Assembly: GCA_018389105.1 (NCBI GenBank)
Contig: JACATO010002189.1
Coordinates: 979,001-1,043,000 of the forward strand
Length of the DNA stretch: 64,000 nucleotides
Origin: Nautilus pompilius
Taxonomy: Eukaryota; Mollusca; Cephalopoda; Nautilida; Nautilidae
Direction of reading: 5' to 3'
In this document: piece by piece, positions 1-64,000 of the stretch
Position numbering within the stretch: the stretch's first letter is position 1
Layout: the number at the start of each line of letters is the position of its first letter
Position numbers and translations under genes: made by a program
Notes under the pieces: model-generated
Database searches by the model: none
Seen by the model: the letters and a program-made list of their open reading frames with translations, nothing else
Told to the model about the DNA's origin: nothing

Positions 1-420
1 GCACACTGTCATTTTTTCTGATGAATCCCAAGTTTTTGCACTTCTCAGTCTGTGGTTCTAAATTGGTTTAAAACTAAGTTTTGCCTGATACATTAACATC
101 CTACAAGAAGAACTTCTACCTGTGTATGCCAGTAGTTTGTCCAAAGAGTGGAAAATTGTACCCCATCTCTCACTACTGTGCAATGTCAGAGCATCATATC
201 TTTGCTATCTGACCAGTTATGGTACATGAATCCTATTGAGCAATTGAGAGCTATCCTTAACTGATTCCTACCAAAGTGTGTCCATAAACCACCCACATCT
301 CAGGACTTCCTAATGGACTGCAATTTCACAGATCAGGATTACTCATATCAACAACACAATGTATCAGTGCATTGCATAAAACATAGGGCTATACCACAAA
401 GTGTTAACTTCACACTTATT
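1..420 (+). mobile_element. Tc1-like transposase remnant (C-terminal half)
   Basis: Forward-frame fragments match the Tc1 catalytic core. VIFSDES with a following F/LL...LW lies at about 10-60. NPIEQLRAIL, the DLNPIEHLW-type third catalytic block, lies at about 225-255. After it come residues resembling the C-terminal helix region. Stops and frame breaks are frequent and the middle part is missing. The left end is outside the window. It lies in an upstream intron of INPP5A. Confidence 0.6.
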
Positions 421-3400
421 TTTTCAGAGCTATATATTGTTCCAGGATAAACAGGTATTCTTTGTAACTTTGGTATCTATTCACTTAAGTAAAGTGTCTG
501 TATGTTTAAAAGAATATTAATACAGACTCTTATGCATGCATCTACATAGGTTTTCTTCTTCCTTGGTGAGCCACAAACTTCTAAAACTAAAAATATATTT
601 AAGAGCTAAATCAGTAATTTAAGAAGAGTAAGAAAAAAAACAAAAACATGCAAAATTAATTTTTTTATATAATAAAAGTATAATTACCACCTATTCACTG
701 TAGTTCATCAGCTTACTTGGTGCTATCTATAAAAATTGCTTTTTGGTAGGATCAGCATTTACAAGTGATTCGCTTTGATCCATAGATGCTATACTTGGAT
801 TACTCAATTTTTTGTGATCTTTTCATTTTCCACAGTCAAGTGAGCATTTGTTTGACCAAATGGTCAGTTAACATCTAAGTATTTTTCTAATGCATGTCAG
901 ATAATAAATGTAAATAAAGACTTAAAATGAAGGTGACCATTACACAGTCAGAATTAAAAGAAACACAAGCAATTAACAGATTACCAATAACGACTGCTTT
1001 TTACATTTTAAATACCAGCATATAATTTCAGCCACATCTGCAACAAGTTGCAGTATGAAGAAGGTGGTTGTCTCTCAAAGCTATTTTGACTTTTTTGTTT
1101 TCAATTTAAGTTGAAATTTTGAGTTATACCCTTTTATTTTTGCAGCTAATAATTATAGCAGTCAAGAAAATTGGTACTATAGCATCATTTTTGAAAAAAT
1201 GTGACTTAACAAAAAGCAAAAAAAAAAAAATTCTTGAAGCTGTTTAGTTATTATTTTAAAAATATATTAGTTTACACTGTTTAAGTTTTAAAAAACGCTT
1301 GCTCCCAAGAGACAGTGCTTTAGCCTTGGAAACTGTAATTCTTGTTTTAATGTTTGTAAAAATCGTCTCAGCAGCGGTCAGAGAGCTAGCCAGTGAAGCA
1401 TTACCAGAAAACTCCTCATTTTTGGATGTTTGGGGTGAACTTGAGGAACCGAACCCACATGACCAGATGATTAAGAAAAGAGAGAAGGATCCATACGCCA
1501 AGCTAAGCTGGTCTCAATCAGGAGCCTAACTCAGACCTTCAACAATGGTAGTCTCATCAACCACCCAACAGTAGCATATAAAACCATTTGTACCATCAGA
1601 TAAATATATAATTTCTATTCTTTTTTTTTTTTTAAATCTTACATTTTCGAAGATTAACAGAACTTTTTTATTTATCAAAAATTAAACCTGTTGAGAAAAG
1701 AAATGATCAAATATAAAAAATTAAAAGCCTTTCATGAAATTGAAGATGTGTAAACTATCTTTTTCCTGCTAAAAATACTTTCTAGTTCAGTCTTGTTTTA
1801 TTTTTATTAACAACTGGGTGGGTTATTCTTACTTAGTAAGCATTGCACGTCTTTATATAATTTTTGTAAATTTACATCTGTATTATTATGGAACTGATCA
1901 GTACTTTAATTACTGTGCATATAATGTTGTCTCCCAATTTGGGGAGTTAAAAAATATACATCATTACACAAATGATGATGTTCTTCATTGTTTTCTTTAA
2001 CCAGTTATAATTACATAGCATAACCATTTAAATTGTTATTATTTAGAGGTTGAATGTATGCATAGATGTATGAATATTTCTTCTATAAACACCCAAGAAT
2101 ACCATATTTTTATAGGAGCATATACAATTTAGTGGGGGGGTTGGTTTTGTAACTTGAAAATATTTATGATCAATTGATTTTTCTTTTTGTTTTTGAAGCA
2201 AGAAAAAGAATTGCAAATCTGGATGCGCCTACTATTTTTTTGTATCCTAAACATTATTGCTGGAGTTTTAGTTGTTTTTTTTTAAAAAAAAGAAGAGAGA
2301 TTTTGTCATATTTTGAATGCTTAAATAATTGTTATTCTGGTTAAAATCATAAATTTTGCATTTTCTTAAGTCACAGATGTGTGGAGCGATTAAAATCATA
2401 TCAATTAAAAGCCAGCTTGTTCTTATTATTTTATTATTATAAGCAGAAAAAATATGGCGCCATGCATTTATAACCTAGTGTTGCTGGAAAAGGCCCAGGC
2501 TTGATGAACTTTTTTCCCTGTAACATTAATATTTTAACTGTTGTGAAGTCACTTTTTTTTTTTTAATGGGGGGCTTAAAATTTAGGTACATCCAGATGCT
2601 GTTGACAGTGATGTGCACAAAGGGGGAAAGGGTATCGATAAAAATGATCTTTCATAGTAATATTTACAGTAGCCATTGAGAGTTTGCATTTCACATGGGT
2701 TGTGCACCATTGGTTATTTGATTGCTTAATTTAGTGGTGAGATCTCGTAGGATGGTACTGCACCAGGGAAGGAAATTTGTGCCTAGGAACATTCTAGGTA
2801 TACTGAAACTAGATAGATAAATAGCTTGTCGTGTAATCCACTGCACATCTCACCATTTCATGGAACTGTTTTATTTGGCTAGCACTGTGCAGTCAGAGTT
2901 AGGGTTAAGAAGTAATTAAAGTAACTATGTTCACCTATGCTCTGTGCATCATTACCAGTAGAATTTGGAAAAAAAAACAATTATTTTAGTTTTCAAAATT
3001 TGGCAATGAATATATTCTATGTAGTCATGATTACTTTCACAATTTGAAATTAAGTGAAAGAAAAATTGAATTGAATAGGTTGTTTCTTTGAGTTTGAAAT
3101 TTTTTGAGTAGATACTGAAATAGCATTTTATTTCTTTCAATTTATATAATCTCACTTGACCATTTAGGACTGTCTAACTTAACCTCCACATAACTTTACC
3201 TATGTCACCTGGGGGTACATTTGCACCTGAGTCTAGAAACACTAGCATTTGCATTAAACTGGCTATACATTAACTCTTCCTAATCATAAAGCAAAGCATA
3301 TGATGTTGGAGCATGAGAGAGGTGCTCTGCACAGCCTCTATGACTCAACCTTTTCTGAGTAATGCAGATTTGAAAACTGAAATGCTAATTAGAATTTTTT

Positions 3401-3515
3401 AAAAGAAATATGTATTGTTGGTTTATATTCTTCAGACTCTTGAGGTCAAGATTGTACCATGAAATTTAGTAAGTAAGTAAGTAAATCTTTTGTTTTTCTT
3501 CTTTCTCTCTCTTAG
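421..3515. other. Intronic sequence upstream of the first visible INPP5A exon
   Basis: AT-rich non-coding sequence holding a SINE copy (1340-1570, minus), poly-T and poly-A runs and no recognisable exon. The missing N-terminal coding residues of INPP5A were looked for here and not found, so this intron probably extends past the left edge. Confidence 0.6.
1340..1570 (-). repeat. tRNA-derived SINE copy 1
   Basis: On the minus strand the sequence shows GAAGGTCTGAGTTAGG followed by GACCAGCTTAGCTTGGCG, then the ccaaaaatgag block shared with the copies at 4.7 and 34 kb. The GGTCTGAGTT-type box resembles a decayed RNA polymerase III B box. It is diverged and slightly rearranged. Confidence 0.6.
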
Positions 3516-3568
3516 TTTAAATGGTCTAGAAAGGGCTTCTTAAGGACTCGGTGGAGAATCAATGGCTG
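3516..3568 (+). CDS. INPP5A: INPP5A exon encoding FKWSRKGFLRTRWRINGC
   Basis: This 53-nt exon lies between a pyrimidine-rich acceptor (ctctctcttag) and a consensus donor (TG|gtaagtaa). It encodes a segment matching the vertebrate KWSRKGFIRTRWCIADC stretch that precedes the first core strand of the phosphatase domain. The last two bases (TG) complete a Cys codon with the first base of the next exon. It is the first exon I can find in the window. The upstream coding sequence, including the residues just before the Lys-Trp, is not visible in bases 1-3515. Confidence 0.9.
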
Positions 3569-6500
3569 GTAAGTAAGTTAATTAAGTTTCAGAAACTTTT
3601 GTTATTCAAGAGAGAATGAATTACCTTTGAGATATGTCAGATTTTCCCTAATGAAAAGAGAAATCCTTGACTAGTTTTAGCCTACTACACCACCAGTGCA
3701 TTTTGGCAGATGCACCGGCTTTATAGTGGATAAAAAGGGTCAGTCAGATTAACACATCCAAAATACAGTAACCAAAAGGTTTAAGACCAACTCAAGGCAG
3801 TTGAGCTCCCTGCAGATTGAAAGCCTCACTGCAGAAGATTTATGGCAAAATATTGACTGCATACCAAGACAGACCCCATAACTAAGACTAGATAATGACA
3901 ACAGGGAAAGATCATTGAAACATGGGTTAATTCATCGTTTAGCTCTTTTACTACTAAATTAGATGGAGGAAAAGCCTGAACTAGCATTCTAACTTCTGAT
4001 TTGGAAATATATATATATCTCAGATTGAAATTATCTGCTGACTTTCAGTAAGTGTAACCAAAATATTTTGTTTCAGAAGCATCAGTAAATAGTTATGATA
4101 AAGAAGAAAAATATCTCCTTAAAGTAGCCACACTACCCATTAAGAGGAATTGTTAATAAGATGTGTATACTGCGCTACTGTTTGTGATTCAGAATTCTTG
4201 TAAAATTGATGTACTGTGTATGTGAATTAATATAGCATTTTAAAAAACTCCTTTATTTGAGATTTTCAGACTCCCACATGGGTCAAATGATTAATGTATA
4301 CCTAAAAGTTTGATAATTGTAGAAGTATCTCTGTTTGGAAAACCTTCCTGGCTCTCACTCACTCTTTTCTAGATGGCCACACTGGTTTCTGCCAAGGTCT
4401 CCAGTTTCCTCTAGTGTCTAAAAATCAAGAGCTCTAATAAGGAGTTTGTTGTCAATGTCAAAAGGGCCAGGCCATTTATGGCTCAGGATTGGCCTTGTCT
4501 TTTAGACAACCACAGCAGTACTCTTCCTCACCAAGGTTGTCTCCCATGTAGAACATTTGTGTACGAAAAAAATTAAGTTTGGGAAAAGAAAAATCCAAAG
4601 AAACTAACAGTTTTACATAAATCTGAGTACATTCAAATGCTTAGATTTTAATATTCTATCAATAATGTTGAAAATGCATATATTATCATAATTATGGTTG
4701 GCATGGTAGTTTAGGAGTAATTTACTGGACTGGTAAGATTGAAGGCCTGAGTTCAAATCCTAGTCAGCATCAGCTCGGTTTGGCATATCTTCCTTAGTAT
4801 GATTTTTACCATGGCTTTTCTCAAAGCCAGTTGAGCAGATTCCCTCCCACATATAAAAATGAAGGTTTCTAGTAGTGCCTTTCTGCACACTTTCCTGCCA
4901 GCCATTTTACACATGTCAACCACTAGAGCATGGAAGAGGATATGGATGGTATTATCTCAAAATTCTACTACATAAAGCACCAGAATGTGTTTAAATGTAT
5001 AGCCCAGTATTAGTAACTCATCAGATGTGGCCTCTATAGATAGTTGCTTACCAGAAAAAAAAACACTTTTGAAAAGTGAGAAGTACAGAAGATAAATTAT
5101 ATAAATAAACTTAGATTTGTATTACTTTAGAATATAATAATCTAAAGTTTATTTGTTGCTTTTTTCTTAATTTTTTTTAAAGTATTATAGAAGCTGACAT
5201 TATAATATTGAAAATCCATGGAAATAATTTTGCTTCTCCATTATTTAATTTCTTTTCATGCAAACTACCTCTTCTGTAGTGAGCACCATATTTAAGTCAA
5301 CTAATAGGAACATTCGGAGACTATTTTTGCTATTTTACTTTATTTAATCAAGTTGCTTGACTATGGTTCTTTCAGTAAACTTCTGCCTAGATTAATCATT
5401 ACAACTTTCAAGAAACTAGTGCTGAGACAACAAAAAAAGAAACTTGTATGAAAATAGTTAAAACATCTTGGAGATCTCTGGGATATTTTGGTGGGTGTTT
5501 CTTGCCTTTTTTAAAAAAATATTGATTTGCAAACAACAGTCTTTTGCTTTTTTATATTATGCAACCTTGTAGATGTTGAGCATATTCTGTCATCTATTTC
5601 TAACCAAGATAAGTGAAGAATGTTCACAAACAGTCCATAAAGCTGGATTTTTCAGTATATTGCAACACAGCTATCAAGACTCATTCAGAAATATTTTTAT
5701 TGTCGAATTTCTTTTCATCACTTGCTAATGTCATCGCAGCTTTTGCATATCGGTGTGTTTGTGTATGCACGCGGGTCTCTTCTTGCCAGTCAGTTTTTAA
5801 TCACTGTTGTCATGGGCAATGTTTTTCTCTGATTTTTAATGCATTTTTGGCATAGACCATCTTAGAAACAACTATCATATCTGGAAAATTCTTGATAATT
5901 CTATTCATTCTTTTTTTGAGGGGGTGGAGAATATGGATACATTTGGAAACCTGCTTAAATAGGAACTGTTATTGTTAATGGACAATAGTTGGGTAGTAAC
6001 TAATTATGATATTATTGTTTAATGAGTGGATAACATACATGCATAATTACTTACCTAAATACTAACACTTGTAACCAACATACTTGGTAGCACACAGCTT
6101 AAATTTCAGAGTAAACAAACTTCTTTTAAATAACTGAAAAAATACATATATTTTGAACAACTGATGCTTGTTTAACCTTAGCAGACAAACATATATAGAA
6201 ATATGCAACCTACAAATTACAGATAAAAAAAGTAAAATTTCATTTAAAAGAATTAATGAATTGAATTATTTTGTTTATTTAATTGCTGCTTTAATTCATG
6301 AATAAATATTTAATAATCTGTTATTTGTAGTCTGTAGAAAATCTGACCAGTGTCATCTTCTACTCCAAACAAAACCTACACTCACAATTTGTGGTAATAT
6401 GATTAAGATCATTTGAATGATGCCTACCCAACAGGTGTGCACTACTGGCTTCTCTCACATAGAAGTACATCTTACCAATCAATGTATGCACTGGCACAGA

Positions 6501-9500
6501 ACCACCAACTGCGTGTGGTCTCATGGAAACTGAAGCCCATTGAAAAAATATAAAGATTTATTTTACATTGAAAGCAAATACTTATACAGGCTACCAAAAA
6601 AAAGAAAGAAAGAACATAATTTTGTTAGATTTTTATCCGAATATTATAAGAAACCAAATAAGATAGTCTCTTTTTGTAACTGTTACCGGCTTATCAGGCT
6701 GCAGACTCTGCAAAATCCTGTTTTTACAAGCATGAATAACAGAAATGGGAAAAACATCTGAGCAAGTAAATTAAAAATAAATTTAATATCTTTGTCAGAT
6801 TTTATGTAGGTGGGACAGATATTAATGGATATAAAGTTACTTCCCTTTATATTAAATTATTTCACTTCATTGTAGATCTAGTAAATTATGAGACAGCAGA
6901 GTATCAAGGAAAGGAAGTTTTTCTTTTTCTCAAACTATGTAGTAAATTTAAAATTAGGATGTTGAGGATTAAGCCAAAATAAAAAGTGATTTTCAGTCTC
7001 TTGGTAGGATAAACATTGGATGTTTAACAATGTATGTGTACAACTTCAATAGAAAAAGGTTAGCTAGAACAGAACGAAAACCCATAGCAACACCATCTGA
7101 CAATACAATATTATTATTATTATTAAACAAAAAGCACACATCATTGGTAGCAAATTAGGAATGTTCAAGTGTAGTAGGGCGTTTATCCTCTGGGCATTTA
7201 GATGAAACTCAGCTGAAATAACAGCATTATAATGGTATCTGGCCAGGCTTCATTTGAACATCTCTAATATAACCTTTGTTACAGTTTATTAATACAAATG
7301 TCAGTAGTATATTGCAATAGAGCATTGCTACTCAAGGAGGTAACATTAGGATTGCAAAGAATTTTGTTGTAAAAGTTGCAATTTTTATGTAAAGAGAGAA
7401 AATTAAATAGATCTTTATCTGTGATTAGATTGATTGAAATAGGCCATAAAAAACGGACCAAGCATTTGTTTAAATGATAGTTATGAGTACCTTATATATA
7501 TATACCTACCTACCTACATGCAATGCAACCAACACAGTGTATCACTTATGCAGTATGCTATTATAACTTGATATTCAGAAAGAAATGTATTAATTATTTA
7601 GTTTGATTTTTTTTTTTCATTATCAAGTGATAGAAATTATGAAAATTAATTTTGTTGGAGTGTATTTCAGATAATGAATACCAAACAAAGCATTTTATGC
7701 ATAATTTGTACACACACAAACACGCACATGCACACACACACACACACACACACAAACACATTTATATATATATCACCAGTTTTAGTCATGGAATTACAAG
7801 CATGGATAAGATTATTTTCTATTCCGTTGAGCACATTGGTTCAATCTCCATTTAGAGGAAATGACTTGGGGCTGGGAGTGAAAGAACAACAGTTTCATCT
7901 CTGTGATGTCTATAAAAAAGTAATTTGTAACTACAGGTTAAAAGCATTCAGAAGATGGCAGAAAAAAATATAATTAGGTGTTTGTTCATTTGTTTTTTTT
8001 TTTGAATTTGTGAAAGCATGAGGCTTTAATCAGGCTTAAATTCCATTTGTAGGAATGGTCATCAGCCAGCCTTCCTGATGTTTCCTGGCTCTGTATTTTG
8101 ACCTCAACAAGTAGTATTCTGAGTATCACTAATAGTAATAATATTTAATCTTTTTTCACTTCTTGTTACATGAGTACTTAATGAATGATGATGAAGAAGA
8201 CATGCTACTTTTTGATATTAAGCAGCACACAGGCACTGTAGTTGGATATTGATGTATCATTGCTGCCACATGTGCAGAAATATTTTGTGGGGAGGGGAGG
8301 AGAGAAGCAGTAGGGGCTATCTAAGTGAAGGAAAGACCCCCAAAGTGTTGACACACTGTCAGGAAAGTTTGATTGATGACACTAAAATCTATTTGATAAT
8401 TTGTATGACTTTTGATAAGGCCCTTTTAGGTCACCCCTAGACCACCAACGCATACAGGTGGTGGGCTTACATTACTAGAGTTTCAAACATCAGGGGCCTG
8501 GTGTCATGATGAGTTAGCTGACTGTGGGGGACCACCAACAGGAGATCTCACCCTCATAAGCTGATTATAATAAAGCAATTTTGAAAGGAAGTTCTTTCAT
8601 CAACAACTAAGGGTCTCGGTCCCTAATAAAATTTTATTTAAAAAGAAGGCCGAAAAACATTAGCACTGCCTTTGTATAAAATTAGATATCACACTTTTGT
8701 TGCTGTCTTCTGGGTATCTAATTTTATACAGTGTAACAGACAGGTTTATATCGAGCGGGAACGACAAAATGTTATGTGTACAAACAAAAGATTCGTTTTA
8801 AACATACATTTTTTAACAATTTGAATCTTGAAAGTTATTGCATTTTATTATTAGCTCTACTACGTAATTTTTCATTTCTGGTTTGGGGGAATAATAATAA
8901 AATAAAGGCAACAGATGAGTTTGGTTGGTTGAGATATAGCTTTAAAATTTCTTAACGAAAAGAAAACTATAGCCATAGATCTGTGATGAATACAGTGTAA
9001 TTTCTAAAGTGCTTTATTATTATTATCAAAATTCTTGAAATTGAGATAATCCACAATTTATAAGAAAATGAGACTTTTTTTTACAGTTTTGTGTCCTTTG
9101 AGTTTTTTAGTGGGAAATAAATTTAGTAGATAATTGCAAAAATAGATAAATAAATTGCTTGCTTGTTTTTCTAAAGAAGGAAAGAGAAAATTAAAATTCT
9201 CCCTACTACAGCTGACTTGAGGTGATAGTTCATAACAAATTAATTATGGCATTTTCTTTTTTAAATAAAATTTCAGTGAAGTAACTGCAGGGGCAACACC
9301 AATTTTTTTGAAACCCATTTACCAAATATATATGTGGCAAATGTAAACTAAGGTCATCAGTCAGCTGGGCCAGTTTCCAGAGTGTGTGCACACCTCATTT
9401 TACCTATGCTGTGTTAGGCAGTGTTTACATATCTCTTAGTTAATGGTTTCATAGCATTTCCATGTCAACTGGACTCTTAGGAGTAATCAGACTTATTAAG

Positions 9501-12500
9501 CAACATACACCAACAAAAATGACGATGATTGGTAATCACTTGCTTGTTTGTTTGTTATTCTTTTCAAGAAAATAGCTTTAAAAATTAAGGTTTAAATTCA
9601 AAATTCCCCATAGTTTATCCAGAAACTTATGACTGTACATTTTGTATTCAGGTTTTTGTATACAGTTATTTTTAAAATTGCATTTAAACAAAGGTACAGG
9701 AGTTTTATGTTCTTTAATTATTTTTTCTTTTTCAGTTCCTTTGATCTTGTCAACATTCATCTCTTCCATGATGCATCAAACATTGTTGCGATGCAGTCTG
9801 TAAGTATTTTCAATTTTAAGAATTAATTTTTTTTGTCAATATTTATTGACTGTGGAAACTTGAAAATCTGTGCTTGCATGTCAGCTGACTTTTCTTTATA
9901 TATATATATAAGTTTTATTTAAATGTCTTTTAATGTATTCTCTGTTCCAGAGTCCATCCTTGTACTCTGCCAATAGACAACAGGCACTAAATCATATGCT
10001 GAACAGGTAGCTATTGAATTAAAGTTGATATTTTGTGTATGTGTGTGTATACTTACTTACATATATACACACTAATCAATTTCTTAGTGTGTATAGTTAC
10101 CTGCATATAAGGATATGATTGTTAGAAGATCAATGTATGTAATTAAAAAAAATATTTATTTTTTCAAACTTATGCTTGATGAATATTGGTGAACGCATGA
10201 TTGTGATCACTAGTGAACCTTTAACATGGTGGTGTTGTCTTATATCTGTACACCTACATTTCTCTAGCAGTATTTCTGATCATGACAATTTCAGTATGTA
10301 TTCTGGTGATAAGTTTGGTTGTCATAACAACCTGAAATATCTCGTTGGATTTAGTCTTTCTTTATCATCTTTGGTCACTGTTTGTTTGTTGTTGTTTTTT
10401 TTAATTATTGAAGCTGTTTTACACTAGAAATTTTCCAAATTGCCAATCAAGAGAATCTGTTTCATATTCAAGACTTTAAATTTACTTAACCAAGCAGGTA
10501 CTTGACATACTTTGTGATTTGTTGCTCTTTTCTGTTTGTTTATTTGTTTTGGTTTGGATTTTGAAACAAAAGCATCTTTTTTGTAAAAAAAAAAAACTTT
10601 TGTGTATATATAGTGTAAACCTTAGATGACATTCCCTGCAGGTTTCTTGAGGTTGAGCTGTGTTTTCAGATATTTTGTGTATCTGTTATTAATTAAAGAG
10701 AAATTTTTAACTTTCAGCGACTCACTTTAAAAAGAACCGGGGGGGGGGCCAAGACAATACTGATACAACATATTTGTTGATTTTTATGCTGCATCTGTCA
10801 ACAAACATTAGGATAGCAAAAATAATTCTTGGAGAATGTTTGCATTAATACTTTGTTTAAAGGGGTTTTTTGGTTTTTCGTCATCATTTCTTTGGTACTT
10901 AACTGAGATGTTGGAATGAAACTCTGAGTGGCCAGACACCATTATGGTAATGCTATGGGTTTTCCTAACATCCTTAGTAGAAAGTCTGTTTTATGTTGTT
11001 TAAATGCCATTTGGAGACTTAAAGGCTATCTGCATTATTATACTTGACAAGCGAATGTACAGATAACAAAGCTAAGCTAGTTCAAGGGGAAATTTACTAA
11101 ATTTGTTTCCATATAAGGTTATGGTTCCTAAGCAACAGAAAAAAGGTAGTGAAAGAGGTGGACTAGTTTTAATTTGTATTGTTGCCACCCAATATCTTAC
11201 AATCTCTCAATTTTTGGGAGCATTTATATACATTATAATTTAACCTATTTTAAATTTATGAAAATTTGTACAGCAGAAAGTATTTGTTGTGCTTTCTGAA
11301 ACCATTTATTACATTATAAGTTTAGTATTTTTAATTTTAAATTATGAAGAAAAAAACTGAATGCTTTCCTATTGCTCAAAATATCTTTTATCTACTTACA
11401 GGTTTGAAGAAGATGACTATGAAAAATTACCAATGTTCATCTATGGAGATTTTAACTTTAGGTTAGATAGTCATCTTCTAGTCCAGGTAAAACAAAAAAT
11501 ATATATTACTATGTTTATTATATGAGGTGCATGAGTTTTTTTTTGTAGTGTACATAGAAGCTGCTGACCAAACTCCTAGATAGCAAGCAGTTTAACTTGG
11601 TGACCCTTTGTGTGAATGCAGCAATACATTATGGTTCAGAGAAACAAATGCATTACCAAAAAAGGTTCTTATTCAAATGTATAGGTTTATTTCAGGTGTT
11701 CATTACATCCTAGGCAACAGTTTTTACTGCACTTTTCTCTAAGTGTTGTTATTTTTTTACTATTGTTATCTTGACAGCGAGGGGGGTGATATTGTCTGTA
11801 GCTACCACCATTAAGTCTCTGACCTGAGATAATTGACTTTGCTATGACCACGCGTGTAACCCAACCATGTATGTCTGTAGCTGATAGAGTCAGTAGTATG
11901 GTTGATTACAAACTAATTGTAACGAAGCATCCATTCAAAATAAGAAATGTATTTGCTAGGCACTGGTTCTGTTAGTCATCTTTATTCTCACGTACTTAGC
12001 ATCAGAAGACAATTTCTTTTTTTAATTCAGAAAATTGTATCTTTGTGTTGGGATAGGATGTTTTTAAACTTACACAAGAACATTCACAAACTACGAGTGG
12101 TGGCCAATCATGATGGTTGATGCAGCTGGAAAATATGTTGATTAACTTTAATATATTAGCATTTAACTTTCTCACAGTGCTCTTCCATAATATTATCTAT
12201 ATCCTTCACCTTATTGATTGGTTTTTATTTTCTTGTTCTAAGTTGCTGATTGACTACACTTTGCTGCAAGATTTATCTTTGTTTATACCTATATTGGGCA
12301 CAAATATCTAGGAATGGTTGAGTTTGCAGAACATTTTCTAACGAAAATTGTTATGAGAGATTAAAGTATAGTAAACTACTATCAGGAGTTGTCGTCTTAC
12401 AGGTCTAAAATCTAAAATAGAAACATATGACAAATAAGTACTGACTCCCCCATCATCTGTTCACAGACTGGCATCATTTGACTTCCTGATCTGTGCTGTG

Positions 12501-15500
12501 TGTAAAAACATGTATTTTTCACTATACGTTCATTTATTGGGATTGCAGCAAACTTCACAGATACATGTCACACAGCCCAGAGCCTTCTCACATTAGGGCT
12601 TCTGGCATGTTGGAGTCACTGCAATTTTGAATGTTTCTCTGCCATTATTGTGGAGTCACCATTGAAATATTTCTCATGAAAGTAAATATGTTAATTTAGT
12701 AATGAATATAGTTTAATGTGCAGTATAATAAGTATATGACTGTTATAAAATCAGTGTTAAAAAAAATTTTACTCTTTAACTTTTGTCACAAGGCAATTTT
12801 TAATCAAGATATGTTTTTATGCTTGATGAATTATTTTATTGATGGGCCCACAACTATCACCTCCAGTGTGTGTGAGTATGTGCAAACATTAAATTTGATA
12901 GAAATAATTATAATTATGGCTTTGTTTTATAATACTTCAGAAACTTTTTCCATTTGGTTTAAATTCTTTTTTTTTACTTTTGAATTAGTTTAAAATTGTA
13001 ACCTGCCATGTCTTGTTTTTTTTTAGGCTGATGACTCTAGAAAATAGTATGATAATCTCAATGTTACACAGAAATTGATTATTTTTCTTTCACCTGCCAA
13101 AGAATCGCTAAAGTAGTTTTAATTGTAAGCACATTAAAAAAATTTTTTTAAAAACTTCTAAAATAAGAATACTTCAGATTATAAATATTGTTTGCATGCA
13201 ACACAGTATACCATGTTTGTTTGTTTTGTTTTTTTAATTAATTTAACAAAGAAGAAAATTAATCAGTAATTTTGATAGTACTGTTAAGTGCTTCCTCGAA
13301 AAATCATACTTTTGACATTCTCTTTATTAAAAAATGTGTCAAAAAAAAACAACAAAAAAATCTGGAGCATAATGTGTTTTTCATGCCATTATCACTTTCC
13401 AAAACCAGTATAACGAGTGATTTATAGAGGGAAATCTAAAATTCTGGAGTTTATCCGATAGCTAAGACTCTGTTGGCTTTCGGGTTATGTGCACTTGTAA
13501 ATTGCTTCTTAGCACAAGATTGTACCAGCAAAGCTTTCGGTTATTGAGGTATTTTTGACTTCTCTTTTTTTTTTTTTTTAAGTAAATTTAAAATATTTTA
13601 TATTGTTCTAGAAGTTTTATAGTTTTCATAATTGCCATGTTAATCTGTTTATAGTGTTTCTTTTCTGCAAAACGAGAGGGGCCTTTACACGGTTGTGCAA
13701 AGGAATGTCTTAATGGTGTTCATTTCACTGCAGTATGACAGGTTTAAATGGCACTGGCCAGCGGCAGAACAGCATGCCAAGGGTTAATAAATAATGCAGT
13801 AATGAGTTACCGACCACCCTGCTCTTGCTCTGTCTCATTTAGGAATTATTTGCAATGATATCCCACCACTTTCTCACTTGTTGATAAAATGCTATATTAA
13901 CTGTTGAAGGTAGCTTTGGTATTATGCAAAACTATTGCACTTCATTTAGCAATAAACATTCAGATTATTATTATTATTATCATCTAAATAAATGCTGCAC
14001 CAAAACTTTCCTTTTGCTTTCTCTATTAATATTCATTTCTTTATCATTGTTTCTTTATTATATTTGGATTCTTTTTCTTCTTTTTTTTTCAGGAACTCAC
14101 AAGCAAAACAGTTCCTCATCACACAAAAGGTAAAAAAGACCAGATATGTAAAGTAGTATACACAGAAGATGGCAATGGTCAGGTATGTCAGTTTACCTAT
14201 ATTTAACTCTGTCTGTAAATATTCTGAATGGTGTTCATATTTCTAGCTTAAGCATTTGGGATACACATTTAAGAGGAAACTTAAATGGGGTTTTCTGGAT
14301 AATTAGTGGGTTTTGAGCAAGTGAATAGGGACAGATTTAATTTTTTTTAGCTATCTAGGATCACTAATGCTAGTGGTGATTATTACAATACAAATTGGCT
14401 AACAAGCCCCAACAATTGCACCATCCCCCCCAAAAAAAAAAGATTCCGCCACAACTGGATGGAATAAAATATTTGTTTTTAGTAATAGAACTGTTAATGA
14501 GTGGAATAAATTACCATTTAGTATAGCTAGTAGTGATTTTAAGAATTTTATTGATGACCATTTCTCCTGGAAGGCTCTCATATAAGGTGGGATCCATTCT
14601 CCTGTAACTACAAAACTAAACTAAAATTACCAGCTATCGTGGTCTCTTCTTTGTTGAAATAGCAAACCTTTTTAGTTTTTAAGCATACCAACTATTAAAG
14701 TACCTTTATCTGAGGACATTGTAGCCAAGGAGCCAAGATTATGCCGGGTGAAGTTTTGATTTACTTCTGCTTTTATTCTAATCTCCTCTAATGAGAACAA
14801 CAATAAAACTCACCATTTATATGAGCAGTCATTGAAAATAAATAATACAAGTTTCATTCTTAAGTATGATTATGTCAGAATGGGCAGACATGGTTTGTAT
14901 TTTAGCAAAACAAACCAAAATTAGGGGGATGAGAGAAGCTTACAAATAACAAAGTATTTTTGTGATTTTTTACTCCTTTTTACCCAAATACAGTGAGTGG
15001 AGATGCACTCAAGATATTTTGTTGTTTGTAAATTTTTGGTTTTATTTTACCCTTTTACCCTTTTTTTACTGCTGATTTGGTTTGTGTTCATTCTTAAATT
15101 TGTACAGTTTCACTCTTTTTTTTGTTACTTTTTTTACAGTAAATTATGTAGGTACTTATAGTTTGAATTTCTAAATCTGTTTTTCAAGGCTATGTTAATG
15201 TAATGGGCTAGAAGTCAGGTATTGCACATCGTTCATGCCATTAAATATTATTTAAGGTTGTCTTGACTGTTGAAAGCAAAGCCTTTGACTACCATGACAA
15301 GCATTCAGAGTTTTTCTACAACACAAATAACTGGGTAAGTAATCAGCACTTTCCATTTTCAAGTTACCCTGCATTGATGCACATCCTTTAGGAAATAGGT
15401 ACATAGCTTTTTTAAAGACCAATCGCCTTGTACTATAACTCTCCAGAATTAAAGGTAGTGAACGCAAATCTCAAAAAGTTCATATTTATGAAATTTTTTT

Positions 15501-18500
15501 TTTTGTTTTTTTGCCTCTTTCTCCTCCTCCAATAACCTATGCCTACAATTTTTAATTCAGGCAAATCTGAGCTCACTGAAAATACATTTAACTTGTCTGG
15601 TTGGTTAGATAATGAGGGCTGTAATGGGAGGCTGTCATCCATCAGGTGACAAAAGAATCAGCTGTCCTTATCCGTGACATTGTTTACTGCTGTTACTCCA
15701 AATGTTATGCTCTATTTTCTTTCCCATAATGTTTTTACATCCACTGCGGAAAGTTTTGCTACAAAAAAAGCAATCACGATTCCTGGTTGGTGAAGGAATA
15801 ATAAATAAATTTAGAAAGTGAACAAAACCATTACTGTATTATACTACTACTATTTTATTTATTGTTATTGTTGTTACTACATGTAAATGAAGCATTGGCA
15901 GATCTGATCTAGCTTTATTTTCATCCTAACTGTACAGGTACAAATACTCTGGATGTTCAAATGAAACCTGGCTGAAATAGCATCGTTGTAATGGTATCCA
16001 GACTGGTTTCATTTCAATGTCCCAGTATAATTTTGTGGTTTATAAAGATTGCAGCATACCTGGCTTGGTTATTCTCTTTCTATTTGGTTATGAAATATTT
16101 TGCTTTATTTAGTATTTGTTATTTTTTAAAAAAATTTTTTTCTGATTAATATTATTTCTTGAATAAAATTTTACATTAACACTTTTTTTTTAATCTTTTT
16201 GTGTTGCATGCGTGTGGATGCAGATGTAAAGTTTTAGCATGTGTGTATATCTCCGAGGAGAATGGAGTGGAAGAGGCCGAAACCTCGGGTGGAGCAAAGC
16301 TCCTGGAGTAGGCCGAGATGGCTGGGTTGAGGCGCCGAAACGGCCAAGGTTAGGGATGCTAGTGCGAGCCATGTTATGTGAAGCCGAAGCTTCTAGTTGG
16401 GAGGGATCACTTCCCCAGTCAAAAACCAATCTTGGGAAGAAAGGCCTCGGCACTGTCAAATCCGAAAACCAGTCTCGATGCGCCTAACCTTCCCAGCCAG
16501 ACAGGCAGGCCAAAGGCAAAAAGTGCCCCTCGCCTCCACTCTTTTCAGGTAGGGGACTTTCCGTCTACAATAGCCACAAAGCAGAGTACTCGACCTGTCT
16601 GGATATAGTGGTTTCTTTTTTATCTTTTATTTATTTCTTGTGGTCCACATAATCATTGACAAAAGCAGCATCTGCAAGCTCTCAGGTAATTGCTATTGCT
16701 TCAATATGTTTGTTTATTGGTTGGGTGCTGTAGCCACAAGTTCAAACTGCAAAGAACCTGCGGGATGAGATCCAAAAACCTGCAAAAGAAAATGAATTTC
16801 CTACCCCTGCTGTTAGTTAAGAAAACACTGCTGCAATGCAATGGTGAAGCTTCCATACACCTCAGCTATTCAGTTCACAGTTGACCACCAAATAATGTTG
16901 CTGGAGTTGGTGGTGCAATAATATTTACAGTTAAAATAACAAAAAGAAGATTGTGGGGGGTCAGAAAGAGTGGGTGTAGGTAGGCTATCATGGCCCTATA
17001 TTGTGGCAATGTTTCCTTAACCCTTTGAAGAGTACACTCATGTATTTATGAAAAGTGGGTATGCATCTTGACAGAGTAAGCCTGTAAATATATATTTCCT
17101 AGGTTTTACGAGCTATGTGTAGGAAGCTTGTACACATACTTCTCAAGGGTTAATTGTCAGTGGAGAACACAATGTTTTTAAAAAAAAAAACAAAGGAACC
17201 TGGCATAGTCAAATAATTAAATGCATAAGATGGCCTAACAATTTTTCTGGCTGATTCAGAAATGGATTAGATAATCCACTGCTCCAGTCTTCAGCTGTGC
17301 AATGAACAGGCACAGACATATTAGGAAACAAATATAAAAACCTGACTTCCCTTCCACATCTCAGGTTCTGTGGATGAAAAGCAAAGAAGAATATGCAGCA
17401 GTTAAATTGAATAGTAATGATAAAACTCCTGAAATTGACTGTCAGTCAGTCAGTTATTAAACTATTGCCAAGAAACGAAGGCTTTAAATAATATTACCCT
17501 CCTTTTCAGAGAAGCAGTTTATTTTGTCAAACTGTTGTTTGTTTTCTTTTCCGATTACAGCAACTTAAAACAATAAGTAAAAAAAAATTGTTTAAAAATT
17601 GTGTATTCATCTACTTTCCAAGAATGAATATATCAACGAGATTCTTTTCTGATTTTTGTTCCTAAGTGATCATTACTGTATGTGATTTATTAAGATCATA
17701 TTTGATGACTTGATGTAGCATTCCTGGTTACGTGTAGGTGTAGAGAAACACCTCTGGTATACAGAATAGCTAATTGAAATTAAAATCTAACTTAAATACA
17801 AAGTCCATATTACTGTCATGATGCGAAAACCATTCATCCTGAATCCTAATTGAAAGAAATCAGCTAAAAAATGTTATTGGTTATCTAAAAACAATCTCGT
17901 GTGTACCAAGTCTGTTCAGTTCCTGCTAACAATTTTTAAATAAGTTATGACCTGTCTGTGACTCAGATACACATATATAGTCAAGTAATGCATGCTTGTT
18001 AAACCGTAGACTTGAAATAGATCACAAAATCAAGCACATTACCTACAACAAAATAATCTTGTCTAATGTATTTAATTTGTTGTTTTCTGTTGGAAAAATG
18101 GTTAATTGTAGTGGTTTTTGTTTCCACTGCTTTTTTCTAGAAAGAAGCAATGTTTTTATTATAACTTAGCTAGAATGTATTTTATTGTCAATTACAAAAC
18201 ATTGTAAAAAATAGAAAAAGATAAGCAGGATGTTGCGTTTCTTTTTCGTGCTAATTTAAGAAACAATAATAAAAGTAAGAAGAAAACAGGATCTTGGGCA
18301 GTGGATGGAAATTCATATTGCATTGGCCTGCTACTAAAGAGGGCCTGGGTTTCTTTTCTCACTGGGGACTGATTTGGTTGGGTGAACCTTCCATAGCATC
18401 TTCTGTACCAGACCATTGGGTGTGGGTTGCCTTCAGGCACTCCAATTTTTCCTGCAGCTATTCAGAGGAGTTCCAGTAGGGATTTTCCATTGATTTAAAA

Positions 18501-21500
18501 AAGGATGTAATACAGGTAGATCCAATGACAACAGAGGATTCTTGTACAAGCACATCAAGGATCCTATGAGAAGAAAGATAATGTCCATGTGAAAACAATC
18601 CAAGCACAAATGGGAAAAGATGATGATGATAATGATCTCTTATTAGATCAAAGTGAGGGATAGAAGAGCACTTAGCCGTAATAATTTGTTTTAGATCAAC
18701 ACCATACAAATATAGTGCTATAATTGGTCTTTGTGGTGGATATTTGTGAATGATTATTTGATTTAAATCTGCTTAACTGAATTTTGAAGTAAAATTTGGG
18801 TTTTTTTCCTTTTTTCTTCTTTTTGCAGTACACATGAAATCTGTCATTTAGTGAAGCTTCAAAGATTTTCTTTAAGTTAAAATATTTAAATAAAACCTAC
18901 AAATTAGAAGTGCTGAAATTTTGAAAAGTTTCTAAGCAGAACAAAAGGCTCTCATCATTGGATGAAAGTATTCAGTGGTATATATTTTATTGTATGATTA
19001 AAGAGACTAAAAATCATGTCACCATCAGCTGTTGTGGCACATTAGCAGCTAGCATATTTCCTGCAGCGCATGAGCACCTGCAGCAGTTCACTAAGAAATG
19101 TCCATGACAGACCCGGTTTTAAATTGCCTCCTAAGTTATTAGAAACGAAGACAATTGATTTTGTTTGTTTGTTTGGTTTTTCTCTCTCTTTTTCTTTTTG
19201 CACAAACCATATTGCCTTTGCCAAAAAAAATTATACATATATGTATATAATCCACCTTCAATACACTATCATGTACTGAGGAACAGCTTCGAGTCATGGG
19301 ATTAACAGTTATTTACATGTGGCCAACGCCAGATATCCTATAAATGCTGCTGTTGGAGTGCGTTGAAAAAGCACTTTGTTATTCGAGCTGTTCCGTTTTT
19401 TTATAATCAATAATCTGTAATGCTTGCTTAGAACGTGAAAACTGATATATTGATTACCCTGAATGCTGACTTTAGGTAATATGGGAAAGGGGAAAAAAAG
19501 AAAACCAGAAAACAAGCAGGTATGGGAAAACACCTGACAACATTGTTATTTGCTGAAATTTCTAAATTAGATCGGTACCAGCTGCCCACAAGACTAAATA
19601 ATGTCACCTGGCAGCTGCTTTGGTTTGGTTTGTCATTTTCTTTGTCTTTTTATGGTCTGCGATGTGAATAAGGTGACTAAATGTGTATTGTTACAGTGCT
19701 TTAATAGCAAAGTAATATGTATCTTGTGCATTAAAAAGTGTGAATTTATTCATAGTACTCTCTAACACACTAACTTATGTGGTGCTCCCTTTTTTTAATT
19801 AATGGAAATGATGAACAGTGTTGAAACAGATTTTTCCTTTAGACTTTAGACATTGGGCCTTTTTACAAATAATAACAAAAATACTGTCACAATTTTCTGC
19901 TGTCTTAAATATGTATCTGTGTATATTTTCATATTTAATAGACTACATAAAATATCAAGAAATCTATTTTAAAGTTTCATATTGTTTTCATTTTCAAATA
20001 TTCCACAGTCACTTATCTTATCTACAGTATAGTATTTAAAAGTGCTTTTGCATGTTTTGAAGGGATCATTGCTTTTACTTGTACATTAATTTCATTTCCT
20101 TTTTTTTTAAAAAAAAGGGGTTTTTGTCTTTAGCAAAAGTCAACTGAATTTCTGTTCAAATGTGTATTTAATACTTTTTAAATAGTTTTAAAAGTACTTA
20201 TAAGTAAAGCAGATACCATGTGACAACTTAGCTGACAGTTTGTACATGATGACTTCTTAGGCTAGGCTATTAGGTTGGTAGAGTTTCTAGCCCAGGAAGA
20301 TAAATTAATTGGAGTATTTAATATTTTAAATTTTTCTAAAATTTGTTTGTATGAGGGAACCAGTTTTTGAAATAGCCTCCTCTTCACTAATATCTATTTG
20401 TCATAATCTCAACAAAAAAAAAAAAAACAAACAAACTTATTTGAATGATTTTTTGGTAATCAGCAATATCAAAATGTATCAAAATTTAATTTCCAAGCAG
20501 CTACATTATCTAGCAGTGAAGTATGATGGAAAAACATATTCATGTGAGAGTATCTCTATGGTTAATAGTTATTGCTAAGTGAACAACTTGCTTAGATAGC
20601 ACATTGATCCTATATGTTTATATAACATTGTAATCAGATATTGTTTAAAATGTTGGTAGCAGACTGAGTTAAGGAGAACAAATAATTCTTGCCAGTAAAT
20701 TAGCTTGCCTTCTGAAATATCAAGTGAGTACGCCCTATTTTTGGTATAGCAAAGAAGAATTGAATCGTATGCACCATCACTTCTAAAATCTAATTTTAAA
20801 ACAACAAAATAAATAACTATGCACCACTAATTATGAAAATCTTTGGGGGTGAAAATAACTTGCAAATAAAATCTTAAAATCAATTAAACCCAATTCAGAA
20901 GAATGCTATCTGTATTGTATTTTTCAAAGGTGTGTTGCTGCTATATTTTTTAGAGAATAAGTTGAGTTGGCTAATTTTCCTGTTTTTCTTTCCTTCATTT
21001 AGAGATAGTCAATTTGGAATATAAAACGACACTAGATCAACTACAGCAGTTAATCAGTTTCTGTGCCATATTCATGTGCTGACTAATGCAAAGTTCTTTT
21101 CTTTGCATGAACCTAAAGCACAACAATGGATCACCTCTAAAACTGTCAACTCTCAAATTAGTTGCAGTTTGTTTGACCTTTAATCTCTGCTGCACAGTAC
21201 TAAGTCCATGACACATGAAGCATTGTATTGCCACATATTCTTTCAACTTATCCTCAGTTCTGTGGTACTTAGCATTCAGCCACAATTTGCCTTGGTTTTC
21301 TTTGTGGTACATAATGTATTATTTTGCTTTCTGCCAGTCTGTAACACACTTGCTGGCAACATATTCCCTGTGTACAGCCATATTTCCATCGTTTTCTTTA
21401 GCAAACTTAGCAACTTCCAGCTTGAAAGTTTCCGTATGCAACTTGCATGACTTTACAGGAGGAATTTTGAGATGAGGTAGAGGATTTGACTTGTTACTAA

Positions 21501-24500
21501 TTGGATAATTTCGCATGCTTCAGTGAGTGCATAAACTTTCCATTGCCAAATCATCAAACATTCTGGCAGTAATTTCTGTAATCTGTTTTAAATGAATAAT
21601 TTTCCATTTTATTTCAGAAAATAACATACTTTTTGTCGTTTTTTATTTATTAATTAAAGCAAGTTCAATGACTTTATCTATAGATAAGTTAAATTTGAGT
21701 AAAAAGTCGAAGCCTGAACTTCCAGATTGAAAATGTATTGATTTATACAACAAAGAGTATGATATACTCAGGTATTTATATTGGCTTTCCTTTCATTTCA
21801 GTTGCACCAGTTTGATACAGAACTTAATGCTTTTAAAAACAGACTGTCTGAATTTGAAATTACTTTCCCACCTAGGTAAGAGAAGTTATTTTAGTTTAGG
21901 GGTGTTTGGAGTCTTAAAAAAAAGGGGTTTCCATCCATCGATAATTTTAATTAAAAAAAACAAAAAATTCTTTAATACTTGGAGGCTGACATACTGCTCT
22001 GAAGTATCAGAATTTTTCTATACCACATGTAATGCAGATCCTGGATATACTTGCAGTAAAGAATGATTGTGCCAATCTTTAATACAGTGTACTGACATTC
22101 ATAGTATTGCTTTGTAGGAATGGCTTCTTCGTAAGAACTTGGTTCAGGTTGCATACATTGCTGTAATTTTATTTCTTAATACCCATTACAGATTTCATCA
22201 TGGACATAACTTGCCTTTCTAAGACATGCCGAATATCTTTAACCTAAAAACAACTTTTTAGAGAATTTAAGTTTTCATTTATATTCATATCAAAGCAATG
22301 ATATTGGTTGGTAGTTGACAACAACTGTTTTGGGAGGAATGTGGTCAGGTATGCTTTTGAGGCTGACCATCTGGAACAAGTGTACCAACTGACCAAATGT
22401 AAACACATCTGAAATCTATTGTTGATTCCATTGATTTTTTTTCTTCAGATTTTTTTTTTGCTTTAACCCGCTTTGCCCTGATACCAGTAGTACACCTTTA
22501 ACAAATGGCTCGCATAAGCAAAAGAAGGACTTATGTGAATGTAAACTGTTTTATCACCCTAACATTTGTAATTTCAGTTCATGCTAGAGAAAATGGCTAT
22601 TCATTGATATACATAGTCTTTTGTTGATAGTTACTATTCTGTTATCCATTAACCCATTGCAGATAGAGAAGAATTTGAAACCCTAGATTAAGTATTGCAC
22701 AGCAGTTTATTAAATTTTCTTTGTAATTTTTTATTTTTCAGTTGGGTTAGAATTGTTGGTTGAAGTTATACTAATGCAAAAGTGAGAACAGTTTTATTCC
22801 AAGATTAAGTGCTAAAACAGTCCATGTTAACTCGTTAAATGAGTTTCTCTGATTTCTGATTTTAACCCATGCTCAAATACATTTGTGCTCATAGAACTAT
22901 GTGAAAAATGTTTCACATTTATATTGAAGTGGATATTAGGACATGTCAGTCTACCAGACCTTGAAAAAGTTGATGAAATTGCCAAAAATGGTAATAAATC
23001 ACCTCAGAGTTAAGCTGGTGTTGTCTCTGTGAGCATGAAAGCATATCAACTGAAAATTAAGGATCTTCTAGAGTTGAATCTGAAAACAATATATACCTTG
23101 ATTCAAAGAAATTAGAATCAACAGTTCTACAAAAAGATTTTCACAAGATACCCAGAAATCTATAGGCACAGATTAGCAGACTGCATTCTGGTCATTCTCT
23201 TCTAAATGCCCACGCTCATAGGATAGTAAAGGCTACTTCAAAGACATGCTTCAATTGAAACATGGCTTATCTCAGAGTATGTTAAAAAGATACAGGCTGG
23301 CCCTGAGATGCTTTCTAAAACATTTTAAAAAAATAAGTTTCCAAGATTGAATTGACATCTGTTGGGAGGACAATAGGATTACTACTATGAAATGTCAGAG
23401 GACCACCAAGCCCGCAAGCCCTTGGACTTAAACAAACTGTAATGTTGTCTCTAAACCTTAGCTTTTGTAAATGCTCTAAAATATTACTTTGATAAGGCTC
23501 ACCTATGCAAAAACACTACCAGTAAGTTTTCAAAAAAATTTTAATTATCTTTCAGTTACCCTTTTAGTGAGGATACAACTGATGGGTTATCTTACATGAA
23601 GACTCGATGTCCCTCGTGGTGTGATCGCATCTTGCTATCACATACTGCAAAAGATATTATTCTGCAGGTGAGTAGTTAATGGTTGGGGGGCTGCGGTTAA
23701 TAAAGACAATGAAACAAAGCGAGAGTTTCTTGAACATTATAAGAGGAGGATGCTAATTTTAAGTTTTCTAAGTTGAAATAAATTTGTAAATGAATAAATC
23801 TTGATATTTAGAAGGCAGTTGCAAACTAGAATTTAAAACCTGTCATAATTAAAATTCTATTAAGACCTTTCACAAAAATTTCTAAAAATATATATATATA
23901 TTTGCAAATTTTTATCTGTCCTATTCCACTTAGAAAATACTGATTTTTTTTCCTCCTTGGTTGTCAACAGTTTTATATAATTTTTTTTTCCTTAGAAATC
24001 TTACCTCTCTTTTGGAGGGTTTTCCTTCCCTCTCTTTATCAGTTCATTGTCTTTGCCAGATTTCTGGGTTGTAATACTTCCTGGTCAACAAATCTTTACC
24101 ACTACTACCTCACTGACATCATTTCTTCCAACAGAACCTGCCAAGTTATATCAAAACTTTATTAGTAGTAAAAGAACCAATTAATGGATGAATCTTTTCT
24201 CGTTGCCATCAAGGTTCAGTCCTTAAAAGGACTGTTTTTGTGTGTGCGCACATCAGTTGCAAATGTTTTTCTACAGCAGGCATTTCTATTTTTAGATTGT
24301 ACAAGTGTCCTGAGCTGGTTTTGAACACGTGATCTGTTGGTTGCTAAGTTTTTTCATGTAATGAGATTTTTGTTTTTGCTTTTTTACCATTATTTCTGGC
24401 AACAAAGTGAGCTGAAGCATTGGATGAAAACCTGTATAAAAAGCTCGGGTTTGAGACCACACCTAGGCCACTTGTGCAATCTGAAAATTGAAACCACTGG

Positions 24501-27500
24501 CTTTTCAGTTAGTCCAACTACACATAAGGTGATGAGAAATGCCTAGCCTAACCCTGTATTCTCTGTAAATGATACATCTCAGGAACCTTTTGTTCTCATC
24601 TTCGTATCAAAACTGTACATTAATGGTACATTCTCAGTGTTGCAAAATAATAACAACATTTCTTTTTTAAAACTGAAATGAAACACTTTTTTCTTTTAAA
24701 AAAACTCAATTTTTGCTTAAATTTTTAGTTCTAAAGGAATTTTTCTGTTTTCAAAGTGGACCATAACGTGTCCCCGAGCTGCCTGCCTGATTGAAAATTC
24801 ATAACATATAAATATAATTTAAAAACTCAGAAATATGTTTCTCCATACAATAATTTCTAAATAAAAGAATGGTGGTGGTGGTCTTCTGTCTTTTTTTTTT
24901 AAAAAAAATCTTAAAGTTCTGAACATTCTGTCACTTGCTGTTTCATGATATTTGGAAATTATGTTACTGTTGTCTTTACATATTCTGTTTTTCTAGTGTG
25001 GTTTTGCTTGTTTTAAAATTCAAATTATATAATTTATAGTGTATGAAGTTTGTTCTACATAGCTTTTGTTACTTAAATGTGCACATCTGAATATCAGATT
25101 GTTTTTTGTATAGTAGGTAGGTAGAGTAGGTGTGTGAGAGAGATTTCACATTAATGGTATGGCAATATTTCAGAAAAGCTGTTTTGAAGTTAACTGTCAT
25201 TGACTTATCTGGGGTTTTCTTCTTTACATCACTTCAATGTTCACTTTTAATCGCACATGGATTTATGTTTAGAAGTCATTTCAACTGAGAGAACAACATA
25301 GCATATTTTCATTTGACTTCAATATACAAATCCCTTTGAATTAAAGAGGCTTTCCCTGGATTATTTATAATGTGTAGTCTTCATAATTGCATGATATAGT
25401 GTTTTACTTTACTTTACATTTAAGGAAGGAATATACATAGATCATAAATTTGTTACTTTTGATGTTTTAAAATGGCGAGAGAGAGAGCAGTGCAAACTTT
25501 TGATTAGCCACAGAACATTACATGGCATTTTGCTAAATCAGTACATTTATCTTTTGTTCCCCAACAATTGGTATTCCACCCATGTACTAGATGAAAATAG
25601 CATTTTAGAATCTATTTTGTTTTCTTAAAATTTTTTTCCTTGATTTGGAGAAAAATAAAATTTGTTTGTTTACTTTTTTAATTCTAACTTTTTTTTTTTC
25701 TTAAATTTTAGGATGATGCACACAACAAAACGAAATATGACCTCATTGGAAAAGAGATTTGTATGGGTGATCACAAGGTAGTATTTTGTTTTCATTCATC
25801 TTCATGGTTTAGGAATTTATCTACTGTTTTGTAGATCTCTTATTTTGTTTTCCCACCCTGCAGCACTTCCTTTGAATATTTCAATTATTATTCAAAATAC
25901 TGTACCTGTATGAGAGAGGGTGAGTGAAACTGACATGAAAAAATCATTGAAAAAACCTATTCAAATCAGTGGTCTTTGTGTGCATAAACTATAGAAAAAT
26001 CAACTTTGTCAATAAATATCTTGCTAACTTATAGGGGTTCCCTTGTCTAACATATAAGGATTCCGTTGCCATCTGTTTCTCTGCACAAAGAGGAAGTTAT
26101 CCATGAGTTTATATTGCCTTGTCTTCCTGGGGGGAAAAGAATTGGAAAGTAATGTGCAATTCTTATTAGGCTTGCTGGCAGTACTGCATACAATGTGTGT
26201 AAGAATGGTGATGGCAGAATGGTCGCTTCAACATGTAACCAACAAACAGAGACAGTGTTGAAGCTTGGCAATAGAAGGGAAACTTCAAACTTCTGTCTCA
26301 TGTGATATTGACTTTTAAAAAAATGGTAAAAGAATAACAAACTTGTGAAAGTTAAATGGTTTAATATGAATGGCACTAGCATTAAAAAAAGAAAATCTTA
26401 ATTATCTAAAAATTCTCAAGACCACATTGATCAACAAAACTTGTTTATACCACAGTATTTGTACATAAAATCCTTTTCAGATTTATATATAATAAAACCA
26501 GAAAATAAAAAAGCTTTTATAGCATCATCAGTATATTATTACTTGTAATATTTCTGTAAATGTTCCTCTATTTTAATAATTTTTAGAAATTGAATTTAAC
26601 TATTATTACCTATACTAAGAGACATTAAAAATGCTGTATGAATTTTCTCTTTCTTTTTTTTTTTTTTGCAAGTACTGAATGAAAAATTTGATAAAAATAA
26701 ATCATTTTGACAAATGTGTTGATTGTTTTGATGAACATTTACAATTTTCATCTTGAAGCTGTCATCTTGAATGAACAGAGCATGTAGTCATTTGCCCATA
26801 TGTCCCTGGTGAAATGCCAAATGGGCATGTGCTTTTCTCACAGAAGCCCTTTAAAGGCATTAGCACAAATGATTCCATCATACACATGTGACTGACAAAT
26901 GCTGAAAGGAAGAAATCGGGTTTTGGGAATGGCAAATGTTGACACATTGATTCTCAACATAGCCCATTGAAATACCATCCATCATTGACATTGTACTATA
27001 ATCTGCATTAGTGTTTAAGAAGACTAGGGACTATTTTAGACCAACCAAACACCCAGGTGCCCCAGATTGACAACTAGAGCACAAGATCGCAACATCTTCA
27101 AACACAATGATTCCCCATTGCTGGAAACACTGCCAGTGGTGTTACTGATACGAGACAAAGAAACAAGATATTCCTTTCTGTCATTTTTACTGTGGACAGA
27201 TCCTGCTTCATCGCCACTGTTTTGCTTGGCAAGGTAATGTTGGGCTTTGCATCAAATAAAACTGGATCATATAGGATGGAATGACATAATCCTTTCTGAT
27301 GAATCAAATTTGTGTTTTGCTGATGGATGCATCAGAGTTTATCAGTGAAAGCATAGAAATTTGATCTAAGCTTATGGCTATAAGCACAAACTTGAATGTT
27401 CAGAGTTACACTTGACTTCCTGCAACTTTCTTTGGTACTGAACCATGGTGAATCTTGGAGGTTGATCTTGCATGACAATGCATGTCTTGACACAGCCAGA

Positions 27501-30500
27501 ATGACACAGGTCTTTTTAAATAAATACTACATCCAGGTTTGACTTAGTGCATCAAATGTGATAGTTACTGCAGCCACTGTGGAATGTTGCAAATTGACAC
27601 AAGTATTGCAATAGCAATGCATAGCCATCTCAGCAGCTCAAGTTAACAGTTACAAATATGCCTTGCTGCTAATAGTATAAGCCACCTATTGATAATTGAA
27701 TACTACTTATGTTCATTTTGAACAACTGCAAAATCATCCTCTGTTCAGCTTTGTTAGTAGATGGGCAATTGTGATTGGAGGTAAAATGTATATAAGAAAA
27801 TAATACAACAGTGATGCTCTGTATATAGAATATTATATGGGTCTATTTTATTAATGTAGTAAAGACAAATAACATTGTTCTTGCAAAGGACTGTTACTTC
27901 TTTTTTGAAATTTTTGTTTTTTCTTTCTTAGCATAGTAGTAATAGTATTTTTATCCTGTGCATTAGAAACCAAAAGAAAGAGACTGGTGTAAGAAATTAA
28001 AAGTATCATTTTAATTATAAATAAACTAACATGTAAAAATATGTGAAAATATGATTATGTTAGACTAACAGAATTGTAATATGACAGAATTTCAGCATGG
28101 AAATAGTGGAGTCAAATGCAGAAGTTTTGGGTTTGTGAACAGATTACTTTAGGTAAACATGTGTGCATACATGTTTTATATAAAATGTGTTCAGATGGTT
28201 TGAATGACATTAAACAAATTTTGTTGAGGTGATTCTACAAAAGAAATGTTTTATTGAATTATTTTCTTTATTTTTATGCAGCCTGTGTTCCTTCTTTTCC
28301 ATCTGAAGATTGGATCAGGTAAATTGGACGGCTTCTCTTACCCACCCACCAGATTATCCCGGCGAAACACACTGTCTATAAACGGGGAGGATATGAGTGA
28401 TATAGAAATAGAACAGCTGAACATTCATGATTTTGCCATCTTTGAACACGAGCAGGAATTTACTTCAGAATTTCGTAACAACATTCGACACAAGTCAAAT
28501 TGCAGTCCTAGTAATTCTGAATCTTTACCTTCTGGTCTCCCAAAATTCCAGATTTCCTTTCATGATATAGCTAAGCAGGTAATGTGTGTGGAAAGTGTTA
28601 TCCGAAAGTGGCCCCGGCGGCAAAGACATCATAGCAGCTCTTCGGAGGAGTCTTCCGAGGGTAGCAGTGAGTTTGTAAACCGTAACATAAATGCTGAGGA
28701 TAATCTAGATCAGGCATCCACAACCACACTCCTCTCATCTGATTTTATTAACATAGAAATACCAGAAAGGGAAGGCAGTTCTGAAAATCCAACTTTCTTT
28801 GTTCCCGAAGAGACATCTGGTGGCGGAGGGAATCACAATCTTGATTATGTTCAGCATGCTCCCAGTAATGTTAGAGATATGACTGATGATCATGCATGTG
28901 TCTGTCAACATAGTAAGAAGACTCCGTTCTCTGGTGTGACGCTTGCTAAGGACAACTCCTTCCGCTGCCCTTGTGTTATCCTGTGATATTTATGGTGCCT
29001 TGTACTGCCAATGTGAGTTTTATTCGCACTTGCTTACATTTGCTTTTCTTCCCTTTTTTGTTGTTGTTGCTTTTGTTTTATTTATTTTACTTGTATCACT
29101 GTTAGAATACTTTGTTTTCTGCCATCACAAGTGAAAATATCTTCATTAGAATTCAATTTCATCATCTTATGAGAAACCATTATATATCTTGGCCAGAATC
29201 CTGTATTTTGGCTGTCTTTCCATTTCTTGCTAAAAAAATATATATATAAAAGAAAATGTCAAATTATAATTGATGAGGATTAGTTTGGGTTTTTCTCTTC
29301 TTATGTAGTAACTGAACTAACTAATACAACTACGTTTCAGGAAAATTACTGTTTTGTTATCATCATGGTTTAGTCTTAAGGAAGTCTGTTTTGGCATGCA
29401 GTAATAAAAAAGAAAAACATCATTTACTAATTACCAGCTCTACCAACCTGAACATGTCACAACTAGAAGCACATACTGTAAAAGATTTGCAAATTATTGT
29501 CATTGTGCACCAAAATAGTCCTGACTACAGCCTGATGACAACAGCAGGAAAAGCATTATCAAAATGTCAGTCACTTTACTACTAAAAGAGTGATGGGGAA
29601 AAGCTTGAATTGTCTATATTTGCCTTAATAACCTGAGTATTTTAGCCATGTTTCATTGCACACACCCTAAAACATTAAAGACAGCAAATACTTGAAAAGT
29701 CAATTGAAGATCTGGATTTTACCTTTTATAGGATGAAAATGCAAGGTGACCAATAAGTCATGACAGTTTAATTACTTTTGCTTGTTTAGTCCACAGATGT
29801 ACCTCATTCTCACTGTTGTTTTTCTGTATAAGACAGAGAGGAGATTGTATCCATACATCCAGTTTCTTTATTTCTAGGCATGGCTGCTCCCAAAAGCATA
29901 CATACCTCTGAAATGGAGCAGTGAGTTTTCCAATGCCAAGATGTCTGGTGGAGCATTTGTGACAGTATTTCTGAAGTTTTGCTTTAATTCTGGTAGTGTT
30001 CTAGGGTTTGTTTCATATACCTGAGATTTAAGGTAGCCCTACAAAAAACAATCTATCGGAGAGACAATGGAATGTCACTAAAGCAAGAAATACAAATGAC
30101 GTGGTTGGGAAGGAAACACTGCTGACATCATTTTCACTGTCTCTTGTTGGTTGGCATGTTGCACCATCTTGTTGAAACCAGGTTTCTTTCATATTGAAGC
30201 TTTTATACCATAACTCTTGGATTAATTGCTGCAACATCTGTTTGTACTGCTTGCCATCAACAGCAACTAATCCATATGTCTAGTGTAATCACTAAGAAAT
30301 AAAGAAATAGTCTATGGGCACAATCTCCCATCTGTCCTACACACAATCAACAGTATATCTATGGGCTTTTGAAATTAAATGTTAAAAAATAGTGTCCTGA
30401 CTTAATGATTACCCTGTATTGATTTTTTTTAAAATTCTGTATATCTTTTAAAATTATTATTGGAATTTTAAAAGTTTAATAAAAAGCTGTTGTTCATTTT

Positions 30501-33500
30501 AAAGAACTTGAGCTTACATTATTAAAATTTTGTCTATACATTGTTTTTTATAGTCTATACTCCATAATAATGAAGGAAATTATTTTAAAAAATACTGAAA
30601 TTTTTTTTTTTAATTTCTGAAATTGTATTTCCTCTGTTTACTGGCTTAAGAGTTATTTTGTTTTCATTCATATTGTTGGCAGAACAGTATTGTGCATACA
30701 ATATATATATATATATATATATATAAAGCAATTATATATTTTTTCCAACTAGTCTGTATCTCTTATAAATATTGCCATAAAATATTAAAAGTGGCATCAA
30801 GCATCTCATTTTATTTCTTTTTCTACCATCGACAAGCAGGAGGAATGTTATGGCTTGTATAGCAACGTTTTAAGCTTCTTGGCTCACCCAATCTGTTTGT
30901 TTTTTTTTTGGTTTATTATGTTACGTGTATTGGCTAAAGAACGTTATGTATAAAATATATATTAATTTTTTTTTAATTTTATGGAAGATAAATTATTGAC
31001 AAATTTCAAATCTTAGATTAATAAATTCTCACAAGCTTTTTTTTCAACTTAAGCTGTTGATCCATTGCTGATGTAGCTGATGTGACCAATGGTACGATAA
31101 ATAAACAAACAATAAAAATAAAAAGAAAATGACCTGTAGTTCTACTGCATGTACTATATAATGTTAGGTTAAACAGAGAATAGGTGTCCGGTGATCAGGG
31201 TTGGTTTAATAATCCCTATTTTTGATGTGAATGAAGGTACATAGGTTCCAAAATTTTGCACATTTATAGATTGGTGGCCTTATCTGAAAATGTTGCTTTA
31301 TAAGCCTATCTTAGTTAAATATATGTTAAATGAATCTTCATTTTTAAGGGAGGGAATACTTGCATCAATCTTGAATTATGTAGCTTACAATATTTATCTC
31401 TGGGAAATATTTGTTGAATAAAAAAGAAAAAAGACCATAAGGTATTAATAATTATTTATTTATGCACAAATTTAAAGCTCAAATTTTGTTTGGTTTTTGT
31501 ATTTTATGTTAATCCAACTTGTAAGTGATGTGGACCATGTTTGAAATTGGCTCACTAGACCTGCCCTTAGCAGCCATAACGGCTGTAAAGTAAATAGCTG
31601 ATTTGCACCACCATCCAACTTACTACTTACATAACTCATGCTGTAAAGGTATTTGTGTAGGTATTCTTTGTTTGTTTGTTTCTTTATTTTTTCTGTACTT
31701 TATTTCCCTTCCTTTCTTCACAAGCTGCTTATATCTTGTTGTTGTATGTCTCTTTTTTTGGCCTTCTTGCTGACTTTCCAAATGCACAAACTTGTCTGGT
31801 GTCTCTGTGTTGTACTCTGCTTCTTTGGATGTCATCACTTTTTCTAAGCATTTACAACTTCTTCTTTGCAGCAGCAGCAGCATTACTGTACAAAAGAATA
31901 GTGTGGAAAGTACAGCTTTCTGTCTGTCTGTCTCTCTCTCCATTGCTTCAGTGACAATGCAAGAATAAGTGTGGAAAAGAAACCACTGATCAAAAAAGAC
32001 CAAGCTTTCACTGAGTTATTTTATTTACAGTCTCTTAAAATAAAATTGTTGCATGTAAAAGCACAATAGTCTTTTTGTGTGAGTTTTATCTTTAATGTTA
32101 CTCTGCACCTGTTAGGCTTGCATTGTGTCAGGTCCGTGTGCAGTCGATTTTCCCCACTCCAACTTTGTTTTCATTTATGTGCAGTGAACTGCACAAGCTG
32201 CTTTTCAGTAAATTTTCAAAGAAACATAAAATCTCAATATTGTAAAAATGCATTTAATTTGCAAGATAATTTACTTATAAAATACATAAGTACACCAGTT
32301 CACTTTTCTCACAAGCTTTCATAAGTCGCCATTTTGAATAGTCTGGTTCTCAAACATTACACACATTCACACCTGTCAAAGATAATCTCTCTCTGTTTTT
32401 TTTTTCTTAGCATGTTTTATTCAGATGTTGGAATATGCAGGTTTGCAGTATTTGACAGCATTAATATTAAAGAGATATCCATAGCTATATTTCTATTGTT
32501 ACATGTTCTCACAGAACTGTTTGATGTTGTGAAACCAGTGAGAGTTCTGTTTACTATTGTCTAATTGTGCAATTCCTCTTAATTTTTGACATGGTGATAA
32601 TTTATACCTGTTAGTTGCTCCAACATTGAAATCTGGATAGTTATCTCTCTATGTTCCTATACAAGAATTTTATCTACTAAACAAAGAATAACATTATACA
32701 ATTTTAAATTTATTTTCTTGTGGGTGCAAAGATTTGTTTTATTTACTTTTGTTCTTTTTAAAGAATACCACTGACTTTTGGAGGTAAGTGTATCCACTTA
32801 TTGCACCACTACACTACCTCCAACAATACCCCAACTTTCACCTTCCTTTGTTTTAATATTCAGAGTAGATATTTCCAAGAATTTATCCTTTTCACATCAT
32901 GGCAGGCATGTAGACATTGCACACACTATACATTCTCTCTCTCTCTCTCTCTCAAACCTTGAACAGCATTGTTATTCTTAGCAGAAGTTAACTAAAAAAA
33001 AAAGAAGAATTTGTTCATTTATAATGGTTTCATAATTTAAGTTTTGAATGAATTTAGCTTATTTGCTAGTAGGTGTATTTGAAAATATAATAAACAGCAG
33101 ATCTCCAATTTTAATGTTTTTACAGAAAATATACATTATTATAGATTGCATGCATTCAGCATGATTTAAGCAGACATTTTATAAGTTTTTTATTTAGTAT
33201 TTACTACGTATAATTTGTCATTTGTTGTTGTTTTTTTTTTTACTTATTCAAATTTTTCCCCATAAATCTTTTCTTTTTTTTTTTTAGGTTCAAAGAAATT
33301 TTATTTAAATTTCGATTAGTAACAAAAATTGATAATTTTTTTAAAATGAAAACTTATGGTCTTAAAGGATTTTAGCCAAAATTAGTTTACATTGAGACTG
33401 CGAGCCGGCCACCCTCTCTGGAGGGAGAGAGGGGGAGGTAGGATTTTCTCAATGCTCTGACCAGTAGAAAGGTGTTTTCTCACCCAGAAATTTGGAGTCG

Positions 33501-36500
33501 AAAGAATTTAGTTAAACAAAAGCATATATTTATCTTATTTACTTGTAGCTCCTTTCCGTACCTGAAAATATAAGTTTTGTCGACGTAGCGCTCACGAGAA
33601 GTTACTTATTTTAAAATCGTCCATTAGTAAGGGTGGCTGGCGGCCGATCTTCCGCACGTGTGGTCGGTCATCTTGAAGGTACGGAGGGGGCAGCGAGTTC
33701 ACTTCACTTCAACAGTTGGCAAAGCGAGTAGCCAAACGGAACGGTGGACCACTACAGTCAGTAACTTACACCAGGCATCACCAACCCCAGAAAAACTGTA
33801 GATAGAAGCCATAAAAGAAACAATCAGTTCATCCCCCCCCCCCAACACACACACACACACTGGCCCTTGAAAGTTTTGGAAGCTTTTACTCTACCATACA
33901 GCCAAGATGACAGTTTTACTTTTGAACTGCTACAAATTTATTTAGCAAAAATAGATAAGAATTCATCATGAAAAGCATCATCATCATCCTATGTCATCAG
34001 TCTAGCATTGTTACCATGGTCAAAGAATCCTCTATGCTGGGGGTTGGTGAAGGGGACACCAGCTCCCTTCCTCTTGGACATACCTACTGAAAGTCCCTAT
34101 TCATTTTTAGATGTGGGAGGAAACCAACATGGTTGGCTGGCTGGTGAAGATGAGCAAGAAGAAACCATGCTGCAGGGGTACGCCAAATTGAATCAGTTCT
34201 AACCTTAGCAGTCCAGGAGGCAGACCACTACACCACCCCATGAAAAAGATATGATAGTGGTAAATCATTTTTTACTGTTTAAGGTTATATTTATTTGCTA
34301 TAATTTGATGACTTGAAACTATTTCTATTTTTTTCTACTATGTTATTAGTATCCTGGGATATTGTTGAAGGTTGCTTTGAGAGATCATATTTTCTGTATT
34401 TATCTGATTTATTTTAACAATTATCTGTAGTAATTTAATGTTTGGAACACCATGCATGTGCATTTGTAATGTACATAAGAAAATGTACACAGCAGGATCT
34501 GGCCAGATGAATTTCTGCCTAGAAAACAGCCAAACAACAAATGATAACTAAATTATACTATAAATTATTTAATTGAATAGAACTTTGTTAATAGTTTATT
34601 AGTGAAAAAATACATTAGACTTGATGATGTAGATCTTGCACTATAGCTATAACACTTTCATTTGGCAAAGTAGAAATAGTATTTAGATTGTCATGTGGAA
34701 AGTAGTACTACATGTCTTGATTATAATTTAGCTTGATCTTAGAAAACATTTTTAGATGAGTCGAATAAACTACCAAAGGGTAGAGTTGACAGCGATAACT
34801 AAGTCACACTAAAAACTGTTGATATAAAGATTTCTTTTCTGTTTCTTGCTACTGTCTTGTAATAAAAAAACTAAACTTTAGCCAGTACAGAGCTTTTAGT
34901 TTTTCACCAAGACTTTAGCTACATTTGTCTTTTCTCTCCAGGTAGCTTGCATGAAGTGGAAACCAACATGTTAATGTTAAAAAGATTTTTTGAATTTGAT
35001 TAAATGAATACAGGGTGCAGGTGTGCTTTGGTAAAGAACACATTAATTTAAATAGTTTGTATGGGGGACTTTTAACTATATTAATGGAATTCATGCAGTA
35101 AAAAGTGTTCTTCACTGGTAGGAATGGAAGTCTCGGTATTTTTCAAAAGGATTTTGACTGTTCTCTCTCTGTTTGTGCTGGTTTTTTTCTTTTTTTTAAG
35201 GTAGGAATGACTACATTAAATTTATTTGCTTTTGCTTTCATCTAACATATGAAGACGTTGAAGAGAGAGAAACAAAACACAAATTTCAAAGCTGTATATG
35301 ACATACTCTTTAATTTCCCATGCATTCTACTTCATTTCAATCATTTTAAAAGATAGACACTCAAAATTACTTAGCATAAGGAAATGAAATGTTGCAAATC
35401 TTTCTAATGAATTATTCATATTGTGTATATTCAAGAAAAGGGGAGGTAAGCTGCTTTCTAAAATTTGGCAAATTGATTGTGTCAAAGATGTGGAAGACAT
35501 TGATGAAACATAGCAGCAATGGAATTCCTCAAGCTACTTACAAACTCTATTTGGACAGTCATGAGTCGGTCTGTGGTGAAGTGAATGCAGAAGAGGATGC
35601 AGTTTCTGATTGTTTGGTTTTTTTAATAAACCATAGTGAGACGAAAGCTAGACCTGTATGTTAATTGTTGTTGAATATTTCACCTGAATGGATCAAATTG
35701 TTTTCCTCTCCAATATATTTCAAATGATTTTTTTCTTTTTTAAAAAATTTTTTAACTATTTATGAATTTTTTACTGTACGTCAAACTAAGAAAACAACAG
35801 AAAACATTTATATTTAGATCAAGATTAATAATGCTGATATCTGTTTTTATGCACCCCTGCCAGTCTGTTAGATTTAGAACTATTTGTTTTGCTTAAAAAA
35901 TGGTAATCTGTTAATATTTTGGGTTGGTTGGATTACTAGTATTTCCACCCATTAAGATATGTTAATCTGATGTTAACTTATTACTGATTCTAAAACAAAA
36001 TGAGTATCAAATGTGTACCTTAGAAATGACACTAGCCGAACAAAAACCCCATATATTTCTTTGTTGTTTTATTTTCCAGAATGTCTCTACTGCAGAGTTT
36101 TTGATGCATCTCTGAAATTTAAACTGAATATTAGGCCCGTCTGTCTTTCTACTTGTTGCATTTTGATAAAACTTTCTGACGCTCTTTATTGCATGTCTTT
36201 GTTTAGTTTCTAGTTGTGTATAGCATCAGCCACAGATGAATGAATTTCTCTTTTGATTATGTACAAAGTTGTGATAAGTATTTAAGTATCAGAAGAAAGA
36301 TATTCGCTTGGATGTTTTAAACTAAAGATCCAGAAATTAAAATTCAACATTTTTTTTTATCAAATTAGATTATAGGCACCCGATAATGCTACTGTGCATT
36401 ATCATAAGCCCAAATGGTCTCAGCAAGTTGGATTTTCTTAAGACTGCTGCAGAGTAGTGCAAAATTAGAAATAGTGTTCAGGCATGGCTTGCTTGTGGAA

Positions 36501-39316
36501 AATTAATACATTCTTACAACTTTCTCAGTGCTGCATAATAATAGTCTTTTATATAAAAAATTTCCAAGAAATAAAATCTTTTCTCGTTGCTCTTTGCAAT
36601 AGAATAATGAATAGAAATGAAGATCTTGGAATTGATAGTGTCTGTTGTTGTTTTTTTCTTCTCTTTTTTCTGAAGTAAACCAAGTTTTTTTTTGGTTAAG
36701 TTATACACAGCAGTTTATTTTCTATAACAGAAGTTATACCATTTCTAAGAATTAGTAACAGATCATTTGTCTGGGTTTGTAACTAATAATTTTTTTTCTT
36801 CCTTTTAATCTTTTTATGCCACTTTATTTCATTTACTTTGATAAAACTGAATACAATTTTACTGAAATCTTAGTTTTGTTTGTTTCTTTGAAAACGTTTT
36901 TTTTTTTCCAATTCTTTCTTAAATTCATACTTTTTAAGTAAATTATTTTGGCACCACTTGTATTTATTTGATTTGATTTTCTTATTGACTTCACAGAATT
37001 GTTCACAACCAACTCCATCTTTTATTTGGTTAGATTCTCAAGTCACTAAAAACAATGAATGGCATGCTAAAACTAAAAGACTTTCTGACAGTGATAAATG
37101 TGAAAATTTCTTTTACCAAACATGATGTAGCATTCGTTGATGCTTCAGCTCAACTTCTCAAGTCGACTAAGAATAGAAAAAGGAACAAACAAACAATTCT
37201 TTTTAACAATTATTTTGATACTGCTTTTTTTCTTTCACTTCTGGCCATGAACTGATGATAATATTTATAATTTAAAAAAAAAACAATAGTGTCAGGTTGC
37301 TGAGGTTTGTTCAGTCGATATCAGAGGTGTGGTTTTCTGTAAGCAGGTCCCATTTCATCAGTTGCTCATTCTACATCATATCATTCTTCTAGGTGAGATG
37401 TGTAATGCTAGCTTTCTATTTCTTTTCTTTTCTTTTTTTCTTCTATCATAATTTACCAGATTGGTTCCTCTATTTTATCTCAGTCTCCTGATGCTCGCAG
37501 ACAAATTGGTTTATTTTTTCTGCACTTTGATGCATTCTCTTATCCTCCAACTTCTGCACGTTTCATGTTGATTCTTATGGATTTGATCACTCTTCTTTCC
37601 CAGCCTGCTAGATCTTACCATGGATTTTCTCATTCACCTCATCTTTGACTGACCTAGTTGTATCATTTTTTTCATGTGGGTTCCTCTATCATAACCTTTT
37701 TTCTTCCTTTCTTCAATTTTTTTTAACTTTAACCTTCATGTTTGTCTTTTCTTTTTTAACATGCCAAAATTACAGGAGACTGGCAAAGTCTGTTTTACCT
37801 GTATTCTCTGTGACAGTACTCACCCATACCATACCACATACCATTCCTTTTGACCGCAGTTCTTAATCAACTTTTACTTCCTTTATGAACAGGAAGCTTT
37901 CTTGTCATGTGACAGATCAGATGATTCTATTTTTACACTGTTTACTTTTTTTTCTAATGGTTCTTTGACTAATTCTTCATGTTGCTGTTCCTATAGTAAT
38001 TTATTTTATCATTTTTTCTCCTCTTTTCCCAGCTGGAATTACCTTTTGATTTTCTTCTTACTGTTCATTCAGTTTATATCTGCACTTAGGTATATTTAAG
38101 TTTGGCTTTCATGCAAGTTGTTTCACATGTGATATCTTTGAACAACTTTGTTTTCGTGTGCTTCTGTCAAAACTCAAGCAACTTTAGATGAAAAGTTGGC
38201 TTTTAATTTAAGTATAAATCAATAAAAAAATGCAGCAGCATTTGCTATAATGAAATCGTGTCATTACTGAGTGGTTTTAATGGCACCTCAGTATTTCATG
38301 CAGTACAGAACCCAACATCTTAACTATTCCCTATTTTCAAATCAGATTTTTCTAAGTTCTTTTTTAGTATCTGTGCTTGGCTTCATTATTTCCTGCCTAT
38401 CAACTGACTCTCCTGTCTGTGTAGTTTTTTTATAGATTGTCTGACTCCCAACAATTAAATAAGGATTCTACTCATTGCACAACCTTGACTTTTTCTTGGA
38501 ATTGTTTCATCTTGTTTTCTTAAGTCTTTTCATCCAAGCAGATTTTTTTTTTCCTACTTTGGAACACTAGTGTGGCTTAACCCACTCATCCACCACCTGA
38601 AACTTCTTGCTGATTGTTTACCCACCAATCATCAAGGTACTTGATAGATGCATGTACACTCTTTGCTCTTGCTATCTAGCAATGAAAACTTGCATGAAAA
38701 ACCATTGAAACAGCTATAGATGCCAAGCCATGGGAAGTATGGAACATGGTCAGTTTTACCTGATCAGGATTACTGTGGTTTTATTTGAAAACTTTAATTA
38801 TCTCTTGCCAGGACACGTACACACACAAGAATTATAATTTTCGCAATTATTTTGTAAGAAAAAAAAGTACTCTCAGAGTGGGATACTTTACTGAATTTTT
38901 TTTTTTTTTGCATAATATATATTTTGTAATATTTTTTTGAACTGATAGTTTTACATAGAATGGTACTACACTTATTACTGAAAAATTGTAATTTGGGGGT
39001 GGGTTGATGGCTTACACAATTTTGCATGCACATTTTATGCAAACTTGCACTATATGTGGAGAAATTTGCCAAGTAGACATCCAATCAAAAGTAATGCTAA
39101 ATATGATTTTAATATGTGATGTTTCTTTTTAAAAATATCATTTCAGGCAAAACCGAAGTGTTGAAACCTGCTTCAAGCTTATCTCAGCCCATCCTGACCA
39201 CTGACATCATCGTGCCAACAACACAGGTGAAAATCTCACAGGTAGACACCACTAAGTACATACACGTTCAGCAGAATGGCTCTTCAGTGCGGGTGTTTCG
39301 GGAAACCTCTGTATAA
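3516..39316 (+). CDS. INPP5A: Inositol polyphosphate-5-phosphatase A (type I InsP3 5-phosphatase), 3' part of a spliced gene with two alternative C-termini
   Basis: The product removes the 5-phosphate of Ins(1,4,5)P3 and Ins(1,3,4,5)P4, ending InsP3-driven calcium release; the vertebrate protein is held at membranes by a C-terminal prenyl group. Exons 3516-3568, 9736-9799, 9951-10006, 11402-11486, 14093-14182, 15257-15334, 21802-21875, 23556-23667, 25712-25777 and 28282-28986 (or 28282-28318 plus 39147-39316) join in one frame with GT-AG introns. They match the vertebrate protein from KWSRKGF onward: NIHLFHDASN, GDFNFRLD, CPSWCDRIL and CMGDHKPVF all appear in order. GDFNFRL and CPSWCDRIL are the two signatures of the Mg2+-dependent 5-phosphatase fold, and the catalytic residues look intact. 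The window encodes 226 shared residues, then 234 (CVIL form) or 68 (ETSV form). The N-terminal exons and promoter lie upstream of base 1. Family assignment is very secure; the isoform structure is inferred from splice signals alone. Confidence 0.95.
4690..4970 (+). repeat. tRNA-derived SINE copy 2 (most complete)
   Basis: The 5' part (GGCATGGTAGTTTAGGAG ... GGCCTGAGTTCAAATCC) resembles a tRNA with A and B boxes. It continues with CAGCTCGGTTTGGCATATC, TTTTTACCATGG, CTCCCACATATAAAAATGAAGG and a tail ending near GAGCATGGAAGAGG. At least six other diverged copies in this window share these blocks, which identifies it as an interspersed element. Confidence 0.72.
7165..7285. mobile_element. Palindromic MITE, copy 1
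   Basis: The core at 7192-7264 is an imperfect inverted repeat. GCATTTAGATGAAACTCAGC at the left is complementary, with mismatches, to the GGCCAGGCTTCATTTGAACA at the right. The same sequence recurs near 15.95-16.02 kb. A short, foldback, non-coding repeat is the form of a miniature DNA transposon; the parent family is not identified. Confidence 0.6.
7716..7775. repeat. (CA)n microsatellite followed by (TA)n
   Basis: An uninterrupted CA run at about 7731-7754 is flanked by imperfect CA units and followed by tatatata. Frames through it spell Thr-His repeats and are not genes. Confidence 0.9.
8673..8730. repeat. Perfect 16-bp inverted repeat with 26-nt loop
   Basis: TGTATAAAATTAGATA at 8673-8688 is exactly complementary to TATCTAATTTTATACA at 8715-8730. 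Transcribed within the INPP5A pre-mRNA it would form a stable hairpin. It could be the ends of a tiny foldback element or a small structured RNA. Confidence 0.8.
9736..9799 (+). CDS. INPP5A: INPP5A exon encoding SFDLVNIHLFHDASN...
   Basis: The exon has a polypyrimidine acceptor (ctttttcag) and donor TCT|gtaagt. After completing the split Cys codon it encodes SFDLVNIHLFHDASNIVAMQS, almost identical to the vertebrate segment with NxHLxH, a conserved strand in 5-phosphatases that contributes to the active-site face. It ends in phase 0. Only 151 bases separate it from the next exon. Confidence 0.95.
9951..10006 (+). CDS. INPP5A: INPP5A exon encoding SPSLYSANRQQALNHMLNR
   Basis: Acceptor tgttccag and donor AACAG|gtagct bound 56 nt encoding SPSLYSANRQQALNHMLN plus two bases of an Arg codon. 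It corresponds to the vertebrate SPSVYSGIRHKALGYVLDR helix that follows the NxHLxH strand. The preceding intron, 151 nt, is by far the shortest in the gene. Confidence 0.93.
10007..11401. other. Intron of INPP5A (1.4 kb)
   Basis: AT-rich intron with a poly-G run at 10739-10748 and short TG/TA stretches. No element recognised. Confidence 0.7.
11402..11486 (+). CDS. INPP5A: INPP5A exon with 5-phosphatase signature 1 (GDFNFRLD)
   Basis: Acceptor ctacttacag and donor CAG|gtaaaa bound 85 nt. The encoded segment includes FIYGDFNFRLDSHLLVQ, carrying the first of the two signature motifs of Mg2+-dependent inositol polyphosphate 5-phosphatases. The Asp and Asn of GDFN are the family's metal and phosphate-coordinating catalytic residues, and both are present. 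It ends in phase 0. Confidence 0.96.
11487..14092. other. Intron of INPP5A (2.6 kb)
   Basis: AT-rich intron with poly-T tracts and a TTA trinucleotide run near 13.97 kb. No element or extra exon recognised. Confidence 0.7.
14093..14182 (+). CDS. INPP5A: INPP5A exon encoding ELTSKTVPHHTKGKKDQ...
   Basis: This 90-nt phase 0 exon has a strong T-rich acceptor (tttttttttcag) and donor CAG|gtatgt. It encodes ELTSKTVPHHTKGKKDQ followed by a segment ending TEDGNGQ. It aligns with a weakly conserved connecting region of vertebrate INPP5A (ETLCTKAT... VVKLIFRESDN). Lysine and histidine are enriched. Support comes mainly from position, frame and clean splice sites. Confidence 0.88.
14183..15256. other. 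Intron of INPP5A (1.1 kb)
   Basis: AT-rich intron. A C/A-rich run (ccccccaaaaaaaaaa) lies near 14.43 kb. Nothing else is recognised. Confidence 0.7.
15257..15334 (+). CDS. INPP5A: INPP5A exon encoding VVLTVESKAFDYHDKHSEFF...
   Basis: This 78-nt phase 0 exon encodes VVLTVESKAFDYHDKHSEFF and ends NTNNW, matching the vertebrate KVMLQLEKKLFDYFNQEVFRD region. The donor TGG|gtaagt is near consensus. The acceptor (tattatttaag) has a weak pyrimidine tract compared with the other exons, but reading frame and homology on both sides support it. Confidence 0.9.
15935..16050. mobile_element. Palindromic MITE, copy 2
   Basis: GGATGTTCAAATGAAACCTG...GCTGAAATAGCATCGTTGTA...ATGGTATCCAGACTGG...TTTCATTTCAATGTCC matches the copy at 7.2 kb over about 75 bases, with the same internal symmetry. 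The shared CTGAAATARCA...AATGGTATC centre rules out chance similarity. Confidence 0.62.
16200..16610. other. GC- and CpG-rich pocket inside an INPP5A intron, origin unknown
   Basis: Within an AT-rich, CpG-poor intron, about 400 bases switch abruptly to GC-rich sequence with many CpG (cctcgggtgg, gaggcgccgaaacggcc, cgatgcgcc). Open frames exist on both strands (16190-16459 minus; 16239-16487 plus), but their products show no family I recognise. A recently inserted element or a processed fragment is the likeliest source. Confidence 0.5.
17017..17153. mobile_element. piggyBac-type MITE with TTAA target duplication
   Basis: The unit begins TTAACCCTTTGAAGAGTA and ends TACTTCTCAAGGGTTAA. The ends are inverted repeats of about 13 bp, and TTAA at each edge is the hallmark target-site duplication of piggyBac elements, whose termini typically read CCCTTTG. 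There is no coding capacity in 137 bp, so this would be a non-autonomous derivative. Confidence 0.7.
18295..18480 (+). repeat. tRNA-derived SINE copy 3
   Basis: GGGCCTGGGTTTCTTTTCTC, GACTGATTTGGTTGGGTGA and a following CTGTACC align with the B-box, CAGCTYGGTTTGGC and ACCATGG blocks of the copy at 4.7 kb. It sits in the 6.5 kb intron before exon 21802. Confidence 0.5.
20990..21520 (-). pseudogene. pogo/Tigger-like transposase remnant (N-terminal DNA-binding part)
   Basis: The minus-strand frame from 21516 to 21037 is open except for one TAA at 21319. It contains ETFKLEVAKFAKEN...VTDWQKAK, the FKLKVVxFAxExG...IRxWRK helix-turn-helix of pogo/CENP-B-like transposases. Later LCFRFMQRKEL...MAQKL matches the second CENP-B-type domain (WCFRFMKRxxL...TxxAQKLP). 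The DDE catalytic part is absent. The remnant lies antisense within an INPP5A intron. A domesticated exon is less likely, given the internal stop and missing remainder. Confidence 0.68.
21802..21875 (+). CDS. INPP5A: INPP5A exon encoding LHQFDTELNAFKNRLSEFEI
   Basis: Acceptor cctttcatttcag and donor CCTAG|gtaaga bound 74 nt. The product segment, LHQFDTELNAFKNRLSEFEI then TFPP, matches vertebrate LLEFDKELSVFKDRLYELDISFPP. The last two bases (AG) complete a Ser codon in the next exon, giving FPPSYPFSED at the junction. That is the conserved substrate-loop region before signature 2. Confidence 0.95.
21876..23555. other. Intron of INPP5A (1.7 kb)
   Basis: AT-rich at its left. The part from about 22.95 to 23.45 kb is less AT-rich and may be an old transposon, but I could not match it to a family. 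Confidence 0.6.
23556..23667 (+). CDS. INPP5A: INPP5A exon with 5-phosphatase signature 2 (CPSWCDRIL)
   Basis: This 112-nt exon has acceptor attatctttcag and donor CAG|gtgagt. It encodes YPFSEDTTDGLSYMKTRC followed by PSWCDRILLSHTAKDIILQ. The R-x-P-(A/S)-W-C-D-R-I-L block is the second diagnostic motif of inositol polyphosphate 5-phosphatases, and the Asp and Arg of CDR are catalytic in the family. All key residues are retained. Confidence 0.96.
23668..25711. other. Intron of INPP5A (2.0 kb)
   Basis: AT-rich intron; a possible highly decayed SINE lies near 24.42-24.54 kb (GGGTTTGAGACC-type box). Nothing else is recognised. Confidence 0.6.
25712..25777 (+). CDS. INPP5A: INPP5A exon encoding DDAHNKTKYDLIGKEICMGD...
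   Basis: This 66-nt phase 0 exon has acceptor cttaaattttag and donor AAG|gtagta. It encodes DDAHNKTKYDLIGKEICMGD then HK, matching the vertebrate TYDHIGPNVCMGDHK stretch. The Asp-His pair of GDHKPV belongs to the catalytic centre of the fold and is split from PVF by the next intron. Confidence 0.95.
25778..28281. other. Intron of INPP5A (2.5 kb)
   Basis: Contains a decayed Tc1-like element (about 26.99-27.64 kb); otherwise AT-rich with no recognisable feature. Confidence 0.6.
26990..27640 (+). pseudogene. Tc1-like transposase remnant
   Basis: Forward fragments in shifting frames include RLTTRAQDRNIF (the RVTTxxQDRYI link after the DNA-binding domain, about 27055-27105). DIILSDESNLCF followed by DGCIRVY lies at about 27280-27345, and LILHDNACLDTARMTQVFL, the second catalytic Asp block, at about 27460-27520. 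Several stops and shifts make it non-functional, and the third catalytic block is not seen. It lies in the sense orientation inside the INPP5A intron before exon 28282. Confidence 0.68.
28282..28318 (+). CDS. INPP5A: INPP5A short form of exon 28282, spliced to the ETSV exon
   Basis: The sequence ATCAG|gtaaat at 28314-28324 is a near-consensus 5' splice site inside the reading frame. Using it leaves 12 codons (PVFLLFHLKIGS) plus one base. The joint with 39147 restores Gly (G|GC) and gives KIGSG-KTEVLK. The split falls at the Gly-Lys position where the short vertebrate tail also begins. No cDNA is available here, so use of the site is inferred. Confidence 0.72.
28282..28986 (+). CDS. INPP5A: INPP5A terminal exon, read-through form ending in CaaX motif CVIL
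   Basis: After acceptor tttttatgcag, the frame runs PVFLLFHLKIGSG and then continues for 221 residues to TGA at 28984-28986. The last residues are SFRCPCVIL. CVIL is a canonical CaaX box; a terminal Leu favours geranylgeranylation in the known rule, whereas vertebrate INPP5A ends CVVQ. A second Cys two residues upstream could be palmitoylated. The tail is polar and likely disordered: a basic patch KWPRRQRHH, a SSSSEESSEGSSE cluster resembling casein kinase 2 sites, and a Gly run. No known domain is recognised in it. It is far longer than the vertebrate tail, which is only about a dozen residues after the same Gly-Lys. A donor inside the exon (after 28318) allows an alternative ending. Confidence 0.88.
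   Translation, partial: PVFLLFHLKIGSGKLDGFSYPPTRLSRRNTLSINGEDMSDIEIEQLNIHDFAIFEHEQEFTSEFRNNIRHKSNCSPSNSESLPSGLPKFQISFHDIAKQVMCVESVIRKWPRRQRHHSSSSEESSEGSSEFVNRNINAEDNLDQASTTTLLSSDFINIEIPEREGSSENPTFFVPEETSGGGGNHNLDYVQHAPSNVRDMTDDHACVCQHSKKTPFSGVTLAKDNSFRCPCVIL
29403..29408 (+). terminator. Candidate polyadenylation signal for the CVIL isoform
   Basis: An AATAAA 417 nt after the CVIL stop is the first plain hexamer downstream. Others lie at 30478-30483 and beyond. If the read-through isoform is made, one of these must end it inside what is the last intron for the other isoform. Confidence 0.3.
29740..30418 (-). mobile_element. Internally deleted mariner-like element with terminal inverted repeats
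   Basis: The minus strand encodes ETWFQQDGATCQPTRDS (catalytic WFQQDGATCHTAR block, near 30150-30185). After frame breaks come HCLSDRLFFVGLP and NKP...IKAKLQKY, matching the DLTPLDYFLWGYLK...NKP region of mariner relatives. The ends form an imperfect inverted repeat of about 28 bp: GGTGACCAATAAGTCATGAC at 29743-29762 against the complement of GTCCTGACTTAATGATTACC at 30394-30413. The AATAAGTCATGACA-type end is typical of the group. At about 680 bp it has lost the N-terminal half. Confidence 0.72.
30701..30725. repeat. (AT)n microsatellite
   Basis: An uninterrupted alternating AT run of about 25 bases. Confidence 0.9.
32934..32953. repeat. (CT)n microsatellite
   Basis: About ten CT units in the last INPP5A intron. 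Confidence 0.9.
33390..33750. promoter_or_regulatory. CpG-rich island in the last INPP5A intron
   Basis: A sharp local rise in G+C and CpG (gcgagccggcc, gtcgacgtagcgctcacg, ggcggccgatcttccgcacgtgtggtcgg) stands out from CpG-poor flanks. It carries an E-box CACGTG at 33655-33660 and a following GTCATCTTGAAGG. In a genome with methylated gene bodies, such an island could be an unmethylated internal promoter. A young GC-rich insertion is the alternative. Confidence 0.4.
33833..33860. repeat. Poly-C run followed by (AC)n
   Basis: Eleven C residues followed by about eight AC units, just 3' of the CpG island. Confidence 0.9.
34000..34245 (-). repeat. tRNA-derived SINE copy 4
   Basis: On the minus strand it begins GGGGTGGTGTAGTGGTCTGC and has GGTTAGAACTGATTCAA at the B-box position. 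Then come ATTTGGCGTACCCC, GCATGGTTTCTTC and CCTCCCACATCTAAAAATGA. This copy best preserves the tRNA-like head, including a TGGTGTAGTGGTCTG A-box-like stretch. Confidence 0.72.
39147..39316 (+). CDS. INPP5A: INPP5A alternative terminal exon ending in PDZ-ligand motif ETSV
   Basis: Acceptor aaaatatcatttcag precedes 170 nt that, joined to 28318, stay open for 55 codons to TAA at 39314-39316. The tail begins KTEVLKPASSLSQPILTT, is rich in Thr, Val and Gln, and ends VRVFRETSV. It has no Cys and so no CaaX box. The last four residues E-T-S-V fit the class I PDZ-binding pattern (S/T at -2, Val at 0). The exon's base and codon use are coding-like, in contrast to the surrounding AT-rich intron, and it has more CpG than its flanks. 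About 8 kb of AT-rich sequence with several poly(A) signals follows as a probable 3' UTR. I recognise no homologous domain; the assignment rests on frame, splice signals and composition. Confidence 0.7.
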
Positions 39317-41059
39317 TCACAGCGCTGAATAGAATAGCACTAAGGAAAGCAATGTTGCCCTATAACTCTGTTCAGGCCTGGTGGCACAGAGATCTAGAAG
39401 GATGCCGGCTTTAACACGATCGCAAAATTTTCAAGTGAAAGGAAGATCAGCTTTGATTGCCATCATTCATGAATTTAGTTGCTGCACCTTGGAGACACAT
39501 GTTGGCATTATGATGTGCTGTGCATCTTATGCAGAAATGAGATAAGTAGAGCACTTATTGTGATTGGAAGGGTGGTAATTTTGAAAGGTGTTTATGTTTT
39601 CAAATATATTATAGATTTCTTCTCATTTGAGATTTTCTGTTTCCTGTTTTGAGAAAGAAAAAAAAAGGGAGAGGAAAACATGTCAGTGCATTATGCCAGT
39701 CATTGCCTGTAGAAAGTCCTTGAATAGTTTCTGCCAGCATTGTTCTTTGCACATTCAGATTTTACGCAAAATTCACAGCAAGCTCATGCAGAAAATTACC
39801 GGGTATTGTTGGGCTCTTAAGTTTTACCATCAACCATAGAATGTAAATTTCAGCCTCAAGTCATCATTTTTTGTTTTTGAAAAAAAATCAACTGGCAATT
39901 GATTTGATTCTACACAGACTGTAGACCATCTGGTGGTACTTGCCAGTACAAAACTGCTTCAGATGCAGCATTAGCAATATAAAAGTGCAATGTCGAGCCA
40001 GTATTGGAGACAGTGTTTAAAAGAAGAAAAAAACAGACCTGGAGTCTTTCTCCTTTTTTTTTTTATTTGTTTTTATGCAACAACTTAAAGTTGGCTCTTT
40101 CCAGCATGCGCAATGGTTTCTTGGAGCCATTTTTCTAAATGTGTGAATCCTGCATGCTCAACTGTTGGTTTATGTATTTCATTACGTTGTGTTCTTATTT
40201 TAACAAATGCATCGTTTGACTGAGCCACAGAAGATTAGATTTAGATTTTCACAAATACTTTCTTCTAAATACGCTGGCCCCACAGTTGGTAAGCACAAGT
40301 TTCCTGTGTGTTTTCTGAGACTCACTACTTTCATTCTAAAAGCAAAATAAGTCTTATATTTAAAAATTTACTGTTTAAAAAAGTGTAAAATGCTAATTTT
40401 ATATTAGTCTTGGCTATATTTGTCAAACACCATTTATTGTTCTCTTGTAATTTTCTGTCTTTATTTATTAGTATATTTCATTATTCTATATACTACAGTT
40501 GCTTAGATAGAATGACATAAACACTACATTGTTAATGGCAAGTTATTGACATAATGACTCTTTGTTTAAATCTATTTTGATTAACTAAGGCAAGTCATGA
40601 CATAAAATTATTAATGCCAAATTCAGAAAGATTTTAGTTATTTCTCTAATCTAGATTTAGATATTGTAATAGTCTCATCAATATTTCCAATCAGCATCAT
40701 CTTCAAACATACTCTCAGTAACTTATAAACATCTTGTTCAGAACTGGCTTGAACATAAAACATAGATGAAGATTGTTGAAACTGCTAATCAAGGCATTTT
40801 ATTTTTTTTAAGGTTGAAACCTGTAAATTTTTCTGTGGCTTATTAAGGACAGTTTTCTATTACTAGTCATCTTTCTATAAGATAATCAACTTTCACAGCT
40901 TATCCAGACAGTTGATGCAATTGTTAGTACATTATTTACTGTTGAAAAACTATTAGATATGCTATGGAAAATTAAATTTAAAAAATATGCAAACGCACCT
41001 GAATTAATCCTTTTAAGCTCACTTTCTCGAATATTGGCATTGATTACAAAATAACAGTT

Positions 41060-41340
41060 GCAGTAAAGGCTAAATGCATAGTGTGTCAGCCTATGGTAGT
41101 TGAAGGTTCAAGTTTGAATCCTGTTAGAACCCAGCTTGGTTTGGCAACTTCACTTAGCATGGTTTTTGTACCATTTTTGTCTGTGAGGATTTCTCCCCCA
41201 TCTAAACCAAGGAGTTTTAGTGGGATCTGTTGTTAAGTTGACACACACACACACACGGCATATTTGTGCCAGCCATTGTTTTTGCTGCCATGTAACCATT
41301 GTCTCCACCTGACTAATATTGTAGATCATGGCCTACATTG
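41060..41340 (+). repeat. tRNA-derived SINE copy 5
   Basis: GAAGGTTCAAGTTTGAATCC (B box), AACCCAGCTTGGTTTGGCAA, TTTTTGTACC and CTCCCCCATCTAAACCAAGG match the family blocks in order. A short (AC)n run at about 41240-41258 interrupts it. It lies within the presumed 3' UTR. Confidence 0.68.
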
Positions 41341-42659
41341 AAGGTATTGTGCAATAGGAGATAAGAAAAGAAAAGATTCTAGTTTAACTTTTTTTCATTC
41401 AGTGATCATGACCACAGATTATCTTCCTGCAGCAATGATAAGTTGAGAATGAAAATTAAACAAAGATTATTGTTCACTAAACTTCACTATACACATGGAA
41501 ACCAATGAAAGTTTATTTCACAAAACATGAACTACTTGTGAGCTCTGAACTGTGACAGTTTTAGTAAAGATTTTAATTTATACCATTTAGTTTTATTTTT
41601 ACATAGATGAATTCTTAGAAGGACATTTTCTAATCAATTTTTCCAAAGACATTTTACCAAGTACTGAAGCTTTCATGAAAGTCCTGGAAATTTATTTAGT
41701 AAGACCACATCCTTACTATCCATGCCGCCTCCATTATGTCTACTGAGATTTGCCATATCTGAAGCCAAGTAAGATTGGGTTCTATTGTAAAGAATCAGAT
41801 TTTTCTTACATAAATGTCCAAACAACTTGTCAGCCGATATTTTTTTTTCTTAAATAATATATGTAATGTTAAGATTTTTTAAAAAATTATTTATTTATGC
41901 TGTTTAAATTCAACAGGATTTCTTTCTCTCTCTGCCTAGTTTTAATGCTATGGTGATGGTGGCAATTGATTGGTAGGCTTCCTTTTGTGTATATCTTGTT
42001 TGCTATGCTAGCAAAATGTGAAATGGTTTGGTTATTTCCCTTTCCATCTGTCATCTTGCTATCTGCCACCCTCAAGGTTTTCTCTTTGATTTCTCTAACC
42101 AAGGGAACTCCTTCGCTAAAAACCTCTCGTATTATTGCTTAACACTCATGGAGTCTGAACAAATTGAATATACTTGTTTGTGCTCAATATTACACCTGAT
42201 CTTTACTTTATCTTTTATGACTGCATAAAAAGGCAAAAGGCCATGTAAAGATGGTCTTTGGTTTTCTTTTAGATCAGTCGCTAAAGGGAAGATTAATTTT
42301 TACCTGATGGAAAATAGTCAGTCAGAAAGAAAATAAATAGCATTATCTACATACATATGGCTTTGATCTTCAAATCTGTTTTTTTATATGCAAATCTGCT
42401 GCATCAAATGTACATAGTCCAAAAAAATTATGAATTTTGTTAGAACTGCCCTAATGTATAAATTGCCTCGTTTTAATAAAACATTTCTTCAGTTTCTTAA
42501 TTATCATTATTATTATTGTTGTATTGTACTCTGATATTTACAAGGGAGACAACCCTGATAAAAGGAGTTTAGTGCTGTTTGAGTTGCCAGGAAGCATGGT
42601 CAGTCCTACACTACGAGGGATCTAACACTTTCAACTTCAACAGAGAAAATCTTCTCAGA

Positions 42660-42790
42660 AGTTTTCAATATGTTAGGCAGAGGAAACTGAAGTGCTCAAA
42701 AGAAACAATGCTAGGGATGTATGCCAAACCAAGCTGGTCTTGACCCAGATTTAAACCCAATCCCTCAAACTAATTATTGATTGCCATCTT
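42660..42790 (-). repeat. tRNA-derived SINE copy 6 (partial)
   Basis: Minus-strand GAGGGATTGGGTTTAAATCT (B box) is followed by GACCAGCTTGGTTTGGCATA and CATCCC, the head-to-body junction of the family. The rest is diverged. Confidence 0.6.
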
Positions 42791-45700
42791 GAAATTTTTA
42801 ATTACCCCTGATTGAAATCATTACATTTCCATCGTTTCTTTTCCTCCCTCCCTGTAGTAATGAACCAGAAAGAGCTGGAATTTTGCTTGTTTTTTGAAAG
42901 AAGAAGAAAAGTATGAAACTTCTATAAATGGATGCTCTGGTACAAGTTAACAGTCTAGCAAAAGCCAATACAAGTAAAATTTTCAAAATATGACTTAAAA
43001 GATATTCAAAAATGGACATTTTGCTGGGATCATTGTTGTTATTATTTTGTGTGTGCATGTTTGTTTCTGAACATTATAATTAATATAAAGGTTTAATCAA
43101 GCATGTTTCTAAATTTAAAAAAAAATTTAAAAGGCCAACTAGGAAAAGCAGGTTCAAACTTCTGATTATTTTTTTTTTACCTTGGTTAAAGATTTAGTCT
43201 GAGCAATCAGTTGAACCATGTAAGTCAGGCTGACAATAGATAAATTGGCTTCATATATATTCATTTCAAGAGAAATGTAAATTCTCCATTATTATTCTCT
43301 TTTCAAAACTGATTTTTAAACTGGCTATTCCAGATTTGTAGCAGATTTCTCTGACTGTCTTTTTTACTCTCTTCAGTCAATTCTTTATTCTTTTTAATTT
43401 ATGTTTTCCCAAAAAATTTGTTTGGTATATTAAAGCTGGAGCAACAAGTTGCTGCAATTTATACAGGACTATATTTATAACTTGGTTCTCAAATGGCTTA
43501 GCACTATGAATCTTTTCAGTTTTGACATATCTGTTTTTTAAGAAGTTTTTAATCATTAAAGGTTGTCCTCCATCCTCTATAAATCCAAAACCAAGTAATT
43601 TTAATGGCTTCAGGTGTTGCTGACATTCTGAAGGTTTTAAGTTCAGGAAATGCTATGAAGAAACTTCTAATTCCAAACAATTTTTATATGTATTACAGCA
43701 TTTTGATATTCATCTTTAAAATTCTTTTGAAACTAGACATATATATATACATTTTTATGTTATAAGTTGCACATTTTTTAAATGTTTTTACAAAAAAAAA
43801 GTATTTTGAATATTTTGCAAAAACTTATGCACTAGACTTTTCTCCTAAGTGTTGCCATTTTAAAACTTAAGAATTTTTATTATCACATTTGGTTACTTCT
43901 ACAAATAATGTAAGCTGAGAGTAAATTATCTAATCTAATTGTTAAAAAATACCAACATAATTAATTTTCACAAGTGGAATTTTCGGTGGTGACTAAAGTT
44001 ATTGCATTGTTCTAAATATTGGGGTCTTTTGTGTTACAATGCGAAAATGCATTTTAAACGTAAAACCAATCAAGCATTATTTTGATATATATTGGTTGTC
44101 TGCTATTCTCGTTTAGAGACAACTATATAGTAGTAAAGCAATGGACTTCAGTAAGTGCATACTTGTCACTACTGTTTTGATCTAAAAATAGTTTTAACAA
44201 AAGAAATATGTAAATGATAAACTGGAAATAAAGCAGGCTTACACATTTGTTAGTTGTACAACGTTCAGTATGGAAAATATTGATAGATTTTTTTTTTTTA
44301 AATTTTAATGAAGACTAAATTTTTCTTTTGTGGCCCAATCAAAACTGGTATTGAAGATATTCTGTTCATATGTCCAATATTCCTTTTTGCATAGATCCAT
44401 GTTTAATTTATTTTTATTATTCTATCAATGCTGGTTTCTTTCTTTTCTTCTGGTTTGAAGAAATCACTGCAATGTGCAAAATCATGAGAATCTGTTATTT
44501 ATTTTGTTATAAAGTCTCACAGGTAATCAGCATACCTCATCTGTTCTTTAGATTATTTGTTGCCTCCTTTTCACCCATTCTGTATAGAATCTTTTGAGAA
44601 AATTGCAAAAAATTATTTCTAAATAAAAATACTACTGTCTGTTTATTTTACTAGCACATGTTTATTAATTTTAATTTGGCCAGTTCAATAATGGTTAAAA
44701 AGAAGTAGCTGTATGAAGAAACAATATGAATCCTAACTGATTTTTTTTTTTAATTTAAAACATTGGGGAAAGATTATATTAAGAAATTTAAATTAAAAAG
44801 GTGTATATGTTAAGATTAGTTATGAGGCTGGAATTGTAAAATATTTATAGGAAATTGGTAAAAAGGATGGGGAAGAATTTGAGATTTAACCATCTCATTG
44901 CACGCATTCTTAGACCTGTGTTTTTGGAAGTCATTCACTATCATCAGCTAAGCCAACTGTAGTTCTCTGTCATCAACATCTTGTGTAACCAGCCATTCCT
45001 AATGGTGACAGGGAATGATTGTTAAATGTGTTTTTAGAAAGTTTTGATGGTATTAGGGGATGTGGGGAAAGCTTGAATTGCCCACATTGCCAATTAACTT
45101 TCCATTTCCTTTTTCTTAGTAGAAGAGGTGTTTTCTGAGCAGTGGTCCAAGCCTATTGCTAACTTTTTTAATGTTGCGTGTGATCATTGAAAATGTGCAG
45201 TGTAGATGCATTGATTGCCTTTATAAATGTGATATGATAAATACTAAATTTTGAGATGCATGTGGCTATAGAAAAGTGTATCATCACCACTAAATATTTC
45301 ACCAATTGCAATAACTACAGGTTCTAGTATTTTATTTATAAGTATGTTGGATATTTTGTTTTTTTATTATTTGTACACTGACTTACATGGTATTGTTCTC
45401 ACCAGCACATGGCTGGTGGTATATTTCTCATTCTTTTATTATTGCCTTTCAGGAATGGATCAGTTACTAGTTTAGCAAATATTGACTAGTGTTTTTGCCT
45501 TTACCACATTTTACTGTTGGATTTTCTTCAACTATTTAAATTTTGTTCTTCCTTTCTACTAATACGCTTCAGTAAAATTCAAACTTTTTAAATTTCAAAG
45601 AGTCACCTACCAGAATAACCTGAAGCATTATTCCAGCTGTTTACTGTATTCTGGATGTTTTAGCATAAAAGGCCATGTAACATAATCTCAGTCAATTGTA

Positions 45701-47186
45701 GAAGCATGTAAATATCTAAATTTGTAACAAAACCAGGCATGTAAATGTATTAAAGACTAAAGAGATCGTGAAGATTTTTTTAATATTTAAATGATTTGTT
45801 TTAAAATTATGGAGGGAGAGAACTATTTTAAAAATTGGTAGTGTAAATATGAAATAAACAGCTGTTCTGTCTGTGATTTTCATGGCACCTTATAAAATCT
45901 GCTTGAGCAATGTGTTGTCCCTAATTTCCTCACCAGGAATTGCGCTACATGTTAACAATAAAATTCATTCAGAAAATTTTGGAAAATCATCCACATTTAA
46001 TTAGTAAAGAATACAAATAAATCAGCTGTACCTTGAATTACACAGCTGCTAATTAAGGAAGGATAGAATGATTTTCTACTTAGATGCTTTCTTTGAGCAT
46101 CTAAAGTTAATCCAGGATTTTTTGCACAAGAATTTTGTAAAGTGCTCTTAATGGTTTTTCTATGGTTTTTTTTTTTTTTAAATAGTTATCTGAATCAAGT
46201 TTGTAATTTTGGGAAAGTATCAGTTTGTCTTGTAATTTGTTTTGACAACTTCTAGCCTTTCTGACTCTGTAACTGAGTGCTGCTTCAGTGTCAGATGTTC
46301 ATGGAATCTATGTATCTATTTTTAAAAGAAACAGAATAGCACATTCATTTGATAATGACTACTGGAATTTGTAAGCATTAATATAGATGACAAAGGAAAC
46401 TTATCAGCTTTTAGTGGGGAAAAAATAACTTTTTAAATACACATTGTTTTCAGATTAATAGGATGTTTCTGACCAAAATTTGAATGTTTACCAAAAATAT
46501 TAAAGGGAAGTTTATATATTGAAAATTTCAATTACAAATGAGTGCTTTTTGTTTTCCCTCTTTTAGTTTGACTTTTTCAGCTTGGATTTTTTAAAAATAT
46601 TTTTTTGATAATTCAATTCTGCATTTAATCTATCATTGTTTTTCTTTTTTCGGAAGTATGACAACTTGAAGTCAGTTTGATTAAGCATTACCACTGATCC
46701 AATTCATTCCGGTATGGATTTCCACGCTCTTTGCTGTAGCAAATTATCAGCCATCTGTGGCAGTTTTCTGTTTAAGATTTCTATGTTGGAAACTCTGCCT
46801 GATGATACTTTTGTCAGTCAGCACTGACCAGTTTCTCAATTTGATTATATCATTTTCAGCATGCAATGCACATTTAAATAAATTACCAATCATCCAAAAC
46901 AAAATCTAAAAGTAAATAAGCAAAATTTTTTTTTTCATTATTTTTTTTTCAAAACTGTAATGAAGTTGTTTTGTAAAAGCAGCTGCTTCATTTTCTGCAA
47001 ATAGACATTTTTCTCTCTCCCCATTTGAATACTATCGGCATCATACATTAACATCACCTAGCCTGTCATTTATGCATGTACTATATATATATATATAAAT
47101 CTTTGTTATTTGTTTTTATTGTATAGTGTAAATAATATATATAAATGTGTATTTGTACATTTGTTGCATTGTTCCCGGCGTCTGTA

Positions 47187-47192
47187 AATAAA
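47187..47192 (+). terminator. Candidate distal polyadenylation signal (AATAAA)
   Basis: An AATAAA embedded in TGTAAATAAAAAAG is followed within 30 nt by a TG-rich stretch (gctgctgtggt), the layout of a cleavage/polyadenylation site. It would end the long ETSV-isoform transcript. A second AATAAA lies at 47356, followed by TTTTTATTTTTTG-type U-rich sequence, and is an alternative. Confidence 0.4.
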
Positions 47193-47400
47193 AAAGAGCT
47201 GCTGTGGTATACCAGCTTTTACAAAGATTTCTAAACACACAGTGGTAATGCACGTTTTGTTTGTTCTTGTATTCACATGTTAAAAGTCACAGTAAGTTCT
47301 AGAATCCATAAATCCACATTTCTGAACTGATATTCCCTGTATCCTTTTATGACAAAATAAACAGTTCAAAGAAAGCAGTCTTACAGCTGTTCTGTACATT

Positions 47401-49390
47401 TTTATTTTTTGTATAAAGTGCTATTATTATCTTCTCTACTCACATTTTGCCCAGACTTTCAGATTTGTAGGAAAATAAATGATATAATAAATTTTGTTTT
47501 TTTTTTTTTTTTTGTGTAAAGAGAATTTTGTTAAAGGTCTTTGGTGGTGGTGTTGGCTTCAAAGAGACACCTTGAGAAGTTGTAGGTGTTTACTCCAAAT
47601 TGTAAAATTTATTTTTGATTAAATTTCTATTTGCAAATTGTGATGAAGCATTTTCTCAGCAGACACTTCATCTCATTTTGCCATTTTTCTAAGCAGGACT
47701 TGAACTCTCCTTATGAAACATGGAATCTTTCACAGTGTATCTTATAAATTAAATAACCTTTAAAATGTATATGCATATCAAAAAGAGTTACAACCAGTTT
47801 TCAGTATAGTACCCTTGTCTCTTGATACGCTTCTCCCAGCATTTGTAAAGACCTTGCAACACTGGCCATAAGCCGTTCTTGGCAGCCGCCTCTAACAGGT
47901 TGGTCACACCTGACTGGAAGCACCCGTGTTTGCTGAACAGCAGCCTTTCAGAATATGCAAAGTCTGCTAAGTACAGAAGATGTGAGAGTAATGTAATTCC
48001 CACAGTTGATCAGAAATTCATGGATGAGAAGTTATGTATGGCACGGAATTGTTGTGTTGGAGGATCCATGTTATCCATTTTCATTGCATAACATTGATGA
48101 GATAAACGAGGATGCTTTTTTTCAAAAAGAGATGTGGGAACAAACTTCTGGTGAACAATGCTCCTCGTTTCAAAAAACAGGGTGAGCATTGACTTTCTGT
48201 GGGACCTGTCAAAGAAGTCTGAGGCTTTGCACACCAATGTTTTATCACCTGTGATGATGTGATCCAAAATGGTTGGTCATTATTTGCAGCCATTTTTCAA
48301 TTCTCTGTATGTTTAGTCATTGCTGTTTCTGTTCTTCAGACAATGTTTTGGGAACAAAACATGCAGCTATGCTATGTATTTTCTGATGGGAACTTTAAAA
48401 TACCCAACTTCACAACTAAGGTACTGATTGTTTGGCGGTTAGAAAGGGCCTGCAGTTTTCGTTTTCATTAGATTCCTGTCCCTTGAGAAATTGCCTGTAT
48501 CACTCACAGAAAACTTGCTTAGAACATCTAGTCTGTAGGCTGCAGTTAACACCTGATGATCGCATGTTGCTCAAACTAACATTCTCAACTTTACTTTGAC
48601 TGACTGCTCAAATATGAAGTGATTGGTTTATATAGGACTGGCTTAAGACACTATCTGTCATCATGCAAATGAAACACTGAGGCATTGCAGATACAACGTA
48701 AGCAACCAATAACCATGCCTATTGCTGTTTACTTTTACAAGGGTTCTGGAAGTTTTTAAAAGATCCTTGTACTACAACCATTGGCAGTTTTGATATTTAC
48801 TTGTATAATTATGTAAGATAGATCAAATTTCTAGTGATGCTTTCTCTAGATGTTTGGCCATGATATAATTGATAATTGTTTCAATAATGCAACCCTACTT
48901 TCAAAATTTATGTTGAAAAGGGATCATTTAGTTCTTGTGAGAGACAGTGAAACAATTTCCATGTAAATGTCCTTTGACAGTTTTACTTGTCTCATGAGTG
49001 GTGCCTGTTTTTTGTCATTAACTAAGCCTAAAGAAGATGTCAGATGGTGGCTTCTTGTGACGTGCCCTAAACTTACATTTTACTGCAATAGCTGACCTCA
49101 CTTCGGCAAACCACAAAATGCAATTACCCACTATCATCATCTCTTTAGTTTCACAGCAGTCTGAAATAAAATCTTTAGGTACTTGGTTTTGTAATATTAT
49201 CTTGTTGTTGGTCTATCTTATATAGGGGGACGGTTATTATGCATTGAAATCCTTCAGGGACTTAAGTTACTTTTTTATTTGGATTCATTGTATTTTACAA
49301 ACTGATAATCATAATTATTTAGTGCATGAAAGAAATAACTAGTTTCGTATCAATACTTAGAGACTGGTATTTTACATTTCGGGATCTTTC
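47401..49390. other. Sequence between the INPP5A end and the CpG step
   Basis: AT-rich and CpG-poor like the gene body, with a poly-T run near 47.5 kb and the mariner remnant described separately. No other feature is seen. It might still be transcribed read-through sequence. Confidence 0.5.
47785..48740 (-). pseudogene. Degenerate mariner transposase
   Basis: On the minus strand, IITGDKTLVC and KSMLTLFFETRSIVHQKFVP (about 48120-48265) match the first catalytic block and the following MLxxFFDxxGIVHxEFVP strand of mariner transposases. The frame from 48003 to 47788 ends GLYKCWEKRIKRQGYY, the typical C-terminal WxKCIxxxGxYxE motif. Upstream, HVLFPKHCLKNRN near 48330-48360 resembles the VPxxLTxEQKxxR linker. 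Frameshifts and stops separate these blocks, and clear terminal repeats were not found. Confidence 0.72.
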
Positions 49391-49560
49391 TTAGTGAAAA
49401 TAGAGAAAAGTAATGACGTCATGACCCACCGACACGAACAGCACGCCATCTTACAAAAGTATGACATACGCAGAGTTGTTTGTGGTCTCGTTGACCAGAG
49501 AGCTACAGCGTTGCCCTTCATAGGAATTCCCTGGAAGTTAATATAAGTAAGTTATTGCAA
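49390..49560. promoter_or_regulatory. CpG step with CRE and YY1-like motifs
   Basis: The base composition changes here from CpG-poor to CpG-rich. The segment has a perfect CRE (TGACGTCA at 49414-49421), GCCATCTT near 49448 (YY1-like) and a donor-like AAGTTAATATAAgtaagt near 49550. Together these look like a promoter with a non-coding first exon, but no downstream coding exon was found. Confidence 0.3.
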
Positions 49561-52500
49561 TTGTTTGTTTTTTTTTATTATTACTATTATGATTGATCGA
49601 ATGAGGTCTGTCTTTAAAAGATTGCATGTTTTTTTCAAACTCCAATAGTCGTTGCCGGCAAGAATGATTACCGAGACGGGACAAAAACATCGCGAAGTAA
49701 GTTCGGGGTAGAATGCGGAGTATACAAGACCCGAGTGAGTTACTACAGCTCTGGGGCTTTCTTTGATCTCGACCGCCCCGCTCAGAGATCCACGCCGCCA
49801 GATGCCACGCAAGTAAATAGGTATAACGGAGCTGTAACTTCGCGTTTAATATCATTAAACCTACAGCGTCGCATCGCTAAGTATTCAGAGGAAATGTAGA
49901 TGGTGATTTATAGGAAGCTAAAAGCTGTCGGGACTAATTGCCCGCGGTGAAAGATCTAATTAATTTTCACATATCGACAGATGATGTCAGGATCGCAAAG
50001 ACTCCAGAAATCGATAAGGTGGACTCTTAATTGCCACAGGTGTTATGAAATTATAATAAGCGCACTCAGACGAGGCGGCGAAGTTATAACCGATATTTTA
50101 CGGCCCGTATCCGCTCGTTCAGTGTAATGAAACTGGTCTTTTGAATCTCGACATTGTCAGCTGATGGGGCGAACCGTTTAACTAAGACGAAGACTGTCCC
50201 TTTCCTTGGGTGCGTGTTTATATACAGAAGTTAGTAACAGCCATTTGTTCCTTTAATGAGTAATTCTGTTCGATATAAAGGGGGCTGTGATTTTACCGTG
50301 TTGGCACATCGTGTGAGCTCTTCCCGCCTGATAGCACGCCCGCTACTGGAACAAATTTGCCCCATTTTTTTCTTCTTTCCTTTTTTTGTCGCCCACGAAA
50401 GAAAGACATCAAAGATTCGCCCTTTGATCAAATTAAACAGTTCGCTGTAATTGGAAACGGGTTACATAATGCGAGTTTGTATTCAGGAGAAATATATTGA
50501 GTAGTCAGCACTTTATTACCTTGGAAACGCCTTCCAGCATTGACCACTTACCGTGACGATTTTTTTTAAAAAATGAGGGATCTGTCGGGTAGCTGCCGCG
50601 CACTTCTCATCTACTGCCCACCTACCGTGTCGATTAAAGGAAATAAAGGGTCCGCTGTCCACAACGAGGCTCTTGCGCCTTGGAAGAGCAAATATCAAAC
50701 AGATGGCAAGCGAAAGCCTTTATTCTACCTCAGCTGCGTTATTAACACGAAATTAACTTGTTTAAAAAAAAAGGTATCTGTGGAGATTATTTTAAAAAAT
50801 AATACTATTGTAATAATATTACCAATACCGATGTGAGGTAGCAGAGGATGAGGAGGTTTATTCTTTACTATGATAAACTGAAGGACATTAGAAAAGCACC
50901 ACGGGAAATTTTCAGAAGTTTCTTTACGCTGCAGCTAAGGCAAGAAAGACTATGTAGCAGATACACAGCGCAAAGAGGAAAGTTAAACCCCTCAGGACAT
51001 TTTAATAAGTGGAAGCTGAACAGTACATGGACTACTACTGCATAAGGGTCATTAGCAAGTAGGGCTCTGCGAGAACCACAGTACACGCCGCCCTTTTAAG
51101 GTTTTGGGCGGAGACCTGTCTCCCGTCATTGATGGCGAATTTCGGGTTCGATCTCTCTCAACAGGTGTTCAGGTGTCACAAAAACGGGGGACAAGGTAAG
51201 GGCGGTGATGGTTTGTTGTTGGGTGGTGTTATTAGAGCGAGTCGAGTCTCTCTAAAGAACCCGTTACTTTTCTGGGTTTGTGATGAGCGTTCAAAACAGT
51301 TTTCCTTCCCCGAGAAAATTCTGACTGTCGGTGTTTGAAGAAAACTGTTCATAGTGGCCGTCTTAACTCTGCACCGGTGTTAACGGCCGTCCGTGAGCTA
51401 GCTGGATAGAGAGAGACATCCCTCACCCCTGGGGAATTTAAACCACAGCGTTTATTTTTAGCAAGCTTATAACATAAATGTAGAATCCAGTTTGCCATCT
51501 CGGAATTGATGCCTTCGTCTAATTTTTGGTGACTTAATGTAACTTGTGGTGTTTGGGGTAAGGATAGATGGAACCCTTTTTATCATCTCAGTTTTGCAGA
51601 GCCATCAATGGAGCGGTCTTTGAGTACTCCACCCCATGGCTGCAGTTTACACGACCTGAATTATGTTATATAAATTTTGCTTGTGGCAGGCTTGATGTAC
51701 TAGACGTATCCTTGCTATAAAAGTAATATATTCGCCTTTTATTCGTTGTTCTTTTTAATTAATGCTTTCTTTCATCAACAGGAAAGCCTTTATTGGAAGT
51801 CTTTCAAAATGTGAGAACTAGTGATCATTGACACCGCCTGCAGGTAACGCACTGCGAGTGTGAGGACAAGTTGCGAAATAATGAGGTAGGACAACCTGCA
51901 CAGTTTTGGGTTCACTACATGGACAGGATCTGGCTGGCGTTGAGAAGAGAACATCTTCGATCTACGCCTGGCACGTGTTGGCAAGGACCGCCGCGGCTGT
52001 GCTCGGTATGTGTCTGTCTGCTTTCTGACACTCGTCAACCTTTCCAAAAGCGGACAGTTCGCCGAGGAACTGCAGGTTCAGATCGGACAGCCATATCAAG
52101 AAATCCTGTTGGCTTGACAGCTGAAAAGACAATCGTCATGGGAAATCTTGGAGGGCGTCGTTGGATTCAGCGGAAACTACCCAGCCTAGTGTAGATGGCG
52201 TGTGACAAGATATTCCAGAGAGTAGATTCCACATTGGAAATGGCGGTGAATCGTTTCGAAGACTCGGTCGGAACTCAAGGACATACAGCCATTCAAGATT
52301 AGGCGTGACGAGATAGGTCTGCAGTCACTCGGTGCTCTATCTCGGATATTTGGAGAATTAGCTGAAAGAGCTCTGTGTTCTGCCCGGGATGATGAGGTTG
52401 GAGTTTGTCACCGAAACGTGCGAGGATAATTCAGTTACGGCTGCTGAGAAGAGACGACAAGGATCTCCGGATGCATAGCTGCTAAAAGGCCCAATGGACG

Positions 52501-55500
52501 AAACCGTAAAAAAAAAATGGAAATCCTCTTTCTTTCTCAATTAATGACACCAAGATTAACTTGATTAAGCTTCTGTCAGAGTGCCCAGATCTTTGTTTGT
52601 GGGGATACCTGCTGTACCTTCTTGACATCAACTGATGGCATCACCGTAGAAAGCTCTCGTCCCAACACTCCACTCTTCTCGTGAAGAAGCCGGCACGCGA
52701 ATCCTATTCATTGCACCGTTTCCATGTGAATGCATCATCCACAACTGACATCGTCCAACACTGTGTTCATTCTGCTCCTGTGTTATGGTAACCAACTACA
52801 GCGGAATGTCTTGCTTCGACGCAAACAAAAATGATTATTTTATTTTTTTTGTCTTGTGCTTATCTCCCATCAGATCAGCCGAAATCGATTGTGCTAACCG
52901 AGCGACAATATGTATGACGACACAAGAATGTGTCGAGAAGTACTGAAGCATCTTTAGTTGGTATAAGCAACTGTCAATTTATTGCTGTCCATAAATTTAA
53001 ACAAAAATGCAAATATTGGACAGGAATTCCTACTGGCGGCGTTGCTATGTATCGAAAACTGAAGCATCGACATATCGTGGAACCATCGAAATCGATCCCA
53101 AATCTTGCCATTTAAATCTTGATGTCATTTGGAATCTAAAACCGATCATCGATATCTTCCTTGATCAGTCTGCGGTTTTTCCATTTTTTTTTCACAAATG
53201 CCCGAAGTTAATCAATCCTCTACTGAGGACAATCGTCAGAATGTTGTTTTTTTACACTGGTATTTCTTAAACACTGCAATCATGAGAGTAATTTTTAAAA
53301 TGGTCTTAACACGAGCGTGGGTAACACTGAAGACTTTCGTGTACATTTCATGGATTAGTAGCCCGTATGTAGAACCCATGCTATTTTCCTTCCTCCTGCC
53401 GGAAATTCAGTCGAGTCTGTTTCTGTAACCGGCTGCCATACATATGAGGCCAGGCGCTTATATGGTAACTAGGCGAGGGAGCGCGGGCAGATAAGGGGAA
53501 AGACCTTACTGAAACCTTCATTTTTAGATGTGGGAGAAGAAGAAACCATGGTAAAAAGGATTTCACCCAGAACCCTGTCTCTAATGCAAATGCTTTATGA
53601 ATCTCGTAGGATTATTTTCCTTACAGCTATATTTCAAAGAGAACGTTTTTTTAAATTAGTATATTCCATTTTCTATTATTCACAAAGCATGCCGTTTTTT
53701 TTTCATAGTAAATCATTTTCCCCAAACCGATCTCAGTGAAGAAATTCATAATAACCCCAAAATTATATAGAGAAGGAAAAAAAACAATAAATTACTTAAA
53801 ATAGGTTTAACTGAGTACGCAAGTAATAAATTCAACTAGGGACATAGTAAGTTGAATTATTTGCGTGTAGTCGAGTTGGCCTACAAGGCCGCTCGTGGGA
53901 AGTCAGTTACCTGTCGCTAGCAGATTGGTTTGCTGCACTACAGGACTGGAACGGTTTCGATTCGCGCCTTATCCAACCTAGTGATAGGTATTCTATTTAT
54001 TGACGAGTTACCGTCACGTGTGTAGATGCTGGGTTGAGAAATAGATCGCGCATACAGAAGATGTGGTTTACGATGGTTATTAATACTAAGTCGCCGATCG
54101 TAGCAATCAGAAATCGATACAATTGAGTTGAATTTCTTTTTTTGTTTTTTGAAGTGGCCTAGCGTCTGTTCAGTCTTGTCAACACCGAGCCATTTTTTAA
54201 TAAACTTAACTCGTAGTTATCGGGGGGAGCTTTCTCCGTTTGATCTTAAAGAGGCCTCAGCACGGCTAGCAGTTAGTTCTTCAGTCCTAAACACCGCTAT
54301 TCTGAGACTGGGGAATTTTTACGAGGTGAAGACCATCTGGTTTAATTGTTGCTTCTGCGTAGTGGCCACTTCCTCTGAAGTTTTCACGAACTTCTGACCG
54401 TCGGCGTCGTTTTTCTTTCCCCTTTGCCACAGTGAGGCTACTGGGCGAGTTAATGGTAAACAGTTTTGTTTGGGGAATCTAAATCTGGTCAAGATATCAA
54501 GGAATTTCCCTTAGGTCTGCAGGACCCATGGGAGGGCGGGGGGGATACGCTAGCCTCCGTGGGTGGTGAAAGGATGTTGGAAGAGAAGATGGGAGTTGGG
54601 AAAGGAGAGACAAACCAAACTAATGGACGGAGGAGAGTAAGAGGGAAATGGAATGATCAGAAAGAGGGGAAGAAATAGATTTTTCATGGTCTCATGATGG
54701 AAAACCATGAATCGCATGGTTCATTTGTAGATAGCTTTTAAGTACGCCTCACAAATAGATAGAAACTCTGGCCGTTAACTAGTTCAGCAGGGTATGTAAA
54801 TGTATTTAATGTCATAAACGACACAGCGATCCCCGATTCAAGGCGAAGCTGAAAGGGCGCAGACAGACATTAAATCTTTGGTAATGGTAAAAAAGACGAA
54901 TAGTTCTCAAATATCTCTGTTGTTTTTTTTTTTTCTCAATGCTATTGTTCATATAGCAGCTAAAAAAGTCGTCTTATGGCTAACTGGAATGGATGTGTTT
55001 ACTCTTGGATGATTCTTTGTCTCTGCAATCCACCCGAAGTGGATCAGGATCGCTGACCGTAGATTAGTTGACACAGGCCCCAGTTCTTTGATTGCCTTGG
55101 GGTCGAGTGAATTTTTTTTTAGTTACTTATTCCTAGCAATCATTTGAACCTTCAGCACATGAACAACACACCTTAGATGATGGAGACAAGCTTTGTCATC
55201 TAATAGCGTTGCGTAATCCTCTTAAGGTAATCTGGATGATATTAGATTACAGATGCCATCATTGTACCCATATTAGTTGATAATGTTCAGTCTTGTTTTG
55301 CAAATAGTGCTGAAGCAGCTTACCTTAACATTCACTCCCATGGAAATCATGCATGTGTTAGCCTCCCGGTTAACCGGCCGTTGCGGAGCACCACACAGAA
55401 CCTGGAGTCATCAATAAACAACGGTAAAGGCAAAAAACTGATGCTTTCCCATCTGACAGTATCCTTGCACGCCAGCTAAAGCCGTGCTGCTGAGGTGCCC

Positions 55501-55980
55501 GCTGTCTTGACGTACTATTGTCGGCCTGTTCGAGGGTTTCCAAGCAATTCTGAGCCGCCTATCTCCAACCCTAGAACTTGTTTCTTTCTGCAAAACTCAG
55601 TAATCGTACTCCATAAGTCATTTAAAGTAGCAGATATCGGAAATGTTCGAGACGTTATTGATTAATAGAGCGGTGGACTGGTTAAACAAGACCAAATGAT
55701 ATGATGACCTTAAACTTTCAGGGGGTGTACCGACACGTCATTTGTTCGATCTTTAAATGATCAGCTTCATTCAACAGTTGTGTTTTTTAATATTAACTCA
55801 CAAACGAAAGGGAATGATTTTGCTAAAACTACTACGTGGCGATCGGTATTTTTAAATTTAAGTTAGAGACTTCTTTTTTAAAGCGTAGTGACAAATACAG
55901 AAAAAATGAGCACCCTGTAGCATAAATTATTTTTAGTGTGGTACATGAGCACGTATACTTTGAGTCATACAAAATAGCAG
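49560..55980. other. CpG-rich gene-free flank, part 1
   Basis: Mixed-composition DNA with frequent CpG. Many short open frames are present, none with a recognisable domain or supporting splice pattern. It holds one SINE 3' half (53.44-53.56 kb) and isolated B-box-like words (for example GGGTTCGATCTCTC near 51.15 kb and GGTTTCGATTCGCGCC near 53.95 kb). Confidence 0.5.
53440..53560 (-). repeat. tRNA-derived SINE copy 7 (3' half only)
   Basis: Minus-strand TACCATGGTTTCTTCTTCTC, CCCACATCTAAAAATGAAGG and TTTCAGTAAGGTCTTTC match the 3' half of the copy at 4.7 kb; the tRNA-like head is absent. It is in the CpG-rich flank, so the family spans both compartments. Confidence 0.55.
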
Positions 55981-56625
55981 AAAACATGAGGTTAATATCT
56001 AGCAGCATTCCACGTGCCTCATCAACTGGCTGTGGCATGGATTCAGCCAGGGTTTGCATAATAGCGGGGGGGGGTCCACATTTTCCGAGTCCAGTCGGTC
56101 CTACCTTAAGATCTGCCACAGGTGTAGGAATGATGTCTGTTGTTTTTCGCAGTTGGCAATCAGGTTGGTTCCAGACATGCTCGGTCGTCCTTCACACTTG
56201 CTGCTATCCTACTCATCAGAGGACAGAATAAACGTTCCAGGTGCTTTAGGTTTGTCTATCCTTTTCTAGGGCCCATGCTGCCCTTTTACGTTGGCTTTCG
56301 TAACCGGGAGTTTTAACCGAGCCCACACCTCCATTGCAGCTGATTTTATGCAAATGACGTTGAGCTGTACGTTTTGACATATTTACAGTATTCCCGGTGT
56401 CTGGAAGATTTGCACGTGGAATATACACCACTTGGCGAACAAGGGCTCTTTTGGTGTATTCTATACCCACTGATGGCCTTTCTAATCGGTAATTAGCTGC
56501 TCTTCCATTATTCTGTCGAAAATTTACAATGATGTTATGTGGTGCCCCATTTATGAGTCCGAGATTCCGCGCTATGTCTCTGACTTTGACCTTTCTTTTA
56601 TAGCCTGAACCTACGGCATTGTGGG
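55980..56625 (-). pseudogene. Tc1-like transposase remnant, internally deleted
   Basis: Minus-strand reading from about 56610 gives KVRDIARNLGLINGAPHNII, then NFRQNNGRAANYRLERPS. Further on it gives RALVRQVVYIPRANLPDTGN and SKRTAQRHLHKISCNG followed by ESQRKRAAWALEK. This is the Tc1 helix-turn-helix pair with its SxRTVxRxLHxxG block. The catalytic middle is missing, and MQTLAESMPQPVDEARGML near 56030-56065 resembles the C-terminal SMPRRxxAVIxARGG motif. It has stops and a large deletion. Confidence 0.66.
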
Positions 56626-59340
56626 TAACATCGGCTGCCCCATCATTTTCATGGGTGTTCGTTCTATTCCGGCAAGCCTCTGTAAGTTTTATCCAGTATT
56701 ATTCGTCGTCTTCAACCAACGCCATTCCTCCACCTCGAGAGGCTTGGTTCTTCGCCAGGCTCAGTTTCCCGTATTTGTCATATCTTTGAGAATGTGGCCG
56801 CGAAGGGTTATCGCCCCTGCTGCTGCTATGGCTTCTTTACTTTTATTTTCCAAATTTAGTTCTTCTTGTTTGTTTATTTATTCACAACCGAGGTTCGTGG
56901 AGATGTCGGATCGTGTCCGTCTGCTGAAATGAGTGATGCCTTAGATCGGAAAAAGGTAACTTTTTCCGTACAGCGAGTCTGATAACAATTCAATAAAGCT
57001 AGATGATGGTGATGATGATGATGATGAAGCGGATTATCTGTCCCTTTGTAACTCCGCCTAAATGCCGGACAAAGCTCAGTGTTCGCTTAAACAACCAGTT
57101 TTATTTTCCCGTTTTTGCAACCAAAAAAAAAGGTTTTTTTTCTCTCCCTTTGCCTGAACCGCGCATTAAGCTCCCTAATCAAGTTACCGATAACAACGAC
57201 TCGGGTTTAATGAGGCGACCTAATGCCGGCCATGGCTCGCGTTTCGATCTCGTCCGAGGCCGGGAACATTCCTGCTTTTGTCGACACCAACAAGAAAAAG
57301 AAAAAAAAAATTGCGCCCTGTTCCGGTCCGCTTTTTACATCCAGCCCAGGAAATTGGTGAGTCAGAAATTAGCCTACAAGTCGATGGGCGAGTCACAAAG
57401 CGACCGCTTTCACTTAGAGGAAAATGAAAGCTTTTGTGTGTGTGTGTGCGTGTGGCCGGTTCTTAGGAAACACCTCTTCTCCCGATCACGTGATTTCTTG
57501 ACGATCGTTTCCGTTTTTCGGAGTTTTCCCAGGTCGCGAGCGAGTCCTTTTCTTAAATGGAGACGGGTGTGGGAAGACGACGCGGTTGGTGTAAAAATCT
57601 GGACAGGAAGAAACGGGATGGAATTGGGTTGGACCGGGTCGTGAACGTGTTTGTTGTTGTTGTTGTTTGCTTTATATTTTAAACGGTGCCCTTGTTTCTG
57701 TCTAAAGACCCTAAAATATAGAGAAGAGACCGGAAAAATAAATACTGATATTTGATTGAACTCGTAGTAGTAATGCAGTCTCGCCAAGTAAGGCCATTAC
57801 TTGCCGTTAGCATTACGTGGCGGTGGATAGACCCATATCTACATGTCGGAAACCCCACCGACAGCCGCCAATAAGCTGTGTAATCCATCCGACTCGGAGG
57901 AAAAGAGAGTTCGAACCCCACCCCAAAAGGATAGCAGCGCAGAGTATCGACCAAAGGTAGCTTTTATTTAACCTCTTCCGTGATGCCAGACCAAGATGCC
58001 GGTACTGGTTCCTGTGCGCGAGCATTGAACAAGGTGCTTCCCCGCTGGTGGAGCTGCTGGCCGCCGTCCATTGCGGATTGATGGGGTTGGTGCAGAAGAA
58101 GGGGATGGAGAGGGAGCTCTGGCTGCCGTTAACAGTCAGTCTTCCAGAAACCACTTCGGAATGTCAGCTTTAACCCCATCCAGGTCCGGGGAATATAAGA
58201 GAACCTCCGCAAACTTAATTTTTATCTAAATAAATAGTTCATAGGAGAAGGGTTGTGCGTTTAAAGAATCGGTTCATAACTATTATTCCAAAAAAAAAAC
58301 ACAACCAGCAACTCATTTCCACAGTTTGACGAACAATTTTTACGAGAATCTCTCCTTTTCTTGACTGTGTTTTTATTTATTTATTTATTATTTATTTAAA
58401 AACCTATGGAAAATTGTGACACGGAATATTTCGGCATTTAACCCACCTTCTACCACACGTCGGTTTTTACTTAGACCCCCAGTCCACAGTGCTCGTGTTG
58501 AGCTGGCTGCGTGTTTAGTCGACCCTCGTAATACAAAACACCTGGGGTTTGGAAATTGGTCATTACAAAGACAAAGGGTTAAAATTAGAGGGAAGAGTTT
58601 GTTTATTAGAATTTACTGCCAATTCTTTGTTAGGTAAGTTTTTGTTTGTTTTTGTATTTTAAGGCACACGTCTGTCAGGTAAATAAAACTACTGGCGACA
58701 TAGTTTGTGTATCTTAAGGAAATGGAGCCTGAGGAAGAGGCACGTGACCACGACCGTGGTTGGCGCAGAGACCGAGGTTTGTAAGTGAAGATGCGATGAA
58801 TAAACAATGAAGGGACACACAAAAAACAAGAGCGGGGTTTCTGAAACAAATCCTCACTGGAGTCCGACCAGTTTATGTCTTATGGTGGCGTGTTGTTTAC
58901 TTCTTGGTGCCGTTACGAGGAGCCGTTAAAAGTAGATAGATTCGGTTCTCGGGGGAGAACGGGAAGAATTCTTGGCGATGAAAGGTTCACCGACCTAATC
59001 GGGAAATTAGCCGCCGCCGTCAGGAATTCCCGAGAGGATGCGTTCGACAAACCCAGAAATTCCGACCAGGCTGGAACATTCCCCGATCGCAGATCTACTC
59101 GTCTCCTGTATAGGTAACGCTGTCTGTGTCTCTGTGCGTGTGCGTGCATAATGATAGACAAACCTTTAAGGAGGCAGAACAGACATAAATGGACACGTAA
59201 AATAAGTAAATATGAACATTCCAGCATGGAAATTACACTGATAGAAAAGGCTTTTGTTTCTTCTTCCGAACGACACGTGCAGCAACATGATCGATAGTAA
59301 ATATTCTCCAAACGCTCGCTTTCCTTACATTAGGACGGGA
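56625..59340. other. CpG-rich gene-free flank, part 2
   Basis: Contains an (ATG)n run at 57003-57027, an open frame at 57003-57644 judged spurious, and (GT)n and (TTG)n stretches near 57.43 and 57.65 kb. No named family is recognised. Confidence 0.5.
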
Positions 59341-60722
59341 TTATATAGCGAAAAAGAAAAAGTTTAAGGACGAATCAAGCATTCGAATGTTGTCACAAAC
59401 CCCCAATTTTTAGAGGTGACACGAGATAAGCAGCTGAAGGACGGGTTAGTGTTTGGTGGCCCGGCGATGAACGCCAGTTACTACAGCCAGGCGGCGCTTG
59501 GGCGTGGAGTCCACGAGACGAATGTACATCATCAGTCTATGCAAATATCGGCCGGAGTCGACTGAATAATTCGGAATAATTGACCCTGATTTCTGTCCCT
59601 TAAGTTTTGTCTATATCGCTCCATAGATTCTCTATTGGATTCGAATCAAGGCTCTGAGCCGGCAGCTTTAGGACTGGAATTTTCTGGTCTGAGAGATACA
59701 GATTTGTGGATGACGGCCGAATCTTCCGGGTCGTTGTCATGCTGGAAAATCCAGTTGAGAGAAAGGCTTTCCTCAGAAGGTGGTTCTAGCTTATCGGTCA
59801 AAAAGTCCAGGTAAACAAACCGATCCGTTATTCTCTGGATAGGATGGGTAAGGTCGGTCCTTTATCATAATTGATCCGTCCCCACTTTTGATCTTCGTCG
59901 GTTTGGTAGTCTTCCGATGGAATATTCGCTGCACATGAGTCCAAATGACTGTCTCACGTCAGTATATTCTTCCCATAAACCATACCATTGATCCGATTGG
60001 TTGGAGATCATGCGATCTCTTATATGTTATCTTAGACGGAGGCTTTAGCTTTTGAATTATTTAGCCAATAAGGAGCTTGGTTTAATGGTGCTGCAACAAG
60101 AAGGAAAGTGGCAATTGAATGGTTGGGAAAACACTGACAGAAAGAAACAAAAGAAAAAGAATGTGATCCAAATCTTTGGATCCGAGATTCATCGGACTGG
60201 CCCAGATTTTTGTGGACCAGTGGATATGGACCATGGCGGAATGAAGTCGGCCTCTTCGATTTTCTAAGAAAACAGGATTTTTTCTGGCAAAAAAACGCCC
60301 CACCAATTCGCAATCGCAAAACTGTTTCTGGAAAATTCTCGCCGAGATCGGTAGGTCCCTCAAATTTCTTAAGATATCAGCGGACTTGTGACGGATCATT
60401 GGACAAACACTTGATTTTCAGATCGATCCGACCATCAGAATTTAGGGATCTGCCACTTCTATGGCGTTCGATGTAACCGCCCGTTTGTTCGAACAACTCC
60501 CAGGCTGGATAACACGCATTTTCGCTGCCCTCGACCCGCTTAGAAATCTCGGAACATGAGAGCGTTTCTGGCTTTTTAGCCCGAGAATGTTACAAATGTC
60601 AAACATTAATTTACTATATTCTGCTGGTCGTCCGAAAAAGAAAAAAAAAAACAACAAAACAAAACCACTGTCAACGTTGGTATTCTTAAACTTTTGTCCG
60701 CAACGACGACAACAGTAGACGT
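59341..60722 (-). mobile_element. Tc1-like element with terminal inverted repeats and a broken DD34E transposase
   Basis: The minus strand carries all three catalytic blocks: QSDESRIQRFGS (near 60180-60205), WIFQHDNDPEDSAVI (near 59715-59755) and LPAQSLDSNPIENLWSDI (59610-59665). Their spacing fits DD34E after allowing one frame break. An N-terminal helix-turn-helix remnant (SKLMFDICNIL, near 60600) and C-terminal sequence to about 59420 are also seen. The ends share AAAAGTTTAAG plus an ACGTTGACA-like word in inverted orientation (59357-59396 against 60671-60698), like known Tc1 termini. Multiple stops and shifts mean it is inactive. With about 1.38 kb between its ends, it is nearly full length. 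Confidence 0.78.
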
Positions 60723-61118
60723 CTGTCCGCTCGCTTGAGCTTCCGGTAGACTTTCCTCTCGACTGAGTTCGGTAAAAGCCGCTTTTAAATGAAAATAAAA
60801 TTGTGTATATAGAGGTCTACAGTATTCGAATGTTGACGAGGCTAAAGCTTCTTAGCTTTATTTTTATTTTTTAAACTTTTTTCTTTTTTTTTTAGCTTCT
60901 CGTATGCCAGGGTACCACAGCATGATTTTCGCTAATGGCATTTTTGATAGCTGGGCTCCACGGCTATTGCCCACCTGGCGAGATTGGAGAGCCGACAAAC
61001 GCCAGGGTAGAATCGTAAAGGAAAGTAAGTAGAGCGTGAACGGTGGCTTTCCGAATGGCGAAGCGCTTTTTTTTTTTTTTAAAGGAGTGAGTGAATGTCT
61101 ACACTAGTCCATCTGATT

Positions 61119-61409
61119 GAGAGAGAGAGGGAGGAGAGGGAGATGGGAGAGAGATGGAGAGAGAGGGAGATGGGAGAGAGAGAGAGTGAGATGGGAGAGG
61201 GAGGGAGAGAGAGAAGAGAGATGGAGAGGGAGATGGGAGAGAGATGGAGAGAGAGGGAGAGAGAGAGAGTGAGAGGGAGATGGGAGAGAGAGAGAGTGAG
61301 ATGAGAGAGAGATGGAGAGAGAGAAGAGAGATGGGAGAGAAATGGGAGAGAGAGAGAGAGTGAGATGAGAGAGATGGAGAGGGGGGGAGAGAGAGATGGA
61401 GAGAGAGAA
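61119..61409. repeat. Long purine (GA-rich) tract
   Basis: About 290 bases of GAGA, GGGAGA, GATGGGAGAGA and GAGAGTGAGA units, with purines on the + strand broken only by scattered T. It is a decayed minisatellite-like expansion; the frames through it spell Arg/Glu or Ser/Leu repeats and are not genes. Confidence 0.92.
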
Positions 61410-62290
61410 TCTCTTGATAACGTGTTCCACGTTTTCGTATTTTCAGCTGCTTTTATGACGCCCGGCTACTGTTTGGTTTGTGGCGGCAGATGCAAAAAGA
61501 TGCAGTCAAATTTCCCTAATTCGATTTAGCGACGTTTTTTTTCTTGCTGTCTCCAGCAGCAGCAGCTTGTTTCACCGAAATGTTTTGGCGTGATATTAGT
61601 CCACGATTAGCATTTATAATACATGTGTAGACGTAAAACCAAAGAGAGTATAAAATAAAATTTAAAAAAAAAAAAGATTTTCTATATTTAAGGAAACGTG
61701 GAGAATAGTTGCTAGACTCTATCAGCATAAGGTTTCGTAATTTCCATCCACCCCGGCAGGGTAAGGCAGGGCGCCGGACTACTACCTTATATGGATTGGT
61801 TATTATTCTTAAGCTTTACCAAACAAAAAAGATTATATTAAAGAGGGAAGCTAAATTGATGGAGATGTGGATGCAAAATGCATATATCGAAGCTAAACTA
61901 AAAACCCTGTTATTAATTCGTGTGGCCGGAAGTGACTTGAGAAATTGGGGAAAGTTTCCCGGAGAGGAAATAACGCCCCATAGCAGTGGTTGCCAAGGAG
62001 AGAATAGAAGGGGAGAACAATTGTCCTGGTTGTGTCGGGGTGAAAGGGTCTCCCTTCTCCAGTCCGGACGGTTTAATAAAGGGTGGGAACTTTAGACGGC
62101 CGTCGAGATGGATCCCTCATCAGTTCCGTTCGCTCAGTTTGGTTTGGAGGTGTGTTGGGGGGAGGCCCCGAGACGTTCACAGGTGATTGTTTTTCCGTCA
62201 GAAGCCAGATAAATAACTGGCTTTTATGGACTTACAATCGTCTGTGTCACTTTATAAATAACCGGCGCTCCCGCTCGGAGATTTACGGGG

Positions 62291-62311
62291 CCCGGCCCGG
62301 CTCGGGCCGGG
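62291..62311. repeat. GC-only perfect hairpin (9-bp stem)
   Basis: CCCGGCCCG at 62291-62299 is exactly complementary to CGGGCCGGG at 62303-62311, with a 3-nt loop. It lies in the most GC-rich part of the window. Confidence 0.85.
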
Positions 62312-62439
62312 GTGGGGTCGTCGTACTGGGAACTGCCAATAAGCTATCTCGCCTCCCAGTTCGAGTCCCGGGCGCAAGGCAAAAGGTCCCCGCCATGATT
62401 AATGGGCAGCGCTAGACCGGGCGTGCGCTGTTTTATGAG

Positions 62440-62525
62440 ATATTTCACGTGCCTTTTGACCGCGGTCCCGGCAACGCGCCAATCAATCTGCCTCGCGCTG
62501 ACACCTTAATGACGTCAAATTGTAG
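62440..62525. promoter_or_regulatory. Promoter- or enhancer-like motif cluster
   Basis: Within 75 bases lie an E-box CACGTG (62446-62451), CGGTCCCGGCAACGCGCC (RFX-like half site), CCAAT (62479-62483) and a perfect CRE TGACGTCA (62510-62517), in a GC- and CpG-rich setting. No coding exon follows in the remaining 1.5 kb, so which gene it would serve is unknown. Confidence 0.4.
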
Positions 62526-64000
62526 GTAAATATGTGGGCCTAAAAGAAGAGGCTGAAAAGACGGATTACCGGATCGCAACCCGGATGAGCGTTTGAAAAA
62601 AACCCCGGAGAAAGGAGGAGGTAGGGGTGGGGGGGGGGATACAACGAAAACGATAAAAGAAAGAAAGAGGGTGTTTGTAAAACAAGGGTCGAGGAATAAG
62701 AAAAGGAACGACCCCGGCTATCAACGGCATCACATAAACATGTCAGACCGTTTCCTCTCCTCGAAGCCGGTCCACGTTTTCTCTGTTCTCGCGTTTAATG
62801 GCATAAAATTCATATAAATTGATGTCATATTCGGCCGGGGAGATGCTTTTTGTTGTTGTTGTTGTTGTTTGTTTGTTTTTTGCAGGTGCAATATAAAGAT
62901 ACCGGATCGATACAGGTTTTGATTAACGGAAAAATTACCTACCGGACTCGCAGTGTTCGGCCGGGCCGAACCCCCCCCCTTTTTATTCGTTGTATGGAGA
63001 TGGCGTCGTGATAGCAGAAGCAGTAAATTTACGTGTGAATAATCCGAAGAGCCACATCAATTTCTTTTATTGGGAGTTTGAGTGACAGGGCCGAAACTAT
63101 GGGCTCTGTTGTGCGGCTTTACAGTTTGACTAATTAGTCTGCTCTATAAAACAGGGAGAAGAGGAAGAGGGCTGCGGAATAGATTGGTTTAGTATGGCGA
63201 TCGGTTTGGGGAAATCAGGCAGCCGGGGGTTTTCCTTGCATTCGATCGCCTATCAAACCCACGCCGAGCCCTGAGGATCCGGCGCCTGGTCATGAATAAT
63301 TCTCCATCTGTAATATTTTCTCTTGATTATAGTTCTTATTGGTGGTATAACGAATTCATTTTATTGTTATTTATTGCCTTCGTTATTACGGCTTCTCTAC
63401 ATTATTAGGAGATATTGCTTAAACAACTCTTTTGGCCAACAGACGCTGGTGATCAGATCGGTTTACATCCAGTAGCGTTCAGAAATCCCCCCTGTCTTCA
63501 CGCAAAGGTACCCGGCAGCATTCATAGAGCCACATCTCTTAACGGGGTGATAGATCGCGGCCCGAAGTCGACTTTTTTCTCTCCCTCTCTTCCTTTCTCA
63601 AGGGGCGGGCTACCGATGCTAACTTTGTGTTGTCGACTTCCAAGGGCAGATTACTACGATTTCTTCTCAGGTTTATGTTTCGGCTGTAACCCGCTTTAAT
63701 GAATACGGATTCAAACCGTTTCTTTTTTTTTTACTTTTCTAAAAAAAGGGGGGGACTGTAGCAAAAGGTCCATATAACGATCAAAACCAAGAATGGCTAT
63801 TTGAATGCAGTATTGTGTATGTATGTCAGCTGCCATATTTCCATTCACCCGCATCGATACCATAGGTGGGTATTATGACGTTAGACGTGTAAGCGACCGC
63901 CTCTGGGACAATTTCTAGAGAAACCACTACTATTTAGTGCGTGTATCGGTCCCCCCCCCACCATCCAGGCCAGGCCTGTTCTCGTTTATTTGGAGCTTGG

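Follow-up and report, generated by a model that had tools for sequence, protein, structure and literature searches.

The choice between the secreted and membrane forms of IgM mu is made at a composite terminal exon, with intronic polyadenylation. INPP5A limits InsP3-driven Ca2+ release, and the location of the human enzyme is set by its C-terminal lipids, as described in the available part of one study (PMC12450637). According to the same part of that study, in the human C-terminus CVVQ Cys409 is farnesylated and Cys408 is palmitoylated; the Cys409 mutant is off the membranes and is found in the nucleoplasm; and the Gln at the last CaaX position precludes geranylgeranyl transfer (PMC12450637). 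For the lamins of lophotrochozoans (annelids), the accessible text describes one gene that gives CaaX and CaaX-less forms via alternative splicing (PMC10125929). The alternative 3'-terminal exons E6 and E7 of Cdc42 were assigned separate roles in neurons, as far as the available text goes (PMC4870516). No report of splicing at the INPP5A C-terminus, or of a CaaX/PDZ switch, was found in the titles and abstract beginnings of the open-licence papers listed, up to 20 per search. In the accessible part of a paper on mGlu1-associated proteins, Inpp5a is one table row (PMC10177021).

The INPP5A locus and its surroundings

The window, meaning the whole stretch of DNA that was analysed, is 64 kb long (contig C2087, 979001-1043000) and ends only 266 bases short of the contig end, in an animal genome of 728 Mb. 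Translated with the invertebrate mitochondrial code, one COX1 copy of the assembly has a molluscan look. INPP5A lies on its + strand. All comparisons with the human protein rest on the human INPP5A sequence that served as the query. In tblastn searches, its matches were collinear over a region that begins about 82 kb ahead of the window and reaches as far as 28.3 kb into it; the best matches had E values of 3e-12 and 1e-9, and order along the gene was used to place a number of weak matches (E 0.02-1). Seven matches lie upstream of 28282, in order, at 3519, 9737, 9951, 11400, 21802, 23554, and 25736.

Based on these matches and on splice-site scores, + strand exons were placed at 3516..3568 (KWSRKGFLRTRWRI, in the upstream catalytic part), 9736..9799 (SFDLVNIHLFHDASNIVAMQS), 11402..11486 (containing the GDFNFRL motif), 21802..21875 (LHQFDTELNAFKNRLSEFEITFPP), 23556..23667 (containing the RCPSWCDRIL motif), and 25712..25777 (with GDHK at its end). 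A further coding stretch, whose borders are not fixed, was found on the same strand at 9951..10007 (SPSLYSANRQQALNHMLNR; matches of E 0.72 and E 0.18), and 15254..15328 is a possible coding stretch with a weak match (E 1.1). The 5-phosphatase catalytic motifs GDFNFRL, RCPSWCDRIL, and GDHK, together with their flanking stretches, are all present and in order. The hand-joined exons matched the Pfam family Exo_endo_phos2 (PF22669, E 1.3e-18), as well as the solved 5-phosphatase structures of SHIP2, OCRL, and type II. The collinear matches, the Pfam family and the structures all bear out the name INPP5A, which a sequence-only reading had given to this gene. Judged by its sequence, the gene is the orthologue of INPP5A, the type I inositol 1,4,5-trisphosphate 5-phosphatase, and InsP3 hydrolysis is its predicted activity.

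No second copy of the gene was found. In a protein search of the genome, 8/8 matches of the joined protein fall in this same gene, and the block that holds the predicted ETSV exon (see below) has one match, which is itself; the searches found no retrocopy or paralogue carrying the spliced junction. As expected for an animal gene, viral_contigs yielded no relative when either tail (ETSV or CVIL) or the catalytic stretches served as the query.

Several other features were observed in the window and in the assembly. The GC content is raised in blocks at 15500-17600 and 33100-34600, inside or beyond the INPP5A introns; these may be repeats or unseen exons. From 48000 to 64000 the GC content increases from about 0.31 to 0.38-0.48, and the seven open frames of this part had no Pfam match at E 0.01. 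A degenerate GA-rich tandem array with a period of 110 occupies 61115-61408. The stretch 41060-41240 is reminiscent of the head of a tRNA-derived SINE, with a box B-like GGTTCAAGTTTGAATCC; ARAGORN found no tRNA in the window. Across the assembly, 117 COX1 matches were found on many contigs (e.g. C112:262789-263529), and some have common break points: 14 span model positions 196-283 exactly, and over 20 span 281/282 to 345-347. Perhaps a piece of mitochondrial DNA has spread through the genome as a repeat, or the common break points may stem from how the search splits each copy.

Two readings of the exon at 28282

The exon at 28282 comes after TTTTTATGCAG, and the preceding exon ends with GDHK at 25777. 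It encodes PVFLLFHLKIGSGK, for which the counterpart in the human query sequence is PVFLAFRIMPGAGK; at this exon the human KPVFLAFRIMPGAGK was aligned with QPVFLLFHLKIGSGK, with an E value of 3.6 if taken alone. The part common to both predicted forms, recognised by sequence reading and tblastn, is 28282..28318 (PVFLLFHLKIGSG, + strand). In the unspliced reading, the frame remains open through 28319..28986 to a stop at 28984-28986, and the C-terminus is RCPCVIL. In the spliced reading, the 37 exon bases end in phase 1 at CAG/GTAAAT (28318/28319; internal 5' splice site at 28319..28324) and are joined to the AG acceptor at 39147. The 28318-39147 join is in frame and gives GKTEVLKPASS...VRVFRETSV, 56 residues, with a stop at 39314-39316; the predicted downstream coding exon is 39147..39316 (+ strand).

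Re-reading of the sequence confirmed the donor (ATCAG/gtaaat), the phase, the in-frame join, and the ETSV end that had been described. The claim that the junction rebuilds Gly-Lys also held, since both readings give Gly-Lys, at its position in the human INPP5A query. An internal 5' splice site is present, both ends are open to a stop, and the downstream acceptor, a weak one, is in phase. As read from the DNA, the layout is one composite terminal exon plus one downstream alternative, and the choice between them would be one of splicing versus intronic polyadenylation. The sequence-only reading had proposed a switch by alternative terminal exons; two ends can indeed be read from one gene, but they are not two separate terminal exons, rather a composite exon versus a downstream exon.

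Coding evidence for the CVIL and ETSV tails

The CVIL frame is the longest in the window, with 242 codons from stop to stop and 222 from Gly-Lys on. None of the 60 order-3 simulations of 48 kb reached 242 codons (longest frames: mean 140, maximum 212), which makes it very likely that the CVIL tail codes for protein. Among the 82 distinct stops reached from phase-1 acceptors in 28380-63900 with frames of at least 40 aa, a strict CaaX end was found at one, the CVIL stop itself. The coding score of the tail is modest: three 56-codon pieces, which together cover all but its last 54 codons, were equalled by 28/565, 73/565, and 65/565 controls (sum of codon and residue scores). Over the full length of the tail, one of the antisense frames outscores the sense frame. 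Neither tail had a convincing match in Pfam or PDB; the CVIL frame gave three weak Pfam rows, and even the best of them, SPICE (E 0.032), is below its cut-off. Two AATAAA hexamers lie 417 and 1312 bases past the CVIL stop (29403 and 30298), within a probable 3' UTR at 28987..30400 (+ strand), whose end was placed where the GC content falls past about 30400.

As a real protein end, the CVIL tail is well supported, and the earlier identification of CVIL followed by a stop as a CaaX end was upheld. The tail fits the known CaaX anchor of INPP5A, with prenylation itself a prediction. A CaaX box with Leu at the X position directs geranylgeranyl transfer, and the final Leu predicts that the CVIL Cys is geranylgeranylated rather than farnesylated. 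The idea of CaaX anchoring as in vertebrate INPP5A thus stands in part: the CaaX end is present, but the predicted lipid is geranylgeranyl, whereas the vertebrate CVVQ is farnesylated. The Cys at -6, two residues ahead of the CVIL Cys, could be a palmitoylation site. The tail after Gly-Lys has 220 residues, which are Ser/acid-rich and probably disordered; in human INPP5A we take it to be 12 residues.

The donor at 28318/28319 ranks 24 of 2635 GT sites, and of six further donors of the gene that were scored, four fall below it. In the genome, its 9-mer occurs roughly twice as often as the reversed control (7984 and 8143 versus 3817 and 3824). TCA-GGT-AAA could resemble a donor merely as one spelling of the conserved Ser-Gly-Lys. 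One alternative explanation builds on this. It holds that the gene makes only the CVIL form, that the Ser-Gly-Lys codons account for the donor-like string, and that the frame at 39147-39316, in the 3' flank, is open by chance.

Several observations are consistent with this alternative. An open frame is weak evidence for the ETSV exon, because many phase-1 acceptors open such frames: 54 pyrimidine-AG acceptors in 28380-48000 are open for at least 40 codons in phase 1, including seven inside the CVIL frame and one at the ETSV exon. The 39147 acceptor is the lowest of the eight scored in the gene, with adenines in its pyrimidine tract; scores as good or better were obtained at 955/2658 AG sites and at 193/515 of those inside the intron. 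A weak acceptor would also suit a regulated exon, regulation being a supposition here. The frame contrast of the ETSV exon is ordinary (86/565 controls were as high, and one antisense frame is slightly above the sense frame), and its residue make-up alone was equalled by 36/565 controls. No AATAAA or ATTAAA was found between the ETSV stop at 39316 and 40971, the first hexamer lying 1655 bases past the stop. Moreover, the acceptor at 29341 also rebuilds Gly-Lys in phase 1, with 80 open codons (29341-29585), in what is likely untranslated sequence 3' of the CVIL stop; its residue make-up appears non-coding by eye.

The joint features of the ETSV exon argue against a chance frame. Controls were taken from 194 kb of the locus on both strands (388 kb), with the two exon blocks omitted on the + strand, and comprised 10,754 pyrimidine-AG acceptors. 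A Gly-Lys start was given by 113 of these, and by nine of the 987 with a frame of at least 40 codons; 40/987 had a class I PDZ end, and none combined the two (0/987). This zero is unsurprising in itself, because by independence only 0.36 would be expected in 388 kb; scaled to a one-strand 10.8-kb intron, the expectation is about 0.01. With frames of at least 10 codons, a Gly-Lys start together with a class I end occurred in 5/6132 control acceptors. Inside the intron, Gly-Lys is given by 3/273 acceptors (29341, 29548, and 39147). The ETSV end of the predicted splice product matches the class I PDZ ligand pattern, [S/T]-x-hydrophobic.

The coding score points in the same direction. The second version of this score was derived from 3319 codons in 20/140 kinase matches of the genome, hand-picked among the longer ones, and its controls excluded the GC-rich 48-64 kb part. 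The ETSV exon was equalled or exceeded by 11/565 stop-free control stretches on codon and residue scores, and by 12/565 on codon choice alone. The joined known INPP5A exons scored -0.12, below the 0.277 of the ETSV exon, which shows that the score suits this gene poorly. A first, cruder score, with 153 training codons and with controls that included the GC-rich 48-64 kb part, found 173/615 controls as high as the ETSV exon, and did not separate the known exons either. The block 39147-40330, with its end set by eye, has a GC content of 0.387, a level attained by 2.6% of windows of the same size. The stretch 39120-40330 matches nothing but itself in 728 Mb, and 39317..40330 (+ strand; extent set by eye from the GC table) may be the 3' UTR that goes with the ETSV end.

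The combination of features at the ETSV exon is uncommon. On several modest signs, 39147-39316 is probably a real exon; this estimate was tempered because 0/987 is near the expected 0.36 and because the coding score places the known exons lower than the ETSV exon. The existence of the CVIL form alone is unlikely.

Proposed explanation and comparison with known systems

We consider the chances about even that this INPP5A orthologue has two C-termini from one composite terminal exon: a lipid-anchored CVIL end, and a lipid-free ETSV end with a class I PDZ ligand. Most likely, cleavage/polyadenylation within the composite exon would compete with the 10.8-kb splice. If cleavage and polyadenylation came before use of the 28318 donor, the exon would run on for 220 residues after Gly-Lys and end with CPCVIL. 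Geranylgeranylation of the CVIL Cys, possibly with palmitoylation of the Cys two residues earlier, might then anchor the enzyme to membranes, as in vertebrates. If splicing at the donor came first, about 10.8 kb would be removed and the 39147 exon would add 54 residues after Gly-Lys, ending with ETSV. This form would have no lipid site and would carry a class I PDZ ligand. We infer that it might bind PDZ domains, and that tissue or synaptic targeting and regulated switching might follow.

Both forms might also exist while ETSV binds no PDZ domain in the cell, so that the downstream exon merely drops the lipid anchor and the enzyme becomes soluble or nuclear. Human INPP5A without its farnesyl Cys leaves the membranes and gathers in the nucleoplasm (PMC12450637), so the ETSV form is expected in solution or in the nucleus, save where a PDZ partner retains it. 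Class I-like ends were found at 26/491 of the stops that phase-1 acceptors can reach, a count that includes the ETSV exon, and the class I form occurs at 24/617 distinct control stops. However, the stricter E[ST]x[VIL] end was found at only 1/617 control stops, and we regard the loss of the anchor as the sole effect of the exon as unlikely. That the ETSV form is the ordinary product, with the CVIL reading an intron retention or premature polyadenylation product that yields little protein, agrees with a donor better than 4/6 others in the gene, but is very improbable given 222 open codons, a length with a low chance of arising, and an end of the same signal class as that of vertebrate INPP5A.

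The explanation with both a lipid-anchored and a PDZ-binding form has a wider consequence, which we put forward tentatively and at somewhat less than even expectation. In a single INPP5A gene, intronic polyadenylation versus a 10.8-kb splice might send the InsP3-degrading domain to membranes (geranylgeranyl/palmitoyl) or to PDZ scaffolds (ETSV), and in this group of animals RNA processing would determine where Ca2+ signals are shut off. If RNA data agree, one gene could put the enzyme in two places of the cell. If true, a locus with both a lipid end and a PDZ-ligand end would offer a natural way to ask whether Ca2+ signals depend on where InsP3 is broken down, and CaaX loss by splicing would be extended from lamins to a signalling enzyme.

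Like IgM mu, the locus as read from the DNA has a 5' splice site inside a polyadenylatable exon and a predicted downstream terminal exon; the gene and the outcome are different. In Cdc42, both alternative ends are lipid signals, whereas INPP5A would offer a lipid versus a PDZ ligand, from a composite exon. The two are alike as signalling proteins with alternative terminal exons, as the accessible text on Cdc42 describes (PMC4870516). The catalytic motifs, the Gly-Lys before the tail, and the CaaX end with a nearby Cys are shared with vertebrate INPP5A (human query sequence; PMC12450637). However, the CVIL tail here has 220 residues and ends with Leu, whereas the human tail ends with Gln (farnesyl), and a second, lipid-free ETSV end is predicted here. 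The annelid lamins likewise have one CaaX and one CaaX-less end from one gene (PMC10125929), the latter being a prediction here. The lamin arrangement differs in that the alternative exon precedes the CaaX exon and is left out of the CaaX form, and in that aromatic residues abound in most of the other ends; the product is a structural protein, whereas it is an enzyme here (PMC10125929). Judged against the papers listed, a CaaX/PDZ choice in INPP5A would add a new form to the related tail choices known in lamins and Cdc42.
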